From: Arenicola marina
Taxonomy: Eukaryota; Annelida; Polychaeta; Arenicolidae
Reading direction: 5' to 3'
Length of the DNA: 64,000 bases
Assembly (NCBI GenBank): GCA_964019135.1
Contig: OZ025261.1
Location: 36,322,820 to 36,386,819 of the forward strand
Under the pieces are notes generated by a model that worked only from the letters and a program-made list of their open reading frames with translations, did not search any database and was not told the origin of the DNA. The position numbers and the translations under genes are program-made. This document shows positions 1 through 64,000 of the stretch, in pieces. The stretch's first letter is position 1. Each line of letters opens with the position of its first letter.

Positions 1-596
1 CCGGGCCACATCAAGGCACTTGAGTGCAATATTATGGGATGTAGCGCCCAGGGGCGACTCAGAATGCTTGTAGCGAAGGATTCCTGCACGAACAACGGGG
101 TGCAGGTGCTTTGTATAATGCTGTATTTATATGTTTTTTTTCACTTAAGGAACACTTCCATTAGTATTACACAGAATAACTTACACTTGTAGGTCATGTA
201 TACACTGTGAAAAGAGACCTTAATTATCATTGAGATATGTGCTCTGGGTTCCTGTTGCACCATTAAGGGTGTTCACGCAAAGGGTTTATTAAAACAAATG
301 TCGCGCTGAAAACATGGGTCACAAGCTCTTAGACGTATTATTTACGCCATATATCTTTATAGTAATTCATGTTGTGCACGACGCACATTTTATTATTATT
401 CCTTCGTCTCGATGTCTTTGGCTGACAGAATAGATTCAAACTATGAAGTCGAAGCTCATTGCGAAAGGAAACATTGTACATATTTAGACTTATATCTGCA
501 AAATAAGTGGGTTTCGCAATGCTTTATTACCGATTTATTTCAATTGTTAATTTTATGCAATGAGTTAGATATATTCTTATTTTGTTGACCTTGCAG
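1..596. other. Gene-less left edge, probably intron
   Basis: No exon, RNA gene or repeat can be supported here. The first recognised exon to the right opens in phase 1 after a TTGCAG acceptor, so this stretch is most simply the intron before it. The 5' exons with the signal peptide would then lie left of the window. Confidence 0.5.
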
Positions 597-3500
597 ATTA
601 TTTCAACCGTTAATCGCCTGTATGGGACACTACTTCGAGCATTGCAGCGACATCAGGCACGCGTATCGGCATCACGTACGGCCAGTTGTGGAAACATTGA
701 AGTGTCTCTGTTCGAAAACCGAAGGTAAAGGCAACCATAATTCTGTATTGCAACTGGTCAACCCGGTTAACTGCACCAGATTCTGCAAACAGCACCGGTT
801 CCGATGGGTGAAGGTTGGGTAATTCATCTGTTTTCACGGCGCACATGAGCGATTTGTGACAACGTCTACCACGAAATACGCCCGCTGGAGTGAACAATGT
901 TCCCCGGTTAAGCGTAGGTTCAAGTGCTGTATAACACGGCCGCTAACGCTGAAACAGAGAGCGGTGTCATAACGCGCCCCTCAGGCTAATGGGTCATAAC
1001 GCACCCCTCAGGCTAATGGGTCATAACGACCCCGCCGCCGTGCACACATATAAATAGTGGTTTGTACAGTGATAGATCTACCTCACTTGTAAGAAATAAT
1101 GAAGCATCGTCAGGATTTTAGCTTCGGTACCGATGCCATAGAAACCTCACGACGGCCGTTCTCTTTTAAACACAGATCAGTGATAAAACAATGTATTGGA
1201 TGCTATATGGACGATTCATATCCTCTGTAGCAGCCCTCCAATCTCTGTATCTCCCCGTAACATTACCTTATGACCAGCCCTTGGCACGCATTGACCCGCT
1301 ATTGACCTTCCAGGGGCGGATCTAGCGGGACTGGGGGGGGGGGGCTGGGGGGGGGGGGGGGTCTTAGGACCTTGCACCCCCCTTCCCCTTGGGAACTTGA
1401 TCATACATTGTGAACGTCTGGTTTTCCGATGAAATACATCGTAAAGTGACATTTTGTGTATATGGATACAATCCCCCCTCCCCAGTCGCAACCCCCCCCC
1501 CCCCTGTCAAGTTTCTGGATCCGCCCCTGACCTGCTGAGCACTGCTGTTTTAACCATGTGACCGCTCGGGCTGCAGATACTTGCCCAGTATCACCAAGTG
1601 GCGTGGCATGCATGGAGGAGGAGTTCGGAGGGTTCATGGCGAAACTCTGTGATGAAGTCTACTACTTTCACAAGGACCAGGATGTCGTGACCGCCAGCTG
1701 CAGGTGAGACTCCAGTGGACCCCTGTCTTTTTGTAATTCCTGCATGCGCCCTTGGGGTAGGGGGCGGAGAAGGTGGGAGACGGATGGTTGGGTGGGGGGG
1801 GGGGGGGGTAATAGGAACGGGGGAATGGGGGAAAGCCGGTGGTGGGGAGGGGGGGAGGGTACTCACTATACCAGTTAAGTTGTTTACAAATGTAGATCGA
1901 CGTTATAACGCTCAGTGGTAGGCGTGTTTGTTGCCTAGTTTATTTATTGTTATTATTAGTTTTGTTATTATTAATTGTTAATAAATGAAGGACTATTGTG
2001 CAATGAACTAGCCATTCTGGTCAGCCAGCCATATGGTGCTGCTATCTGGATCTATATAAAATAGGAAAGTTAGTCAGCTCTTCTAATGTAATTATAATAA
2101 GTAAAGGTTATTACATTGCGTCATCACAGCAATAGAAACTATTGAAGCAGGGATGATGATATCACCTGCTCAGCCCTTGTTCGTATTATATTGCCTTCAG
2201 ACTGGAGCATAACAACGTTCACTGTAAGGAGGCTCTTGTGACGTCACGATGCGGTTCGGAGGCCGGGGGTCTGGCATTCCACCTGTCCAAGCTGTACTGG
2301 CAGACCGAGGATCCCTCCTGCTCGGAGCCACTGCTCCACCACGCAGGGCCGTCAGGTACACCCCACTGAACCGTGACGTCACTCCATTGTTCTCTCTCCA
2401 CTGGACGGTGACGTCACCCTATTGTTCTCTCTCCACTGGGCGGTGACGTCTCACGACATTAAGTATTAGATATGGATCGAAGAACTTCGAGGCGAAGCCG
2501 AGAAGTTGTAAGATCCCAATAATGACCTACAACTCATTCCTTATCTAATACTTAATGCATACTTCCATTGTTTCCTCCGAGGAGGCGGCGATGGCATGGA
2601 GTATGTGAGCGAGGGGTCATTATTGTGACGGAACTATAATGACCCGCTCTGGTACAATAATGACCTCCTGCTCACGGTCCGCAGGTCCTTACCGGCAAAA
2701 CACGACTCCGAGGAAACAATAGAAGTATGCATTAATTGACGTTACTTTTTCCATTGGACTCCATTAGCAGATCGTAGTTCAGATTACTCCACTGCGAGGC
2801 GCCAATGCATTCTGGGTATTATTTTGGTCAGTGGGAGTTGATGTCAAGATGGCGTCATCACATGACCATATATTCTGTCGACAATTAAACTTACCATATT
2901 ATCATCTATGCAAAGGAAAAGTAATGTAAGCTTATTATGGATGTAATTTTATATATGACATGCCATTAATCTAGCAATACGGTGGACACAGTCTGGCGAC
3001 ATCACCTTTACACCCAATACTTGTATTTCCCTCCTCAGTAAATCAATAAATCCCCAAGTGATGCGGTATGTTTCACACTTGATACAAATGTGAAACAGAT
3101 AACAACATCAAGTTCTTGATGAAAGTTATTAACCACAAGTTAGCCATAACTAAGCAGAGTTAATCGATAAGAACTTCTCCGTGATGCGATGAGTGAACCA
3201 CACATTGTGCGGACCCAACGGCTTGGTCTTCCCCTGGTTAAAGTGTATCCGTCTTGTAACCACTAGATGTGTTTACCTTCAGAATACCGTTATAATGACG
3301 ACTGTCCGACGGATTTCGTGACCAAGATGAACGAATGCGCGGCAATGTATAACAAGGAGCAGTTGACATTCATGAACAATGTCCTGGTTCCCGACGGAAA
3401 GAAAGCAGTGCTGCAGACGTTCTGCAGGTAAAGTAATACTTGCAATAGGCTTTGACAATTCCCCCTCCTAGATCCGCACTTCAGTACTATTTCTGCTAAC

Positions 3501-5710
3501 CGTGGGTGGTTGTGTTGGGGGTCACCCTGGTGTAAACGAGGGTGGTTGACTTGGGGGTCCCCCTGATATCGTCGCATGGCTACAGAGCTCCCGACTGAGT
3601 GTAAGACTCAAAACCTGAATAGTATGATTATTAATAAAACATGTATGTAGCCCCTTTGCCCCCCCCTCCCTCTTTTCTAAGCCCCTTCTCCGATGCCAAA
3701 CATCTCTCCTCTCCCCATCCTCCGCCACTGTGTTTGGTCGCCCTGACGTTACCATGACACTCGTCACGTGACAGGTCCTACAAGGAGTACGTGAACTGCA
3801 CTGAGCCGCACGAGGCGCGCTGTCCTTCCGGTCGTGACGTCATGTTGCACAGCTACGCCTCCGTCAGGTTCTACCGCCTCCGTCTCGACCACATATGTCT
3901 GGGCGACCGACGCAAAGGTGAGATCGGAGCGTTGTTTAAGGCCAGGTTTGTGCTTACGAGGGCTAAAATAAGCCAAGGAACCGGCGGGATCATCAATAAC
4001 TTGGATGCAATATGCCCCATAGTGGACCGCCCCCACCCGGTTTCGAACAGAGTAACTATAGTGATCTGGGGTAGAGTGTTCTGTACTTAATCGGATAGAG
4101 AGGCAAACGGGAGAATATTGACAGAATATAGCAGAGATCGTATAGAACGAAATATCCTTCCGTTACGTCACAATGGTTTTGTAAAGCATCACTATGCAGC
4201 TCCTGGGTGAAACGCAGCACTCTATATCTACTCGCTGTCTCCACCCCTCATACGAATTCCGGATTAGTGAGGCAGTGGATGGTTGCGGTAATGTAATTAA
4301 CTACTATAAGACTTCGTGTCTTTGTCGCAGATTTCAAGCGCAATTTGCCGTGTTACCAACGCGTGGAGAAGAAGAAGCTGCTGGCGCCATGCTCGCAGGA
4401 ACTGCAAGAGGACTTTCAGGCCTCGGCCGATGTGTCTGCCTTTGAGTTCTACTGCAAACCAGAGCACAGCGCCACCAAGCGACTGAAAGGGTAAGCACGC
4501 GATATGCCATGGTGGGTACGTGAAACATAGCTATGTAACTCCTTATATTGGCACTAACGGGTGTAACATGCGACGGGCGAGACGATGAAATATGACCAGG
4601 TAGTCTGACTGTTATTGCGTATTCTTGCAACAAAACGACGGAAGTTCACACTTGCAAGCTGATTGCGCTCACAATAGTTTATGCAACAGTGAATAACAAT
4701 ATTCACTAGGCCAGTACATGATTTACACAGTTACGATGACTCAAATAATATCTATATGCAATACTACCTGATGTTGCAGTTTGCTAGATGACTTAATAAC
4801 CAGGTTAGGTGGTTGCATATCTTGAGTCGATCCACTTAATTATCGCCCGTAACCTAAACACGTGTTTACGTACCGCGAGTCGATCCACCTAATTATCGCC
4901 CATAGAATGAACACGTGGTTACACGTTTTTACTCTGTATCCTTGTCGGTCTCAGTCTCGGGGCAGGAGAGCGGTTAGACCTGACTCTGGCCAGTGTATCT
5001 GTCACGGTGTTGTTTGCAGAGTGCTGTCGAAGGCGGCGACCTGCTATCACGTCGTGTACGAGAACACATGTAACGTGAAGGCGGCCGACGCCATGGTCGG
5101 TCTGGTGGAGGCCGCCCTGGCCGACCCCTCCACCCTGGGCTACGACCTCGTCCCCCACTGCGAGGCCTTCACCAACCTCACCCAGACCACCCACGCCACC
5201 CCGGTCAAGACCAAGCGTCATAACGACGGGCAGACGCCGGGGAGGGACAGCGGCAACGCGCCGCCTCCCCCCAACGCCCACCCGGAGAAGAGCCTCCCGG
5301 AAGTGACGTCATCAATGGCGACTTCGAAAAGTGATGAGGTCATGACGCTAGGGAGCGCTGATGGTCCAACCCGGAATTCGACCTCGGGTGCGCATTACCC
5401 GACACCCTATGCGGGGTCTACGTCACCTCTTCGCGCCTCGGTTACCACGACGACTAAAACAATGGAGGCCGTTGTCTCCACCACACTAGCGCCACCTGTC
5501 GGCGAGGAGGGGAACCAGCCGGCAGACAGCTCCGGACGGTCCAGACCGTTAGATCCGGGCGACAAGGCCCGCGTGGGGGACACGGCACCCCGGTCTGGCG
5601 CCGTGGTCCACTCATCCGCACCCCCGCTCCACCCCTCTCGGACTGCGGCCACGTGGCTACTCACCAGTCTCACCATCACCGCCGCTGGGGTCATGTTTTG
5701 TCGATTATAG
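597..5710 (+). CDS. Unrecognised secreted Cys-rich modular protein, GPI-anchor-like tail (3' seven exons)
   Basis: I do not recognise the family. Seven exons join with GT-AG sites and consistent phases: 597-724, 1577-1703, 2201-2355, 3283-3427, 3775-3917, 4331-4490 and 5020-5710. Intron phases alternate 1,2,1,2,1,2, so a two-exon module of about 85-100 residues has been duplicated. The last exon begins another first-half unit. Most exons carry three cysteines, with 7-12 residues between the first two and 16-29 before the third; the first module has extra ones. The final exon then gives a Pro/Ser/Thr-rich stalk of about 160 residues and ends in a hydrophobic tail (TWLLTSLTITAAGVMFCRL) with almost nothing after it. 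This looks like a GPI-anchor signal. The product is therefore probably an extracellular membrane-tethered protein. The spacing loosely recalls nematode DUF19 (T20D4.11-like) domains, but that is unverified. The start and signal peptide are missing because the window begins inside the gene. Confidence 0.82.
1310..1532. mobile_element. Small MITE-like inverted-repeat element with G/C runs
   Basis: The ends are inverted copies of about 15 bp: CAGGGGCGGATCTAG on the left and CTGGATCCGCCCCTG on the right. Between them lie long G and C runs, themselves inverted, around unique DNA. It sits in intron 1 of the Cys-rich gene. Similar ends occur near 14645, 23288, 43505, 43760 and 43830, so it is a dispersed family. 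No clear target-site duplication was found. Confidence 0.5.
2372..2450 (+). repeat. Short 32-bp tandem repeat, 2.5 copies
   Basis: Unit of about 32 bp containing GTGACGTCAC and TTGTTCTCTCTCCACTGG, in the intron just after exon 3 of the Cys-rich gene. The TGACGTCA palindromes resemble CRE sites but are simply part of the repeat. Confidence 0.7.
2457..2740. mobile_element. Foldback/MITE-like element
   Basis: Two nested inverted repeats are visible. One pairs 2459-2473 with 2542-2556 (ATTAAGTATTAGATA and its complement). The other pairs 2555-2580 with 2707-2732 with about two mismatches. The stretch also carries several AATAATGACC motifs in both orientations. It lies within an intron and has no coding potential. 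Confidence 0.5.
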
Positions 5711-6408
5711 CTGAGAGTCAACACCTGATTTGGCTTCGATGAGAACAAACAATGCAACTGTGTCTGTGGGGATGTTTATGTTGATAATGGTTGTGAATAG
5801 AACGGGTGACAGCAGACTGCAGCTAAAACTATGAAACATCCCTGAACCTAGCCCTACATGATATACCGTAGCTGAGCCACACCTTGTGCGACAGTTTACT
5901 AAATCCCGATATATTGACCTGACCTGACCTAAACAGACGTTGGATCCCTACATGTGGCGCGATACGTGGGATTTCATCATTGTTGTTTGTGACGCGTCAC
6001 CGATCTGTCGCGTGGCAACGCCGTGTTGGCAAGGACGCACCAATCGAGGGGTGGGTGCATGGTGCTACGTTCACACATGAATGGCCTGGTGCTGTGATGT
6101 TTTACCTCCGTGGTGCAAGTGGAAGACTTTATGCCAAAGCGTCTCTTGCCCGATCACGTTGTGGGTGACATGGCTGGTGCTCCATGAGACCAAACACGCA
6201 TTGTGACTATGTTTATATTTTTGCTTTGGTGCCAACATAGCGAACCTGTTTACGACAAGAGCTTTTCACGCTGCGTCGTTCATACACCGACACACACTGC
6301 ACGTGAAACTACATTTGTATTGAACGCTTCGAATGTTTACTGTTTGGCTGTATGTGTGTGTGCCTTAGTCAACCCCAGGATTGGTCGGGTGTGAATGGTG
6401 GTGTGGTG
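5711..6408. other. 3' flank of the Cys-rich gene
   Basis: No ORF with coding character is seen. No AATAAA occurs soon after the stop codon. The first good one is at about 6978, beyond the 19-bp minisatellite, so this may be 3' UTR. That is inference. Confidence 0.4.
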
Positions 6409-6890
6409 CGATGCAAGACTGTGGGGATGTTACAAGACTGTGGCAATGTTACAAAACTGTGGGGATGTTACAAGACTGTGGCAATGTTACAAGACTGTGG
6501 GGATGTTACAAGGCTGTGGCAATGTTACAAGACTGTGGGGATGTTACAAGACTGTGGCAATGTTACAAGACTGTGGGGATGTTACAAGGCTGTGGCGATG
6601 TTACAAGACTGTGGGGATGTTACAAGGCTGTGGCAATGTTACAAGACTGTGGGGATGTTACAAGACTGTGAAAATGTTACCAGACTGTGGGGATGTTGCA
6701 AGACTGTGACAATGTTACAAGACTGTGGGGATGTTACAAGACTGTGGGGATGTTACAAGACTGTGGCAATGTTACAAGACTGTGGGGATGTCACAAGGCT
6801 GTGGGGATGTTACAAGACTGGGGATGTTACAAGGCTGTGGCGACGTTACAAGGCTGTGGCAATGTTACAAGACTGTGGCGACGTTTCAAG
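6409..6890 (+). repeat. 19-bp minisatellite
   Basis: About 25 tandem units of a 19-bp motif, GATGTTACAAGACTGTGGG, often alternating with a GCAATG variant. Unit starts at 6428, 6447 and 6466 show the period. The unit has no stop codon in any plus-strand frame, and 19 is not a multiple of 3. Each frame therefore reads a 19-residue cycle and all three stay open, which explains a 188-residue ORF here. No coding role is supported. Confidence 0.95.
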
Positions 6891-6975
6891 TGACGCGTTT
6901 GTAGTGGCATTTCTGTGAATATCACATCGGTTGAACCGCTTTAGAATTATTGTGTTTTTTTAATGTTAATATGTG

Positions 6976-6983
6976 TCAAATAA
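6976..6983 (+). promoter_or_regulatory. Candidate polyadenylation signal
   Basis: AATAAA within TCAAATAAAAACC, the first good signal downstream of the Cys-rich gene. If it is used, the 3' UTR would be about 1.3 kb and would include the 19-bp minisatellite. Confidence 0.3.
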
Positions 6984-6999
6984 AAACCCGTTAATGTAC

Positions 7000-8640
7000 A
7001 TCGTTGTGATGATCTATTTGACGCTTTAACGTGACACCGCCCTATCAACATATCATATTGGCTAGTATATCAAAATAAATAAAACTCTGAAATATTTAGT
7101 TCGCGAAATATGAACCGCTAATGCACACGAATCCCATATATTTATGTACATCAAATTGCGTGGTAATGAAATGTAATGCTGATGTTTAAGACAAGATTTG
7201 CACTAATCGAAGTCAAAATCCCCTGGGCCAATAGAATACGGAATAAGAGAATATTTGACGTGGCCTAAGGGCCCAACCAGGAAACAAGCCTCCCGAAACA
7301 AGGAAATATAGTCAATAAGAGAATATTTGACGTGGCTTAAATACCTATCAGGGAAACAAATGATCATTGAAATTGAGTCCGGTAGTTCCACGGCGATGGG
7401 GAGGGCGCGGTCAAATCCTGAGACAAGAAGGATAAATTACAATGAATTTGGGTGAACCTTCTCCAGATACAGGTGGTGGGGCACGAACCAACTGTCTGTC
7501 GACACGCAACATGCCTAGCCTAGACACAAGTCCAAAGGCTCATCTGAATATTTAGATATGCGTGCATTTATTTAACAGGTGAAGGACTTTCCAGTAACGC
7601 GTTATGACACCTGATTTATCCTCTTCCCTACTTTCCTTTCAGTCTACGTTAGGTAAAGCGAATTAGACATACAAAAGGGGAAAGTGTGTTCATGTTTGTA
7701 TCTTGGTTACTTATATTATAAGTAACAGTTTATGCATATTTCTATCTTTCTAAGTTTATGAAGATACAACTCAAGTCGAAGTTGCACAAAATTGCATTTG
7801 ATAAAATCAAATGCTTAGTTGTGTTCTCCGATCAAAATATAAAATGTATACGCTAAAGGCATTAATGTATATGAACTATTCCGTTTTATATATGCAATTA
7901 GGCAGAAATATCTCAAAACATCAAGAGTCTGTTTTTCCTAATTAAGCAACGTTTGCGGTCGGCCATTCTGGTAGGCAGATGTTTGGCTAATTCCCATAAA
8001 ACCTAGAGATAGAATTCTCGCACTCTGTTGTCAGTGGCCAATGTTGACACCAGTTCCGGGAAAAACCCATCCCGGTATACGTGTCAGAAATTGAGATTTT
8101 ATCATATTATGTTACAGTTTGACAACGAAGTTTGGCGAAGTTTGGCGGCTTAAACGCTGAAACTTACTGTGTAAGATCCATTTTAGTTTTCCAATCGTGC
8201 GTTGTTTTGCTGCCGCCATTCACGTTACAGATCTTGTCACTCAGTGGTTACCGCGGTGTCAATGCGCGTAACTGATATTTACATAAATAGTTCCAACAAA
8301 CCAACCGAACTTAATAGCTATAGACCTGAATCATATGAACTCCAACTATAGAAATACAGCCACAATTTACGAAAACAAAAGGTTCATTTTACAAATAGAT
8401 ACCATTTTGCCCAAAACAATATGTTCGTTAGACCTATCTCCGCCGCAGAGGCGTAATCACTTTGACGACGTCATATCTCCAAGGAAACACGTCGCGCGCA
8501 ACACTTAGTTGCAGGTGCTATTGAGCGCCACTGTTATGATTTCGACCAACTATTTAGGTGCAGTTGTGAGTATTATTGTCATCGTTAGATCTCCGTGTTG
8601 AATTAATGGCGACGTTTAAAGTTCTATTCGAGCGAGAAAA
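7000..8640. other. Intergenic, AT-rich
   Basis: No gene is supported. The only structure noted is a 23-bp direct repeat (AATAAGAGAATATTTGACGT and the next bases) at 7242-7264 and 7314-7336. Confidence 0.5.
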
Positions 8641-8642
8641 TA

Positions 8643-8762
8643 CATATGGCATTGCTTCTCGTGCGAGATGGGTTTATCTCAGCACGCATCTCCGAAATCC
8701 TTTGGATTTTGGAGACTTGTGCTGAGATAAACCCATCTCGCACTCGACGCAATGCCATATGC
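8643..8762. repeat. Long hairpin, about 58-bp arms
   Basis: The left arm (8643-8700) and right arm (8704-8762) are inverted copies with a few mismatches and a loop of only a few bases. Both strands read MAL..VRDGFISA because of the symmetry. It could be a miniature foldback element or a small-RNA hairpin. It lies about 110 bp beyond the stop codon of lysozyme 1. Confidence 0.75.
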
Positions 8763-8869
8763 ATATCATCCAAACACAGCAAAAGGACACAGTCGGCTCC
8801 ACCGAAACATATTTTAACTCTTTTAACTCTCAAACATCAATTAAACAGGTGCTTCCACGTGGCGGCCGT

Positions 8870-11800
8870 TTAGCAACCGGAAGTACCCGCGCAGCAGTTC
8901 TGGACATTGGCCCAGTAGCCCTCGGTGTTGGAGTTGTTGCAGCCGTTGGGGCCTCCGTTGTGGATCCTGGCGTAGTCCTCGCAGGTCGGGGTGCGGCCCC
9001 CGGTGCAGTAGGTGCCGTAGCGAGCCATATAGTCCCTCACGCACTGACTGGAGCACGTGTAGTCGTTGGCGCAGTTACGCCACGCCGTGTCGTCTGGAAG
9101 GAAACGGAGGGAAGGATCGAATTAAATTTTAAAAAGTCGGACATTCCGATGATATTTCTGCACCAATGTTCACGTGTTATGATGTTCACCCAACGGATTA
9201 TTTACGAATTGTCTCAGAACCCAACAAAGGTGCGTATATTGGAGGACATTTTAAAGCTGGGCGCGAAAAAAAACGCCTTAAAGGTAATATCACGAATATC
9301 GAGGAATTCGTAGACTGCTATAACGAATCGCGGTAAATCGGCAAAGAGTCTTGGCGTTGAACCAGGATTTGTAACGATAACGATAAAAAAAACAGCTAAT
9401 CCCGAATCTCCAAGAATTCCTGGATACCCATCGCAGAGATCAGAAAAAGTATTCCCCGACCCACGTCACAATATTACAGATTTTATGACATGAACAAATA
9501 CAGAATTCACAGCAGACTTACAGCTGTCGCAGGTGGTGGGGTCGATGTACTGGCAGTCGCAGTAATATTCAATCTTGATCTGGTACGGGCCGCAGCTGTC
9601 AGAGTACACGTCGTAGACACACCCGATGTTAGGGTTGCAGTTAGACTCCACCTGTCAACGAAATACAAATCTGGACCGGGGCACACACATTCCCTCATTC
9701 GTCCGGCTCCTTTCTCTTGTAAGTGTTTCCACACAAGTCCTAAGACTGAAGTCCAGCAAAAGGTGTTCACTGGAGTACGTAGGATTAATTATGCTTACTA
9801 CTTCCTCACGAAATCTGTTCATGTAAAGAAAGAGCTTTGAGTCGTTATGACTAGGGTAGGCCCGTTTAATATCTGCCGCCTCGCTTTCGTGAATAGTGTT
9901 TCCTGCGACCCATTTGCTGCCACGTGTTATGCATGTATGTACTCCAGACCCTTGCGGTATTAAGTTACTTGTAGGTGTATCTTGTTTCATAACAGGACAA
10001 CACAACACAACACACAACATCGCCCACTGACTTGACAAATGACAAGGTAAACAGAGCGGAGGCTATATCGAAACTTGTCTGCTTGGCTTGCGTGGAGCTA
10101 ATAATTTTTGTCATTATGTGAATTATCTTGGCAACAGGATTGTGAGTAAGCCAAATTATTTTGTGTCTTTGGCTGAAGCTGACAAATATAATATGATTTT
10201 AAGTTTGTCGATGGAATAGTTCGTGTCAAATTAGAAAACGAGGCGGCAGATATTTTTCGTGCTGACCATAGGTGAACGCAATCTGTTCATATACAACCAC
10301 TGATCTGATCCCTGGCTGATTGCTCTGAACCTGTCACTGCACATCGTGCTATGAGTGTTAGACACGGGTACAACCACTGTTCTGATCCCTGGCTGATTGC
10401 TCTGAGCCTCTCAATGCACATCGTGCTATGAGTTTTAGACACGGGTACAACCACTGTTCTGATCCCTGGCTGATTGCTCTGAGCCTGTCAATGCACATCG
10501 TGCTTTGAGTGTTAGACACGGGTACAACCACTGATCTGATCCCTGGCTGATTGCTCTGAGCCTCTCAATGCACATCGTGCTATGAGTTTTAGACACGGGT
10601 ACAACCACTGTTCTGATCCCTGGCTGATTGCTCTGAGCATGTCAATGCACATCGTGCTATGAGTGTTAGACACGGGTACGACTACTGATCTGATCCCTGG
10701 GTAATTACTCTGAGCCTGTCAATGCACATCGTGCTCTGAGTGTTAGACACGGGTACAACCACTGATCTGATCCCTGGCTGATTGCTCTGAGCCTGTCAAT
10801 GCACATCGTGCTTTGAGTATTAGGCACGGGTACAACCACTGTTCTGATCCCTGGGTAATTGCTCTGAGTCTGTCAATGCACATTGCGCTCTAAGTGTTAG
10901 ACACGGGAACATCCACTGTTCTGATCCCTGGCTGATTGCTCTGAGCCTGTCAATGCACATCCTGCTATGAGTGTTAGACACGGGTACAACCACTGATCTG
11001 ATCCCTGTCTGATTGCTCTGAGCGTGTCAATGCACATCGCGCTCTGAGTGCTAGACATGGGTACAACCAGTGATCTGATCCCTGTCTGATTGCTCTGAGC
11101 CTGTCAATGCACATCGCGCTCTGAGTGCTAGACACGGCCACATTTCCTGATCTGATCCCTGGCTGATTGCTCTGAACCTGTCAATGCACATCGTGCTGTG
11201 AGTGTTAGACACGGGTACAACCACTGATCTGATCCCTGTCTGATTGCTCTGAGCCTGTCAATGCACATCGCGCTCTGAGTGCTAGACACGACCATATTCC
11301 CTGATCTGATGCCCGGCTGATTGCTCTGAGCCTGTCAATGCACGTCGCGCTCTTTGTGTTAAACATGGGTACAACCACTGATTTGATTCCTTTCTGCTGG
11401 CTCTGATCCTGTCAGTGTCACATCGCGCTCTGAGTGTTAGACACGGGAACATCCACTGTTCTGATCCCTGGCTGATTGCTCTGAGCCTGTCAATGCACAT
11501 CGTGCTATGAGTGTTAGACACGGGTACAACCACTGATCTGATCCCTGGCTGATTGCTCTGAGCCTGTCAATGCACATCGCGCTCTGAGTGCTAGACACGG
11601 CCATATTCCCTGGTCTGATCCCTGGCTGATTGCTCTGAGCCTGTCAATGCACATCGCGCTCTGAGTGTTAGACACGGGTGCAACCACTGATCTACCCCTT
11701 AGTGGTCGTTCTGAGCCTGTCAATGCACATCGCGCTCTGAGTTTTAGACACGGCCACATTTACTAATCTGGTCCCTGGTTGATTGCTCTGAGCCTGTCAA

Positions 11801-12709
11801 TGCACATCGCGCTCTTAGTGCTAAACATGGGTACAAACACTGTTCTGATCCCTGGCTCATTGCCCTGAGCCTGTCAATGCACATCGCACTCTAAGGGTTC
11901 GACACGGCCACATTTACTAATCTGGTTCCTAGCTCATTGCTCTGAGCCTGTCAATGCACATCGCACCCTGAGTGCTAGACACGGCCATATTCCCTGATCT
12001 GATCCCTGCCTCATTGCTCTGAGCCTGGCAATGCACATCGCCTCTTATGATGCCTCTTACCTGGCAGATGCAGTTGAGACAGTTGTCGGTGAACTGCGCG
12101 CTGACGGCTGCGCCACAAGAGAAAAAAGAAAGAAAATAGAAATATCAAACTGGAGCCGAATGTAACTCACATTTGGTGTTTATTTTCATTGATCCACAGA
12201 AAAACTAGACACGAGTAAATCAACTAAAAATCGGCAGCTTATTCCGCTGTACCGTCTGGTAATTACTTCGAAGACTCCAAAGGCAATGTCGAACAATTGA
12301 AGAAATAATGCAACATAGAAGTTTGGTTCAAGCTCATTAAAGAGCAATCTACAATCAAATATATGACCGTAATAAAGGACAGACCATTCCTGCCGTTGTC
12401 AAATCACCTAAGCTACTACTATAAACTGTCTCCAAAAAAGACAAGTGGAGCACCGTATACACAAAACGAGCATATATTTCGTGAATACACACCTTTTAAA
12501 AGACAGAAGGGTATATGCACGTTATAACGTTGAATGATATCATTAATGAGTATAATTGTAAGAAATAAAGTTTAATCCAAGGTAAATGTCGATTTCGCCA
12601 GAAACCCCCAAACGAAGCAGCAACAGAGAAAGAAGGATTGATGCGAAACCGAAGATAAGACAATATACCTACCAGCAATAGCAATCGCAAAGACGTAGAA
12701 CGGAAGCAT
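8870..12709 (-). CDS. i-type (destabilase) lysozyme, copy 1
   Basis: Secreted invertebrate-type lysozyme, expected to cleave the beta-1,4 bond of peptidoglycan in digestion or defence. Four coding exons read right to left: 12673-12709 (37 nt), 12061-12107 (47), 9522-9651 (130) and 8870-9093 (224). They total 438 nt, or 145 residues. All introns are GT-AG, in phases 1, 0 and 1. The protein starts with a hydrophobic signal peptide (MLPFYVFAIAIAA). Next comes CLNCICQVES, with the catalytic Glu equivalent to Glu18 of the Tapes japonica enzyme, then CVYDVYSDSCGPYQIK, with the Asp equivalent to Asp30. The family signature CEDYARIHNGGPNGC and YWANVQNCC follow. Even and abundant Cys indicate a disulphide-rich extracellular fold. 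Exons 3 and 4 nearly match copy 2 while exons 1 and 2 do not. Intron 2 is filled by a 77-bp minisatellite. Length is normal for the family. Confidence 0.95.
10295..12045 (+). repeat. 77-bp minisatellite in lysozyme 1 intron 2
   Basis: About 23 tandem units of 77 bp. CTGATCCCTGG motifs start at 10305, 10382 and 10459, giving the period. Each unit carries GATTGCTCTGAGCC, TCAATGCACATCG and AGACACGGGTACAACCACTG. The array ends only about 15-20 bp from the exon 2 donor at 12061, and the donor-proximal sequence still resembles a unit (GCACATCGCCTCTTATGATG). Units diverge by a few percent. Short minus-strand ORFs inside it are artefacts. Confidence 0.95.
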
Positions 12710-12760
12710 GGTTGTTTCGCTTGTGAATCCCTACAAGTGATTCTCCGCAGCTGAATCGTG

Positions 12761-12767
12761 TTTAAAT
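12761..12767 (-). promoter_or_regulatory. TATA-like box of lysozyme 1
   Basis: ATTTAAA on the minus strand, about 52-58 bp upstream of the ATG at 12709. Its position matches the clearer TATA boxes of copies 2 and 3. Confidence 0.4.
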
Positions 12768-12799
12768 GCTGACACCGTGGGAATGACGCCACGTGTTAG

Positions 12800-13470
12800 C
12801 AGTATCTGCACATATATCAACAACCAAGGTCGCCAGATTAGTCTGGGCAGCCTGTGCAGAATCAGGGGCCAACCCAAAACAATTGCAAGGTAATCAAACC
12901 TGTTTTTCTCATTCATGTATGTATCTGGTAATAACATTTCCAAAATCTATCAAAATCTATTGATTGGAATATATTTTTTACGGGCGTAGGATACCCTACC
13001 CCAGAAACACCAGAATGGATTACGTATTTGACCTTACACGAAGTGGCAGAAAAGCTTTGTAATTGAGAACCCTACTACGAATTTAGACCTTAGCAGCCTA
13101 TCCCTACTATAAGTTATGGATTGTTATTTCATCTACCAAATGCAACAAAAAAATTAAAATATCTTTAATATTATAATGTCTACATATTTTTTAATGAGGG
13201 ACCCCTCCCCAGGTTTTGTCAACTGTCTATCGACTCCGTGCATTTGCACAGCGCCGGATGAGTCTCAAGTGTGACAGACTGTAACTTTTCCATAAATTGT
13301 CCGATTTCCACAATTTAATCGACTATATAAGCGTTTTATCTATGGGCAGATCTAACGCCATGCCGGGGGGGGGGTGGGGCGACTCTATCTGCAACTGCAT
13401 CTGCAATTTTAATAAGTGAAACGTTATAGGCAAATGAGGTGTGCCTCAACCTCAACATCGGGGGGAAGTG
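12800..13470. other. Upstream flank of lysozyme 1
   Basis: No further exon or RNA gene is supported. Two poly-G runs (about 13365 and 13470) precede a dispersed repeat. Confidence 0.4.
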
Positions 13471-13474
13471 TGGG

Positions 13475-13790
13475 GGGGGGGGGTATTTATGTCCCTCGGG
13501 AAATTAGCTTTTCATTTGACCTTGTCTATGAACTGAGAATGATGATAATAATTCTTCGTGAACTGGGAATGAGGTAGAAAGCGACCGTCGTGATCAAGGA
13601 TTTTAATTAATCGTGAAATGGGAATTTTAATATTAAATAACGGTGAATCAGCAAATCGCCAATGTATAACATGCATCCGCCCTTTCCTTTGTCTGCGGGG
13701 AGTGCTCGTTTTAGCTCAGCGTGACCTGGGAGTCAAGAAATTTATTCTTCGTTATCAGGGAACACGATTTCCCCTTGCACCCCCCCCCCC
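13475..13790 (+). repeat. Dispersed repeat family, copy A
   Basis: Starts after a G run at GGGTATTTATGTCCCTCGGG, continues through CGTGAACTGGGAATGAG and GTGATCAAGGATTTTAATTA, and ends in GGGAACACGATTTCCCC next to a C run. Related copies lie at about 24465-24660 (same strand) and 28010-28225 (opposite strand). The G-run and C-run ends make weak terminal inverted repeats. It may be a non-autonomous element. Confidence 0.65.
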
Positions 13791-13794
13791 CCCC

Positions 13795-15265
13795 CCCCAG
13801 CCCCCGCCCAACATGGTGTGTCCCCTTTCCAAACTTTGGGGTTCTCCCCTCCAATAACTTATGATGTCTACGTTCGCGTAATTTAGGATACCACCACAAC
13901 CTGAGTGTCACCCCTCCCCCAAGTTGGGGCGTCTCCCCTCTTCTAAGTTAGGGTGTCTACCCTATCCTAAATTCGGGCACCACTCTAACTTGCGGTACCA
14001 CCCCAAGTTCGGGTGGTACAACTTGGAGCGTCTCCCTTAACCCATAACTTAAGGCCTCTCCCATCGCCACACTTGATGCCTCACCGTCTCCAAATATTTG
14101 GCGTCGTCCCTTCCCAAAGCTTGGATGCCTTCCCTCCCCAACCTGAGATGTCTTCTCTCCCCTAATTCGGGGTGTCTACCCCCCCCCCCCCCCCCTCATA
14201 ACTTGCCTCTCCCCTCTCTAAACTTGCGGTACACGTTAAAAACCTGGGGTATCTTTCCTCTCCTAATTAGGGGTGTCTCCCCTCTCCTAACTTGAAGCAC
14301 CACCTATACTTGGGGTGTCTCCCATCCCTTACTTTGGGGTATTTCCCCTCCTTTAACTTGGGTTGTCTTCCCTCTCCTAACTTGGAGTACCACCCCAATT
14401 TAGGTTGCCTCCATTTTTATAATGCATGGTGTCTCCCCTAAGGTGTCTCCCCTCCCCTAATCTGAGGTGCCTCCCCTCCCCTAAGTTGAGATATCTCCCC
14501 TCCCCTAACTTGGGTTGCCTCTCCTGTCAACAGTCCTGTTGACACTTTCATAACTTGGGGTCTTTCTCCTCCCCAAACTTGGGGTACTACCCGAATTTGG
14601 GTACTACAAGTTGCCAGAACTTGCGCACCATCCCTCCAGAACGTAGTGGGGGCGGATCTAGGAATTTGAAAACGGGGGTTGGGTGTTCACTTGTGGCACC
14701 ACCCCTAAATTGGGGTGTCTTCCCTTCCCTAAATTGGGATGTCTCCCCTCCCCTATCTTGGTGTACCACCCGCATATTGAATGTCCACCTACCCCCTAAC
14801 TTAGGCTACCACCCCAACGCTTGTTGTCTTCCCTATCCTAACTGAGGGTGTCTCCCCTTCCATAACTTAGGGTGTGTCCCATCCCCTAACTTGAGGTGCC
14901 TCCCCTCTCCTAGCTTAGGGTAGAACCCCAATTTGAAGTGTCTTCCCTCCCCTATCTTTCGGCAACACCTAAATTTTGAATGTTTCCCTTCCCCTAACTT
15001 GGGGTGCCTCCCCTCTCCTAGCTTAGGGCAGAGCCACTATTTGAAGTGTCTTCCCTGCCCTATCTTTAGGCATCACCTGGAGTTTGAATGTCTCCCCTCC
15101 CCTTGGGGTACCGCCCCAACTGGGGGTGTTTTCCTTCCAATAACTTGGGGTACCATCCAAACTTGGAGTGTCTGCCCTCCCTACTATCTCAGTCTCGCCT
15201 CCCCTAACTTAGAGTATTCCCCTCTCCTAACTCCTTAAACCCCCTAACCCCCGCCCCCACCCCTT
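13795..15265 (+). repeat. Degenerate C-rich tandem array, about 22-24 bp unit
   Basis: About 60 poorly conserved units of the type AACTTGGGGTGTCTCCCCTC with frequent expansions and gaps. Small ORFs here are only repeat translations. A fragment of the GGGGCGGATCTAG repeat family sits at about 14645. Confidence 0.85.
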
Positions 15266-15289
15266 TCCCCTTGGATCCTGCTGACTACC

Positions 15290-16165
15290 ATCTGTACCGA
15301 TGAAACATTACACTGACAGAGAGGAATTATACAATATTGGTCATCGTGGTGGGGAAAAAAATCATTTAACCTCCCCCCCCCCCCCCCCCTCAATCCCCTT
15401 CCCCTCCCAAATACATGTTTTATTCAGGATGAAACGCGTCAACAATCGATTGAATTGCGAATATCGGACAATGTATGAAAAAGTCTGTCAAACCTAAGAC
15501 CCATCCGGGGCACCCCCCCCCCGCCATGTAAATACACTGCGTCGATCGACAGTCGGAAAACAGAAAAGAGGTTCTGAATGTAAAGATTCCTATAAACTTT
15601 AATATACAATATATTTTATCGATGTTTGTTGTATTTTGCAGTTTATATAACTCTCTATCACGCAAACTGGAAATATGAGTATTATAGGTCACAATTCGTA
15701 GTTCGGGTTCTTGTGGGGTTAATAGGGTAAATAAGCCACCCACTTAAAAATACGTTCCAATAAATAGATTTTGGAAACACTACTGCTAGATACCTAAGGA
15801 AGGAGAAAAAACAGGTTTCATTACTATGGCAATTTGTTTTGGGTATATCCCTATTTTGCCCGGACTAGATATGTTATGGCGGACTATGGCGTGTTGAGAG
15901 CAAGCCAAGGATTAGGGACAAAAGTGTAAGCTGAATATGCCACTCTCGCAAAAAATATTGACTACTGACATTACAGTACAAGGTTGCTTTTAATGCAAGT
16001 GCAATTTTGGTAAGGAAGGCAGTTTAGCTTGTGTAAAGTTCGAGCAAAACATAAACGTTTACAGTGGTTTCCCAATGTGAGTTGATACTCGAAGGCAAAG
16101 TATTTAAGCGTGTATGACTACGCAGCAAGATGTGTACTCCTCGCAAGGCTTAACTTCACCATTCC
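15290..16165. other. Intergenic
   Basis: Nothing beyond a C run at about 15368-15390 and another at about 15514. No supported gene. Confidence 0.4.
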
Positions 16166-16169
16166 ATCG

Positions 16170-17330
16170 CAATCACAGGTGCCAACCTAGCTCCCCACAT
16201 CACCTCTGCCCCACGTAACCGCCAATCTCGCTCCTCACATCACCTCTGCCCCACGTAACGGCCAATCTCGCTCCTCACATCACCTCTGCTCCACGTAACC
16301 TAACCGCCAACCTCGCTCCTCACATCACCTCTGCCCCACGTAACCGCCAATCTCGCTCCTCACATCACCTCTGCCCCACGTAACCGCCAATCTCGCTCCT
16401 CACATCACCTCTGCCCCACGTAACCGCCAATCTCGCTCCTCACATCACCTCTGCCCCACCTAACCGCCAATCTCGCTCCTCACATCACCTCTGCCCCACC
16501 TAACCGCCAACCTCGCTCCTCACATCACCTCTGCCCTACGTAACCGCCAATCTCGCTCCTCACATCACCTCTGCCCCAAGTAACAGCGAAACTTGCTCCT
16601 CGCATCCCTTTTGCCCCACGTAACCTAACCGCCAATCTCGCTCCTCACATCACCTCTGCCCCACGTAACCTAACCGCCAATCTCGCTCCTCACATCATCT
16701 CTGCCCTACGTAACCGCCAATCTCGCTCCTCACATCACCTCTGCCCCAAGTAACAGCCAAACTCGCTCCTCGCATCCCTTTTGCCCCACGTAACCTAACC
16801 GCCAATCTCGCTCCTCACATCACCTGTGCCCCACGTAACCTAACCGCCAATCTCGCTCCTCACATCACCTCTGCCTCACGTAACCGCCAATCTTGCTCCT
16901 CACATCACCTCTGCCCCACCTAACCGCCAATCTCGCTTCTCACATCACCTCTGCCCCACCTAACCGTCAATCTCGCTCCTCACATCACCTCTGCCCCACC
17001 TAACCGCCAATCTCGCTCCTCACATCACCTCTGCCCCACCTAACCGCCAACCTCGCTCCTCACATCACCTCTGCCCCACGTAACCGCCAATCTCGCTCCT
17101 CACATCACCTCTGCCTCACGTAACCGCCAATCTCGCTCCTCAAATCACCTCTGCCCCACCTAACCGCCAATCTCGCTCCTCATATCACCTCTGCCCCACG
17201 TAACCGCCAACCTCGCTCCTCACATCACCTCTGCCCCACGTAACCTAACCGCCAACCTCGCTCCTCACATCAGCTCTGCCCCACGTAACCGCCAATCTCG
17301 CTCCTCACATCACCTCTGCCCCACGTAATA
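16170..17330 (+). repeat. 40-bp minisatellite
   Basis: About 29 units of 40 bp, each with CCGCCAATCTCGCTCCTCAC followed by ATCACCTCTGCCCCACGTAA. Some units carry a 5-bp CCTAA insertion. A divergent unit type (CTCGCATCCCTTTTGCCCC) recurs at about 16600 and 16770 in the same neighbour context, which suggests segmental duplication inside the array. Confidence 0.95.
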
Positions 17331-17394
17331 ATTCCCATTTCACTAAACATGGCTATGGGAGGTATACATTAAGGAGGTTCCCGGCATCACTGTG

Positions 17395-17408
17395 GCGCCA
17401 TCTGGTGG
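17395..17408 (-). promoter_or_regulatory. CTCF-core-like motif
   Basis: The minus strand reads CCACCAGATGGCGC, a perfect match to the CTCF core consensus CCASYAGRKGGCRS. It is shared in a 17-18-bp context with 25897-25910. Binding is inference. Confidence 0.4.
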
Positions 17409-17419
17409 ACTATGCCGCT

Positions 17420-18385
17420 GCGATCTGGCGATAAGCTGGTACCGCCGCTCATACTCATACTTGTAAGCACCGTGAGCGAGCGGGCGAAGTTGGGCCGCGG
17501 AACTAGGCTAATCTGGCGAATGCTCTATTGTCCGCAGCGCGTCATCGTTTATTTCTTGTTTATGTAACAAAGTCCAAGCAAACTAAAGAACTTATTGGGA
17601 TGTATAAATATATCTTTGAACGAAGTGGCACTAGAAACAAGCCGGCAACTTTCATAGCGTTGACAACACAGGCACAGTAAATCAGTGGGGGAGGCGTGGG
17701 TGGGGGGGAGTGTATAGGGATCTCCCACATCATCGTATCATCCTAGGCCTATATGCTTACACGTTTGGTTGCTTAAATTTTTTCATGTAAATTTGATAAC
17801 ACCAAGTATCTTATTCACTTGTGTCTCTAGTTCAGCATGTTTCCCATTGCTATCGTGTTCGCTATGCACCCAAAAGTTGCAGTAAATTATTAGAGTAATG
17901 GTGCCGTTAATAAGTTACATACAACGATGTCCTTATTAACGCGGAAGCCCACATGGTGTATACTTGGCGTATGTATTAACGCGTTTCGCTATATATCTAC
18001 ATATTCATCTCAGCTTGCAACTGTGTCTGAGTCGAGCATTGATTAGTACGTGGCTCTACTTAAAGATAAAGTGCACTTGTGATTTGTTTCCTAACACAGC
18101 AAAGGTTACCATGTATATTACATGTCCAATTCAACTCATAGCCACGCTTGAGTCAATTACATTCAGGCTTACTCATAGCATTATGACACAGAGGTTTAAA
18201 TTAGCACACCAAAGGTTCACTGTCAGTTTCAGAGTAATATCTCGTTATAGCCAACAAGCCATACACAATTGAAAACGCTTTCACGCGATGTACAATGTAT
18301 TGATACTAAATCTGCCTTCAACACAGAACGACACAATGAGCACAGAACGTCACGCACATAACCTTAAAATGAAAAGTCATCATAA
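17420..18385. other. Intergenic, left flank of the LINE
   Basis: No gene is supported. There is a G-rich run at about 17690-17710. DNA just before 18389 may be the 5' UTR of the LINE fragment but has no recognisable motif. Confidence 0.4.
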
Positions 18386-18388
18386 AAC

Positions 18389-19545
18389 ATGGGGATAAAA
18401 ATCACAAGCTTTAATGCAAGGGGATTGCGTGATAAATTAAAAAGAAAAGCCGTCTTTCAGCATCTCTTTGAACAACAAAATGGAATAATATTCCTACAAG
18501 AAACACATAGTGATGTACAGTCCGAGAAGGACTGGAAAAACGAGTGGCATGGAGAAATACTCTTCTCCCATGCGACATCTCAGAGACGAGGTGTCGCAAT
18601 ATTATTCCCTAATCATCTACAGTTTCATATAGATAGTTGCGCGTCTGACACTGATGGCAGATACATCTGGGTAAATGTCACCATTGGTAGCGATACTTAG
18701 TGTTTGCTTAATATCTACGCTCCCACCAAAGATTATCCAAGATCGCAACTTTAATTTGGAACTGAAATATCAAATCTAATGGTAACCCATGGCGATCAAA
18801 ATATAATAATTGGAGGAGATTTTAATATATGTTTAAATCCGCAAGTTGACAAGCGCGGTGGTAAAATAGAACAACCCACAGAATACACGAAGTGTCTCTT
18901 AAATTTGATGGAAGTTTATGAATTGAACGATATTTGGCGGGTCCGAAATCCCACTGCCAAAAGATTTACCCATAAACAAAAACGAAGTTGGGGATGGTGT
19001 ACTCTAGAATTGATTATTTTCTCACATCTGCCCAACTGGGGTATTTTATAAGTGATGTAGATATACGAACCAGAGCATTTTCAGATCATTCAAGTATTCA
19101 GTTATCATTAAGTCCAACCGGGGTACCAAAAAGAGGGCGAGGATTCTGGAAATTTAATGTTTCTCTACTGCGTGATCAAAGCTATGTTGAATCCATAAAA
19201 CGGTGTATAGCGGAGTGCAAAATCCGTTATGCCAGCACTAATGATAAAGGATTGGTTTGGGATGTAATCAAGTGTGAAATCAGAAGTAAAAGTATCAGCT
19301 ATAGTAAGTTTAAGACCAAAAGTGAACGTAACAGAAAAGATGAGTTAGTAAAACGACTGAATAGCTTAGAGTTAAAGCAGGATCAAACGGGCGCAACTAC
19401 CGATGAAATGATGCTCTTACAACGACAGTATGAAGATCTCCAAAGGTATGAAGCCCAGGGTGCATTGGTTAGGGCAAGAGCGGTACGAATTGAAAATGAT
19501 GAAAGAAACACAAAATACTTTCCCATTCCGACCCTCAGAATTATC
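18389..19545 (+). mobile_element. Tx1/L1-like LINE fragment: endonuclease without reverse transcriptase
   Basis: The translation carries an apurinic endonuclease domain of the exonuclease-III type: SFNARGL, FLQETHS, GGDFN, SRIDYF and AFSDHS. These hold the expected catalytic Asn, Glu, Asp, Asp and His. The order and the W..WHGEILFSHATSQRRGVAILF style of sequence fit L1/Tx1-like non-LTR elements. A coiled, charged linker follows and ends near RNTKYF. Two in-frame stops (about 18698 and 18749) and a frameshift near 18990 make it a pseudogene. Reverse transcriptase is absent, so the 3' end is lost. That is the opposite of the usual 5' truncation of LINEs and suggests a later deletion or rearrangement. 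Confidence 0.88.
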
Positions 19546-19559
19546 GGCACACAATTTCC

Positions 19560-21120
19560 ATGTTCAGGGTCATTTTACCGAAAAACGAGGTAGAAGACCC
19601 ATATATTTTTTTCTCCTTTTTGAACAAACAAGGAGCAAGCTTGTTACAGACAAATTGTTATTAACTTTGTCTGAGCCGTTTTTTTTCTGTTGAATATTTC
19701 GTGTCGAAATTCCAAAATTCTCCATTGACGGCCATTATAAAATTATATGTGACCCCCTACCTATTCAACGTCATTTTGACAGAAAAGTAGGTAGAAGACA
19801 TATCTTTTTTATGTTATTTTATCGTTTTGGATACACAGTACTATAACTGGAAAAAATGCCAAGAAGTTTGTCTGAAAAAAATGTAATCTATGCATCTACC
19901 TTAAACTATTTGGAGGCGATGAAGCGCAGAACTTTCGGAATATACAAGGACAAATTCGTCTTCAAAACACTCGAAAGCTAAACATTGCGTTCATAAAGTT
20001 AGCCCTGCACCCGCTCTTTCGCGAGTTTCCCAAAACAGCGAGTGACGTCACAGAGTTTCACGTACCTCCGCGGGAACAAAAATGGCGAGAGCAAGTGATT
20101 CCGCTGTCAAAATGTGAAAGTGCATGGAGTAACAACAGACTGATGCGTCATTAAACCACATGATAAAGATAAAATAAGACCAGTTGGATCACTTTTAGAT
20201 CACGAAAAGACAAAGTTTTTTCATTCTTTGTAAGTTTTCTGTTTGAAGCGCTGCGCCAATGTTGCCACCATGGTAAAATCCGTGCGACGTCATAATGCCT
20301 CGTTTTCGTAGGAAATGCAAAAAAAAACCTTAGTTTCTCAGTCGTTTTGTCCCGTCGTAACAAATATTTGTCATTGTGATGGCGCAAATAAATGAAAAAT
20401 ATGTCGTCTATCCGTTTTGTGCAGCTATATTTCTTAAATATTCTTAATCATATCTCTAGGCCTTCCGCAATGGACCCATCCCTCGGCGCCTGGCTTTTGC
20501 GCAGGTAGTCTGGTTCCCAGTCTCTCTCTTAGCGTAACATACACGTCACACCTACGTCACAGATAGTCAGGATACCAGTGTGCGCAGAGATTCTAAACTC
20601 GTTCCGAACACGTGCTTCGTTTGTTTGTCCCCAAAATGAGTAAACCGGAATTCTAAGCGAACGAGACTGTATAGGCCTATTGCGCAATCGTCGTAAATCG
20701 TAACCACGGCTAAAGACAACCGGGTATCCATGAAGGAAAACCTGTATAGTGAATGGCCGTTACTCTCCTAGTGTGTAAGGTCATTAAAACAGAGTGGTCA
20801 GTTCGTTTATTAGCTTACATACATACCAGGCCAGGTTTTAGTGAAATGAGTGAATTATATTCTTCTACTTTCACATTTAATGTTTCATAGTTCACGGTTA
20901 TGAATGATTTTACTCGCATGCAATGCTTTGTTGGCAAATCAGTATGGATCAGCACATCAACACCCCCCCCCCCCCCCCCGCGTCCGTCTCAGAATTTACA
21001 GCCAGTCGTAGATCTTACAATTGCGTTCTGAGTCGGGTCAAGAATATGACGTAACTATGTGAAATCGCGGCTTATGCTCCCGGACCAATAATGCGCACGA
21101 CATATCTATGTCAACCTTCA
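19560..21120. other. Intergenic
   Basis: No gene is supported. A degenerate motif (TCATTTTACCGAAAAACGAG and TCATTTTGACAGAAAAGTAG, each followed by GTAGAAGAC) occurs twice, near 19571 and 19771. A C run lies at about 20962-20980. Confidence 0.4.
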
Positions 21121-21186
21121 GCCTACTAACTCCTGCTGACAGAAGAAGCACCCCTGAAACAGTTTTTGTTTGTGTAAAGACGCAAA

Positions 21187-21192
21187 TTTATT
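21187..21192 (-). promoter_or_regulatory. Polyadenylation signal of lysozyme 2
   Basis: AATAAA on the minus strand (TTTATT on plus), about 62 nt past the stop codon at 21254. Confidence 0.6.
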
Positions 21193-21253
21193 TGTTGCTG
21201 GTGATCTGTCGTAGTCAAGCAACTGCTAACGACACGAGATGTACGACAGTTGC

Positions 21254-23355
21254 TTAGCAACCAGAAGTAGTGGCGCAGCAGTTCTGGACATTGGCCCAGT
21301 AGCCCTCGGTGTTGGGGTTGTTGCAGCCGTTGGGGCCTCCGTTGTGGATCCTGGCGTAGTCCTCGCAGGTCGGGGTGCGGCCCCCGGTGCAGTAGGTGCC
21401 GTAGCGAGCCATATAATCCCTCACGCACTGACTGGAGCACGTGTAGTCGTTGGCGCAGTTACGCCACGCCGTGTCGTCTGGAAACGAATCAAACATCGGG
21501 TCAGGGCTACTGCTCTGATTGGTCTCTCGCATATGTACGGATAAAACAGGGTATGGAAAAAAATGGAAATCTACCCCAGGAAATCAGGCTTTCTGATGAT
21601 AATGCTTGACCAATGTTTGCGTATAATGATGCCCAGCCAACGAATTATCCACGAATTATCGTCGGATCCAACAAATGTCAGCAGGTGAAAGACTTTGCGA
21701 TATAGGCAAGGCACCATTGCAGGTAGATTAATATGGGCGCCCCAAACAAATTGATTAACTTCGTAATATTGGTGCTCTCATTTCTGTTATATAGACTGGC
21801 TTCTCGACACTAAAGACGGTGCCAGCCGAGATAGATGGCAAATGCAAAGGTGTATATCTTGTTAAATGGGACCGATGTTGAAAGAACCCTACGTTTTATA
21901 AGTACGATCACGTTATAATTCGAACCTCTGTCAACGTGTATTATATGTTTGGGTGAATACAATTCATATAAAAAAGTAGGAATAACGCAATAGCGGTTAG
22001 GCTTACAGTTGCTGCAGGTGGAGGGGTCGATGTACTGGCAGTCGCAGTAGTACTCGATCTTGATCTGGTACGGGCCGCAGCTGTCAGAGTACACGTCGTA
22101 GACACACCCGATGTTAGGGTTGCAGTTAGACTCCACCTGTCAACAAAATACAAATCTGGACCGGGGCACACACATTCCCTCATTCGTCCGGCTCCTTTCT
22201 ATTCTGATTAAGTGTTTCCATATTATGACTTCAAAAAGATTCTAAGTCCAGGAAAATGTGTACGCTGGACATAGGATTACTACAGCAATAGCGCGAGTTA
22301 GCGGGGCGCTAGGCAATTTTATTGGCCCGATATCAAACTGTAGCAGCCCGCCAATTTCTATAATAATGAAAATGAAGGGCTGCTACAGGTTGATGGAAGG
22401 GCCCAAAAAATGTCTAACGACATGCAAAACTCACGTTATTACTATTATTACGAGTTGAATTTAAGTTCTAGATGATCATTCACATGATGGGTTGTGGTCC
22501 TGCTCTCATGACATGGTTTCCTGTTCACTAAACTGATTCTATAAGGCATCGAAGGAGTGAATGACATCTTGAACCAGTGTACAATGCAGTAAAGTTGTGT
22601 ATATATCCAATGTCTAATACAATCAACGATTGTATAATGCAACAAACGAACTATAATGTGGATATTCCAGTGAACCTTACAGTCAACCAATGTATATTAC
22701 ATCCAACCACTGCATATTACAGTCAACCAATGTACATTACAGTCAACCAGTTTATATTCCAGTCATCCAGGGTATACTGCAGGGAACCAGTCGCAGTCTG
22801 AAGCAGGGCACGCAGCATAACTTATTATAACCAATGTCAGATCTGGTTGAAGGAATACATCATGCGGTGCCCAGAGATGGCTACATACGGGTGTTTGCCA
22901 TTCTGACCGACCGCTCACTCACCTGACAGATACAGTTCAGACAGTTGTCGCTGATGGCGGCATTGGCGGCTGCAAACACAGGAAGACAACGATAAAAACT
23001 GCGAAGGTTCAAAATGGAAGACCATTATGCATCTATATTTATGTAAAGTCTATATTTGGCCAAGCTGTGTCGGCCTTCAATCACTATAGCAACGGGTGGT
23101 CACTCTCCACATCGCAACTCTCAATGGTCGAGCCCGAGGGGGGTTCGGGGGGCCCCCCCCCTCCCCCTAAACCGAGCCGCTTGGTGAAGAAGGTATATCT
23201 AAATAATTACATGAAATTAGAGAAAGTCAAATGTTGCGCCCCCCTCCCCCGGCCCTCCCCTCCCCCGACCCATAAACCAAAGTCCTGGATCCGACTCTGA
23301 CTCCCATCACTGACTTACCTGCGATAGCCAGACCGAAGATGAGATAGGAAAGCAT
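21254..23355 (-). CDS. i-type (destabilase) lysozyme, copy 2
   Basis: Secreted invertebrate-type lysozyme, 145 residues. Four coding exons read right to left: 23319-23355 (37 nt), 22923-22969 (47), 22007-22136 (130) and 21254-21477 (224). Lengths and phases are identical to copy 1. The signal peptide is MLSYLIFGLAIAA. The mature part begins around ISDNCLNCICQVES and keeps the catalytic Glu there and the Asp in CVYDVYSDSCG. It then has the CEDYARIHNGGPNGC signature and ends NCCATTSGC. It differs from copy 1 at only a few positions in exons 3 and 4, clustered near the two splice-distal ends, whereas the signal-peptide and exon 2 parts differ strongly. The ~60 bp of intron 2 next to exon 3 is nearly identical in both copies. 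A TATA box lies 64-70 bp upstream and a polyadenylation signal 62 nt downstream, so the gene looks intact. Confidence 0.95.
22600..22795 (+). repeat. Degenerate ~21-bp tandem repeat in lysozyme 2 intron 2
   Basis: Eight or so loose units of the type CAGTCAACCAATGTATATTA. Intron 2 thus carries tandem repeats in all three lysozyme genes. Confidence 0.7.
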
Positions 23356-23418
23356 GGCGATATCTGTATTGATGATGCACCTTGCCGAGTGAATAGCTCA
23401 CATCCACAGCGCATCCCT

Positions 23419-23425
23419 CTTATAG
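23419..23425 (-). promoter_or_regulatory. TATA box of lysozyme 2
   Basis: CTATAAG on the minus strand, about 64-70 bp upstream of the ATG. Placement agrees with copies 1 and 3. Confidence 0.55.
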
Positions 23426-23429
23426 TGCC

Positions 23430-24399
23430 ATCCTCCGCACACTCGGCGAAAAAAGGATTTGGGAACTGACATGTGGCCATCGAAAATACGAACTCACAAG
23501 TGACAAAGATTGCTATCAATATCATGGGCCTTTTTTTATAGTAACGCAGTATACCACTGATGGCTAACGAACTTTGGAAAATGACATTTTTTAATGATAT
23601 GATTATAATTCAGATGAGATGTTGTATCTGTGCATTAGACATTGCCCTTGTTGTCTCTTTATCGCCTGCTTGGGATAATTGCTGTTACTTCCAATTATTA
23701 TTTTAAAAAAACTTATCAGCAAGAACATGGCCAGGGCCCCGGCCAGGTCCATCTATCGTCACATTGAACTAAATCTCAGTGCTTTTGAGTCAGGCTGGTG
23801 CTGCCGCCATTTAAGTCGCGCATTTCTGCATACTTATCTTAAACTTCATATTTTGCACCTGTCACGCAATGATAGGCGCGGATATTAACCATTGTGGCAT
23901 TCTATCTGGTGCGTGTTCATCGTTGGCAACGTGTTATGTCATTCATGTAAAGTTGCTTGAGTGTTTCTGGGAAAGTGTACGACACTGGTCTACTAGACCG
24001 ATTGTGATGCATTCAGGCCCTTTACAAAACTTGGGGTTCTTTTGGGCAATTTGATAATGATGTTATGATAATGATGCATTAAATTTAATTATATTATGTG
24101 CAAAGTGGTATATTGACCGCCCAATAGTAATTGAAGTCGAATTAAAATATTAAGTTGCAATAATTGTTATATCTCTTAAAAACTAAAACAGATCAATTGT
24201 GGAAACACAGTAACTCTTATATTATATCAAGCCATGTGAAAACATGTATATCTTCTTTGTTTGCTATAAACAGCTTCAAAGTTCCTTACAATGTTGTTAC
24301 ATGCAAATACCCTGTGTGTAAATGTAACCACCCTCTGTATGAGTTCATATACTGTTATTGATTGATGAAAGCATTGGCAAATACTGATCTCCGCCCCAC
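23430..24399. other. Intergenic, upstream of lysozyme 2
   Basis: AT-rich, with no supported gene or repeat. Confidence 0.4.
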
Positions 24400-24408
24400 C
24401 CCACGCCC

Positions 24409-25234
24409 TAGCCCCAGTTCTGTGGCTGTAGGACGGGCAAAAATTGGCATTGGCTGACGGCGTGATCAAGGATTTTCATGAATCGTGAATTGAGACTTTT
24501 AATATAAAATAACCGTGAATCGGGAAATCGGCAATTTTGTATCATGCTTCCTTTTTACGCCCTTTGATTGTACGCGGGGAGTTCTCCTTTTGTATCGTGG
24601 CCTGGGAGTAAAGAAATTAATTTTTCGTGATCTGGGAACACGACGACGCCTTGCCCCCCACCCTACTAATTTACCCTACTGAAAATCACCACCCCATCTT
24701 TGGCGCGTGTCTAGATTTGTCTGTGGCCAGTGTATCAACAATGACACGTGGACCGGGGGTTCCATTAAAGAAATGTGTTTGGGTAAAGAGGAACGACAAA
24801 CGGTCTAAGTTTAGACTGCCTCGTAAACGTAAATACAATGTACGTAAAAATAAATGACAAGCCAGCACGAAATCACAACCCCTTGCCCCCCCCCCCCCCT
24901 CAACGAAAAAATGAACGCGACGCGAGCAGTTCACAACTTCCGCCAAGACGAGCGGCGAGTGAGCGGGCGATTCGAAATTTGTTGTGTGGGAAAAGATGGA
25001 CATGTCATGGAACATCGGGTCTGTTGAAAGATATCAACGGTGCTACCCAGTAACATAACATCTATGGAGTTAAAAAATACTGGATTTGGCGGTGAGTGTT
25101 GCTTAGTTTGTTTCTCAAAGATGCGGTTGGACGGCAACCCAAGGCGTTCCGCGGTCACAGGCTTGCTTGGCACTGTGGCTGTAGACGGGCCCTGTCAGAT
25201 TTTTGCCCGTCCTACAGCCACAGAACTGGGGCTA
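24409..25234. mobile_element. Non-autonomous DNA transposon, 36-bp TIRs, 9-bp target duplication
   Basis: Perfect 36-bp terminal inverted repeats begin TAGCCCCAGTTCTGTGGCTG. The 9-bp direct repeat CCCACGCCC flanks both ends (24400-24408 and 25235-25243), as expected of a target-site duplication. The 826-bp body holds copy B of the dispersed repeat family (about 24465-24660) and a C run, but no transposase. A subterminal hairpin near 25171-25225 repeats part of the TIR. A 9-bp duplication is usual for Mutator-like elements and also seen in Merlin-like ones; the superfamily is not settled. Confidence 0.75.
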
Positions 25235-25243
25235 CCCACGCCC

Positions 25244-25482
25244 CAGCCCTAGACTCAGCCCCAGCCCCAGCCCCAGCCCCAGCCACAACCTCAGCCTTAG
25301 CCCCAACCTCAGCCCTGCCCTGCCCTGCCCTGCCCCAGCCCCAGCCTTAGCCCCAGCCTTAGCCCCAGCCCCAGCCCCAGCCCAGCCCCAGCTCCAGCTC
25401 CAGCTCCAGCCCTGCCCAGCCCCAGCCCCAGCCTCAGCCTTAGCCCCAGCCCCAGCCCGAGACTCAGCCTCAGCCCTAGCCT
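25244..25482 (+). repeat. CCAGCC-type hexanucleotide microsatellite
   Basis: About 40 imperfect hexamers (CAGCCC with TAGCCT and CAGCTC variants) directly beside the right end of the DNA transposon. Its stop-poor composition creates spurious Ala/Pro and Gly-rich ORFs on both strands. Confidence 0.92.
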
Positions 25483-25896
25483 CGGGCGACCCACTCTGTT
25501 CCGCCGTTGGGTCTCGGTTGCAGCCTGTCTGCACCCAACCATCAATCACAATGCGAGTATCACATTGCCCCCTTTCCCACACTGTCTCTCTGGGCCCGGG
25601 CGGCTGGCACCTAGCTATCAGCACAGATATACACCCGATACATATGGTCAGGTTACAGGACCGTTATCTTGACCTCAATATCGCCCGGTGAAAGGTCGTT
25701 GTGTAATATTAATAGATGCATGTTTGTCCAAATTGAAGCTGGTAGTCAATCATTCGCCTTCATTCGCTATTCACTCCGGTCAGATCCTCAGTTATATAAA
25801 TATAAATTCGTCCGTGACGCACACTGACAGCACAAGAACTGATATTAGCAGTATGGAAGACGGTACCGAATGCCGCAAAAACCACATGAAACAGTG

Positions 25897-25910
25897 GCGC
25901 CATCTGGTGG
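25897..25910 (-). promoter_or_regulatory. CTCF-core-like motif
   Basis: The minus strand reads CCACCAGATGGCGC, identical to the motif at 17395-17408 and in the same orientation. Confidence 0.4.
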
Positions 25911-26135
25911 AGGCTCTCTACACAGGGCGACTTTCAACGGTTTACAATAGAGGGCAGCACTTTAGTGTGCGGTAAGCGGAATGGGCCAAAATCACGAAGT
26001 CAATAAGTTTTGGTTTTTCAACGTTAGCTGTTTTCCTGGACAGAGTGTGAATAAGTTCAAATCCCGGCTTCCCGTCTTGAGCCGTCCGGACACGCAAACT
26101 TCCCATTTCCCGCAGACACATCATCAGTGGGGGCG

Positions 26136-28851
26136 GTCGCCCAGCCAGCATGGCAACCATCTGCCAACCGTGAAACAACGTTGTCGGCAATGTTGGCTCA
26201 ATGTCGGCAAAGAACATTGGGCCAACGAGTGGGTGCTCATTGGGGAATGATTGTTTCAACGTTGTCTGCCAACAATGGCCCAACCATCTGCCAACCTTGG
26301 GCCAACATTAGCTGCCAACGATGGCCCAACCATAGGCCAACAGTGGGCCAATGTGGGCCGCCGACGTTCTACCGATATTAATCCACTATTGAACCACTGC
26401 AAATGTTGTTCACTAATTTATTGACAAAAACCTTAAAAAGTGCAATACATGAATTCTTAATAGGTATACATGACGCGTAATGTCTGAAAAAAATCGCTCG
26501 TGACCGCTCATACAGGTGCATGGCCGCTCATAGAGGTGGTCGCTCGTAGATGCGGTCACTTCCACTCATTCCTGATTCTTGCGTGTGCCAGCTGTCACGC
26601 ACTCGTCGGCCGCCATCCCGCTTCCCAGCAAATCGCAGCCACTTCTTCACCACCTCTGAATTTGTGGCGCAACTGGCAGTCGAGTTGCTGCGAGTACCCC
26701 CTGAATTAAATCAAAGTAGACTCAATGGCAAAGCTGTTTAAAATATCATGCTGGTCCGATAATATGCATGAATAGCATTTACCTATACTGGTATACTTAA
26801 CACATGTTTTTTGTTAGCTTAATATTTCTGGAACCCTGTTAAAGACAATACAGTGGTAGCCACATACAAACTAATGATACTGTTCATAATTTGCAGTTGG
26901 CAGGATTTTTTGACAGATCTGTCATATCACGTTGAATAGGTAACGCAAATGAGTTAAGTAGACAGTGGGAAAAGCGGAAATCCTTATCTTATCAGAAGAA
27001 TACAGCCACACTTACCATACATCACCTGGCGTAAGTTTAGGCGAGGGAATGGCAGTTTCCCACTCTTCCATTGCCAATGTATTTGCTTTGCCACACTGTT
27101 TGACAGCACTTAGTCCATCAAACGCTGCACTGTCTTGTCGAAAGTGGATACGCCCATCAAGGTGATGCTGCTGACCTAATTGGACATATGCAAAATAAAG
27201 AGTCAAACTGAAGATAAAATAGACATAAATTAAATTACACAAAGCAATACAAAAACATGGACAAACCTATGAGAACTGAAAATGCTGGTCTCTTATTCGT
27301 GCATACTAAAATTGGGCCATTGGAAGCTTTCAGGGCAACGAAATGATGATGAATGAAATATGCCCCATATGGGGACCGTCCACTAAACCATGGATGTCTT
27401 GATCTCTAGTCCAGTACACTGACCAATAGACTAAGGGGGTTCTCTGAGACTTATATATAGCTGTGTTTTGTGTGGCCAGGCATTAACAGCAAAAAACATT
27501 AATCGTTAAATATTACAGCATACTGTTTTCCACACGGTCTCGTCATTAGCGAGGACCTCGTCCAATGTGTGTTGGGCATCTACGGTCAGGATGGGGAAGG
27601 GCATTCCATCTGGCGGAGGGGTTGGCGTGCAAGTCATGTTGAGATGCTGGCAAATTTTGCCAAGCATCACACCATTGTGCTCCTGCTGCTGTTGCACGCG
27701 CTCCAAAGCGTGCAGGAGGGCAATATCATACTCTGTCACTGTCAATGAAATTTAAACAGAATGTAAAACAAAATGTGAACAGCATATTGTTATAGGTAAC
27801 ACTATAACCACTTGGCCTAACTAAATAAAATGATCTCTTAGTTCCACGAGAAAATAATTCATATCAACATAGAAGTTCAGAATGCATCGACAGATATATG
27901 GTTCTGACCACCCATCCAGATAAGTGTTCTCTATATTTGTCTACAGCCTTCTTCTTTTGGACCAATAGGAATAATCCATTTATATTTTCCATAATTATGT
28001 GCCTTGTTTAATAAGGGGCGACCACATGATATAAATTGCGCTATAAATTGGCCATTTCCCAATTCAGAGTTATTTAATACTAAAATTCCCAGTTCACGAT
28101 TAATGAAAATACTCGATCACTGCTGTCGGCTAATATCCCATTCCCAGTTCACGAAGAATTATTTTCCTCATTCCCAGTTCACAGTGAAATGAAAAACCCA
28201 TTCCCGAGGAACGGAAATACCCCTTGCCCCATCCCTAATAAGTTTAATGACATCAAAACCTTCAGCCAGGAGCAGGCTAGCTAGTCAAACACTGTGGTAA
28301 GATTAAAGTAAATCGTTTGAAGTGCTATTCAAGCCTACACCTGCCCATGGCTAAAGTTTTTGCACTGGTTTGACAGTGTTTGATTTTAAGAAAAAAGCTC
28401 CAAAAGAGATGGGCACTCGTGTGAGCGATAATACAGGAAAGGTTAGAAACTGCATACTCAGTGACCGTTTTCTTCCGCTGTACCATTATATTACAGTTCT
28501 AATTAAGTCAGTGCATCAATTACATAATCCGATACTATAAAACAGACCGACAAGACAATAATAATGCGCCAAATGAATCAAAATCTTAAAATTCACGATA
28601 ACTTACAGTCACTTGGAAAATTGCCGCATGGAAGTGTCGCTTCAAAAACTCGCTAGATGGCGCTGTGTTTTGCGCTTACGGCAGTACGCTGGTACGTAGG
28701 CGCAATGTTGGGCCAACATTCCATTGCCAACGGTTGGGTGCAGAGCGCAGATGACGGTCGGTATTACGTTGCGCCTATGTATACTAGCCAACGGTTGCAT
28801 TGCCTACCTAAAAACAACGTTGGGCCGATAATGCCATGCTGGCTGGGCGGA
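26136..28851. mobile_element. Probable DNA transposon with short TIRs and CCAACGTTGGCC subterminal repeats
   Basis: The ends are inverted copies (CGCCCAGCCAGCATGGCA left, its complement right), flanked by GGGGGCG on both sides (26129-26135 and 28852-28858), a possible 7-bp target duplication. Both subterminal regions (26150-26370 and 28700-28840) are dense in palindromic GCCAAC/GTTGGC motifs. Inside, the minus strand has two splice-like coding pieces of unknown function. One is at about 27515-27738 (VTEYDIALLHALERV and so on, bounded by acceptor- and donor-like sites). The other is at about 27020-27175 and ends in a good GTAAGT donor. Copy C of the dispersed repeat lies at about 28010-28225. 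No transposase motif is recognised. Confidence 0.5.
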
Positions 28852-28869
28852 GGGGGCGCCCCCTAGCGC

Positions 28870-29560
28870 CGAAACGGAGCGCGCTAGGTTGAAGGCGAAT
28901 GAAGTCGACGTCTGCCCGTCGTTTAAAACCAGCCCCGACTACACTGCCAAACGATAGATATTAGATAGATATTTCGTTTATTATAGTCACTTCCGTTATG
29001 AGTTCAATAATACAACATACACGCAACACAAATAACAGAAATATACAGCTCACCCAGCAATCATGGCTTATAAGTGACTTCAAATTTAACAATATAATTG
29101 AATGTGATTGAACAATATAATCTTCATCATTTGTAATCTCACTCAGTCTAATATTAATATAACATGCAGATAACTATGCTAACCGTGAAATGCAAAAGAA
29201 ACATATAGAACATATAACCATCCCTCAACGATACAACCGATTTTTGTATCAACTAGGCCAGTTGAGTGTACATTTCTGCGTCGTTTCGGGCCAAAATCCC
29301 CGCCTGCCTAGCCCTCTTATGTGTGACTATGGCTCGTCGTGTGAGACAGCTTCCGTCTCCCTAGTGTTGTTATTAAAGGCGCCGGGGCACGCGTACAATG
29401 CCAATACAATGACGTCACGATCCCGTCATTTGCCGTAGTGACGTAACACACGACAACGCCCAATTAGTATAACGCAAACATTAAATAGAAATAGTGGTAG
29501 GAACACAGATGGCATTTTTCGATTTGTATTAATTTTTTGGTGAAATGGCAGCAATTGGTA
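28870..29560. other. Intergenic left flank of the LTR element
   Basis: No supported gene or repeat. Confidence 0.4.
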
Positions 29561-29573
29561 TGTTTATCACATG

Positions 29574-30063
29574 TGTAATATTTGGGGTTTTTCATAAAGT
29601 AGGTCTTTAGTTTGTATTGTAGTACATACGGGTACATTTAGTCATTCCCTTTTTAGTAGCGTGCCGCACGACCCGCTAGTTAGTGACGTCATTCTGGAGA
29701 CGCTGGGTTTTTGCGCGGGAAGCGGAGCCAGAGAGAGTCCGGGGGGACGCGGATCGGGAGACGGATCAGTTTTACGTTAGAGTAACGGAAAACGCGAAGT
29801 AACCGGCCATTGCGGTTCGACTCAGCTCCGGCCCGATTAATTGTAAGTGCCCAATCTGTGGGTCTTCAATTACGCGTTAGTTAGTTTAGACCCAAAAATC
29901 GTTTTGCTGTAGATCTAGATATTATTAACTACTTGTTGACATCGCCATTTTTGTTGTTACTCAATTTCCACAAACTGATCGCCCAGAACCTGGGTTAAAA
30001 CGAGAAGTAGAAAGGCGTTCCCTGGTCAACAAACCAACGGGTTTGTGGCCGGGGAATACCACA
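29574..30063 (+). repeat. 5' LTR
   Basis: 490 bp, starts TGTAATATTTGGGG, ends AATACCACA. Nearly identical to the 3' LTR. Confidence 0.95.
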
Positions 30064-30601
30064 TAATTGGTTACCGTGACCACGATCAGGTTTTTGTTGG
30101 ATTTTGAGTAACTTCTTGGGTGTTTGAACTGTCACTGCATCAGTGTGGAGTTTCAGTTCAAAAATGTCTAGGCCTGAATTTTTCGTGATTGACGAAACTT
30201 TCCAGCCCCGGCGTGGTGGACAACCGGCTTTGCGGTCAAACCCCCGGGTTGAAGGAGGCAGCACAGACTCCTCTGTAGATATAGAATGGGGAAAGTTAGA
30301 GCAGGGTTTCCCCGGTTGTAGGGGTGACGGAGAGTTTGACCGTGATATGAGATCCGGTAAAACTAAAGTTTACAACACGACTTGTCCTGCTGAGGACAAG
30401 GTCGTGATGCCGCACGGTGATTGGTCGGCCGGGGCACGTGACTTTAGAAGCGTAAACATGGCCGCACCGGCGGGCAGATGCGAAAAATCAGTTAGATTTT
30501 CGCCTGATCCCCCTTCGAAGTCGCTATACTCGGACAGACATATGTCAGAATGTGATGCAGAGGGACTGTTTGTGCCACAGCGTGGTTGGGGTGAGGGTGT
30601 A

Positions 30602-31737
30602 TGCCCACCTAGGCCGCGGGACGTTTAGGCCGCGGGACATTTAGGCCGCCAGGGAGGGGCTGAGGGTAGGGGGCAGGGTGGGGGTGGGGGAGGGGTTTGT
30701 GTTGGTGCCGGGGGTACGGTGTGGGGGGATTGGTGGTCACGTTTGAAGGGGTGGAGGCATGCATGGGGATTAAGATAGACGACGGCTGGGTGTTATTAAC
30801 TGAGCTGCGGGCATTGAGATAGCTGGTTGTTATTCGTTAATCGGCTTAAAAAAACATCGCGGACACCAGTTTAGAACAACGCTATATTTTATTTATATGT
30901 CATATGTACATCCACACCCGTCCACCTAAACGGACCAGCGGCGTCCGGGACGTCAGCGGCGTCACCGGCGTCAGCGGCGTCCGGGACGTCAGCGGCGTCA
31001 CCGACGTCAGCGGCGTCAGCGGCGGGGACACGGCGTCGTGCTTCCCGGGGCCCAATGAGGCGGCTACCTGCCCGAAGAAGTGCCACGGGTTCGCGTTCGC
31101 CGGCAACATAGGATGCCCACAATGCCTGTAGGCGTTCGTCGGTGGTCGAAGCACCGGCCCGCCTCTGGCGGACGCGGTCTATTATCATAATCGTTTATTA
31201 TCATCAATTTGTGCGTGCCCCGCCCCGCAGGCTCTCCCCTAGATCACCCTGTATATAATTATGTGTGCCGCAAATATGTTTGCACCCGGTATATATTTAG
31301 CGAGACGAGAAATACGAACGAAAAAAAGGAGGATGGTACAGCGTTTATTATCATCAATTTGTGCGTGCCCCGCCCCGCAGGCTCTCCCCTAGATCAGCCT
31401 GTATATAATTATGTGTGCCGCAAATATGTTTGCACCCGGTATATATTTAGCGAGACGAGAAATACGAACGAAAAAAAGGAGGATGGTACAGCGTTTATTA
31501 TCATCAATTTGTGCGTGCCCCGCCGCCCCGCCGCCCTCCCCTAACGGGCCTAAGTCACCTAGCTGTGTCCAGCCAATTGCAGTAATTGGCCTGAAGCAAC
31601 ACAATAACCTTCAGCCTTTAATCCCCTCTGCCTAATACCACCCCCCCCCCGCCTCCCCCACCCTACCCCCTACCCTCAGCCCCTCCCTGGCGGCCTAAAT
31701 GTCCCGCGGCCTAAACGTCCCGCGGCCTAGGTGGGCG
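30602..31737. mobile_element. Nested non-autonomous DNA element, about 80-bp TIRs
   Basis: Inverted ends of about 80 bp begin GCCCACCTAGGCCGCGGGAC and contain the sub-repeat TTAGGCCGCGGGAC twice. TA (or GTA) flanks both sides, a possible target duplication. The interior has a short GGCGTCAGC-type array (about 30940-31030) and a 150-bp tandem repeat at 31192-31520. It carries no transposase. Confidence 0.75.
31192..31520 (+). repeat. 150-bp tandem duplication inside the nested element
   Basis: CGTTTATTATCATCAATTTG starts at 31192, 31342 and 31492. The first two units are complete and nearly identical; the third is partial. Confidence 0.95.
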
Positions 31738-32094
31738 TAAACCGGGGTGAGTACCGTAGTCGCAGGGAAGGAGAGGGAACCAGTTGTACTGTTGTACCGG
31801 TGTCAACAACATGCGGATGAGACATGAGGCGCGTTGTTTGGATGACACTGACAGCATTGACTTGGACCGACTTGGGAAGGGACACAGGGTTTAGCCACCA
31901 GTTCCCTAGCCAACCCCCTCTCTATCACTCCACACCAGCACCCTCTAATTGTGAGGACCTGCGTGTACCACCCATTGACCGCCACTTGTATCAAGACGAC
32001 CCTCACAGGCACTCCAATCTGGGAGTTAACCATGACAGGCCTTAGCCCTGTTGCATGCCCCTCCCTGGCTTATCCGCTCTGGGGAGCGGGCCGG

Positions 32095-32733
32095 AGGGCC
32101 ATGAAGCCAGTGTCGGTTGCGATTGTTGATTTAGAAATCAGCGCCCTTCGGCCGTCGATTGCAGAAAGTACAGAAACAAACGGTCCTTATTAATTTGTCA
32201 AGTTGTTCTTCATACCTTTATAGTTCCAAGGGCAATGAGATTGAAAACAAACAAAATCCACCACTTTTTGTACTGGTGAAAGTTTTCAACAACAATTTTC
32301 AACAACTCTCCCCGCCGCCGTGTCGCTGTTACGTCACAGTTCTCGTCGATCTCCCGGTAGAGGGCGTGTCGCTGTTACGTCACAGTTCTCGTCGATCTCC
32401 CGGCAGAGGGCGTTACGCGTACGCCATAGTCCTAGGAAAAATTGTGATGCGAGGAACGAGCTCCGTCTGCCGGAAGATCGACGAGAACTGTGACGTAACA
32501 GCGACATGGCGGCGGGGAGAGTTGTTGAAAATTGTTGTTGAAAACTTTCACCAGTACAAAACGTGGTGGATTTTGTTTGTTTTCAATCTCATTGCCCTTG
32601 GAACTATAAAGGTATGAAGAACAACTTGGCAAATTGATAATCGACCGTTTATTTCTGTACTTTCTGCAATCGACGGCCGAAGGGCGCTGATTTTTAAATC
32701 AACGCTCACAACCGAAACTGGCTTCATGGCTCT
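32095..32733. mobile_element. Nested foldback element with about 230-bp arms
   Basis: The left arm begins GCCATGAAGCCAGTGTCGGT (32098) and the right arm ends with its near-complement at 32730. The arms are long, well matched and nearly fill the element. The left arm also carries a ~45-bp direct duplication (GTCGCTGTTACGTCACAGTT) at about 32322 and 32368. It is a MITE/foldback type with no coding capacity. Confidence 0.8.
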
Positions 32734-33792
32734 CTCTCGTCTCCTTTAGGTGCGAGGTCAAGAGAGCCATGTGTCAAGGCTAGACAGGCCTCACCAGCCC
32801 ATAGGCATAGAGAGAGAGTCTGTAGGCCTATCCCACACTGGCTACAGTGACAGGGGTAGACAAAATGAGGTCGAGGGGTTGAACAGGGCAGGTATGTCAG
32901 AGATACCTTTGACTTCTTCCCAGTTAAAAGAACGTCTATGGCGTGCTGGACTAGAAAAATGCCCGAAACCTCCTACCTTCACAGGAAAAGGAGATAGCCT
33001 GGGTGTGGAAGATTTTCTACACAGGTTTGATACAATCGCTGATTTGTGCAGTTGGAATTCAGTGCAAAGGGCAATTAATCTAGAAATCGCATTGCAAGGG
33101 GAGGCCCATCGATTGGTGATTCAGGGTCAGTCCAGGCGTGATTACGCAACCATTTGGTCCACCCTGCTATGGCAATATGCCCAACCAGGAGGTACTGACG
33201 GTGCCTTACAACAGTTTCGCAGCCGTATGCGTAAACCTAGTGAGACATTGCGAACATACGCAAGAGCTCTGTGTGATTTATCCAGACAAGCTTACCCCGG
33301 GTCAGATGAGAATGGTCGTTTAGTCATGATCCGGGAACAATTCATCAATGGCTTGACTGATGACATGACAAGACGATTGTGTTTTGTCGAAGGTGATGCT
33401 TCTTTGGAGCGATTAGTTGATATCGCTGAAAGGAGTGAGCACTTTTCCAACCCTATGGGAAAGGGGAAGCCCCAAGCTTTGAGGCTTAATGCTCAACAAA
33501 CAGTACCATCTGATGAAGAGATGGGGGCTGATAGTATCCAAGGGTTAGTGGCACGCCTTAACCAGGTCCTGAAAGATGGCAATAGTAACCAGCATGTGGT
33601 TGGGCAGAGCCATCAAAATAGGAATAATGGCCGGCAGCCACGTCAGTCAAGGCCTACCCGTGACATGTCATCCGTGCGATGCTACAATTGCTCAGAGTAT
33701 GGGCGCATGGCAAGGGACTGTAAAAAGCCCAGATACCAGCGCAGTAATGGGAAGGGTGTTGGCCTGGATAAAGTAAGGGAGAACCCAAACTA

Positions 33793-36700
33793 GTGAGGGC
33801 TAGTGATAACCCGGGAGACACTGGCCCTAAAGATACTCCTAAACTTCAAATCCATCCGGGAGGCGAATCTGATTCGCCAAGATCTATGAAGCAGCCACAA
33901 GTAAGTTCTGGTATCGAGGCAAACACCCATGTCTTTAGGGTTAAGCCAGCAAGGGGTTGGATGTTGCATGCCCAGATGTATGGTGCTGATTGTCCCCTGC
34001 TCTTGGATACTGGTGCTTCAGTTTCCTTGATTGATAACCAGACTTACATGGCAATAAATCCTAGCCAACGCCTTGCTCTGAAGCCTGCAAGTGCGCAGCT
34101 TTCCATGATTGATGGGGAACACATGAGTCTAATGGGTGAGACATGTGTTGAACTTGTGCTTGATGGGATGTGTATTTCTCAAGATGTTGTCATTGCCAAA
34201 CTACCTGAGCGTGGTGGGATCCTGGGATTAGATTTTCTTCAGGATCATGGTTGCGAGATGTCGATGCGAGATGGCCTTCTGAGAGTAGGAAAGTTGACTT
34301 TTGCCCTCAGGAAGGAAGGTAAACAAGATCGAGTCACTCGTGTCAGGTTGGAGAAGTCTATTGAGATTCCCCCAGGTACAGAGGTAGTGGTGACAGCCAG
34401 GGCAGAGAACAAGCTGCAGTACCTTAATGGAAGCAATGCACTGTTAACGCCAACTCGTAACCTGCATGAGGATAGAGGTGTGGTGGTAGCGTCATCACTT
34501 GTTGCCCCTGACACGAAACACATTCCAGTCGTGTTGTTGAACACAACTGATGAGTCTGTACACTTACGTAAGGGCAGCACTGTGGGAGTGCTCGAATCCC
34601 TTCCCTGTAACCGGGTTATTCAGGTACCCGACAGTGATTTTGTTGAGGGCACAGGTATGACAGACCAAAGGCATGTAAACCTCCCACCCTCCCTTGAAAA
34701 GCTTTGCACTGATGTCTCACCCGAGTTGACTGACGCACAGAAGCAAGCAGTCAGGGCTGTTGTGACAGAACATCAGGGAATTTTCGCTGAAACTACTGAT
34801 GAGTTGGGACGAACAGACTTAGTAAAGCACCGCATTGACACTGGTGAAGCCTATCCCATACGTCAACGTGCTCGCCACCTCCCCCTTAACCAGCAGGAAA
34901 TAGAAGCAGCGGAGATTAAGTCAATGCTGGAGAGAGGTGTAATCGAACCAAGCACCAGTTCATGGAGCAGTCCAGTGGTGTTAGTTAAGAAAAAGGATGG
35001 GAGCACACGGTTCTGTGTCGACTATCGTAAATTGAATGATGTCACACGAAAGGATGCATATCCCCTTCCTTTGATCTCTGATACACTGGATGCCCTGTCT
35101 GGTTCTCAGTGGTCTTGTACACTGGATCTCGCCTCTGGTTACTGGCAGGTAGAGATGGATGAGCGGGATAAAGAAAAAAACTGCTTTCATTTCACGTCAG
35201 GGTCTGTTCCAGTGGAAGGTGATGCCGTTCGGCTTGGCAAACGCGCCTGCCAGTTTTGAGCGACTCATGGAACTCGTGCTGTGTGGGTTGTGCTGGAAGA
35301 GCTGCCTTGTATACCTTGATGACGTCATTGTCTTTGGCAGGACGTTCGAAGAAACTCTAAGCCGTCTGACAACTGTGTGGGACAGGCTGCGAGAGGCTAA
35401 ATTGAAAATGAAGGCTGTCAAGTGCAAGCTATTCCAGACAGAGGTCCCATACCTAGGTCACGTGGTTTCTCGTGAGGGTATAGCAACCGATCCTGCAAAG
35501 GTGTCAGCTGTTCGTGACTGGCCCAGACCCAGTACTGGGAAGGAGCTGCGTAGCTTTCTTGGGTTGGCTTCCTACTACAGGCGGTTTATCCCTCGATTCT
35601 CACAGATTGCGAGTTCTTTGACTGCATTGACTCGTAAGAATGTGACGTTCAGCTGGTCAGAAGCTAGGGAGGTGTCATTTAGAACCATACAAAAGGCCCT
35701 CTGTGAATCACCAGTGCTGGGTTACCCTACCAGACACGACCCTTTCATTGTTTACACTGATGCTAGTGCTGATGCAATGGGATGCGTGCTGGCGCAGAAA
35801 CAGGCAGGTGGGGAGAAGGTCATAGCGTATGCATCCAAGACGTTCAGTCGGACCCAAGCCCGCTACTGCACCACCCATCGTGAGCTTCTCGCAGTGGTGA
35901 CATTTATCAAGCAGTTTCGTCACTACTTGTGGGGTCGGCCGTTCACTGTTGTTACTGATCATGCTTTCCTCACCTGGCTCTTGAACTTCCGAGATGCAGA
36001 AGGAATGGTAGCTAGATGGCTGACTACACTGGGGACTTATGATTTCAATATTGTCCACAAGCCAGGAGTCATGGCCATGCAGATGCTCTGTCTCGTAAGG
36101 TAACACGCCCATGTAAACGGGCAGAGTGTCAAGACTGCCTTCCACGCAGGGTGACTGCGGAGCCAGTGACTGACAATCCGTCCCCAGAGACAATGCCCAG
36201 CATACAGGCTGTACTCTGTGACAAGTCGAATGACAGTCAGTCGGTCGCTAATGCTGGGACAGCGGCTGTGTCCCAAGCGTCAAGCGATAGCTTGTTGGCC
36301 GAACCACTGGGTGAAGGTCAGTTGCCATCCATTGTGTCCCAGGAGTCGACTACTACTGGTCCAGAGAGCGAGGCGGTAGCGGCGCCGAGTGTGCGTGCCC
36401 TACAGTGGGTGCCGGAAGTTACCTTAAGTGACATTCGTCGCTGGCAGAGCGAGAATGAGAGTATCGAATGCATGCTCAATCACAAGAGGAGCCGGGCTCA
36501 CAAACCTCCATTCGCTGAAATCAGGGATCAGAGTAGCGTGACCAAGTGCCTGTGGCAACAGTGGGATAGTCTAACCATTGAGGATGGGGTTTTGTATCGC
36601 AGAAAGAAGGCAAGTTGCGACGTTGATGAGGCACTGCAGCTGGTGGTGCCACCTCCGTTAAGGCGACGCTTATTCCAGGCCGTACACTGTGACCGCCTGG

Positions 36701-37948
36701 GCGGACACATGGGCCATACGAAGTCCTTATCATCGCTCCAGAAGAGTTTCTACTGGCCAAGGATGTCAGCTGACGTGAGTCGTTGGTTGATTTTGTGTAG
36801 GGACTGTGGGCAGCGGAAGCCGGCGTCAGTCCCACACAGAGTTCCACTCACGCAGATGCCAGTAGGAGAGCCATGGGAACGTATTGCGATGGACTTAGTT
36901 AGCCCCATGCCAGATGCTGGCACTGGGAAGAGGTATGTTCTTGTGGTAGAGGATTACTTCACCAGGTGGGTTGAAGGGTTCGCTCTGCCTAATAAAGAGG
37001 CACAGACGGTGGCAGACAAACTCGTCACAGAAGTGTTCTGTCGGTTTGGCTGCCCTCGCCAACTTCACTCTGATAGGGGCAGGGAGTTTGACAACCAACT
37101 CCTGCAGGAGGTTTGTCGTTTGATGCGGATTGAACGAACCTTGACCACGCCATACCGGCCTCAGTCGGACGGCCTCGTGGAAAACTTCAACCGTGTCTTA
37201 CAGGACATGATCTTTACCTATGCTCGCCTGCACCCGCAGGACTGGGAAGATCACCTGCCGTATGTGCTGTGTGCCTATCGCTCGACTGAGCACAGGAGCA
37301 GCAGAGTGTCGCCCTACAGACTGTTGTTTGGTCGGGACATAACCCTCCCACTGGATCTGCAGGTTGAAGGTCCTCCCAGGGAGCGCGCCCCAGCCTGTGT
37401 CACCGCCTATGGTGAGTGGTTGCGGGATGCAATGGAAATTGGACAGCATAGCCAGACGAGAAAGTCGGAAGGCAGCTGTGCGCCAAAAGACTAACTATGA
37501 CATGAGGGCGACCCCAGTCAACTTCCCGATAGGTAGCTGGGTGTGGCGCTACTGTACAGCCACTGCAAGGGTTAAAGGGGGAATCCGGTGGTCTGGTCCT
37601 TTCCTGGTGGTCCGCCGTCCATCGGCTGTCAATGTGGCTATTCAGCGATCTTCCGTTCAAAAGCCAATTGTAGAACATGTCGATCACCTGAAGGAGTATG
37701 TGGAGGACCCGGATGAACCGCTGATCAGTTGGCTGTCAACGCCCTCGGCAACTGATGATGACGAGACTGTGGATGAGCAGACGGGTATGGCTGACGGCCG
37801 TGACGCCTCTGCTGAGGTACCGGACGAGACAGCGCCTGCTGACAGTGTGTCAGGCAGTGAGGCTGAGACGTCAGACACGGGAGAGGCAGAGCCTGTCCCC
37901 CGCCGCGGCGAGCGCGTGCGGCGACCACCGGTCCGCATGGATCTGTGA
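33793..37948 (+). pseudogene. pol region of the Ty3/gypsy element (PR-RT-RH-IN)
   Basis: Domains in order are as follows. The retropepsin motif LLLDTGASVSLID is at about 33997. Reverse transcriptase has CVDYRKLNDVT at about 35018 and the catalytic YLDDVIVFGR at about 35310. RNase H has VYTDASADAMGCVLAQ at about 35750. Integrase has an HHCC zinc-binding head (GHMGHTKSL, CRDCGQRK), core Asp in AMDLVSPMP, SDRGREFDN and Glu in SDGLVENFNR. A GPF-type C-terminal module (SGPFLVVRR) precedes an acidic tail. This order defines Ty3/gypsy. No chromodomain was recognised. Reading is interrupted by a small number of breaks. Confidence 0.92.
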
Positions 37949-38099
37949 GAGGCACACAGGTAACACCAGGGCGGTGGGTGAGCGGCTGAGCGGCATGGGG
38001 ATTGGTGAGTCGTGTGAGAGTAAGGTGTGGCTGGAAGTGTCCCTAGAGTGTGAGGTTAGCAAGGCAGGTGGCTGGAGTCCTACACTGCGCTGGCCCTAG

Positions 38100-38600
38100 T
38101 CAGAGAAAGGTGATGAGACCAGCAGCGGCGCCTCGGAAGCAATGGGTGACACATTGTCTATGCAGATCCCCGCACCAGCGGCTGGACGCATGAGGATGTC
38201 ACTCCCCACTTGTGAGGGAGAGGGCTTATCACGCCACAGTTGGGAGGCCTCAGCGTCCTTGACGAAGGGCGTTGTTGCACCTAGCGTGGCAGACATGATA
38301 AGTAGTAGCCGCCTGCCACTGGTTTTGTCATCTGCGGGAAACACACATGGGGTATAGCCTTGCCTATTGAGTGGTAGAAAGCGATGGTTAGAACCGGCAG
38401 CGGTGCCTCGGAAGCAATGGGTGACACATTGTCTATGCAGATCCCCGCACCAGCGGCTGGACGCATGAGGATGTCACTCCCCACTTGTGAGGAAGAGGGC
38501 TTGTCACGCCACAGTTGGGAGGCCTCAACCCCTGCATTCGGGTTGTTGCACCTAGCGTGGCAGACATGACAAGTAGTAACCGTCTGTCGAGGGCTGATTC
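38100..38600 (+). repeat. 275-bp tandem duplication between pol and the third ORF
   Basis: AATGGGTGACACATTGTCTA occurs at 38141 and 38416 with long similar flanks, so the period is about 275 bp. The copies differ by small changes and a shortened segment in the second. Confidence 0.85.
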
Positions 38601-38759
38601 ATCCGCCAGTATGAGAACGATACTGTGTCATGTCGAGCTCAGCCGTGTGTAACCGAGTCCTAGTGTGGTAAATGTCTCTATGTCAGTGTCAAATGTCTGG
38701 TTAAAGATATCTGTGCCTCAACATCCCAGTTATTAAATTCGTTCCAGGCGCCGTTGTAG

Positions 38760-41366
38760 ATGACAGACCCCCCAGGGGTGGCAAACCCGCCCGAGATGTC
38801 CGCTGCGGCCCAGACGACAGAGGGACCAGCGACGTCAGCGCCCTGCTGTGGGTCCGACGCCCTGAGTCAGCTGGTCGCACCGCTTAGCGATGGAACTCCA
38901 CCCTCCTGCTGTGGAGTGGAGGCGGATGTCACAGAGGTACCGGCCATGGGGGCGCTGGAGGCTCAGTTGGTGGCTTTGGTCGATGAGGACCCCGCCCCGG
39001 TTGAGAGGATGGAGGAGTCTCCTTCCACCGTCACCGAGGCCGCTACGTTCTGTGTCGTCGCGCCGTCCGGGGTCCTCATCGACATTCCGGACGAGGTTTG
39101 TATGGAGAGTACCGGCCCTCTGCAGGTGGTGTCCTCGGGCTCGTCGTGTCCTCCGTTGGGAGCACGTAGCCTGATGGAGCGGAACGGTCCCATGTTTGAT
39201 GGCATCGTTCAGCCCAGGACCGCGGAGGCGAGGGCGCGGATGATTGCGCAGGAGGAGGAAGGGACTGGTAAGATCCTTCCTCTCTCGCAGTGGAAGAGTG
39301 GTGAAGGGTTTAGCTGTCGGGTAAGCAGCTGCCCTATGGCCGACCATGTGTTTCCGCGGGTGGCGGCCCTGCGACGTCATTGGCGGGCGTTTCACTTGGG
39401 GCTGATAATTTACTTTATCAGCCCCGACGGGGAACGTTACTTCAAACGCCATGATGAAGCGAGGCGTTACCTGGCGAAGCAGGGGCTGGAGGTGAAATCA
39501 GGGCAGATACACGTCGCCCTGGGACGAAACCCTCAGCGTGTGGTCGCGGATGTGCGCCTTCCACCGGTGGTCTCATCGGTGAAGGCGCCTCCGTTTAAGG
39601 GGAGGCGTAGGCTGTCGAGAGAGCGTGGCCCTATAGGTAAGAGGGTTCGGCGTTGCGCGTCTCCTTCCCCGGCACCCTACCAGGCTAGGACCATGTCCTA
39701 TGCAGGGGCCGTTACGAAACCTCCGCAAGCCAACAGGCCGGCCGGAGCGCTTGCTACCCCAACTCCTGTTCTGAGGAGTGAATCTCGCCGCGAGTGCGTA
39801 GCAGATTCAGGCCCTATTGCGCACCGAGAGCCTAGTGGTGACCGGCGGGGACGTAACGAGCCGCCTGTCGAGCAGGGGGGTGTGGCAGGTGAGACGTGGG
39901 AGGACGGTGAGGATGTCGGGTTTACTGATTACGGTAAGCTGTTGAGGGATCAGCCCGAGAAGCCTATTGAGACTTCGTCGGGGCTGTACCTGTACAGCAT
40001 CGCCTATTCCGGTCATGTCAACTACGACGCCCTTCCGTCCACTACCGGGGGCTTTGTCAAGTATGACAGTAGACTTCGGCCGTACGCAACTATATGCGTG
40101 GCCTCTGGTCGGGGATCTTGCTCCGTGACGTGCCTGGTGAAGGGCATGTTCAACATGAGTATCGCCCGGATCCGCGCACGGTGCAACGAGGAATGTGCCG
40201 TGCAGAAGGTCAGACCCTTGTTCCAGGGCGGTCGGACAACGGCTAGTGAAGCCGAAGTCATGTACTACGCCACCCCCTATGGGTACGAGCAGGTCTGGCG
40301 GGAGTACGAGCGTCAGCGGTCGGCTGGCCGTCCCAAGCCCCAGGCGCGCCCCACTGGTGTGCCTCGTGGGCCGAGGACTAGGCCTGAGCGTCAGCTCACG
40401 TCCACGGCCTCGGGCTCCTTCGCTGCCACCGACATCCGGTTTAAGGATAAGGTCACTTCCTCTGCCGTGAACCAGCGGGCCGATGCGGCAGCTTGTGCCA
40501 CCGGCGCTGAAGCGACGGAAGACCTGGGGAAGCCGGCCGTGGCCCCAACCACGGTGGATCTCGGCTCCCCGGGCACTACTAATGAGCCAGCGGTAACCGT
40601 CTGCCGTTTAGGCGGCGGCGAACGCCGGCATTATTTCTCACCTCAGGAACCGAACGGATCGGAGCAACCGGTGACGCCCATGGACGAGACGCGGCCGCCG
40701 CCGCCAACCGATCGGCAGCCCGCCGAACCCCTAGTCTCGCGGCAACTGACGCCGCCAGTGGTCGGCCAGAGTGGTGCAGCGTGCGCGCCCAGTCCGTGCG
40801 AGGACCAAGTGCCGCCGTCGGATCTGAGGGAGTCCCTGCTGCAATCCATGCGGGAAGCCCAGGACTCCTTCCGCCGGTTGTGCTCCAGAGCCCAGGCCAC
40901 TCTTGAGCGGGGCCAAGGTGCCTTCGAGAGTGGTTACCAGGCGGGTCACAGTTTCGCCTCGGCCGCAGCCGACCAGACTCTTCGTGACTGTCAGAGCCAA
41001 CTGGGGGCGCTGACCCGCCAGCTCCAGGATGCCCAGTCAGAAACAGCGTCCTGGAAAGCGAGGGCCCTGGAAGCGGAAAACCGGGGACACAACTCCGCGG
41101 CGGCAGCAACAACCAACGGGCGCGCCGCTGTGGCGGCGAGTGGCGTTCCGCCAACGACGACGGCGCCACTGCAGCTCTTAGGAGCAGCCGCGCGGACACT
41201 CAACTTGGCCCGGGACCCCATCCCAGCTCTTCCAGAGACCCGCATCACAGACAATGGTCGGGAGCTCAGCCATGCTGAGTTTCCGGACGTACAAACCAAC
41301 TACGTGAAGATGCGGCGTCTCTGGAACGACGTCTACGCAGCGCGGCGCTCTGACAACGGACAGTGA
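38760..41366 (+). CDS. Third ORF of the Ty3/gypsy element: zinc-finger-like, coiled-coil protein of unknown role
   Basis: An 868-residue frame lies between pol and the 3' LTR, where some relatives carry env. It has no signal peptide and no membrane segment, so it does not look like an envelope protein. Residues 186-212 form a C2H2-like finger (C-x4-C-x15-H-x4-H). Directly after it, residues about 220-240 (SPDGERYFKRHDEARRYL) faintly recall methyl-CpG-binding (MBD/TAM) domains. A second ordered-looking block lies at about 400-530 (YDALPSTTGGFVKYDSRLRP). Pro/Ser-rich linkers separate the blocks. Residues about 689-782 look like an Ala/Gln/Glu-rich coiled coil. DNA or chromatin binding is plausible but inferred. 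I do not know a named family for it. Confidence 0.7.
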   Translation: MTDPPGVANPPEMSAAAQTTEGPATSAPCCGSDALSQLVAPLSDGTPPSCCGVEADVTEVPAMGALEAQLVALVDEDPAPVERMEESPSTVTEAATFCVVAPSGVLIDIPDEVCMESTGPLQVVSSGSSCPPLGARSLMERNGPMFDGIVQPRTAEARARMIAQEEEGTGKILPLSQWKSGEGFSCRVSSCPMADHVFPRVAALRRHWRAFHLGLIIYFISPDGERYFKRHDEARRYLAKQGLEVKSGQIHVALGRNPQRVVADVRLPPVVSSVKAPPFKGRRRLSRERGPIGKRVRRCASPSPAPYQARTMSYAGAVTKPPQANRPAGALATPTPVLRSESRRECVADSGPIAHREPSGDRRGRNEPPVEQGGVAGETWEDGEDVGFTDYGKLLRDQPEKPIETSSGLYLYSIAYSGHVNYDALPSTTGGFVKYDSRLRPYATICVASGRGSCSVTCLVKGMFNMSIARIRARCNEECAVQKVRPLFQGGRTTASEAEVMYYATPYGYEQVWREYERQRSAGRPKPQARPTGVPRGPRTRPERQLTSTASGSFAATDIRFKDKVTSSAVNQRADAAACATGAEATEDLGKPAVAPTTVDLGSPGTTNEPAVTVCRLGGGERRHYFSPQEPNGSEQPVTPMDETRPPPPTDRQPAEPLVSRQLTPPVVGQSGAACAPSPCEDQVPPSDLRESLLQSMREAQDSFRRLCSRAQATLERGQGAFESGYQAGHSFASAAADQTLRDCQSQLGALTRQLQDAQSETASWKARALEAENRGHNSAAAATTNGRAAVAASGVPPTTTAPLQLLGAAARTLNLARDPIPALPETRITDNGRELSHAEFPDVQTNYVKMRRLWNDVYAARRSDNGQ

Positions 41367-41439
41367 TACCGTTAGAGCGTCGGACTGGGCGGTACAAACG
41401 CCACGACCGCCCAGTCGCCAGCGATGTCTCCCAGAAAGC

Positions 41440-41605
41440 CATCGCGACATCGCGGGCCGCTGCCACATCGCGGGCCGCTGCCACATCGCGGGCCGCTGCC
41501 ACATCGCGGGCCGCTGCCACATCGCGGGCCGCTGCCACATCGCGGGCCGCTGCCACATCGCGGGCCGCTGCCACATCGCGGGCCGCTGCCACATCGCGGG
41601 CCTTT
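41440..41605 (+). repeat. 18-bp tandem repeat
   Basis: Nine or so near-perfect units ACATCGCGGGCCGCTGCC between the third ORF and the 3' LTR. Being 18 bp with no stops, it opens several frames on both strands. Confidence 0.95.
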
Positions 41606-41752
41606 ACCACACCTGGAGCCGCTGCAACGCACAGCGAAGATGAACTTTTTAGTTTTGTTAACCTTGTACATAGCCGTTATTGTTAAAATGTTTCAGCTCC
41701 TCTTTTACTTAGGATTTTCGTTTGAGGGCAAACGACTTAAAGGGAGTGGAGA

Positions 41753-42244
41753 TGTAATATTTGGGGTTTTTCATAAAGTAGGTCTTTAGTTTGTATTGTA
41801 GTACATACGGGTACATTTAGTCATTCCCTTTTTAGTAGCGTGCCGCACGACCCGCTAGTTAGTGACGTCATTCTGGAAACGCTGGGTTTTTGCGCGGGAA
41901 GCGGAGCCAGAGAGAGTCCGGGGGGACGCGGATCGGGAGACGGATCAGTTTTACGTTAGAGTAACGGAAAACGCGAAGTAACCGGCCATTGCGGTTCGAC
42001 TCAGCTCCGGCCCGATTAATTGTAAGTGCCCAATCTGTGGGTCTTCAATTACGCGTTAGTTAGTTTAGACCCAAAAATCGTTTTGCTGTAGATCTAGATA
42101 TTATTAAAACTACTTGTTGACATCGCCATTTTTGTTGTTACTCAATTTCCACAAACTGATCGCCCAGAACCTGGGTTAAAACGAGAAGTAGAAAGGCGTT
42201 CCCTGGTCAACAAACCAACGGGTTTGTGGCCGGGGAATACCACA
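41753..42244 (+). repeat. 3' LTR
   Basis: 492 bp, with the same TG...CA ends as the 5' LTR. Preceded by a polypurine tract. Confidence 0.95.
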
Positions 42245-42248
42245 CATG

Positions 42249-43055
42249 GACAAATGTCCGTTGCCATGGAAGCATACTTTAGACGCGCGATGGCCGTTAT
42301 TTTTCTTGGTGCCCGTGAGACTACTCCTTTTCGTATAATAAAACAGGTGTCTTTGCTTCCCCCATTATTATTGATAAAGACTGTTAGCATGGGAATCCAC
42401 ACAGGGAAAGATTTCGCCCCCACCCCCCCCCCCCCCCCTCTCAATCGGGATTGATATGAAGTATGAAGTAGCAAAATATGAAGTATCTATTGTTAAGTAA
42501 GAAACAAGCCTTCATACCCACAATATAAAGCACGTTATGAATTCACTTAAATAGATTTAAATGTATTTTTCCCTTCACGTGACGTCATTGACGATGACCA
42601 TTTTGAAGGACATGGGTCTTAACGATACCCTTAGCAATACACTGGAGTCAGGTAAAGGTCAATGACGCGAAAGTGGGAAAACCATGTGCGTCACTTTTTA
42701 ACCTACGGACCTGGTGACCTATTACGTCATTTTGCGCGAAAACGTGTATTGCGCGTCAAAAGTGATCTATCATAAAAATGGTGTCCCCCAATGAGTGGAA
42801 CATGTTGACACTAGTGACATCTCTATACGGCCAATATTAAACCAACGACAGGACTTTTTAGTATTTTTTTTTGACCTTGACCTTTAACCTTGCGAGCTGA
42901 GTAATTTAAATAGGCGAAAGACTTAACACAAAGAAGAAGGTAGACCCCAAGAGACGTAGGATTTATAGAACAATTTTAAATAACAGATGTACACGTCAAA
43001 ACACGACAAAGTGACATAAGGAGTAAAATCGAAGCCTAATCTCACCCCTCGGAAA
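42249..43055. other. Intergenic right flank of the LTR element
   Basis: No supported gene. A C run lies at about 42423-42438. Confidence 0.4.
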
Positions 43056-43059
43056 AACT

Positions 43060-43330
43060 AAAGCTTCGTTGGCCAGAAAACCCGGCACTTTGTGGACCAG
43101 AAAACCATGAAGTTTGTAGGCCAGCAAATCCAGCACCTGGTAGGCGAGAAACCCCAGAAAATTGTAGGCTTTTGGAAACGCAGAACTTTGCAGTCCCGAC
43201 AACCCAGAACATTGTAGGCCAGGAAACTAGGAACTTTCTTGATCAGAAAACCAAGAACATTGCAGGCTAGGACACCAGACAACTGAAAACATTGTAAGCC
43301 TCAAACAAAGCAAAACTGTGTTGACCAGAA
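43060..43330 (+). repeat. Degenerate ~24-bp tandem repeat
   Basis: About ten loose units of the type CCAGAAAACCCAGAACATTG followed by TAGG. Minus-strand ORFs here are repeat translations. Confidence 0.8.
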
Positions 43331-43494
43331 AGCCGACAGTCCCCAGAGCTCCCCCGTTGTATTCTGGTCCTTCATCCGTGGTTACTGGCGTAATTATACG
43401 ATGAAGTCTTCCTATTGGGGACTTTCCATGAATATAGATTAGTAATCCCTGAAGTAAAGGCTCACCGCGATACTTTGACGTGTTGTTGTTGGTC

Positions 43495-43850
43495 GTATAT
43501 ATAGCGGATCCAGCGGGAGGGGGGCTACTGCGGCTATAGCCCCCCCCCCACCCCCTGGTCAAGCCGCAGAAGCCCCGCCCCCCCTCCCCCCCGGGTCGGA
43601 AGTTTTCAGAGAGCAAACCCTCCCTTGGGAACCTGAACATGCACTGTTAAAGTCGGCTTCTCCGAGCACCACCCGCCCCCCCCCCCCCGGTCGCAAGTTC
43701 AGGGAGCAACCACCCCCCTTGGCAAATTCCTAGATCCCTGCCCCGCCGCCCCCTAAACTGGATTCGCCCCTGTAGTATGCCCTGTAATCGCGAAATTCAA
43801 GCTTCTCCACCCTCTAAAGTTTGAATCCGCCCCTGAGCTTGTTAGTATTG
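43495..43850. repeat. C-rich dispersed repeat fragments
   Basis: Several C runs with GGATCCAGCGGGAG, GGATTCGCCCCTG and GAATCCGCCCCTGAG motifs, the same end sequences as the 1310-1532 element. Probably overlapping, rearranged copies. Confidence 0.5.
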
Positions 43851-43859
43851 AAAGCAATA

Positions 43860-45120
43860 TATGAGTGAACTCAGAAGTTCCCACTTTGCAAGGGCGCGTT
43901 GTAACTGGCTTGTTTTCACGAAGTGACATCCCGTTTTTGTACTAACAGTAGAATGTCTCTTAACCGTGCCATGATTAAACCGAAATCTTCTAAATATAGA
44001 ACATTTTGTCAGGACCCGATCGAGTCACTTCAACTGAAGTGCAAAAAACCTCGAAACCACTTTGGATACCGAGACTACTTCGTCGCTGATCTATAAGAAT
44101 TACATCGTAAATTACACTGTGTAAACCAAAGTTTTAGCATGTGTAAACCTGACTCTGGCTCAACGCCTACGAGCATCTGCGTTACCCGGATCTTGGCCTA
44201 GCTGTCTGCCATTACAGGAAGTTCAAACTTGTCTGACTCATTGACTCATGTTCTCATGCGAGCTTTACATGATAAACAGTTTGGCAAGACTAACCTCGCC
44301 TCTCGAAGCTAAGCCAGAGATTCAAGCCCAGATATGTACCGACAGCCTTATTAGTCGGTTACGTGGACGTCACACGCACAATGAGTGATCATCTCTTAGG
44401 ATGCTATAAATATCTTTTTTCTGGGTCTACCTTTTGCATCTTTTTTTTCTAGATATGCTGCTACCTATATCTTCTCCCTTGCATCTCTTCGGATATTAAT
44501 CCTATTTCCTGTACCCTTCTAAAACGTTTTATCCGTTTTTTGCAGCTTTTAAAGTGTTCGTGCCACGATCTTGTCTTGCTCTGAGTTAACTTGGTTTAGG
44601 GAAGATAAACCAATAACAATTTGTTTTAATGGGAGTTTACATGTTTTATTCCACGACATCACTATAAACGCGTGCGACAAAGTAGCAAAAGTGAGATCCG
44701 GCGGGTTTATTTCTGGGAGCATTGCATCTGAGCGTTATTTGAAAATTCCCCAATGATGTCACAAGATTGACAGATGAGCTTTGATGCAGTGCGTAGACAT
44801 CTGTGGTCAAGGGCGTGTATTGTTGTTATGGTTGAGTGCGTTTCGTTGAGTTCAAGCCAATGAGCAGAGAGAATCTGAGTCTCAATATAAAAGCACATGC
44901 GTTTGTGTTCCCCTTTGACGTCACTTTCCTCGCTCGCAGAAGTTAAATTGGTAGGTGCAAAAACAAGTGGAAAAAGTATGCCCTTCTACTATTTGGGGCG
45001 TTGCAGCTCGATAATATAAGCGTGGAAACACAGAAGATTAATATGAGCTAAAGATGTCTTGGCGTGACACGAACACTTTAAAAGATATGTTCTTGTCTTC
45101 CAGTTTTTGTTTCCGACGGA
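43860..45120. other. Intergenic
   Basis: No gene, RNA or repeat is supported. Confidence 0.4.
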
Positions 45121-45124
45121 TCTC

Positions 45125-45650
45125 GACTTGAACTGTATATCATTCTGAGGGATCTCGACCTCACAGTGCATCTTTCTGACGGATCTCCACTTTAACGGTG
45201 CATCTTTCTGACGGATCTCCACTTTAACGGTGCATCTTTCTGACGGATCTCCACTTTAACGGTGCATCTTTCTGACGGATCTCCACTTTAACGGTGCATC
45301 TTTCTGACGGATCTCCACTTTAACGGTGCATCTTTCTGACGGATCTCCACTTTAACGGTGCATCTTTCTGACGGATCTCCACTTTAACTGTGCATCTTTC
45401 TGACGGATCTCCACTTTAACGGTGCATCTTTCTGACGGATCTCCACTTTAACGGTGCATCTTTCTGACGGATCTCCACTTTAACGGTGTATCTTTCTGAC
45501 GGATCTCCACTTTAACTGTGTATCTTTTTCAACGTAGCTCGACTATGACACTGTATCTTTCCGATGGATCTTGAATTTAACAGTACATTTTTCCAACGGA
45601 TTTCGACTTTAACAGTGTATTTTCCAACGGATCTCGACTTTAGAAGTATA
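45125..45650 (+). repeat. 32-bp minisatellite
   Basis: About 12 nearly identical 32-bp units (TTTCTGACGGATCTCCACTT and the next 12 bases), with several diverged units on each side. The homogeneous core suggests recent expansion. Confidence 0.95.
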
Positions 45651-46130
45651 TCTTAGGGTTCAGACGGGACGCCCTTGAACTTGAACCCACGGATGTTGAA
45701 TAATCGTGACATGATGACAACCCACTTGGGTTTTTACACGTCAGTATGACCCTTAACGCCTTATCACCACGGCACTTGCTATACAAAGTACCCCACCCCA
45801 TGCATAGGGGGTGGGGTGGGGGTCATCTAGTAGGATATTTTCGTGCGTGTCCTTCTAGGCCAGCTCAAGCGGCCGGTCCGTGGTTCAAATCCCGTCCGTA
45901 CAAATGTCTGTGCATGATACGTTTGGTTCGCAAAGAGGAGGGGATACTACCGGAGACATGGCCCCACTCAGCCTTGCCCTACGCTTTGTGGCGATATGAC
46001 CATCAGAGGTTATTTAAAGCGTCCTCGTTAAACCCGCCATGCCGCTCACCACACATACGGCCGACGGACGCATTGGGCTGTGACATCAAGGCCGCTGTGA
46101 CCGGGAAGTTCCCGACCGCTGGCTGGATAC

Positions 46131-46137
46131 ATATAAA
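46131..46137 (+). promoter_or_regulatory. TATA box of lysozyme 3
   Basis: ATATAAA, 58-64 bp upstream of the ATG at 46195, the same placement as in copy 2. Confidence 0.6.
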
Positions 46138-46194
46138 CGCCGCTGTCCTCGTGGCGCGCGCGAGATCTTGCCGAGAGCTCCGCAGCGACACGAG

Positions 46195-49100
46195 ATGTTA
46201 CGACTGATGGTCTTCGTGGCGATCCTGGCGGGTAAGACAAGCTGTTACGGTGTCTGGTTTGGATAGTCTGGGCTTAGGACAGGACTGAGGTCACAGTGGT
46301 AGGCCTAATGCTATAACATACTCATAATACCGACTAGTCCACACACTAGCTGGCATTACCAATCGCGTTTTATGAGCCTTTCCAACAAGCGGTTGGTTTC
46401 AAATGAGACCTGGCCCAATTTAGCCTGTATGTGCACAAAAGTGGCCTAAAACACCAACATTCCTCAAATGAGACCCCTTGAAAAGCGATCTATTTTTAGA
46501 TTACGGGGTAATTCACCTTGGCCGAAGCTCCCTGGTGTGATGGGTAAATAGCAGACACCCGCCGTGTTGAAACTCGTTGGGCTTATTGTAGGCCATCTCT
46601 ACACTCATATAGGAATATTTTTCCCGAGAAAGTTAACTTGTTTTGAATGAGAATAATAAAATTTTTGTAAGTATTGCATTTTCAAGGAATTTAAGTTCTA
46701 AAGTGTATGGGAACATATTAATGGCACGGAATGAATAACGGTGTTACATGTTGTTGCGCCACTTCTTATATGTTGTATTGTATGTTGTACAATACAACAT
46801 ATAAGTTATGTTGTGTACAACATAACATGTTGTGTACAACACGTGTACAACACAACATAACATGTTGTGTACAACACAACATGTTGTGTTGTATTGTATA
46901 TTGTATTGTTGTATTTCTGGTCGAAATAAATGATGATGTGACATATATGTCCAAACCACAGGCACAGTGGGGGGGGGGGCGGGGTCCGCTAATGTAGTGA
47001 CAGTCGATTTAATGTGCCTGTGGTCCAAACTGGTGCCCCGCGTGTGGCAAAAACGTGGGTATCACTGGCGGCTATTAGGATAAATGCTTAATATACACCC
47101 CCCCCCTCACCCCCCCCCCCCACCCTTGAGGGACAGGAGTTACATCCAGACCGTTACATAACGCAGACACATATCGCCTTACATAAAACCATCACACCGG
47201 GCTTTGAGTACATACACAGAGAGACCGCAACGACATCGTGCAGGAAGGACCCCAGCCAGGCAGAGAGAGAGAGAGAGAGAGGGGAGATGGGTGAGGTTGT
47301 TTTGTCGTTTCTACCAGTTATCTGAACCCGGAGTTGCACTACAAATGTCCTACATATCTGTATGCATGGCTTCATCTACCAGTTATCTGTCTTGGTTCTT
47401 TCAGGATCGCAGGCCGGAGTCACTACTAACTGTCTTCATTGCATCTGTGAGGTGAGTGGTATGAGCGGGGTAATTAGGCTATATGGCTATATGATGTTAA
47501 CACAGATGTTGGCTCCAAACGTTGTTGCCCAGAACCTATTGTTCAAGGCCACGTGACACAGCTACACAGATCACTGATTACATGTCGTAAGCAGCAGGGA
47601 ATGTAGCATCCCGGAAGCTGGGATGCAACTGGTGCTCAGACCAGGGCTAAGCACGCCTACACTGAGGCTACACCCGCCTACGCACGCCTACACTGAGGCT
47701 ACACCCGCCTACACACGCCTACACTGAGGCTACACTGGCCTTCGAACGCCTACACTGAGGCTACGCACGCCTACACACGCCTACACTGAGGCTACACTGA
47801 GCCTACACTGAGGCTACGCACGCCTACGCACGCCTACACTGAGGCTACACTGAGCCTACACTGAGGCTACGCACGCCTACGCACGCCTACACTGAGGCTA
47901 CACTGAGCCTACACTGAGGCTACGCACGCCTACGCACGCCTACACTGAGGCTACACCGGCCTTCGAACGCCTACACTGAGGCGACGCACGCCTACACACG
48001 CCTACACTGAGGCTACACCCACCTACGCACGCCTACACTGAGGCTACACCCGCCTACACCCGCCTACACTGAGGCTACACCCGCCTACACACGCCTACAC
48101 TGAGGCTACACCCACCTACGCACGCCTACACTGAGGCTACACCGGCCTACCCACACGTACACTGAAGCTACACCCGCCTACGCTGAGGCTACATCCGCCT
48201 ACACACGCCTACACTGAGGCTACACCTGCCTACGCACGCCTACACTGAGGCTACACCTGCCTACGTACGCTTACACTGAGGCTACACTCGCCTACGCTGA
48301 GGCTACACCCGCCTACACTGAGGCTACACCCGCCTACGCACGCCTTCACTGAAGCTGCACCCGCCTACGCTGAGGCTGCACCGCCTACGCACGTCTACGC
48401 TGATTTTACACCTGCCTACGCACGCCTACACTGAGGCTACGCCCGCCTACGCACGCCTACACTGAGGCTACACCCGTCTACGCACGCCTACACTGAGGCT
48501 ACAACCGCCTATGCTAAGGCTAAACCCGCCAACGCACGCCTACAATGGGGCTACACCTGCCTACGCACGCCTACACTGAGGCTACACCCCGAGGCTGGTC
48601 ATAACGGAGTCCTCCGAAATGTTGACCTCCTCAGCAATTGCAAATAGCGTACATTTTGTGTCATTTGACATCCTCGTTCGAAAAAAAACCCAGCCCTCCC
48701 CAGGGGACCCCCATTCCGTCTCCCCAGGAGACCACCCAGGAACCCCCGGGGACCCCCAGGGACCCCCAGGGACCCCCAGGGACCCCCCGGGTAACCGCTC
48801 CCCTCCCCCTACTGGATCCGCTACTGGATACAATTGTGTTATTTCGTTTCTTTGTCGCAGACGGAATCTCACTGCGATCCTGCCAAAGGCTGCACATATG
48901 ACGTGTATTCGGAGAGCTGTGGGCCCTACCAGATCAAGCTACCCTACTACTGTGACTGCAAGAATATCAGCCCCAATAACTGTCGCAGTCGTAAGTTCTC
49001 ATCAACCCTTACTGGTCGTGAGGCTGTCAGTGGGCTGTTTTCAGTACTGATTTAATAAAAGCCTGCTTAGTCTAAATATGTAGGTACATCGTCGGTTTCT

Positions 49101-51655
49101 AACCCTTTATATTGATACGGCGGTTCCTCTCCTGTATCTTACGGACATTACTTCCTTTTATCTTACGCCAATTTCAGTACATTATCTTACGGCCTTTCCC
49201 TTACTGTATCTTACGGTCATCTCTTTACATTTTCTTACAGCCATTGTTTTTACTGTAGCTTACAGTCATGCCTTTCCTTTACCTTACGGCCATTCCTTTC
49301 CTTTATCTTACCGCTATTCCTTCCATTTATCTTACGGTTATTCCTGTTTTTCCCCCGCCATTTATTGTATTTATCTTACGACCCTTCCCCCCTTTATCTT
49401 TCGTTCTGTTATTAATCACGTGCCACGGATGTGTGTCGCCCATGTCATACCGGATGTCATACATCATACTGACAGATGTTATACAATACACTGATAGATG
49501 TCATACATTACACTGACAGATATTATGCATTATACTGACAGACGTTATACATTACACTGACAGATGTTATACATTACACTGACAGATGTTATACATTACA
49601 CTGACAGATGTTATACATTACACTGACAGATGTTATCCATCACACTGACAGATGTTATACATTACACTGACAGATGTAATGCATTACACTGACATGTTAT
49701 CCATTACACTGACAGATGTAATACATTACCCTGACAGATGTTATCCATCACACTGACAGATGTTATACATTACACTGACAGATGTAATGCATTACACTGA
49801 CATGTTATCCATTACACGGACAGATGTTATACATTACCCTGACAGATGTAATACATTACCCTGACAGATGTTATCCATCACACTGACAGATGTTATGCAT
49901 TACACTGACAGATGTTATACATTACACTGACATGTTATCCATTATACTGATAGATGAAATACATTACCCTGACAGATGATATCCATTACACTGACAAATG
50001 TTATACATTACACTGACAGATGTTATCCATCACACTGACAGATGTTATACATTACCCTGACAGATGTTATACATTACCCTGACAGATGTTATCCATCACA
50101 CTGACAGATGTTATACATTACACTGACAGATGTTATACATTACACTGACAGATGTTATACATTACACTGACATGTTATCCATTACACTGGCAGATGTAAT
50201 ACATTACCCTGACAGATGTTATCCATCACACTGACAGATGTTATACATTACACTGACAGATATTATCCATCACACTGACAGATGTTATACATTACACTGA
50301 CAGATGTAATGCATTACACTGACATGTTATCCATTACACGGACAGATGTTATACATTACCCTGACAGATGTTATACATTACCCTGACATGTTATCCATTA
50401 CACGGACAGATGTTATACATTACCCTGACAGATGTAATACATTACCCTGACAGATGTTATCCATCACACTGACAGATGTTATGCATTACACTGACAGATG
50501 TTATACATTACACTGACATGTTATCCATTACACTGATAGATGTAATACATTACCCTGACAGATGTTATCCATTACACTGACAGATGTTATACATTACACT
50601 GACAGATGTTATCCATCACACTGACAGATGTTATACATTACCCTGACAGATGTTATACATTACCCTGACAGATGTTATCCATCACACTGACAGATGTTAT
50701 ACATTACACTGACAGATGTTATACATTACACTGACAGATGTTATACATTACACTGACATGTTATCCATTACACTGGCAGATGTAATACATTACCCTGACA
50801 GATGTTATCCATCACACTGACAGATGTTATACATTTCACTGACAGATATTATCCATCACACTGACAGATGTTATACATTACACTGACAGATGTAATGCAT
50901 TACACTGACATGTTATCCATTACACGGACAGATGTTATACATTACCCTGACAGATGTTATACATTACCCTGACAGATGGTATCCATCACACTGACAGATG
51001 TTATGCATTACACTGACAGATGTTATACATTACACTGACATGTTATCCATTACACTGATAGATGTAATACATTAGCCTGACAGATGTTATCCATCACACT
51101 GACAGATGTTATACATTACACTGACATATGTTATCCATCACACTGACAGATGTTATACATTACCCTGACAGATGTTATACATTACCCTGACAGATGTTAT
51201 CCGTCACACTGACAGATGTTATACATTACACTGACAGATGTTATACATTACACTGACATGTTATCTATTACACTGACAGATGTAATACATTACCCTGACA
51301 GATGTTATCCATCACACTGACAGATGTCGTACATTACACTGACAGATGTTATCCATCACACTGACAGATGTTATACATTACACTGACAGATCTAATGCAT
51401 TACACTGACATGTTATCCATTACACTGACAGATGAGGCCGCGTGGAAGTCGTGCGCTCTGAACATGACGTGCGCCACCGCCTGTGTGTCGAGCTACGTGA
51501 CCCGTTACGGGACACACTGCACCGGACCCCGCACCCCGACCTGCCAGGACTACGCCAGGATCCACAACGGGGGACCCAAGGGATGCCGGAAGCAAGCGAC
51601 CGAGAAATATTGGGCAATAGTCAACAAGTGTTGCCAGGCCACGACGGGATGCTGA
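46195..51655 (+). CDS. i-type (destabilase) lysozyme, copy 3
   Basis: Secreted invertebrate-type lysozyme, 145 residues. Coding exons are 46195-46231 (37 nt), 47405-47451 (47), 48861-48990 (130) and 51432-51655 (224). Lengths and phases (1, 0, 1) are exactly those of copies 1 and 2. The signal peptide is MLRLMVFVAILAG. Catalytic Glu lies in CICETES and Asp in CTYDVYSESCG. The signature CQDYARIHNGGPKGC and a Cys-rich end (NKCCQATTGC) follow. NMT in exon 4 is a possible N-glycosylation site. It is clearly more diverged than copies 1 and 2 are from each other and lies on the opposite strand. Introns 1, 2 and 3 hold palindromes, a ~31-bp minisatellite and a 22-bp minisatellite. The exon 4 acceptor is the last unit of that 22-bp array. 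Confidence 0.95.
46765..46915. repeat. GT/AC palindrome cluster in lysozyme 3 intron 1
   Basis: An 18-bp perfect inverted repeat (CTTATATGTTGTATTGTA and its complement, 46765-46805) is followed by several overlapping TGTTGTGTACAACA palindromes to about 46890. This run could extrude as hairpins or cruciforms. Confidence 0.85.
47645..48595 (+). repeat. ~31-bp minisatellite in lysozyme 3 intron 2
   Basis: Irregular units built from CACGCCTACACTGAGGCTAC and CACCCGCCTACG, in sub-units of 15-16 bp. A further 10-bp repeat, GACCCCCAGG, lies at about 48750-48790. Confidence 0.9.
49100..49400 (+). repeat. Degenerate ~23-bp repeat in lysozyme 3 intron 3
   Basis: Loose units with ATCTTACGGCCATTCCTTT. 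It precedes the 22-bp array. Confidence 0.7.
49445..51434 (+). repeat. 22-bp minisatellite reaching the exon 4 splice acceptor of lysozyme 3
   Basis: About 90 units of 20-22 bp, each containing CATTACACTGACAGATG or a variant (CATCACACTGACAG, CATTACCCTGACAG). Higher-order copies recur: TGTTATGCAT at 49891, 50477 and 50999, so blocks of about 0.52-0.59 kb were duplicated. The last unit's CACTGACAG is the acceptor of exon 4 at 51432, and its ATG supplies the first coding bases. Confidence 0.95.
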
Positions 51656-52315
51656 CAGTAGTCTCATGTCTCACTTGTTGATGGCTGTCAGTGCTAATTA
51701 ATCTGCTGTCAAAGTTAATTTACTACATGGCATGAAGGTTTTATTGAATGCGGCTAGCCCGTTTATCCATTGGTAATTGCGGGAATTTTTATTACCATTA
51801 GCCGGCTTACAGTTACAATTAATCGTCATAACGTCTTTGTGCTTAATAAATGTTGCTAATTTGAATAACTCTTGTATCTCTTGTCCGCCTAACGGCCTGG
51901 AATCTGTCAGTTTACGTGAGTAAAGCACCACATATAATGTGTGGCTGTCGGGTCCTGTTGGAAATAAATACATAATTTGCATTATTGTTGTATGTGAAGC
52001 AGTGGTGTTGTATGTACATATGACGTATGGTAATGTAATCGGCCGAAAGAAAGGCGAACACAGTTCCAGTCGTACTGTTGAGACAATCTCTCCGACTGTT
52101 GAATAAGTAGTTGCTTGGAGACCACACACGATCGATTGACAAAAAGAAGCGAAAACAAAAAAATTCTGTGATATTATCGGAGCAGCCAGGAAGATTATTA
52201 TGAACACATTTCTTAAAATGCAGATAAGTTAAGACCGCAATAGGTAATATCCGTGATTTGTAGTTGACCTAGAATAGAAAATCATTCTTTCCATTAATTT
52301 TTAACCATGTAGAGA
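51656..52315. other. 3' flank of lysozyme 3
   Basis: An AATAAA at about 51845 (TTAATAAATG) is a candidate polyadenylation signal about 190 nt past the stop. No other gene is supported. Confidence 0.45.
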
Positions 52316-52317
52316 AG

Positions 52318-52525
52318 GAGCTCCTGAATATTCATATTTAAGCAGCTCTCGAATATTCATATTGAAGCAGCTCCTGAATATTTAACTCCTAAAGCAACTC
52401 CTAAATACTCATTTTGAAGCAACTCCTAAATACTCATTTTGAAGCAACTCCTAAAGATTCATATCGAAGCAGCTCCTGAATATTCATATTGAAGCAGCTC
52501 CTGAATATTCATATTGAAGCAGCGA
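52318..52525 (+). repeat. ~25-bp tandem repeat
   Basis: About eight units of GAAGCAGCTCCTGAATATTC followed by ATATT, with variants. Confidence 0.9.
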
Positions 52526-52789
52526 CTTTCGTAAGTGGACGGATTAAAGGTTTTCGACAAGTTAATTTTAAACTACTTAGGGGCCATGAATTCAATGTCT
52601 AATGAGTGAAATCATCCAAAAAAGGATGATTGAATCATCTTCGAAGCTGACTAAATCAAGGTGGAGATAAGCGGTCCATCTTCCATATCAGTGCCCACGA
52701 AATGTATTATTGTAGTAAACGTCATATGACGCGAGTAATACGTGAGCTATGCTGAAACAATGGTTCGCTCTTACATAGCAGAAGGACCA

Positions 52790-53161
52790 GGGCTGCGTAC
52801 CGGAGCACGGTCGATCGCGATCGCACTCCTTGAGCAACGACAAAAAAGGATTTGAACTTACATTTTAAACCGGAAGTGGGGTATAAGTTCGCCGCGATCA
52901 AGAGCAGCCCCGCATGATGACATTAAACGCTGGACGAAGATTCTTCTCAAATAAGTGGAGATAACCCGTAAATATCGATGTTCTATTAACTTTTATTTAT
53001 CAATATTTTACGCTATTTAGATCGTGCTGCTATTTCCAGAGCAACGATACTTTTTAGTGGCAACAAATGGAAATAGTTTGATGTGACCAATGTCGTTCCA
53101 TAGCAAGGTCTGAGCGAACAAAATTGCACGCGGCGGTCGATCGTGCCCTGGTACGCAGCCC
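52790..53161. mobile_element. MITE-like element with ~30-bp TIRs
   Basis: The ends are inverted copies: GGGCTGCGTACCGGAGCACG at the left and its near-complement at the right (four or so mismatches over 30 bp). It is 372 bp long with no coding capacity and no clear target duplication. CAGGGCTGCG-type ends are reminiscent of hAT elements. Confidence 0.6.
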
Positions 53162-53416
53162 AGATGAGTCACCTGCCATGGTGATGACCCAGCTCCATTC
53201 GACGGAAGGCACTATATTAAATTAGGGGCTGGAGGGGGGAGGAGGGGCATCCAGGGACGGCCCGGGTCGCTTGTTGGCTAAGTTCAGTGTCGTTTTAAAA
53301 AAAAAAATTGTCGATGTCTCGTTTTCAGATCATCAGTGTCGGAATTCAGGGGGTCAATGTCGAATGTAGATTTTTCAAACATGCCTGTGTCGTGTGTCGC
53401 CATTTACCCTTTCCAG

Positions 53417-53567
53417 ATCCCTTAGATTGTATGGCGCATGAAGATATTGCCTGGCCCGTGAAAGGCTGGGACCCTTGCACAGACCGCTGCGCTGACTCAG
53501 TACACCACCTTATACAGGGAGATGACAAGCTCACAATGCGCTACCTGCAAGGCTACGGAGACAGCCA
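53417..53567 (+). CDS. Orphan exon candidate, Cys-rich
   Basis: A pyrimidine-rich acceptor (CCCTTTCCAG) precedes and a GTAAGT donor follows. The 151-nt stretch is open in one frame with entry phase 1 and exit phase 2. It reads DPLDCMAHEDIAWPVKG, then WDPCTDRCADSVHHL and LTMRYLQGYGDS. Those phases equal those of the second-half exons of the Cys-rich gene at 0.6-5.7 kb, but the cysteine spacing matches poorly. No partner exon was found within reach, so it may be a gene fragment. The family is not recognised. Confidence 0.35.
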
Positions 53568-53599
53568 GTAAGTCAGGGTTCTGGGGGCATTGACCTGAC

Positions 53600-54240
53600 C
53601 TCGATACACCTGAACCTTGCCTTAGATTCCCTACCCTCAAGGCAGGGTGACACGTTGATGTATCGTGTTTACACCCCACCTCCCACGGTCCACGATATGC
53701 CATGGTACCGAGAGCTATTTTGGGAATCGTATAGCTATCGCTTTGTGTTGCAATTTCTGATTATGTAAACAAGGATGTAGCTGATCAGTCCACGCGTCCA
53801 TTACTTTTAATCGCCGGACCAATGTTACAGTCTTTGTGTTGTGTGGAAGGAGAACAAGAAGGCCTTTGTAATAAGCCAAACATACTCGGCAATCTGCGGG
53901 ACTAATAAGTCCTTGACCTCGCGAAGAAAGGATGTCTGTTAATTTGACAGAAGGACAGTCCGTTAAGCAGTAACGAAAAAAAATGTGTTTTATTAAAGAG
54001 AAACATAGTAGAAAAAAAAGACCTGCACATAGAAGTACGTAGTACAGATACAGCCTAATGACAGGTCCCGGTGTCCTTTTATGGCACAAAGCCTGGCCCT
54101 CTGGTAAACAAGTCAAGGCTGTTCTATTTTAACTTATAGCCACCTGTAGCTACCAGCATGCACACAACAAAGGGTGATGGAAAGGGCCCACGATGAACAA
54201 ATATATTATTTTATAGGTATAAACCTAAGTCAGCAGCACA
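53600..54240. other. Intergenic
   Basis: No supported gene or repeat. Confidence 0.4.
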
Positions 54241-54241
54241 T

Positions 54242-54425
54242 GAAACTAGGCGAGAAGTAGCGTCATTAGGACAGTTGATCTCCCTGTCCAAGCACGTTAC
54301 TTGAGACTAGGCGAGAAGTAGCGTCATTAGGACAGTTGATCTCAGTGACCAAGCACCTCACTTGAGACTAGGCGAGAAGTAGCGTCATTAGGACAGTTGG
54401 TCTCACTGACCAAGGACGCTTAGTG
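54242..54425 (+). repeat. ~61-bp tandem triplication
   Basis: Three copies of ACTAGGCGAGAAGTAGCGTC plus flanking sequence to CCAAGCAC, period 61-62 bp. Confidence 0.92.
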
Positions 54426-54597
54426 AGCTCTGAGGTTGCCATGGTATAACAGTAACCCTGGCCTATGAGTCCCCTGGGTACAGGCTGCACCCGGTCCCTG
54501 GCTTGACCTCCACATCGTCCAGTCTCGGTGGCGGGTGACGGACGTGGGTGGGCGGGACGAGGTTCGTGGTCGAGGCAGATGGCAGAAGGGTGCTGTC

Positions 54598-55268
54598 AAG
54601 TGGCCCCAATACCCCCGGCCGCTACCGTTGCCCCAATACCCCCGGCCGCTACCGGGGCCCCACTACCCCCGGCCGCTACTGTGGCCCCAAGAACCTCGGC
54701 CGCTACCGTGGCCCCAATACCCCCGGCCGCTACCGGGGCCCCAATACCCCCGGCCGCTACCGTGGCCCCAATACCCCCGGCCGCTACCGTGGCCCCAATA
54801 CCCCCGGCCGCTACTTTGGCCCCAAGAACCTCGGCCGCTACCGTGGCCCCAATAACCCCGGCCGCTACCGTGGCCCCAATACCCCCGGCCGCTACCGGGG
54901 CCCCAATACCCCCGGCCGCTACCGGGGCCCCTATACCCCCGGCCGCTACCGTGGCCCCAATACCCCCGGCCGCTACCGTGGCCCCAATACCCCCGGCCGC
55001 TACCGTGGCCCCAATACCCCCGGCCGCTACCGTGGCCCCAATACCCCCGGCCGCTACCGTGGCCCCAATACCCCCGGCCGCTAATGTGGCCCCAAGAACC
55101 TCGGCCGCTACCGTGGGCCCAATACCCCCGGCCGCTACCGTGGCCCCAATACCCCCGGCCGCTACCGGGGCCCCAATACCCCCGGCCGCTACCGTGGCCC
55201 CAATACCCCCGGCCGCTACCGTGGGCCCAATACCCCCGGCCGCTACCGTGGCCCCAATACCCCCGGCG
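54598..55268 (+). repeat. 27-bp minisatellite
   Basis: About 25 units of 27 bp, CCGTGGCCCCAATACCCCCG then GCCGCTA. The length is a multiple of 3 and there is no stop in most frames, so ORFs of about 300 residues open on both strands (AATVAPIPP in one frame). Variant units (CCAAGAACCTCGGC) recur at irregular spacing. No coding evidence. Confidence 0.95.
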
Positions 55269-55570
55269 ACATGTAATACTGTAAATATGCCCCTCTTGAG
55301 GACAATATGCCTTTTTCGCGTGAACCAATCGACAATAAACGAATTGCAACGTTCAGTCAGCTCAGAAATAGGACCCAATCGGAACGTATCAAGAAATACC
55401 ATGGAGTTGGGTGGAGGGGGCGTGTTGGGGGAGGGGTATTCGTTTCTCTGTTCAGTGCAATAGATAATACGAAATAATGTTGAAAATAACAAGTTTGGAC
55501 ATTTTTCCTATTACGAGTAGGTTCTCAGTGGCCCAATTCGTGAGGTTGCCTTTGAAGACGCCATTACAAT

Positions 55571-55877
55571 CACTGTACGCTAAAGGCGGCCCGAAACTAT
55601 GGATATGGTCTACTAAATATGGCGGAAGGTATGTGAAGTTAAATGTCAATCCCCAATTTCAGTTACGGACAACATCGAATGTTTTTACCTGACGTTAGTA
55701 TGATATAATTTTCACAATAGCAGCCTCATAGCTCCTGTTGGACGATGTAGAACATTTATCACGGCCGATGCACAGTCAGTCTCAAACAAATGACTAATAA
55801 AAGATTCAACTGACACTACCTTTCGCCATTTTTAGTTGTCCCTATCGGCAGTTATGGGCCGCCGTTTGCGTACAGTG
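55571..55877. repeat. Separated 22-bp inverted repeat
   Basis: CACTGTACGCTAAAGGCGGC at the left is matched in inverse at 55856-55877 with about two mismatches. It may mark the ends of a ~307-bp MITE. No target duplication is evident. Confidence 0.45.
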
Positions 55878-55906
55878 TACCTTTCCGTTCAAGCTTGATG
55901 ATCTGA

Positions 55907-58900
55907 TGAACACCCCCACACACAGAGAGGAGGCGGACACAGGTCAGGCCAACACCCCCACACACAGGGAGCAGGCGGCCACAGGTCAGGCCAACACCCC
56001 CACACACAGGGAGAAGGCGGACACAGGTCAGGCCAACACCCCCACACACAGGGAGGAGGCGGACACAGGTCAGGCCAACACCCCCTCACACAGGGAGGAG
56101 GCGGCCACAGGTCAGGCCAACACCCCCACACACAGGGAGAAGGCGGACACAGGTCAGACCAACACCCCCACACACAGGGAGGAGTCGGAGACAGGTCAGG
56201 CCAACACCCCCACACACAGGGAGGAGGCGGACACAGGTCAGGCCAACACCCCCACACACAGGGAGGACGCGGACACAGGTCAGGCCAACACCCCCACACA
56301 CAGGGAGGAGGCGGACACAGGTCAGGCCAACACCCCCACACACAGGGAGGAGGCGGACACATGTCAGGCCAACACCCCCACACACAGAGAAGGAGGCGGA
56401 CACAGGTCAGGCCAACACCCCCTCACACAGGGAGGAGGCGGACACAGGTCAGGCCAACACCTCCACACACAGGGAGGAGGCGGACACATGTCAGGCCAAC
56501 ACCCCCACACACAGAGAAGGAGGCGGACACAGGTCAGGCCAACACCCCCACACACAGGGAGGAGGCGAACACAGGTCAGCGCAACACCCCCACACACAGG
56601 GAGGAGGCGGACACAGGTCAGGCCAACACCCCCACACACAGAGAGAAGGCGGACACAGGTCAGGACAACACCCCCACACACAGGGAGGAGGCGGACACAG
56701 GTCCGGCCAACACCCCCACACACAGGGAGGAGGCGGACACAGGTCAGGCCAACACCCCCACACACAGGGAGGAGGCGGACACAGGTCAGGCCAACACCCC
56801 CACACACAGAGAGGAGGCGGACACAGGTCAGGCCAACACCCCCACACACAGGGAGGAGGCGGACACAGGTCAGACCAACACCCCCACACACAGAGAGGAG
56901 GCGGACACAGGTCAGGCCAACACCCCCACACACAGAGAGGAGGCGGACACAGGTCAGGACAACACCCCCCCACACAGGGAGGAGGCGGACACAGGTCAGG
57001 CCAACACCCCCACACACAGGGAGGAGGCGGACACAGGTCAGGCCAACACCCCCACACACAGGGAGGAGGCGGACACAGGTCAGACCAACACCCCCACACA
57101 CAGGAAGGAGGCGGACACAGGTCAGGCCAACACCCCCACACACAGGGAGGAGGCGGACATAGGTCAGGCTAACACCCCCACACACAGGGAGGAGGCGGAC
57201 ACAGGTCAGGCCAACACCCCCACACACAGGGAGGAGGCGGACACAGGTCAGGCCAACACCCCCACACACAGGGAGGAGGCGGACACAGGTCAGGCCAACA
57301 CCCCCACGCACAGAGAGGAGGCGGACACAGGTCAGGCCAACACCCCCACACACAGGGAGGAGGCGGACACAGGTCAGGCCAACACCCCCACACACAGAGA
57401 GGAGGCGGACATAGGTCAGGCCAACACCCCCACACACAGGGAGGAGACGGACACAGGTCAGGCCAACACCCCCACACACAGGGAGGAGGCGGACACAGGT
57501 CAGGCCAACACCCCCACACACAGGGAGGAGGCGGACACAGGTCAGGCCAACACCCCCACACACAGAGAGGAGGCGGACACAGGTCAGGCCAACACCCCCA
57601 CACACAGGGAGGAGGCGGACACAGGTCAGACCAACACCCCCACACACAGGAAGGAGGCGAACACATGTCAGGCCAACACCCCCACACACAGGGAGGAGGC
57701 GGACACAGGTCAGGCTAACACCCCCACACACAGGGAGGAGGCGGACACAGGTCAGGCCAACACCCCCACACACAGGGAGGAGGCGGACACAGGTCAGGCC
57801 AACATCCCCACACACAGGAAGGAGACGGACACAGGTCAGGCCAACACCCCCACACACAGGGAGCAGGCAGACACAGGTCAGGCCAACACCCCCACACACA
57901 GGGAGGAGGCGGACACAGGTCAGGCCAACACCCCCACACACAGGGAGGAGGCGGACACAGGTCAGGCCAACAGCCCAGCGCACAGGGAGGAGGCGGACAC
58001 ATGTCAGGCCAACACTCCCACACACAGGGAGGAGGCGGACACAGGTCAGGCCAACACCCCCACACACAGGAAGGAGGCGGACACAGGTCAGGCCAACACC
58101 CCCACACACAGGGAGGAGGCGGACACATGTCCAGCCAACACCCCCACACACAGGGAGGAGGCGGACACAGGTCAGGCCAACACCCCCACACACAGGGAGG
58201 AGGCGGACACAGGTCAGGCCAACACCCCCACACACAGAGAGGAGGCGGACACAGGTCAGGCCAACACCCCCACACACAAGGAGGAGGCGGACACAGGTCA
58301 GACCAACGCCCCCACACACAGGAAGGAGGCGAACACATGTCAGGCCAACACCCCCACACACAGGGAGGAGGCGGACACAGGTCAGGCTAACACCCCCACA
58401 CACAGGGAGGAGGCGGACACAGGTCAGGCCAACACCCCCACACACAGGGAGGAGGCGGACACAGGTCAGGCCAACACCCCCACACACAGGGAGGACGCGG
58501 ACACAGGTCAGGCCAACACCCCCACACACAGGGAGAAGGCGGACACAGGTCAGGCCAACACCCCCACACACAGGAAGGAGGCGGACACAGGTCAGGCCAA
58601 CACCCCCACACACAGGGAGGAGGCGGACACAGGTCAGGCCAACACCCCCACACACAGGGAGGAGGCGGACACAGGTCAGGCCAACACCCCCACACACAGA
58701 GAGGAGGCGGACACAGGTCAGGCCAACACCCCCACACACAGGGAGGAGGCGGACACAGGTCAGACCAACACCCCCACACACAGGAAGGAGGCGAACACAT
58801 GTCAGGCCAACACCCACACACAGGGAGGAGGCGGACACAGGTCAGGCTAACACCCCCACACACAGGGAGGAGGCGGACACAGGTCAGGCCAACACCCCCA

Positions 58901-61900
58901 CACACAGGGAGGAGGCGGACACAGGTCAGGCCAACACCCCCACACACAGGGAGGAGGCGGACACAGGTCAGGCCAACACCCCCACACACAGGGAGGAGGC
59001 GGACACATGTCAGGCCAACACCCCCACACACAGGGAGGAGGCGGACACAGGTCAGGCCAACACCCCCACACACAGGGAGGAGGCGGACACAGGTCAGGCC
59101 AACAACCCAACGCACAGGGAGGAGGCGGACACATGTCAGGCCAACACCCCCACACACAGGGAGGAGGCGGACACAGGTCAGGCCAACACCCATACACACA
59201 GGAAGGAGGCGGACACAGGTCAGGCCAACACCCCCACACACAGGGAGGAGGCGGACACATGTCCAGCCAACACCCCCACACACAGGGAGGAGGCGGACAC
59301 AGGTCAGGCCAACACCCCCACACACAGGGAGGAGGCGGACACAGGTCAGGCCAACACCCCCACACACAGGGAGGAGGCGGACACAGGTCAGGCCAACACC
59401 CCCACACACAGGGAGGAGGCGGACACAGGTCAGGCCAACACCCCCACACACAGGGAGGAGGCGGACACAGGTCAGGCCAACACCCCCACACACAGGAAGG
59501 AGGCGGACACAGGTCAGGCCAACACCCCCACACACAGGGAGGAGGCGGACACATGTCCGGCCAACACCCCCACACACAGGGAGGAGGCGGACACAGGTCA
59601 GGCCAACACCCCCACACACAGGGAGGAGGCGGACACAGGTCAGGCCAACACCCCCACACACAGGGAGGAGGCGGACACATGTCAGGCCAACACCCCCACA
59701 CACAGGGAGGAGGCGGACACAGGTCAGGCCAACACCCCCACACACAGGGAGGAGGCGGACACAGGTCAGGCCAACACCCCCTCACACAGGGAGGAGGCGG
59801 ACATAGGTCAGGCCAACACCCCCACACACAGGGAGGAGGCGGACACAGGTCAGGCCAACAGCCCAACGCACAGGGAGCAAGCGGACACATGTCAGGCCAA
59901 CACCCCCACACACAGGGAGGAGGCGGACACAGGTCAGGCCAACTCCCCCACACACAGGAAGGAGGCGGACACAGGTCAGGCCAACACCCCCACACACAGG
60001 GAGGAGGCGGACACAGGTCAGGCCAACACCCCCACACACAGGGAGGAGGCGGACACAGGTCAGGCCAACACCCCCACACACAGGGAGGAGGCGGACACAG
60101 GTCAGGCCAACACCCCCACACACAGGGAGGAGGCGGACACAGGTCAGGCCAACACCCCCACACACAGGGAGGAGGCGGACACAGGTCAGGCCAACACCCC
60201 CACACACAGGAAGGAGGCGGACCCAGGTCAGGCCAACACCCCCACACACAGGGAGGAGGCGGACACATGTCCGGCCAACACCCCCACACACAGGGAGGAG
60301 GCGGACACAGGTCAGGCCAACACCCCCACACACAGGGAGGAGGCGGACACAGGTCAGGCCAACACCCCCACACACAGGGAGGAGGCGGACACATGTCAGG
60401 CCAACACCCCCACACACAGGGAGGAGGCGGACACAGGTCAGGCCAACACCCCCACACACAGGGAGGAGGCGGACACAAGTCAGGCCAACACCCCCTCACA
60501 CAGGGAGGAGGCGGACATAGGTCAGGCCAACACCCCCACACACAGGGAGAAGGCGGACACAGGTCAGGCCAACACCCCCACACACAGGGAGGAGGCGGAC
60601 ACAGGCCAGGCCAACACCCCCACACACAGGGAGGAGGCGGACACATGTCAGGCCAACACCCCCACACACAGGGAGGAGGCGGACACAGGTCAGGCCAACA
60701 CCCCCACACACAGGAAGGAGGCGGACACAGGTCAGGCTAACACCCCCACACACAGAGTGGAGGCGGACACATGTCAGGCCAACACCCCCACACACAGGGA
60801 GGAGGCGGACATAGCTCAGGCCAACACCCCCGGACACAGAGAAGAGGCGGACACAGGTCAGGCCAACCCCCCCGCACACAGGGAGGAGGCGGACACAGGT
60901 CAGGCCGACACCCCCACACACAGGGAGGAGGCGGACCAGGTCAGGCCAACACCCCCACACACAGGGAGGAGGCGGACACATGTCAGGCCAACACCCCCAC
61001 ACACAGAGAGGAGGCGGACACAGGTCAGGCCAACACCCCCACACACAGGGAGGAGGCGGACACAGGTCAGACCAACACCCCCACCCACAGGAAGGAGGCG
61101 GACACAGGTCAGACCAACACCCCCACACACAGGGAGGAGGCAGACACAGGTCAGGCCAAAACCCCCACACACAGGGAGCAGGCGGACACAGGTCAGGCCA
61201 ACACCCCCGCACACAGGGAGGAGGCGGACACAGGTCAGGCCAACACCCCCACACACAGGGAGGAGGCGGACACAGGTCAGGCCAACACCCCCACACACAG
61301 GGAGGAGGCGGACACAGGTCAGGCCAACACTCCCACACACAGGGAGGAGGCGGACACAGGTCAGGCCAACACCCCCACACACAGGGAGGAGGCGGACATA
61401 GGTCAGGCCAACACCCCCACACACAGGGAGGAGGCGGACACAGGTCAGGCTAACACCCCCACACACAGGGAGGAGGCAGACACAGGTCAGGCCAACACCC
61501 CCACACACAGGGACGAGGCGGACACAGGTCAGGCCAACACCCCCACACACAGGGAGGAGGCGGACACAGGTCAGGCCAACACCCCCACACACAGGGAGGA
61601 GGCGGACACAGGTCAGGCCAACACCCACACACACAGGGAGGAGGCGGACACAGGTCAGGCCAACACCCCCACACACAGGGAGGAGGCGGACACAGGTCAG
61701 GCCAACACCCACACACACACAGAGGCGGCGGACACAGGTCAGGCCAACAGCCCAACGCACAGGGAGGAGGCGGACACAGGTCATCCCAACACCCCCACAC
61801 ACAGGGAGGAGGCGGACACAGGTCAGGCCAACACCCCCACACACAGGAAGGAGGCGGACACAGGTCAGGCTAACACCCCCACACACAGAGAGGAGGCGGA

Positions 61901-64000
61901 CACAGGTCAGGCCAACACCCCGACACACAGGGAGGAGGCGGACACAGGTCAGCCGAACACCCCCACACACAGGGAGGAGGCGGACACAGGTCAGGCCAAC
62001 ACCCCCACACACAGGGAGGAGGCGGACACAGGTCAGGCCAACACCCCCACACACAGGGAGGAGGGGGACACAGGTCAGGCCAACACCCCCACACACAGGG
62101 AGCAGGCGGACACAGGTCAGGCCAACACCCCCACACACAGGGAGGAGGCGGCCACAGGTCAGGCTAACACCCCCACACACAGGGAGGAGGCGGACACAGG
62201 TCAGGCCAACACCCCGACACACAGGGAGGAGGCGGACATAGGTCAGGCCAACACCCCCACACACAGGGAGGAGGCGGACACAGGTCAGGCCAACACCCCG
62301 ACACACAGGGAGGAGGCGGACACAGGTCAGACCAACACCCCCACACACAGGGAGGAGGCGGACATAGGTCAGGCCAACACCCCCACACACAGAGAGGAGG
62401 CGGAGACAGGTCAGGCCAACACCCCCACACACAGGGAGGAGGCGGCCACAGGTCAGGCCAACACCCCCACACACAGGGAGGAGGCGGACACAGGTCAGGC
62501 CAACACCCCCACACACCGGGAGGAGGCGGACACAGGTCAGGCCAACACCCCCACACACAGGGAGGAGGCGAACACAGGTCAGGCCAACACCCCCACACAC
62601 AGGGAGGAGGCGGACACAGGTCAGGCCAACACCCCCACACACAGGGAGGAGGCGGACACAGGTCAGGCCAACACCCCCACACACAGGGAGGAGGCGGCCA
62701 CAGGTCAGGCCAACACCCCCACACACAGGGAGGAGGCGGACACAGGTCAGGCCAACAGCCCAACGCACAGGGAGGAGGCGGACACAGGTCAGCCCAACAC
62801 CCCCACACACAGGGAGGAGGCGGACACAGGTCAGGCCAACACCCCCACACACAGGAAGGAGGCGGACACAGGTCAGCCCAACACCCACACACACCGAGAG
62901 ACGGCGGACACAGGTCAGGCCAACAGCCCAACGCACAGGAGGAGGCGGACACAGGTCAGCCCAACACCCCCACACACAGGGAGGAGGCGGACACAGGTCA
63001 GGCCAACACCCCCACACACAGGGAGGAGGCGGACACAGGTCAGGCCAACACCCCCCCACACAGAGAGGAGGCGGACACAGGTCAGCCGAACACCCCCACA
63101 CACAGGGAGGAAGCGGACACAGGTCAGGCCAACACCCCCACACACAGGGAGCAGGCGGACACAGGTCAGTCCAACACCCCCACACACAGGGAGGAGGCGG
63201 ACACATGTCAGGCCAACACCCCCACACACAGGGAGGAGGCGGACATAGGTCAGGTCAACACCCCCACACACAGGGAGGAGGCGGACACAGGTCAGGCCAA
63301 CACCCCCACACACAGAGAGGAGGCGGACACAGGTCAGACCAACACCCCCACACACAGAGAGGAGGCGGACACAGGTCAGGCCAACACCCCCACACACAGG
63401 GAGGAGGCGGACACAGGTCAGGCCAACACCCCCACACACAGGGAGGAGGCGGACACAGGTCAGGCCAACACCCCCACACACAGGGAGGAGGCGGACACAG
63501 GTCAGGCCAACACCCCCACACACAGGAAGGAGGCGGACACAGGTCAGGCCAACACCCCCACACACAGAGAGGAGGCGGACACAGGTCAGGCCAACACCCC
63601 CACACACAGGGAGGAGGCGGACACAGGTCAGGTCAACACCCCCACACACAGGGAGGAGGCGGACACAGGTCAGGCCAACACCCCCACACGCAGAGAAGAG
63701 GCGGACACAGGTCAGGACAACACCCCCACACACAGGGAGGAGGCGGACACAGGTCAGGCCAACACCCCCACACACAGGGAGGAGGCGGACACAGGTCAGG
63801 CCAACACCCCCACACACAGGGAGGAGGCGGACACAGGTCAGGGCAACACCCCCACACACAGGGAGTAGGCGGACACAGGTCAGGCCAACACCCCCACACA
63901 CAGGGAGGATGCGGACACAGGTCAGGCCAACACCCCCACACACAGGAAGAAGGCGGACACAGGTCAAGCCAACACCCCCACACACAGAGAGGAGGCGGAC
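55907..64000 (+). repeat. 42-bp minisatellite, about 190 units, open at the window end
   Basis: The unit has AACACCCCCACACACAGGGA followed by GGAGGCGGACACAGGTCAGG and CC. It runs without a break from 55907 to the last base and so continues beyond the window. Most units differ at 0-3 positions. Recurrent variants mark higher-order duplication: CAGACCAACACC with AAGGAGGCGAACACATGTC occurs at 57627, 58299 and 58761, spacings of exactly 16 and 11 units. An AACAGCCCAACGCACAGG variant recurs at about 57970, 59103, 59862, 61748, 62757 and 62929. The 42-bp stop-free unit opens frames of up to 829 residues on both strands. Changes look random with respect to codon position. Confidence 0.98.

Follow-up and report, generated by a model that had tools for sequence, protein, structure and literature searches.

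A minisatellite at the 3′ end of a lysozyme intron in Arenicola marina carries the predicted exon 4 acceptor in its last unit

Boundary repeats in other genes and the lysozyme 3 array

In amphioxus, tandem repeats termed mirages lie across exon–intron boundaries in Adh3 and the globin genes BflGb6 and BflGb9, and also in PGBD5 and troponin C (PMC3087553, PMC3902484). As described in the sections of these reports available to us, splice signals occur in many but not all of the units and splicing is normal; the units measure 10–72 bp in Adh3 and 150–160 bp in BflGb6, which has 3 and 6 copies in two haplotypes. Other accounts, likewise drawn from partial text, concern the IFI6 (6-16) minisatellite, which holds multiple splice donors and in which downstream units are used (Turri 1995, cited in PMC4526556), human duplicated genes in which internal tandem repeats at exon–intron boundaries form new introns, with transcript support (PMC2812944), and earthworm metallothionein genes whose first intron is filled with minisatellite sequence (PMC12783039).

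We analyzed a 64-kb window (G000:C14:36322820-36386819) of the 867-Mb assembly of Arenicola marina, finding a 22-bp minisatellite that takes up the 3′-terminal part of intron 3 in a lysozyme gene, lysozyme 3, and is contiguous with exon 4. Two of the features that characterize a mirage, a minisatellite at an exon–intron boundary and a splice signal in many of its units, are present. Like the amphioxus mirages, as far as the available sections describe them, the array crosses a boundary in minisatellite-like units, of which many, though not all, carry signals, and lies in an otherwise normal gene. It differs from them in having about 90 units of 22 bp, 3 exonic bases and an acceptor alone, and in belonging to a lysozyme of a lophotrochozoan; moreover, instability and normal splicing are shown for the amphioxus mirages, whereas the lysozyme 3 array is known from the sequence of one assembly. 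We regard it as a probable further case, and a long one, of the published boundary-repeat type that has its precedent in amphioxus. In the literature searched, which was partial, we found no report of a mirage in a lysozyme or in a lophotrochozoan.

The remaining systems, again to the extent that their sources were available, are more distant parallels. IFI6 shares with lysozyme 3 repeat units as alternative splice sites, which are donors in IFI6 and candidate acceptors in lysozyme 3. The human cases likewise combine boundary repeats with duplicated genes, but lysozyme 3 keeps its old intron position. The earthworm metallothionein genes resemble lysozyme 3 as duplicated invertebrate genes with a minisatellite-rich intron; their arrays lie in intron 1, and the text available states of none that it holds a splice site, whereas the lysozyme 3 array holds the acceptor.

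The lysozyme genes, the array and the exon 4 acceptor

The window contains three invertebrate-type (i-type) lysozyme genes, of which lysozyme 3 is encoded by the plus strand and its paralogs 1 and 2 by the minus strand. Exons 3 and 4 of lysozyme 3, used as a query against the assembly, gave six matches at E <= 0.001, all of them exons of these three genes. Our model of lysozyme 3 covers exons 2–4, all on the plus strand: exon 2 (47405..47451) was located by tblastn with the paralog exon 2 and is flanked in the sequence by an acceptor CAG and a donor GTGAGT; exon 3 (48861..48990) ends in phase 1 on a C, followed by the donor GTAAGT; and exon 4 (51432..51655), which is 224 nt long including the stop codon, was placed by frame, length and comparison with the paralogs. 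The corresponding minus-strand exons 3 and 4 are at 22007..22136 and 21254..21477 in paralog 1 and at 9522..9651 and 8870..9093 in paralog 2. Intron 3 of both paralogs is without an array, so this feature is probably confined to lysozyme 3.

The lysozyme 3 protein matches PF05497 at 104.2 bits against a cut-off of 26.2, identifying it as an invertebrate-type lysozyme (destabilase), and Glu17 and Asp29, which we take to be the catalytic residues, are invariant in 12 of 12 aligned sequences. Comparison with paralog 2 over 117 codons gave a dN of 0.31 and a dS of 1.29 (dN/dS ~0.24). With an open frame, the PF05497 match, the invariant Glu17 and Asp29 and this ratio, lysozyme 3 looks like a working gene. 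Lysozyme 3 has its best named hits in Eisenia andrei and Hirudo; those of paralog 1 are in Eisenia andrei, followed by Liolophura and Haliotis. From CDC to the following Trp, the stretch in lysozyme 3 and paralog 1 exceeds that of 10 aligned homologs by 4–8 residues, and intron 3 of these two genes interrupts this variable loop at the exon 3/4 junction.

The 22-bp array extends over 49453..51434 on the plus strand, as delimited by TRF and a unit parse, with its final 3 bases inside exon 4. TRF reports 91.2 copies and also calls a second period of 152; our parse resolves the array into 91 unit cores, of which 78 belong to 22-bp units, 12 to 20-bp units and one to a degenerate piece at the leading end; the consensus is GATGTTATACATTACACTGACA. 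The 5′ edge is degenerate, and the 3′ edge, which terminates in the exon, is sharp. Within the array a 651-bp block is repeated at an offset of 586 with 98.3% identity, suggesting that turnover has been recent. An earlier note on this DNA had credited every unit with the same CTGAC-CAG context, which we find in most units but not in all: 81 of the 91 cores contain CTGAC (10 lack it) and 77 of the 91 junctions have AG, so that the splice signal recurs in many units. Twelve of the 14 junctions without AG precede 20-bp units and two are mutated, and the junction directly before the true acceptor is among the 14. A separate, degenerate 24-bp array found by TRF occupies part of the 5′ half of intron 3 (49116..49345, plus strand), and a 31-bp array lies in intron 2 (47647-48589).

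The last unit ends in CACTGACAG, with the acceptor AG at 51430..51431 (plus strand; placed by frame, exon length and the paralogs), and is followed directly by ATGAGGCC, so that the boundary runs between CACTGACAG and ATGAGGCC. The array thereby crosses from intron to exon at 51431/51432, and the first three bases of exon 4, ATG, belong to the repeat unit; the earlier note had already read the array as continuing into exon 4 and supplying its acceptor and first bases, and the TRF end at 51434 agrees. Exon 4 opens with AT GAG GCC in lysozyme 3 and, after CAG, with AC GAC ACG in both paralogs. Because frame, the 224-nt length and phase 1 agree with both paralogs, a match on which the earlier note had also relied and which we confirmed, the start of exon 4 at 51432 is firmly predicted from homology and frame.

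A CTGAC at 51405..51409 (plus strand) resembles a branch point and may act as one, its A at 51408 lying 22 nt before the acceptor AG, the spacing previously proposed. No AG intervenes between this motif and the acceptor, because the junction there is one of those lacking AG, and the nearest upstream AG is 42 nt off. An AG immediately after a branch point is too close for use; in ordinary 22-bp units an AG follows directly on CTGAC, and the following AG is one unit further on. From −20 to −5 the terminal acceptor has a T fraction of 0.38, compared with 0.50–0.62 for eight sibling acceptors, and its pyrimidine fraction of 0.62 equals that of three of the eight. A single functional acceptor in the terminal unit, with the copies upstream of it passive, would account for this arrangement; the low T fraction counts against it. 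An intact ACTGACA core occurs in three of the twelve 20-bp units, including the terminal one, a small number of units from which to infer selection. We found no RNA structure above chance around the acceptor (z -0.32; 67/200 shuffles equally or more stable), and we rejected a recursive splice site (AG/GT), the unit junctions being CAG/ATG.

Origin of the array and use of its copies

We favor, with a probability of about 0.55, the explanation that the array was seeded by the boundary itself and that its terminal copy is the real acceptor, the other copies being passive. The original intron-3/exon-4 boundary stretch, ~19 nt of intron plus ATG, would have been duplicated in tandem and the duplicate expanded by slippage and unequal exchange to ~90 copies, of which the one adjoining the exon would now serve as the actual acceptor. 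Splicing would most likely proceed through this terminal copy alone, the last AG before the coding sequence, with the terminal CTGAC as the branch-like site 22 nt upstream and without an AG in between. Nearly all of the upstream copies would truncate the protein if used; they would merely fill the intron, and selection on the reading frame would keep them from entering the exon. We infer the seeding event, the use of the terminal AG and the silence of the upstream copies, the last of these helped by the undisturbed splicing that the available sections report for amphioxus boundary repeats.

For the origin of the unit, we searched the 867-Mb genome with its exact 17-mer, CATTACACTGACAGATG, obtaining 22 matches, all within this array, which favors a local birth. 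Allowing up to one mismatch on both strands gave 98 matches, of which 26 lie outside the array, several in unrelated arrays; a reversed-pattern control gave 4, and this excess counts against the favored explanation. There is no intron sequence between the array and exon 4 and the unit holds the first three exon bases, both of which favor seeding at the boundary. Exon 4 begins A-C-G-A in the paralogs and A-T-G-A in lysozyme 3, so that two of the three exonic bases of the unit are shared with genes that have no array, although the exonic part is 3 nt only (ATG), with a chance expectation of ~1/64. A tentative alternative, to which we give clearly less credence, is that the array was born inside intron 3 away from the boundary and then grew into it, or met it through a deletion that removed the old acceptor, after which a repeat AG took over and the 3-nt match arose by chance. 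The abundance of tandem arrays, which account for 37% of the sequence in our 20 sampled 10-kb stretches, and the second array at 49116-49345 in the same intron speak for such an origin, as do another array that stops 15 nt from a paralog 2 donor and the paralogs themselves, which show no boundary source of the unit. Searching intron 3 of the paralogs for such a source gave nothing convincing, with a match at chance level in paralog 2 (133/300 shuffles) and a marginal one in paralog 1 (6/300 shuffles) that lies near the donor end, not at the acceptor. Paralogs 1 and 2 have homologous third introns (score 69, 0/300 shuffles), and the 5′ portion of this intron in lysozyme 3 has no detectable homology to either (125/300 and 79/300 shuffles as good). 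An independently born array, however, requires that an in-frame AG at the exon and three exon bases were matched by chance, and no remnant of an older acceptor remains between the array and exon 4. Duplication of the acceptor region, as the earlier note had proposed, is still the best guess: the exact unit is found only here, no intron is left and the overlap covers 3 nt, but intron 3 of the paralogs offers no convincing source.

The recurrence of AG at 77 of 91 junctions and of CTGAC in 81 of 91 cores could also be read functionally. The array would then provide an immune gene with a ladder of as many as 77 acceptors, several of them in use. How much lysozyme is made, or in which form, would depend on copy number, whose possible effect on splicing the earlier note had raised, or on a 42-nt alternative; the yield of functional mRNA would depend on how long the array is and how its last units are ordered; and splicing at 51388 would give a second isoform with a repeat-coded 14-residue loop. 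Going beyond the earlier note, we tested 78 array AGs for frame, finding that two of them, at 51430 and 51388, and not one alone, give a full-length protein. The alternative candidate AG (51388..51389, plus strand) adds 42 nt, or 14 residues, without a stop; the insertion would extend the CDC-to-Trp stretch, where loop length varies among the 10 aligned homologs, and the longer form still matches PF05497, at 96.3 bits. We nevertheless consider a functional ladder improbable, given that the other 76 AGs run into a stop codon, which in 62 cases comes after 13 codons, and that amphioxus boundary repeats, in the sections available, are reported to splice normally (PMC3087553, PMC3902484). If it were true, the same could apply at hundreds of splice junctions in this array-rich genome. 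An assembly artefact or a pseudogene is still more improbable: the units carry variants in an ordered higher-order pattern as well as the recurring 651-bp block (98.3% identity), the locus lies on a 41.5-Mb contig, and the gene retains its open frame and key residues at a dN/dS of ~0.24.

The locus offers a clean natural construct for asking how the splicing machinery settles on a single acceptor when dozens of near-identical AGs and branch-like motifs are present, and it also bears on what stops a fast-changing array from ruining the adjoining exon. If the case is typical of this repeat-rich genome, boundary minisatellites would extend well beyond amphioxus and would be a possible source of shifted intron boundaries.

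Tandem arrays in the genome and their proximity to splice junctions

We surveyed 20 stretches of 10 kb, chosen by us on nine contigs, for arrays with a period >= 10 and a length >= 60. Arrays took up 37% of the bases surveyed, and their edges occurred at a density of 0.51 per kb. In six of the 20 stretches more than half of the sequence was array, in four of these over 99%, and three stretches had no arrays. The window itself holds 27 arrays in 64 kb (28% of bases, 0.84 edges per kb), and the genome seems exceptional in its minisatellite and satellite content. Among the 15 lysozyme junctions that we placed, one is in contact with an array, another is 15 nt from one and the remaining 13 are at least 64 nt from any, in a set of distances for which two positions were set 1 and 6 bases off. 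Assuming that array edges are independent of genes, the chance that at least one of the 15 junctions has an edge no more than 3 nt away is roughly 5–9%. The array is beyond doubt, and its contact with the exon is, taken alone, mildly improbable in this genome. Given the 37% array content of the sampled stretches, many such contacts may exist in the genome, a prevalence estimated from array density.

We also considered a second boundary repeat, in intron 2 of paralog 2, where a 77-bp array of 22.8 copies (10292-12045) has one end at a distance of 15 nt from the donor of exon 2. Its unit resembles the end of exon 2 (TGCATTGCCAGG beside TGCATCTGCCAGG), but 108 of 1000 shuffles were as good; when exon 2 together with an upstream part was compared with the unit, 29 of 1000 shuffles were as good and the alignment fell elsewhere. 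Because the match is not significant, we dropped this candidate.

Arrays that share CACTGACAGATG occur at G000:C1:16990136-16991897 (~35 bp spacing), C1:65257366-65257629 (~18) and C2:35465684-35466075 (~19). Within the window, a 42-bp array of ~193 copies (55909-64000) extends past the window end and has one frame open for 1328 codons. Long open frames are also present at 32750-37948 and 38760-41366; by eye, they resemble a Ty3/gypsy-type element and, for the second, a protein that includes a zinc-finger-like stretch.
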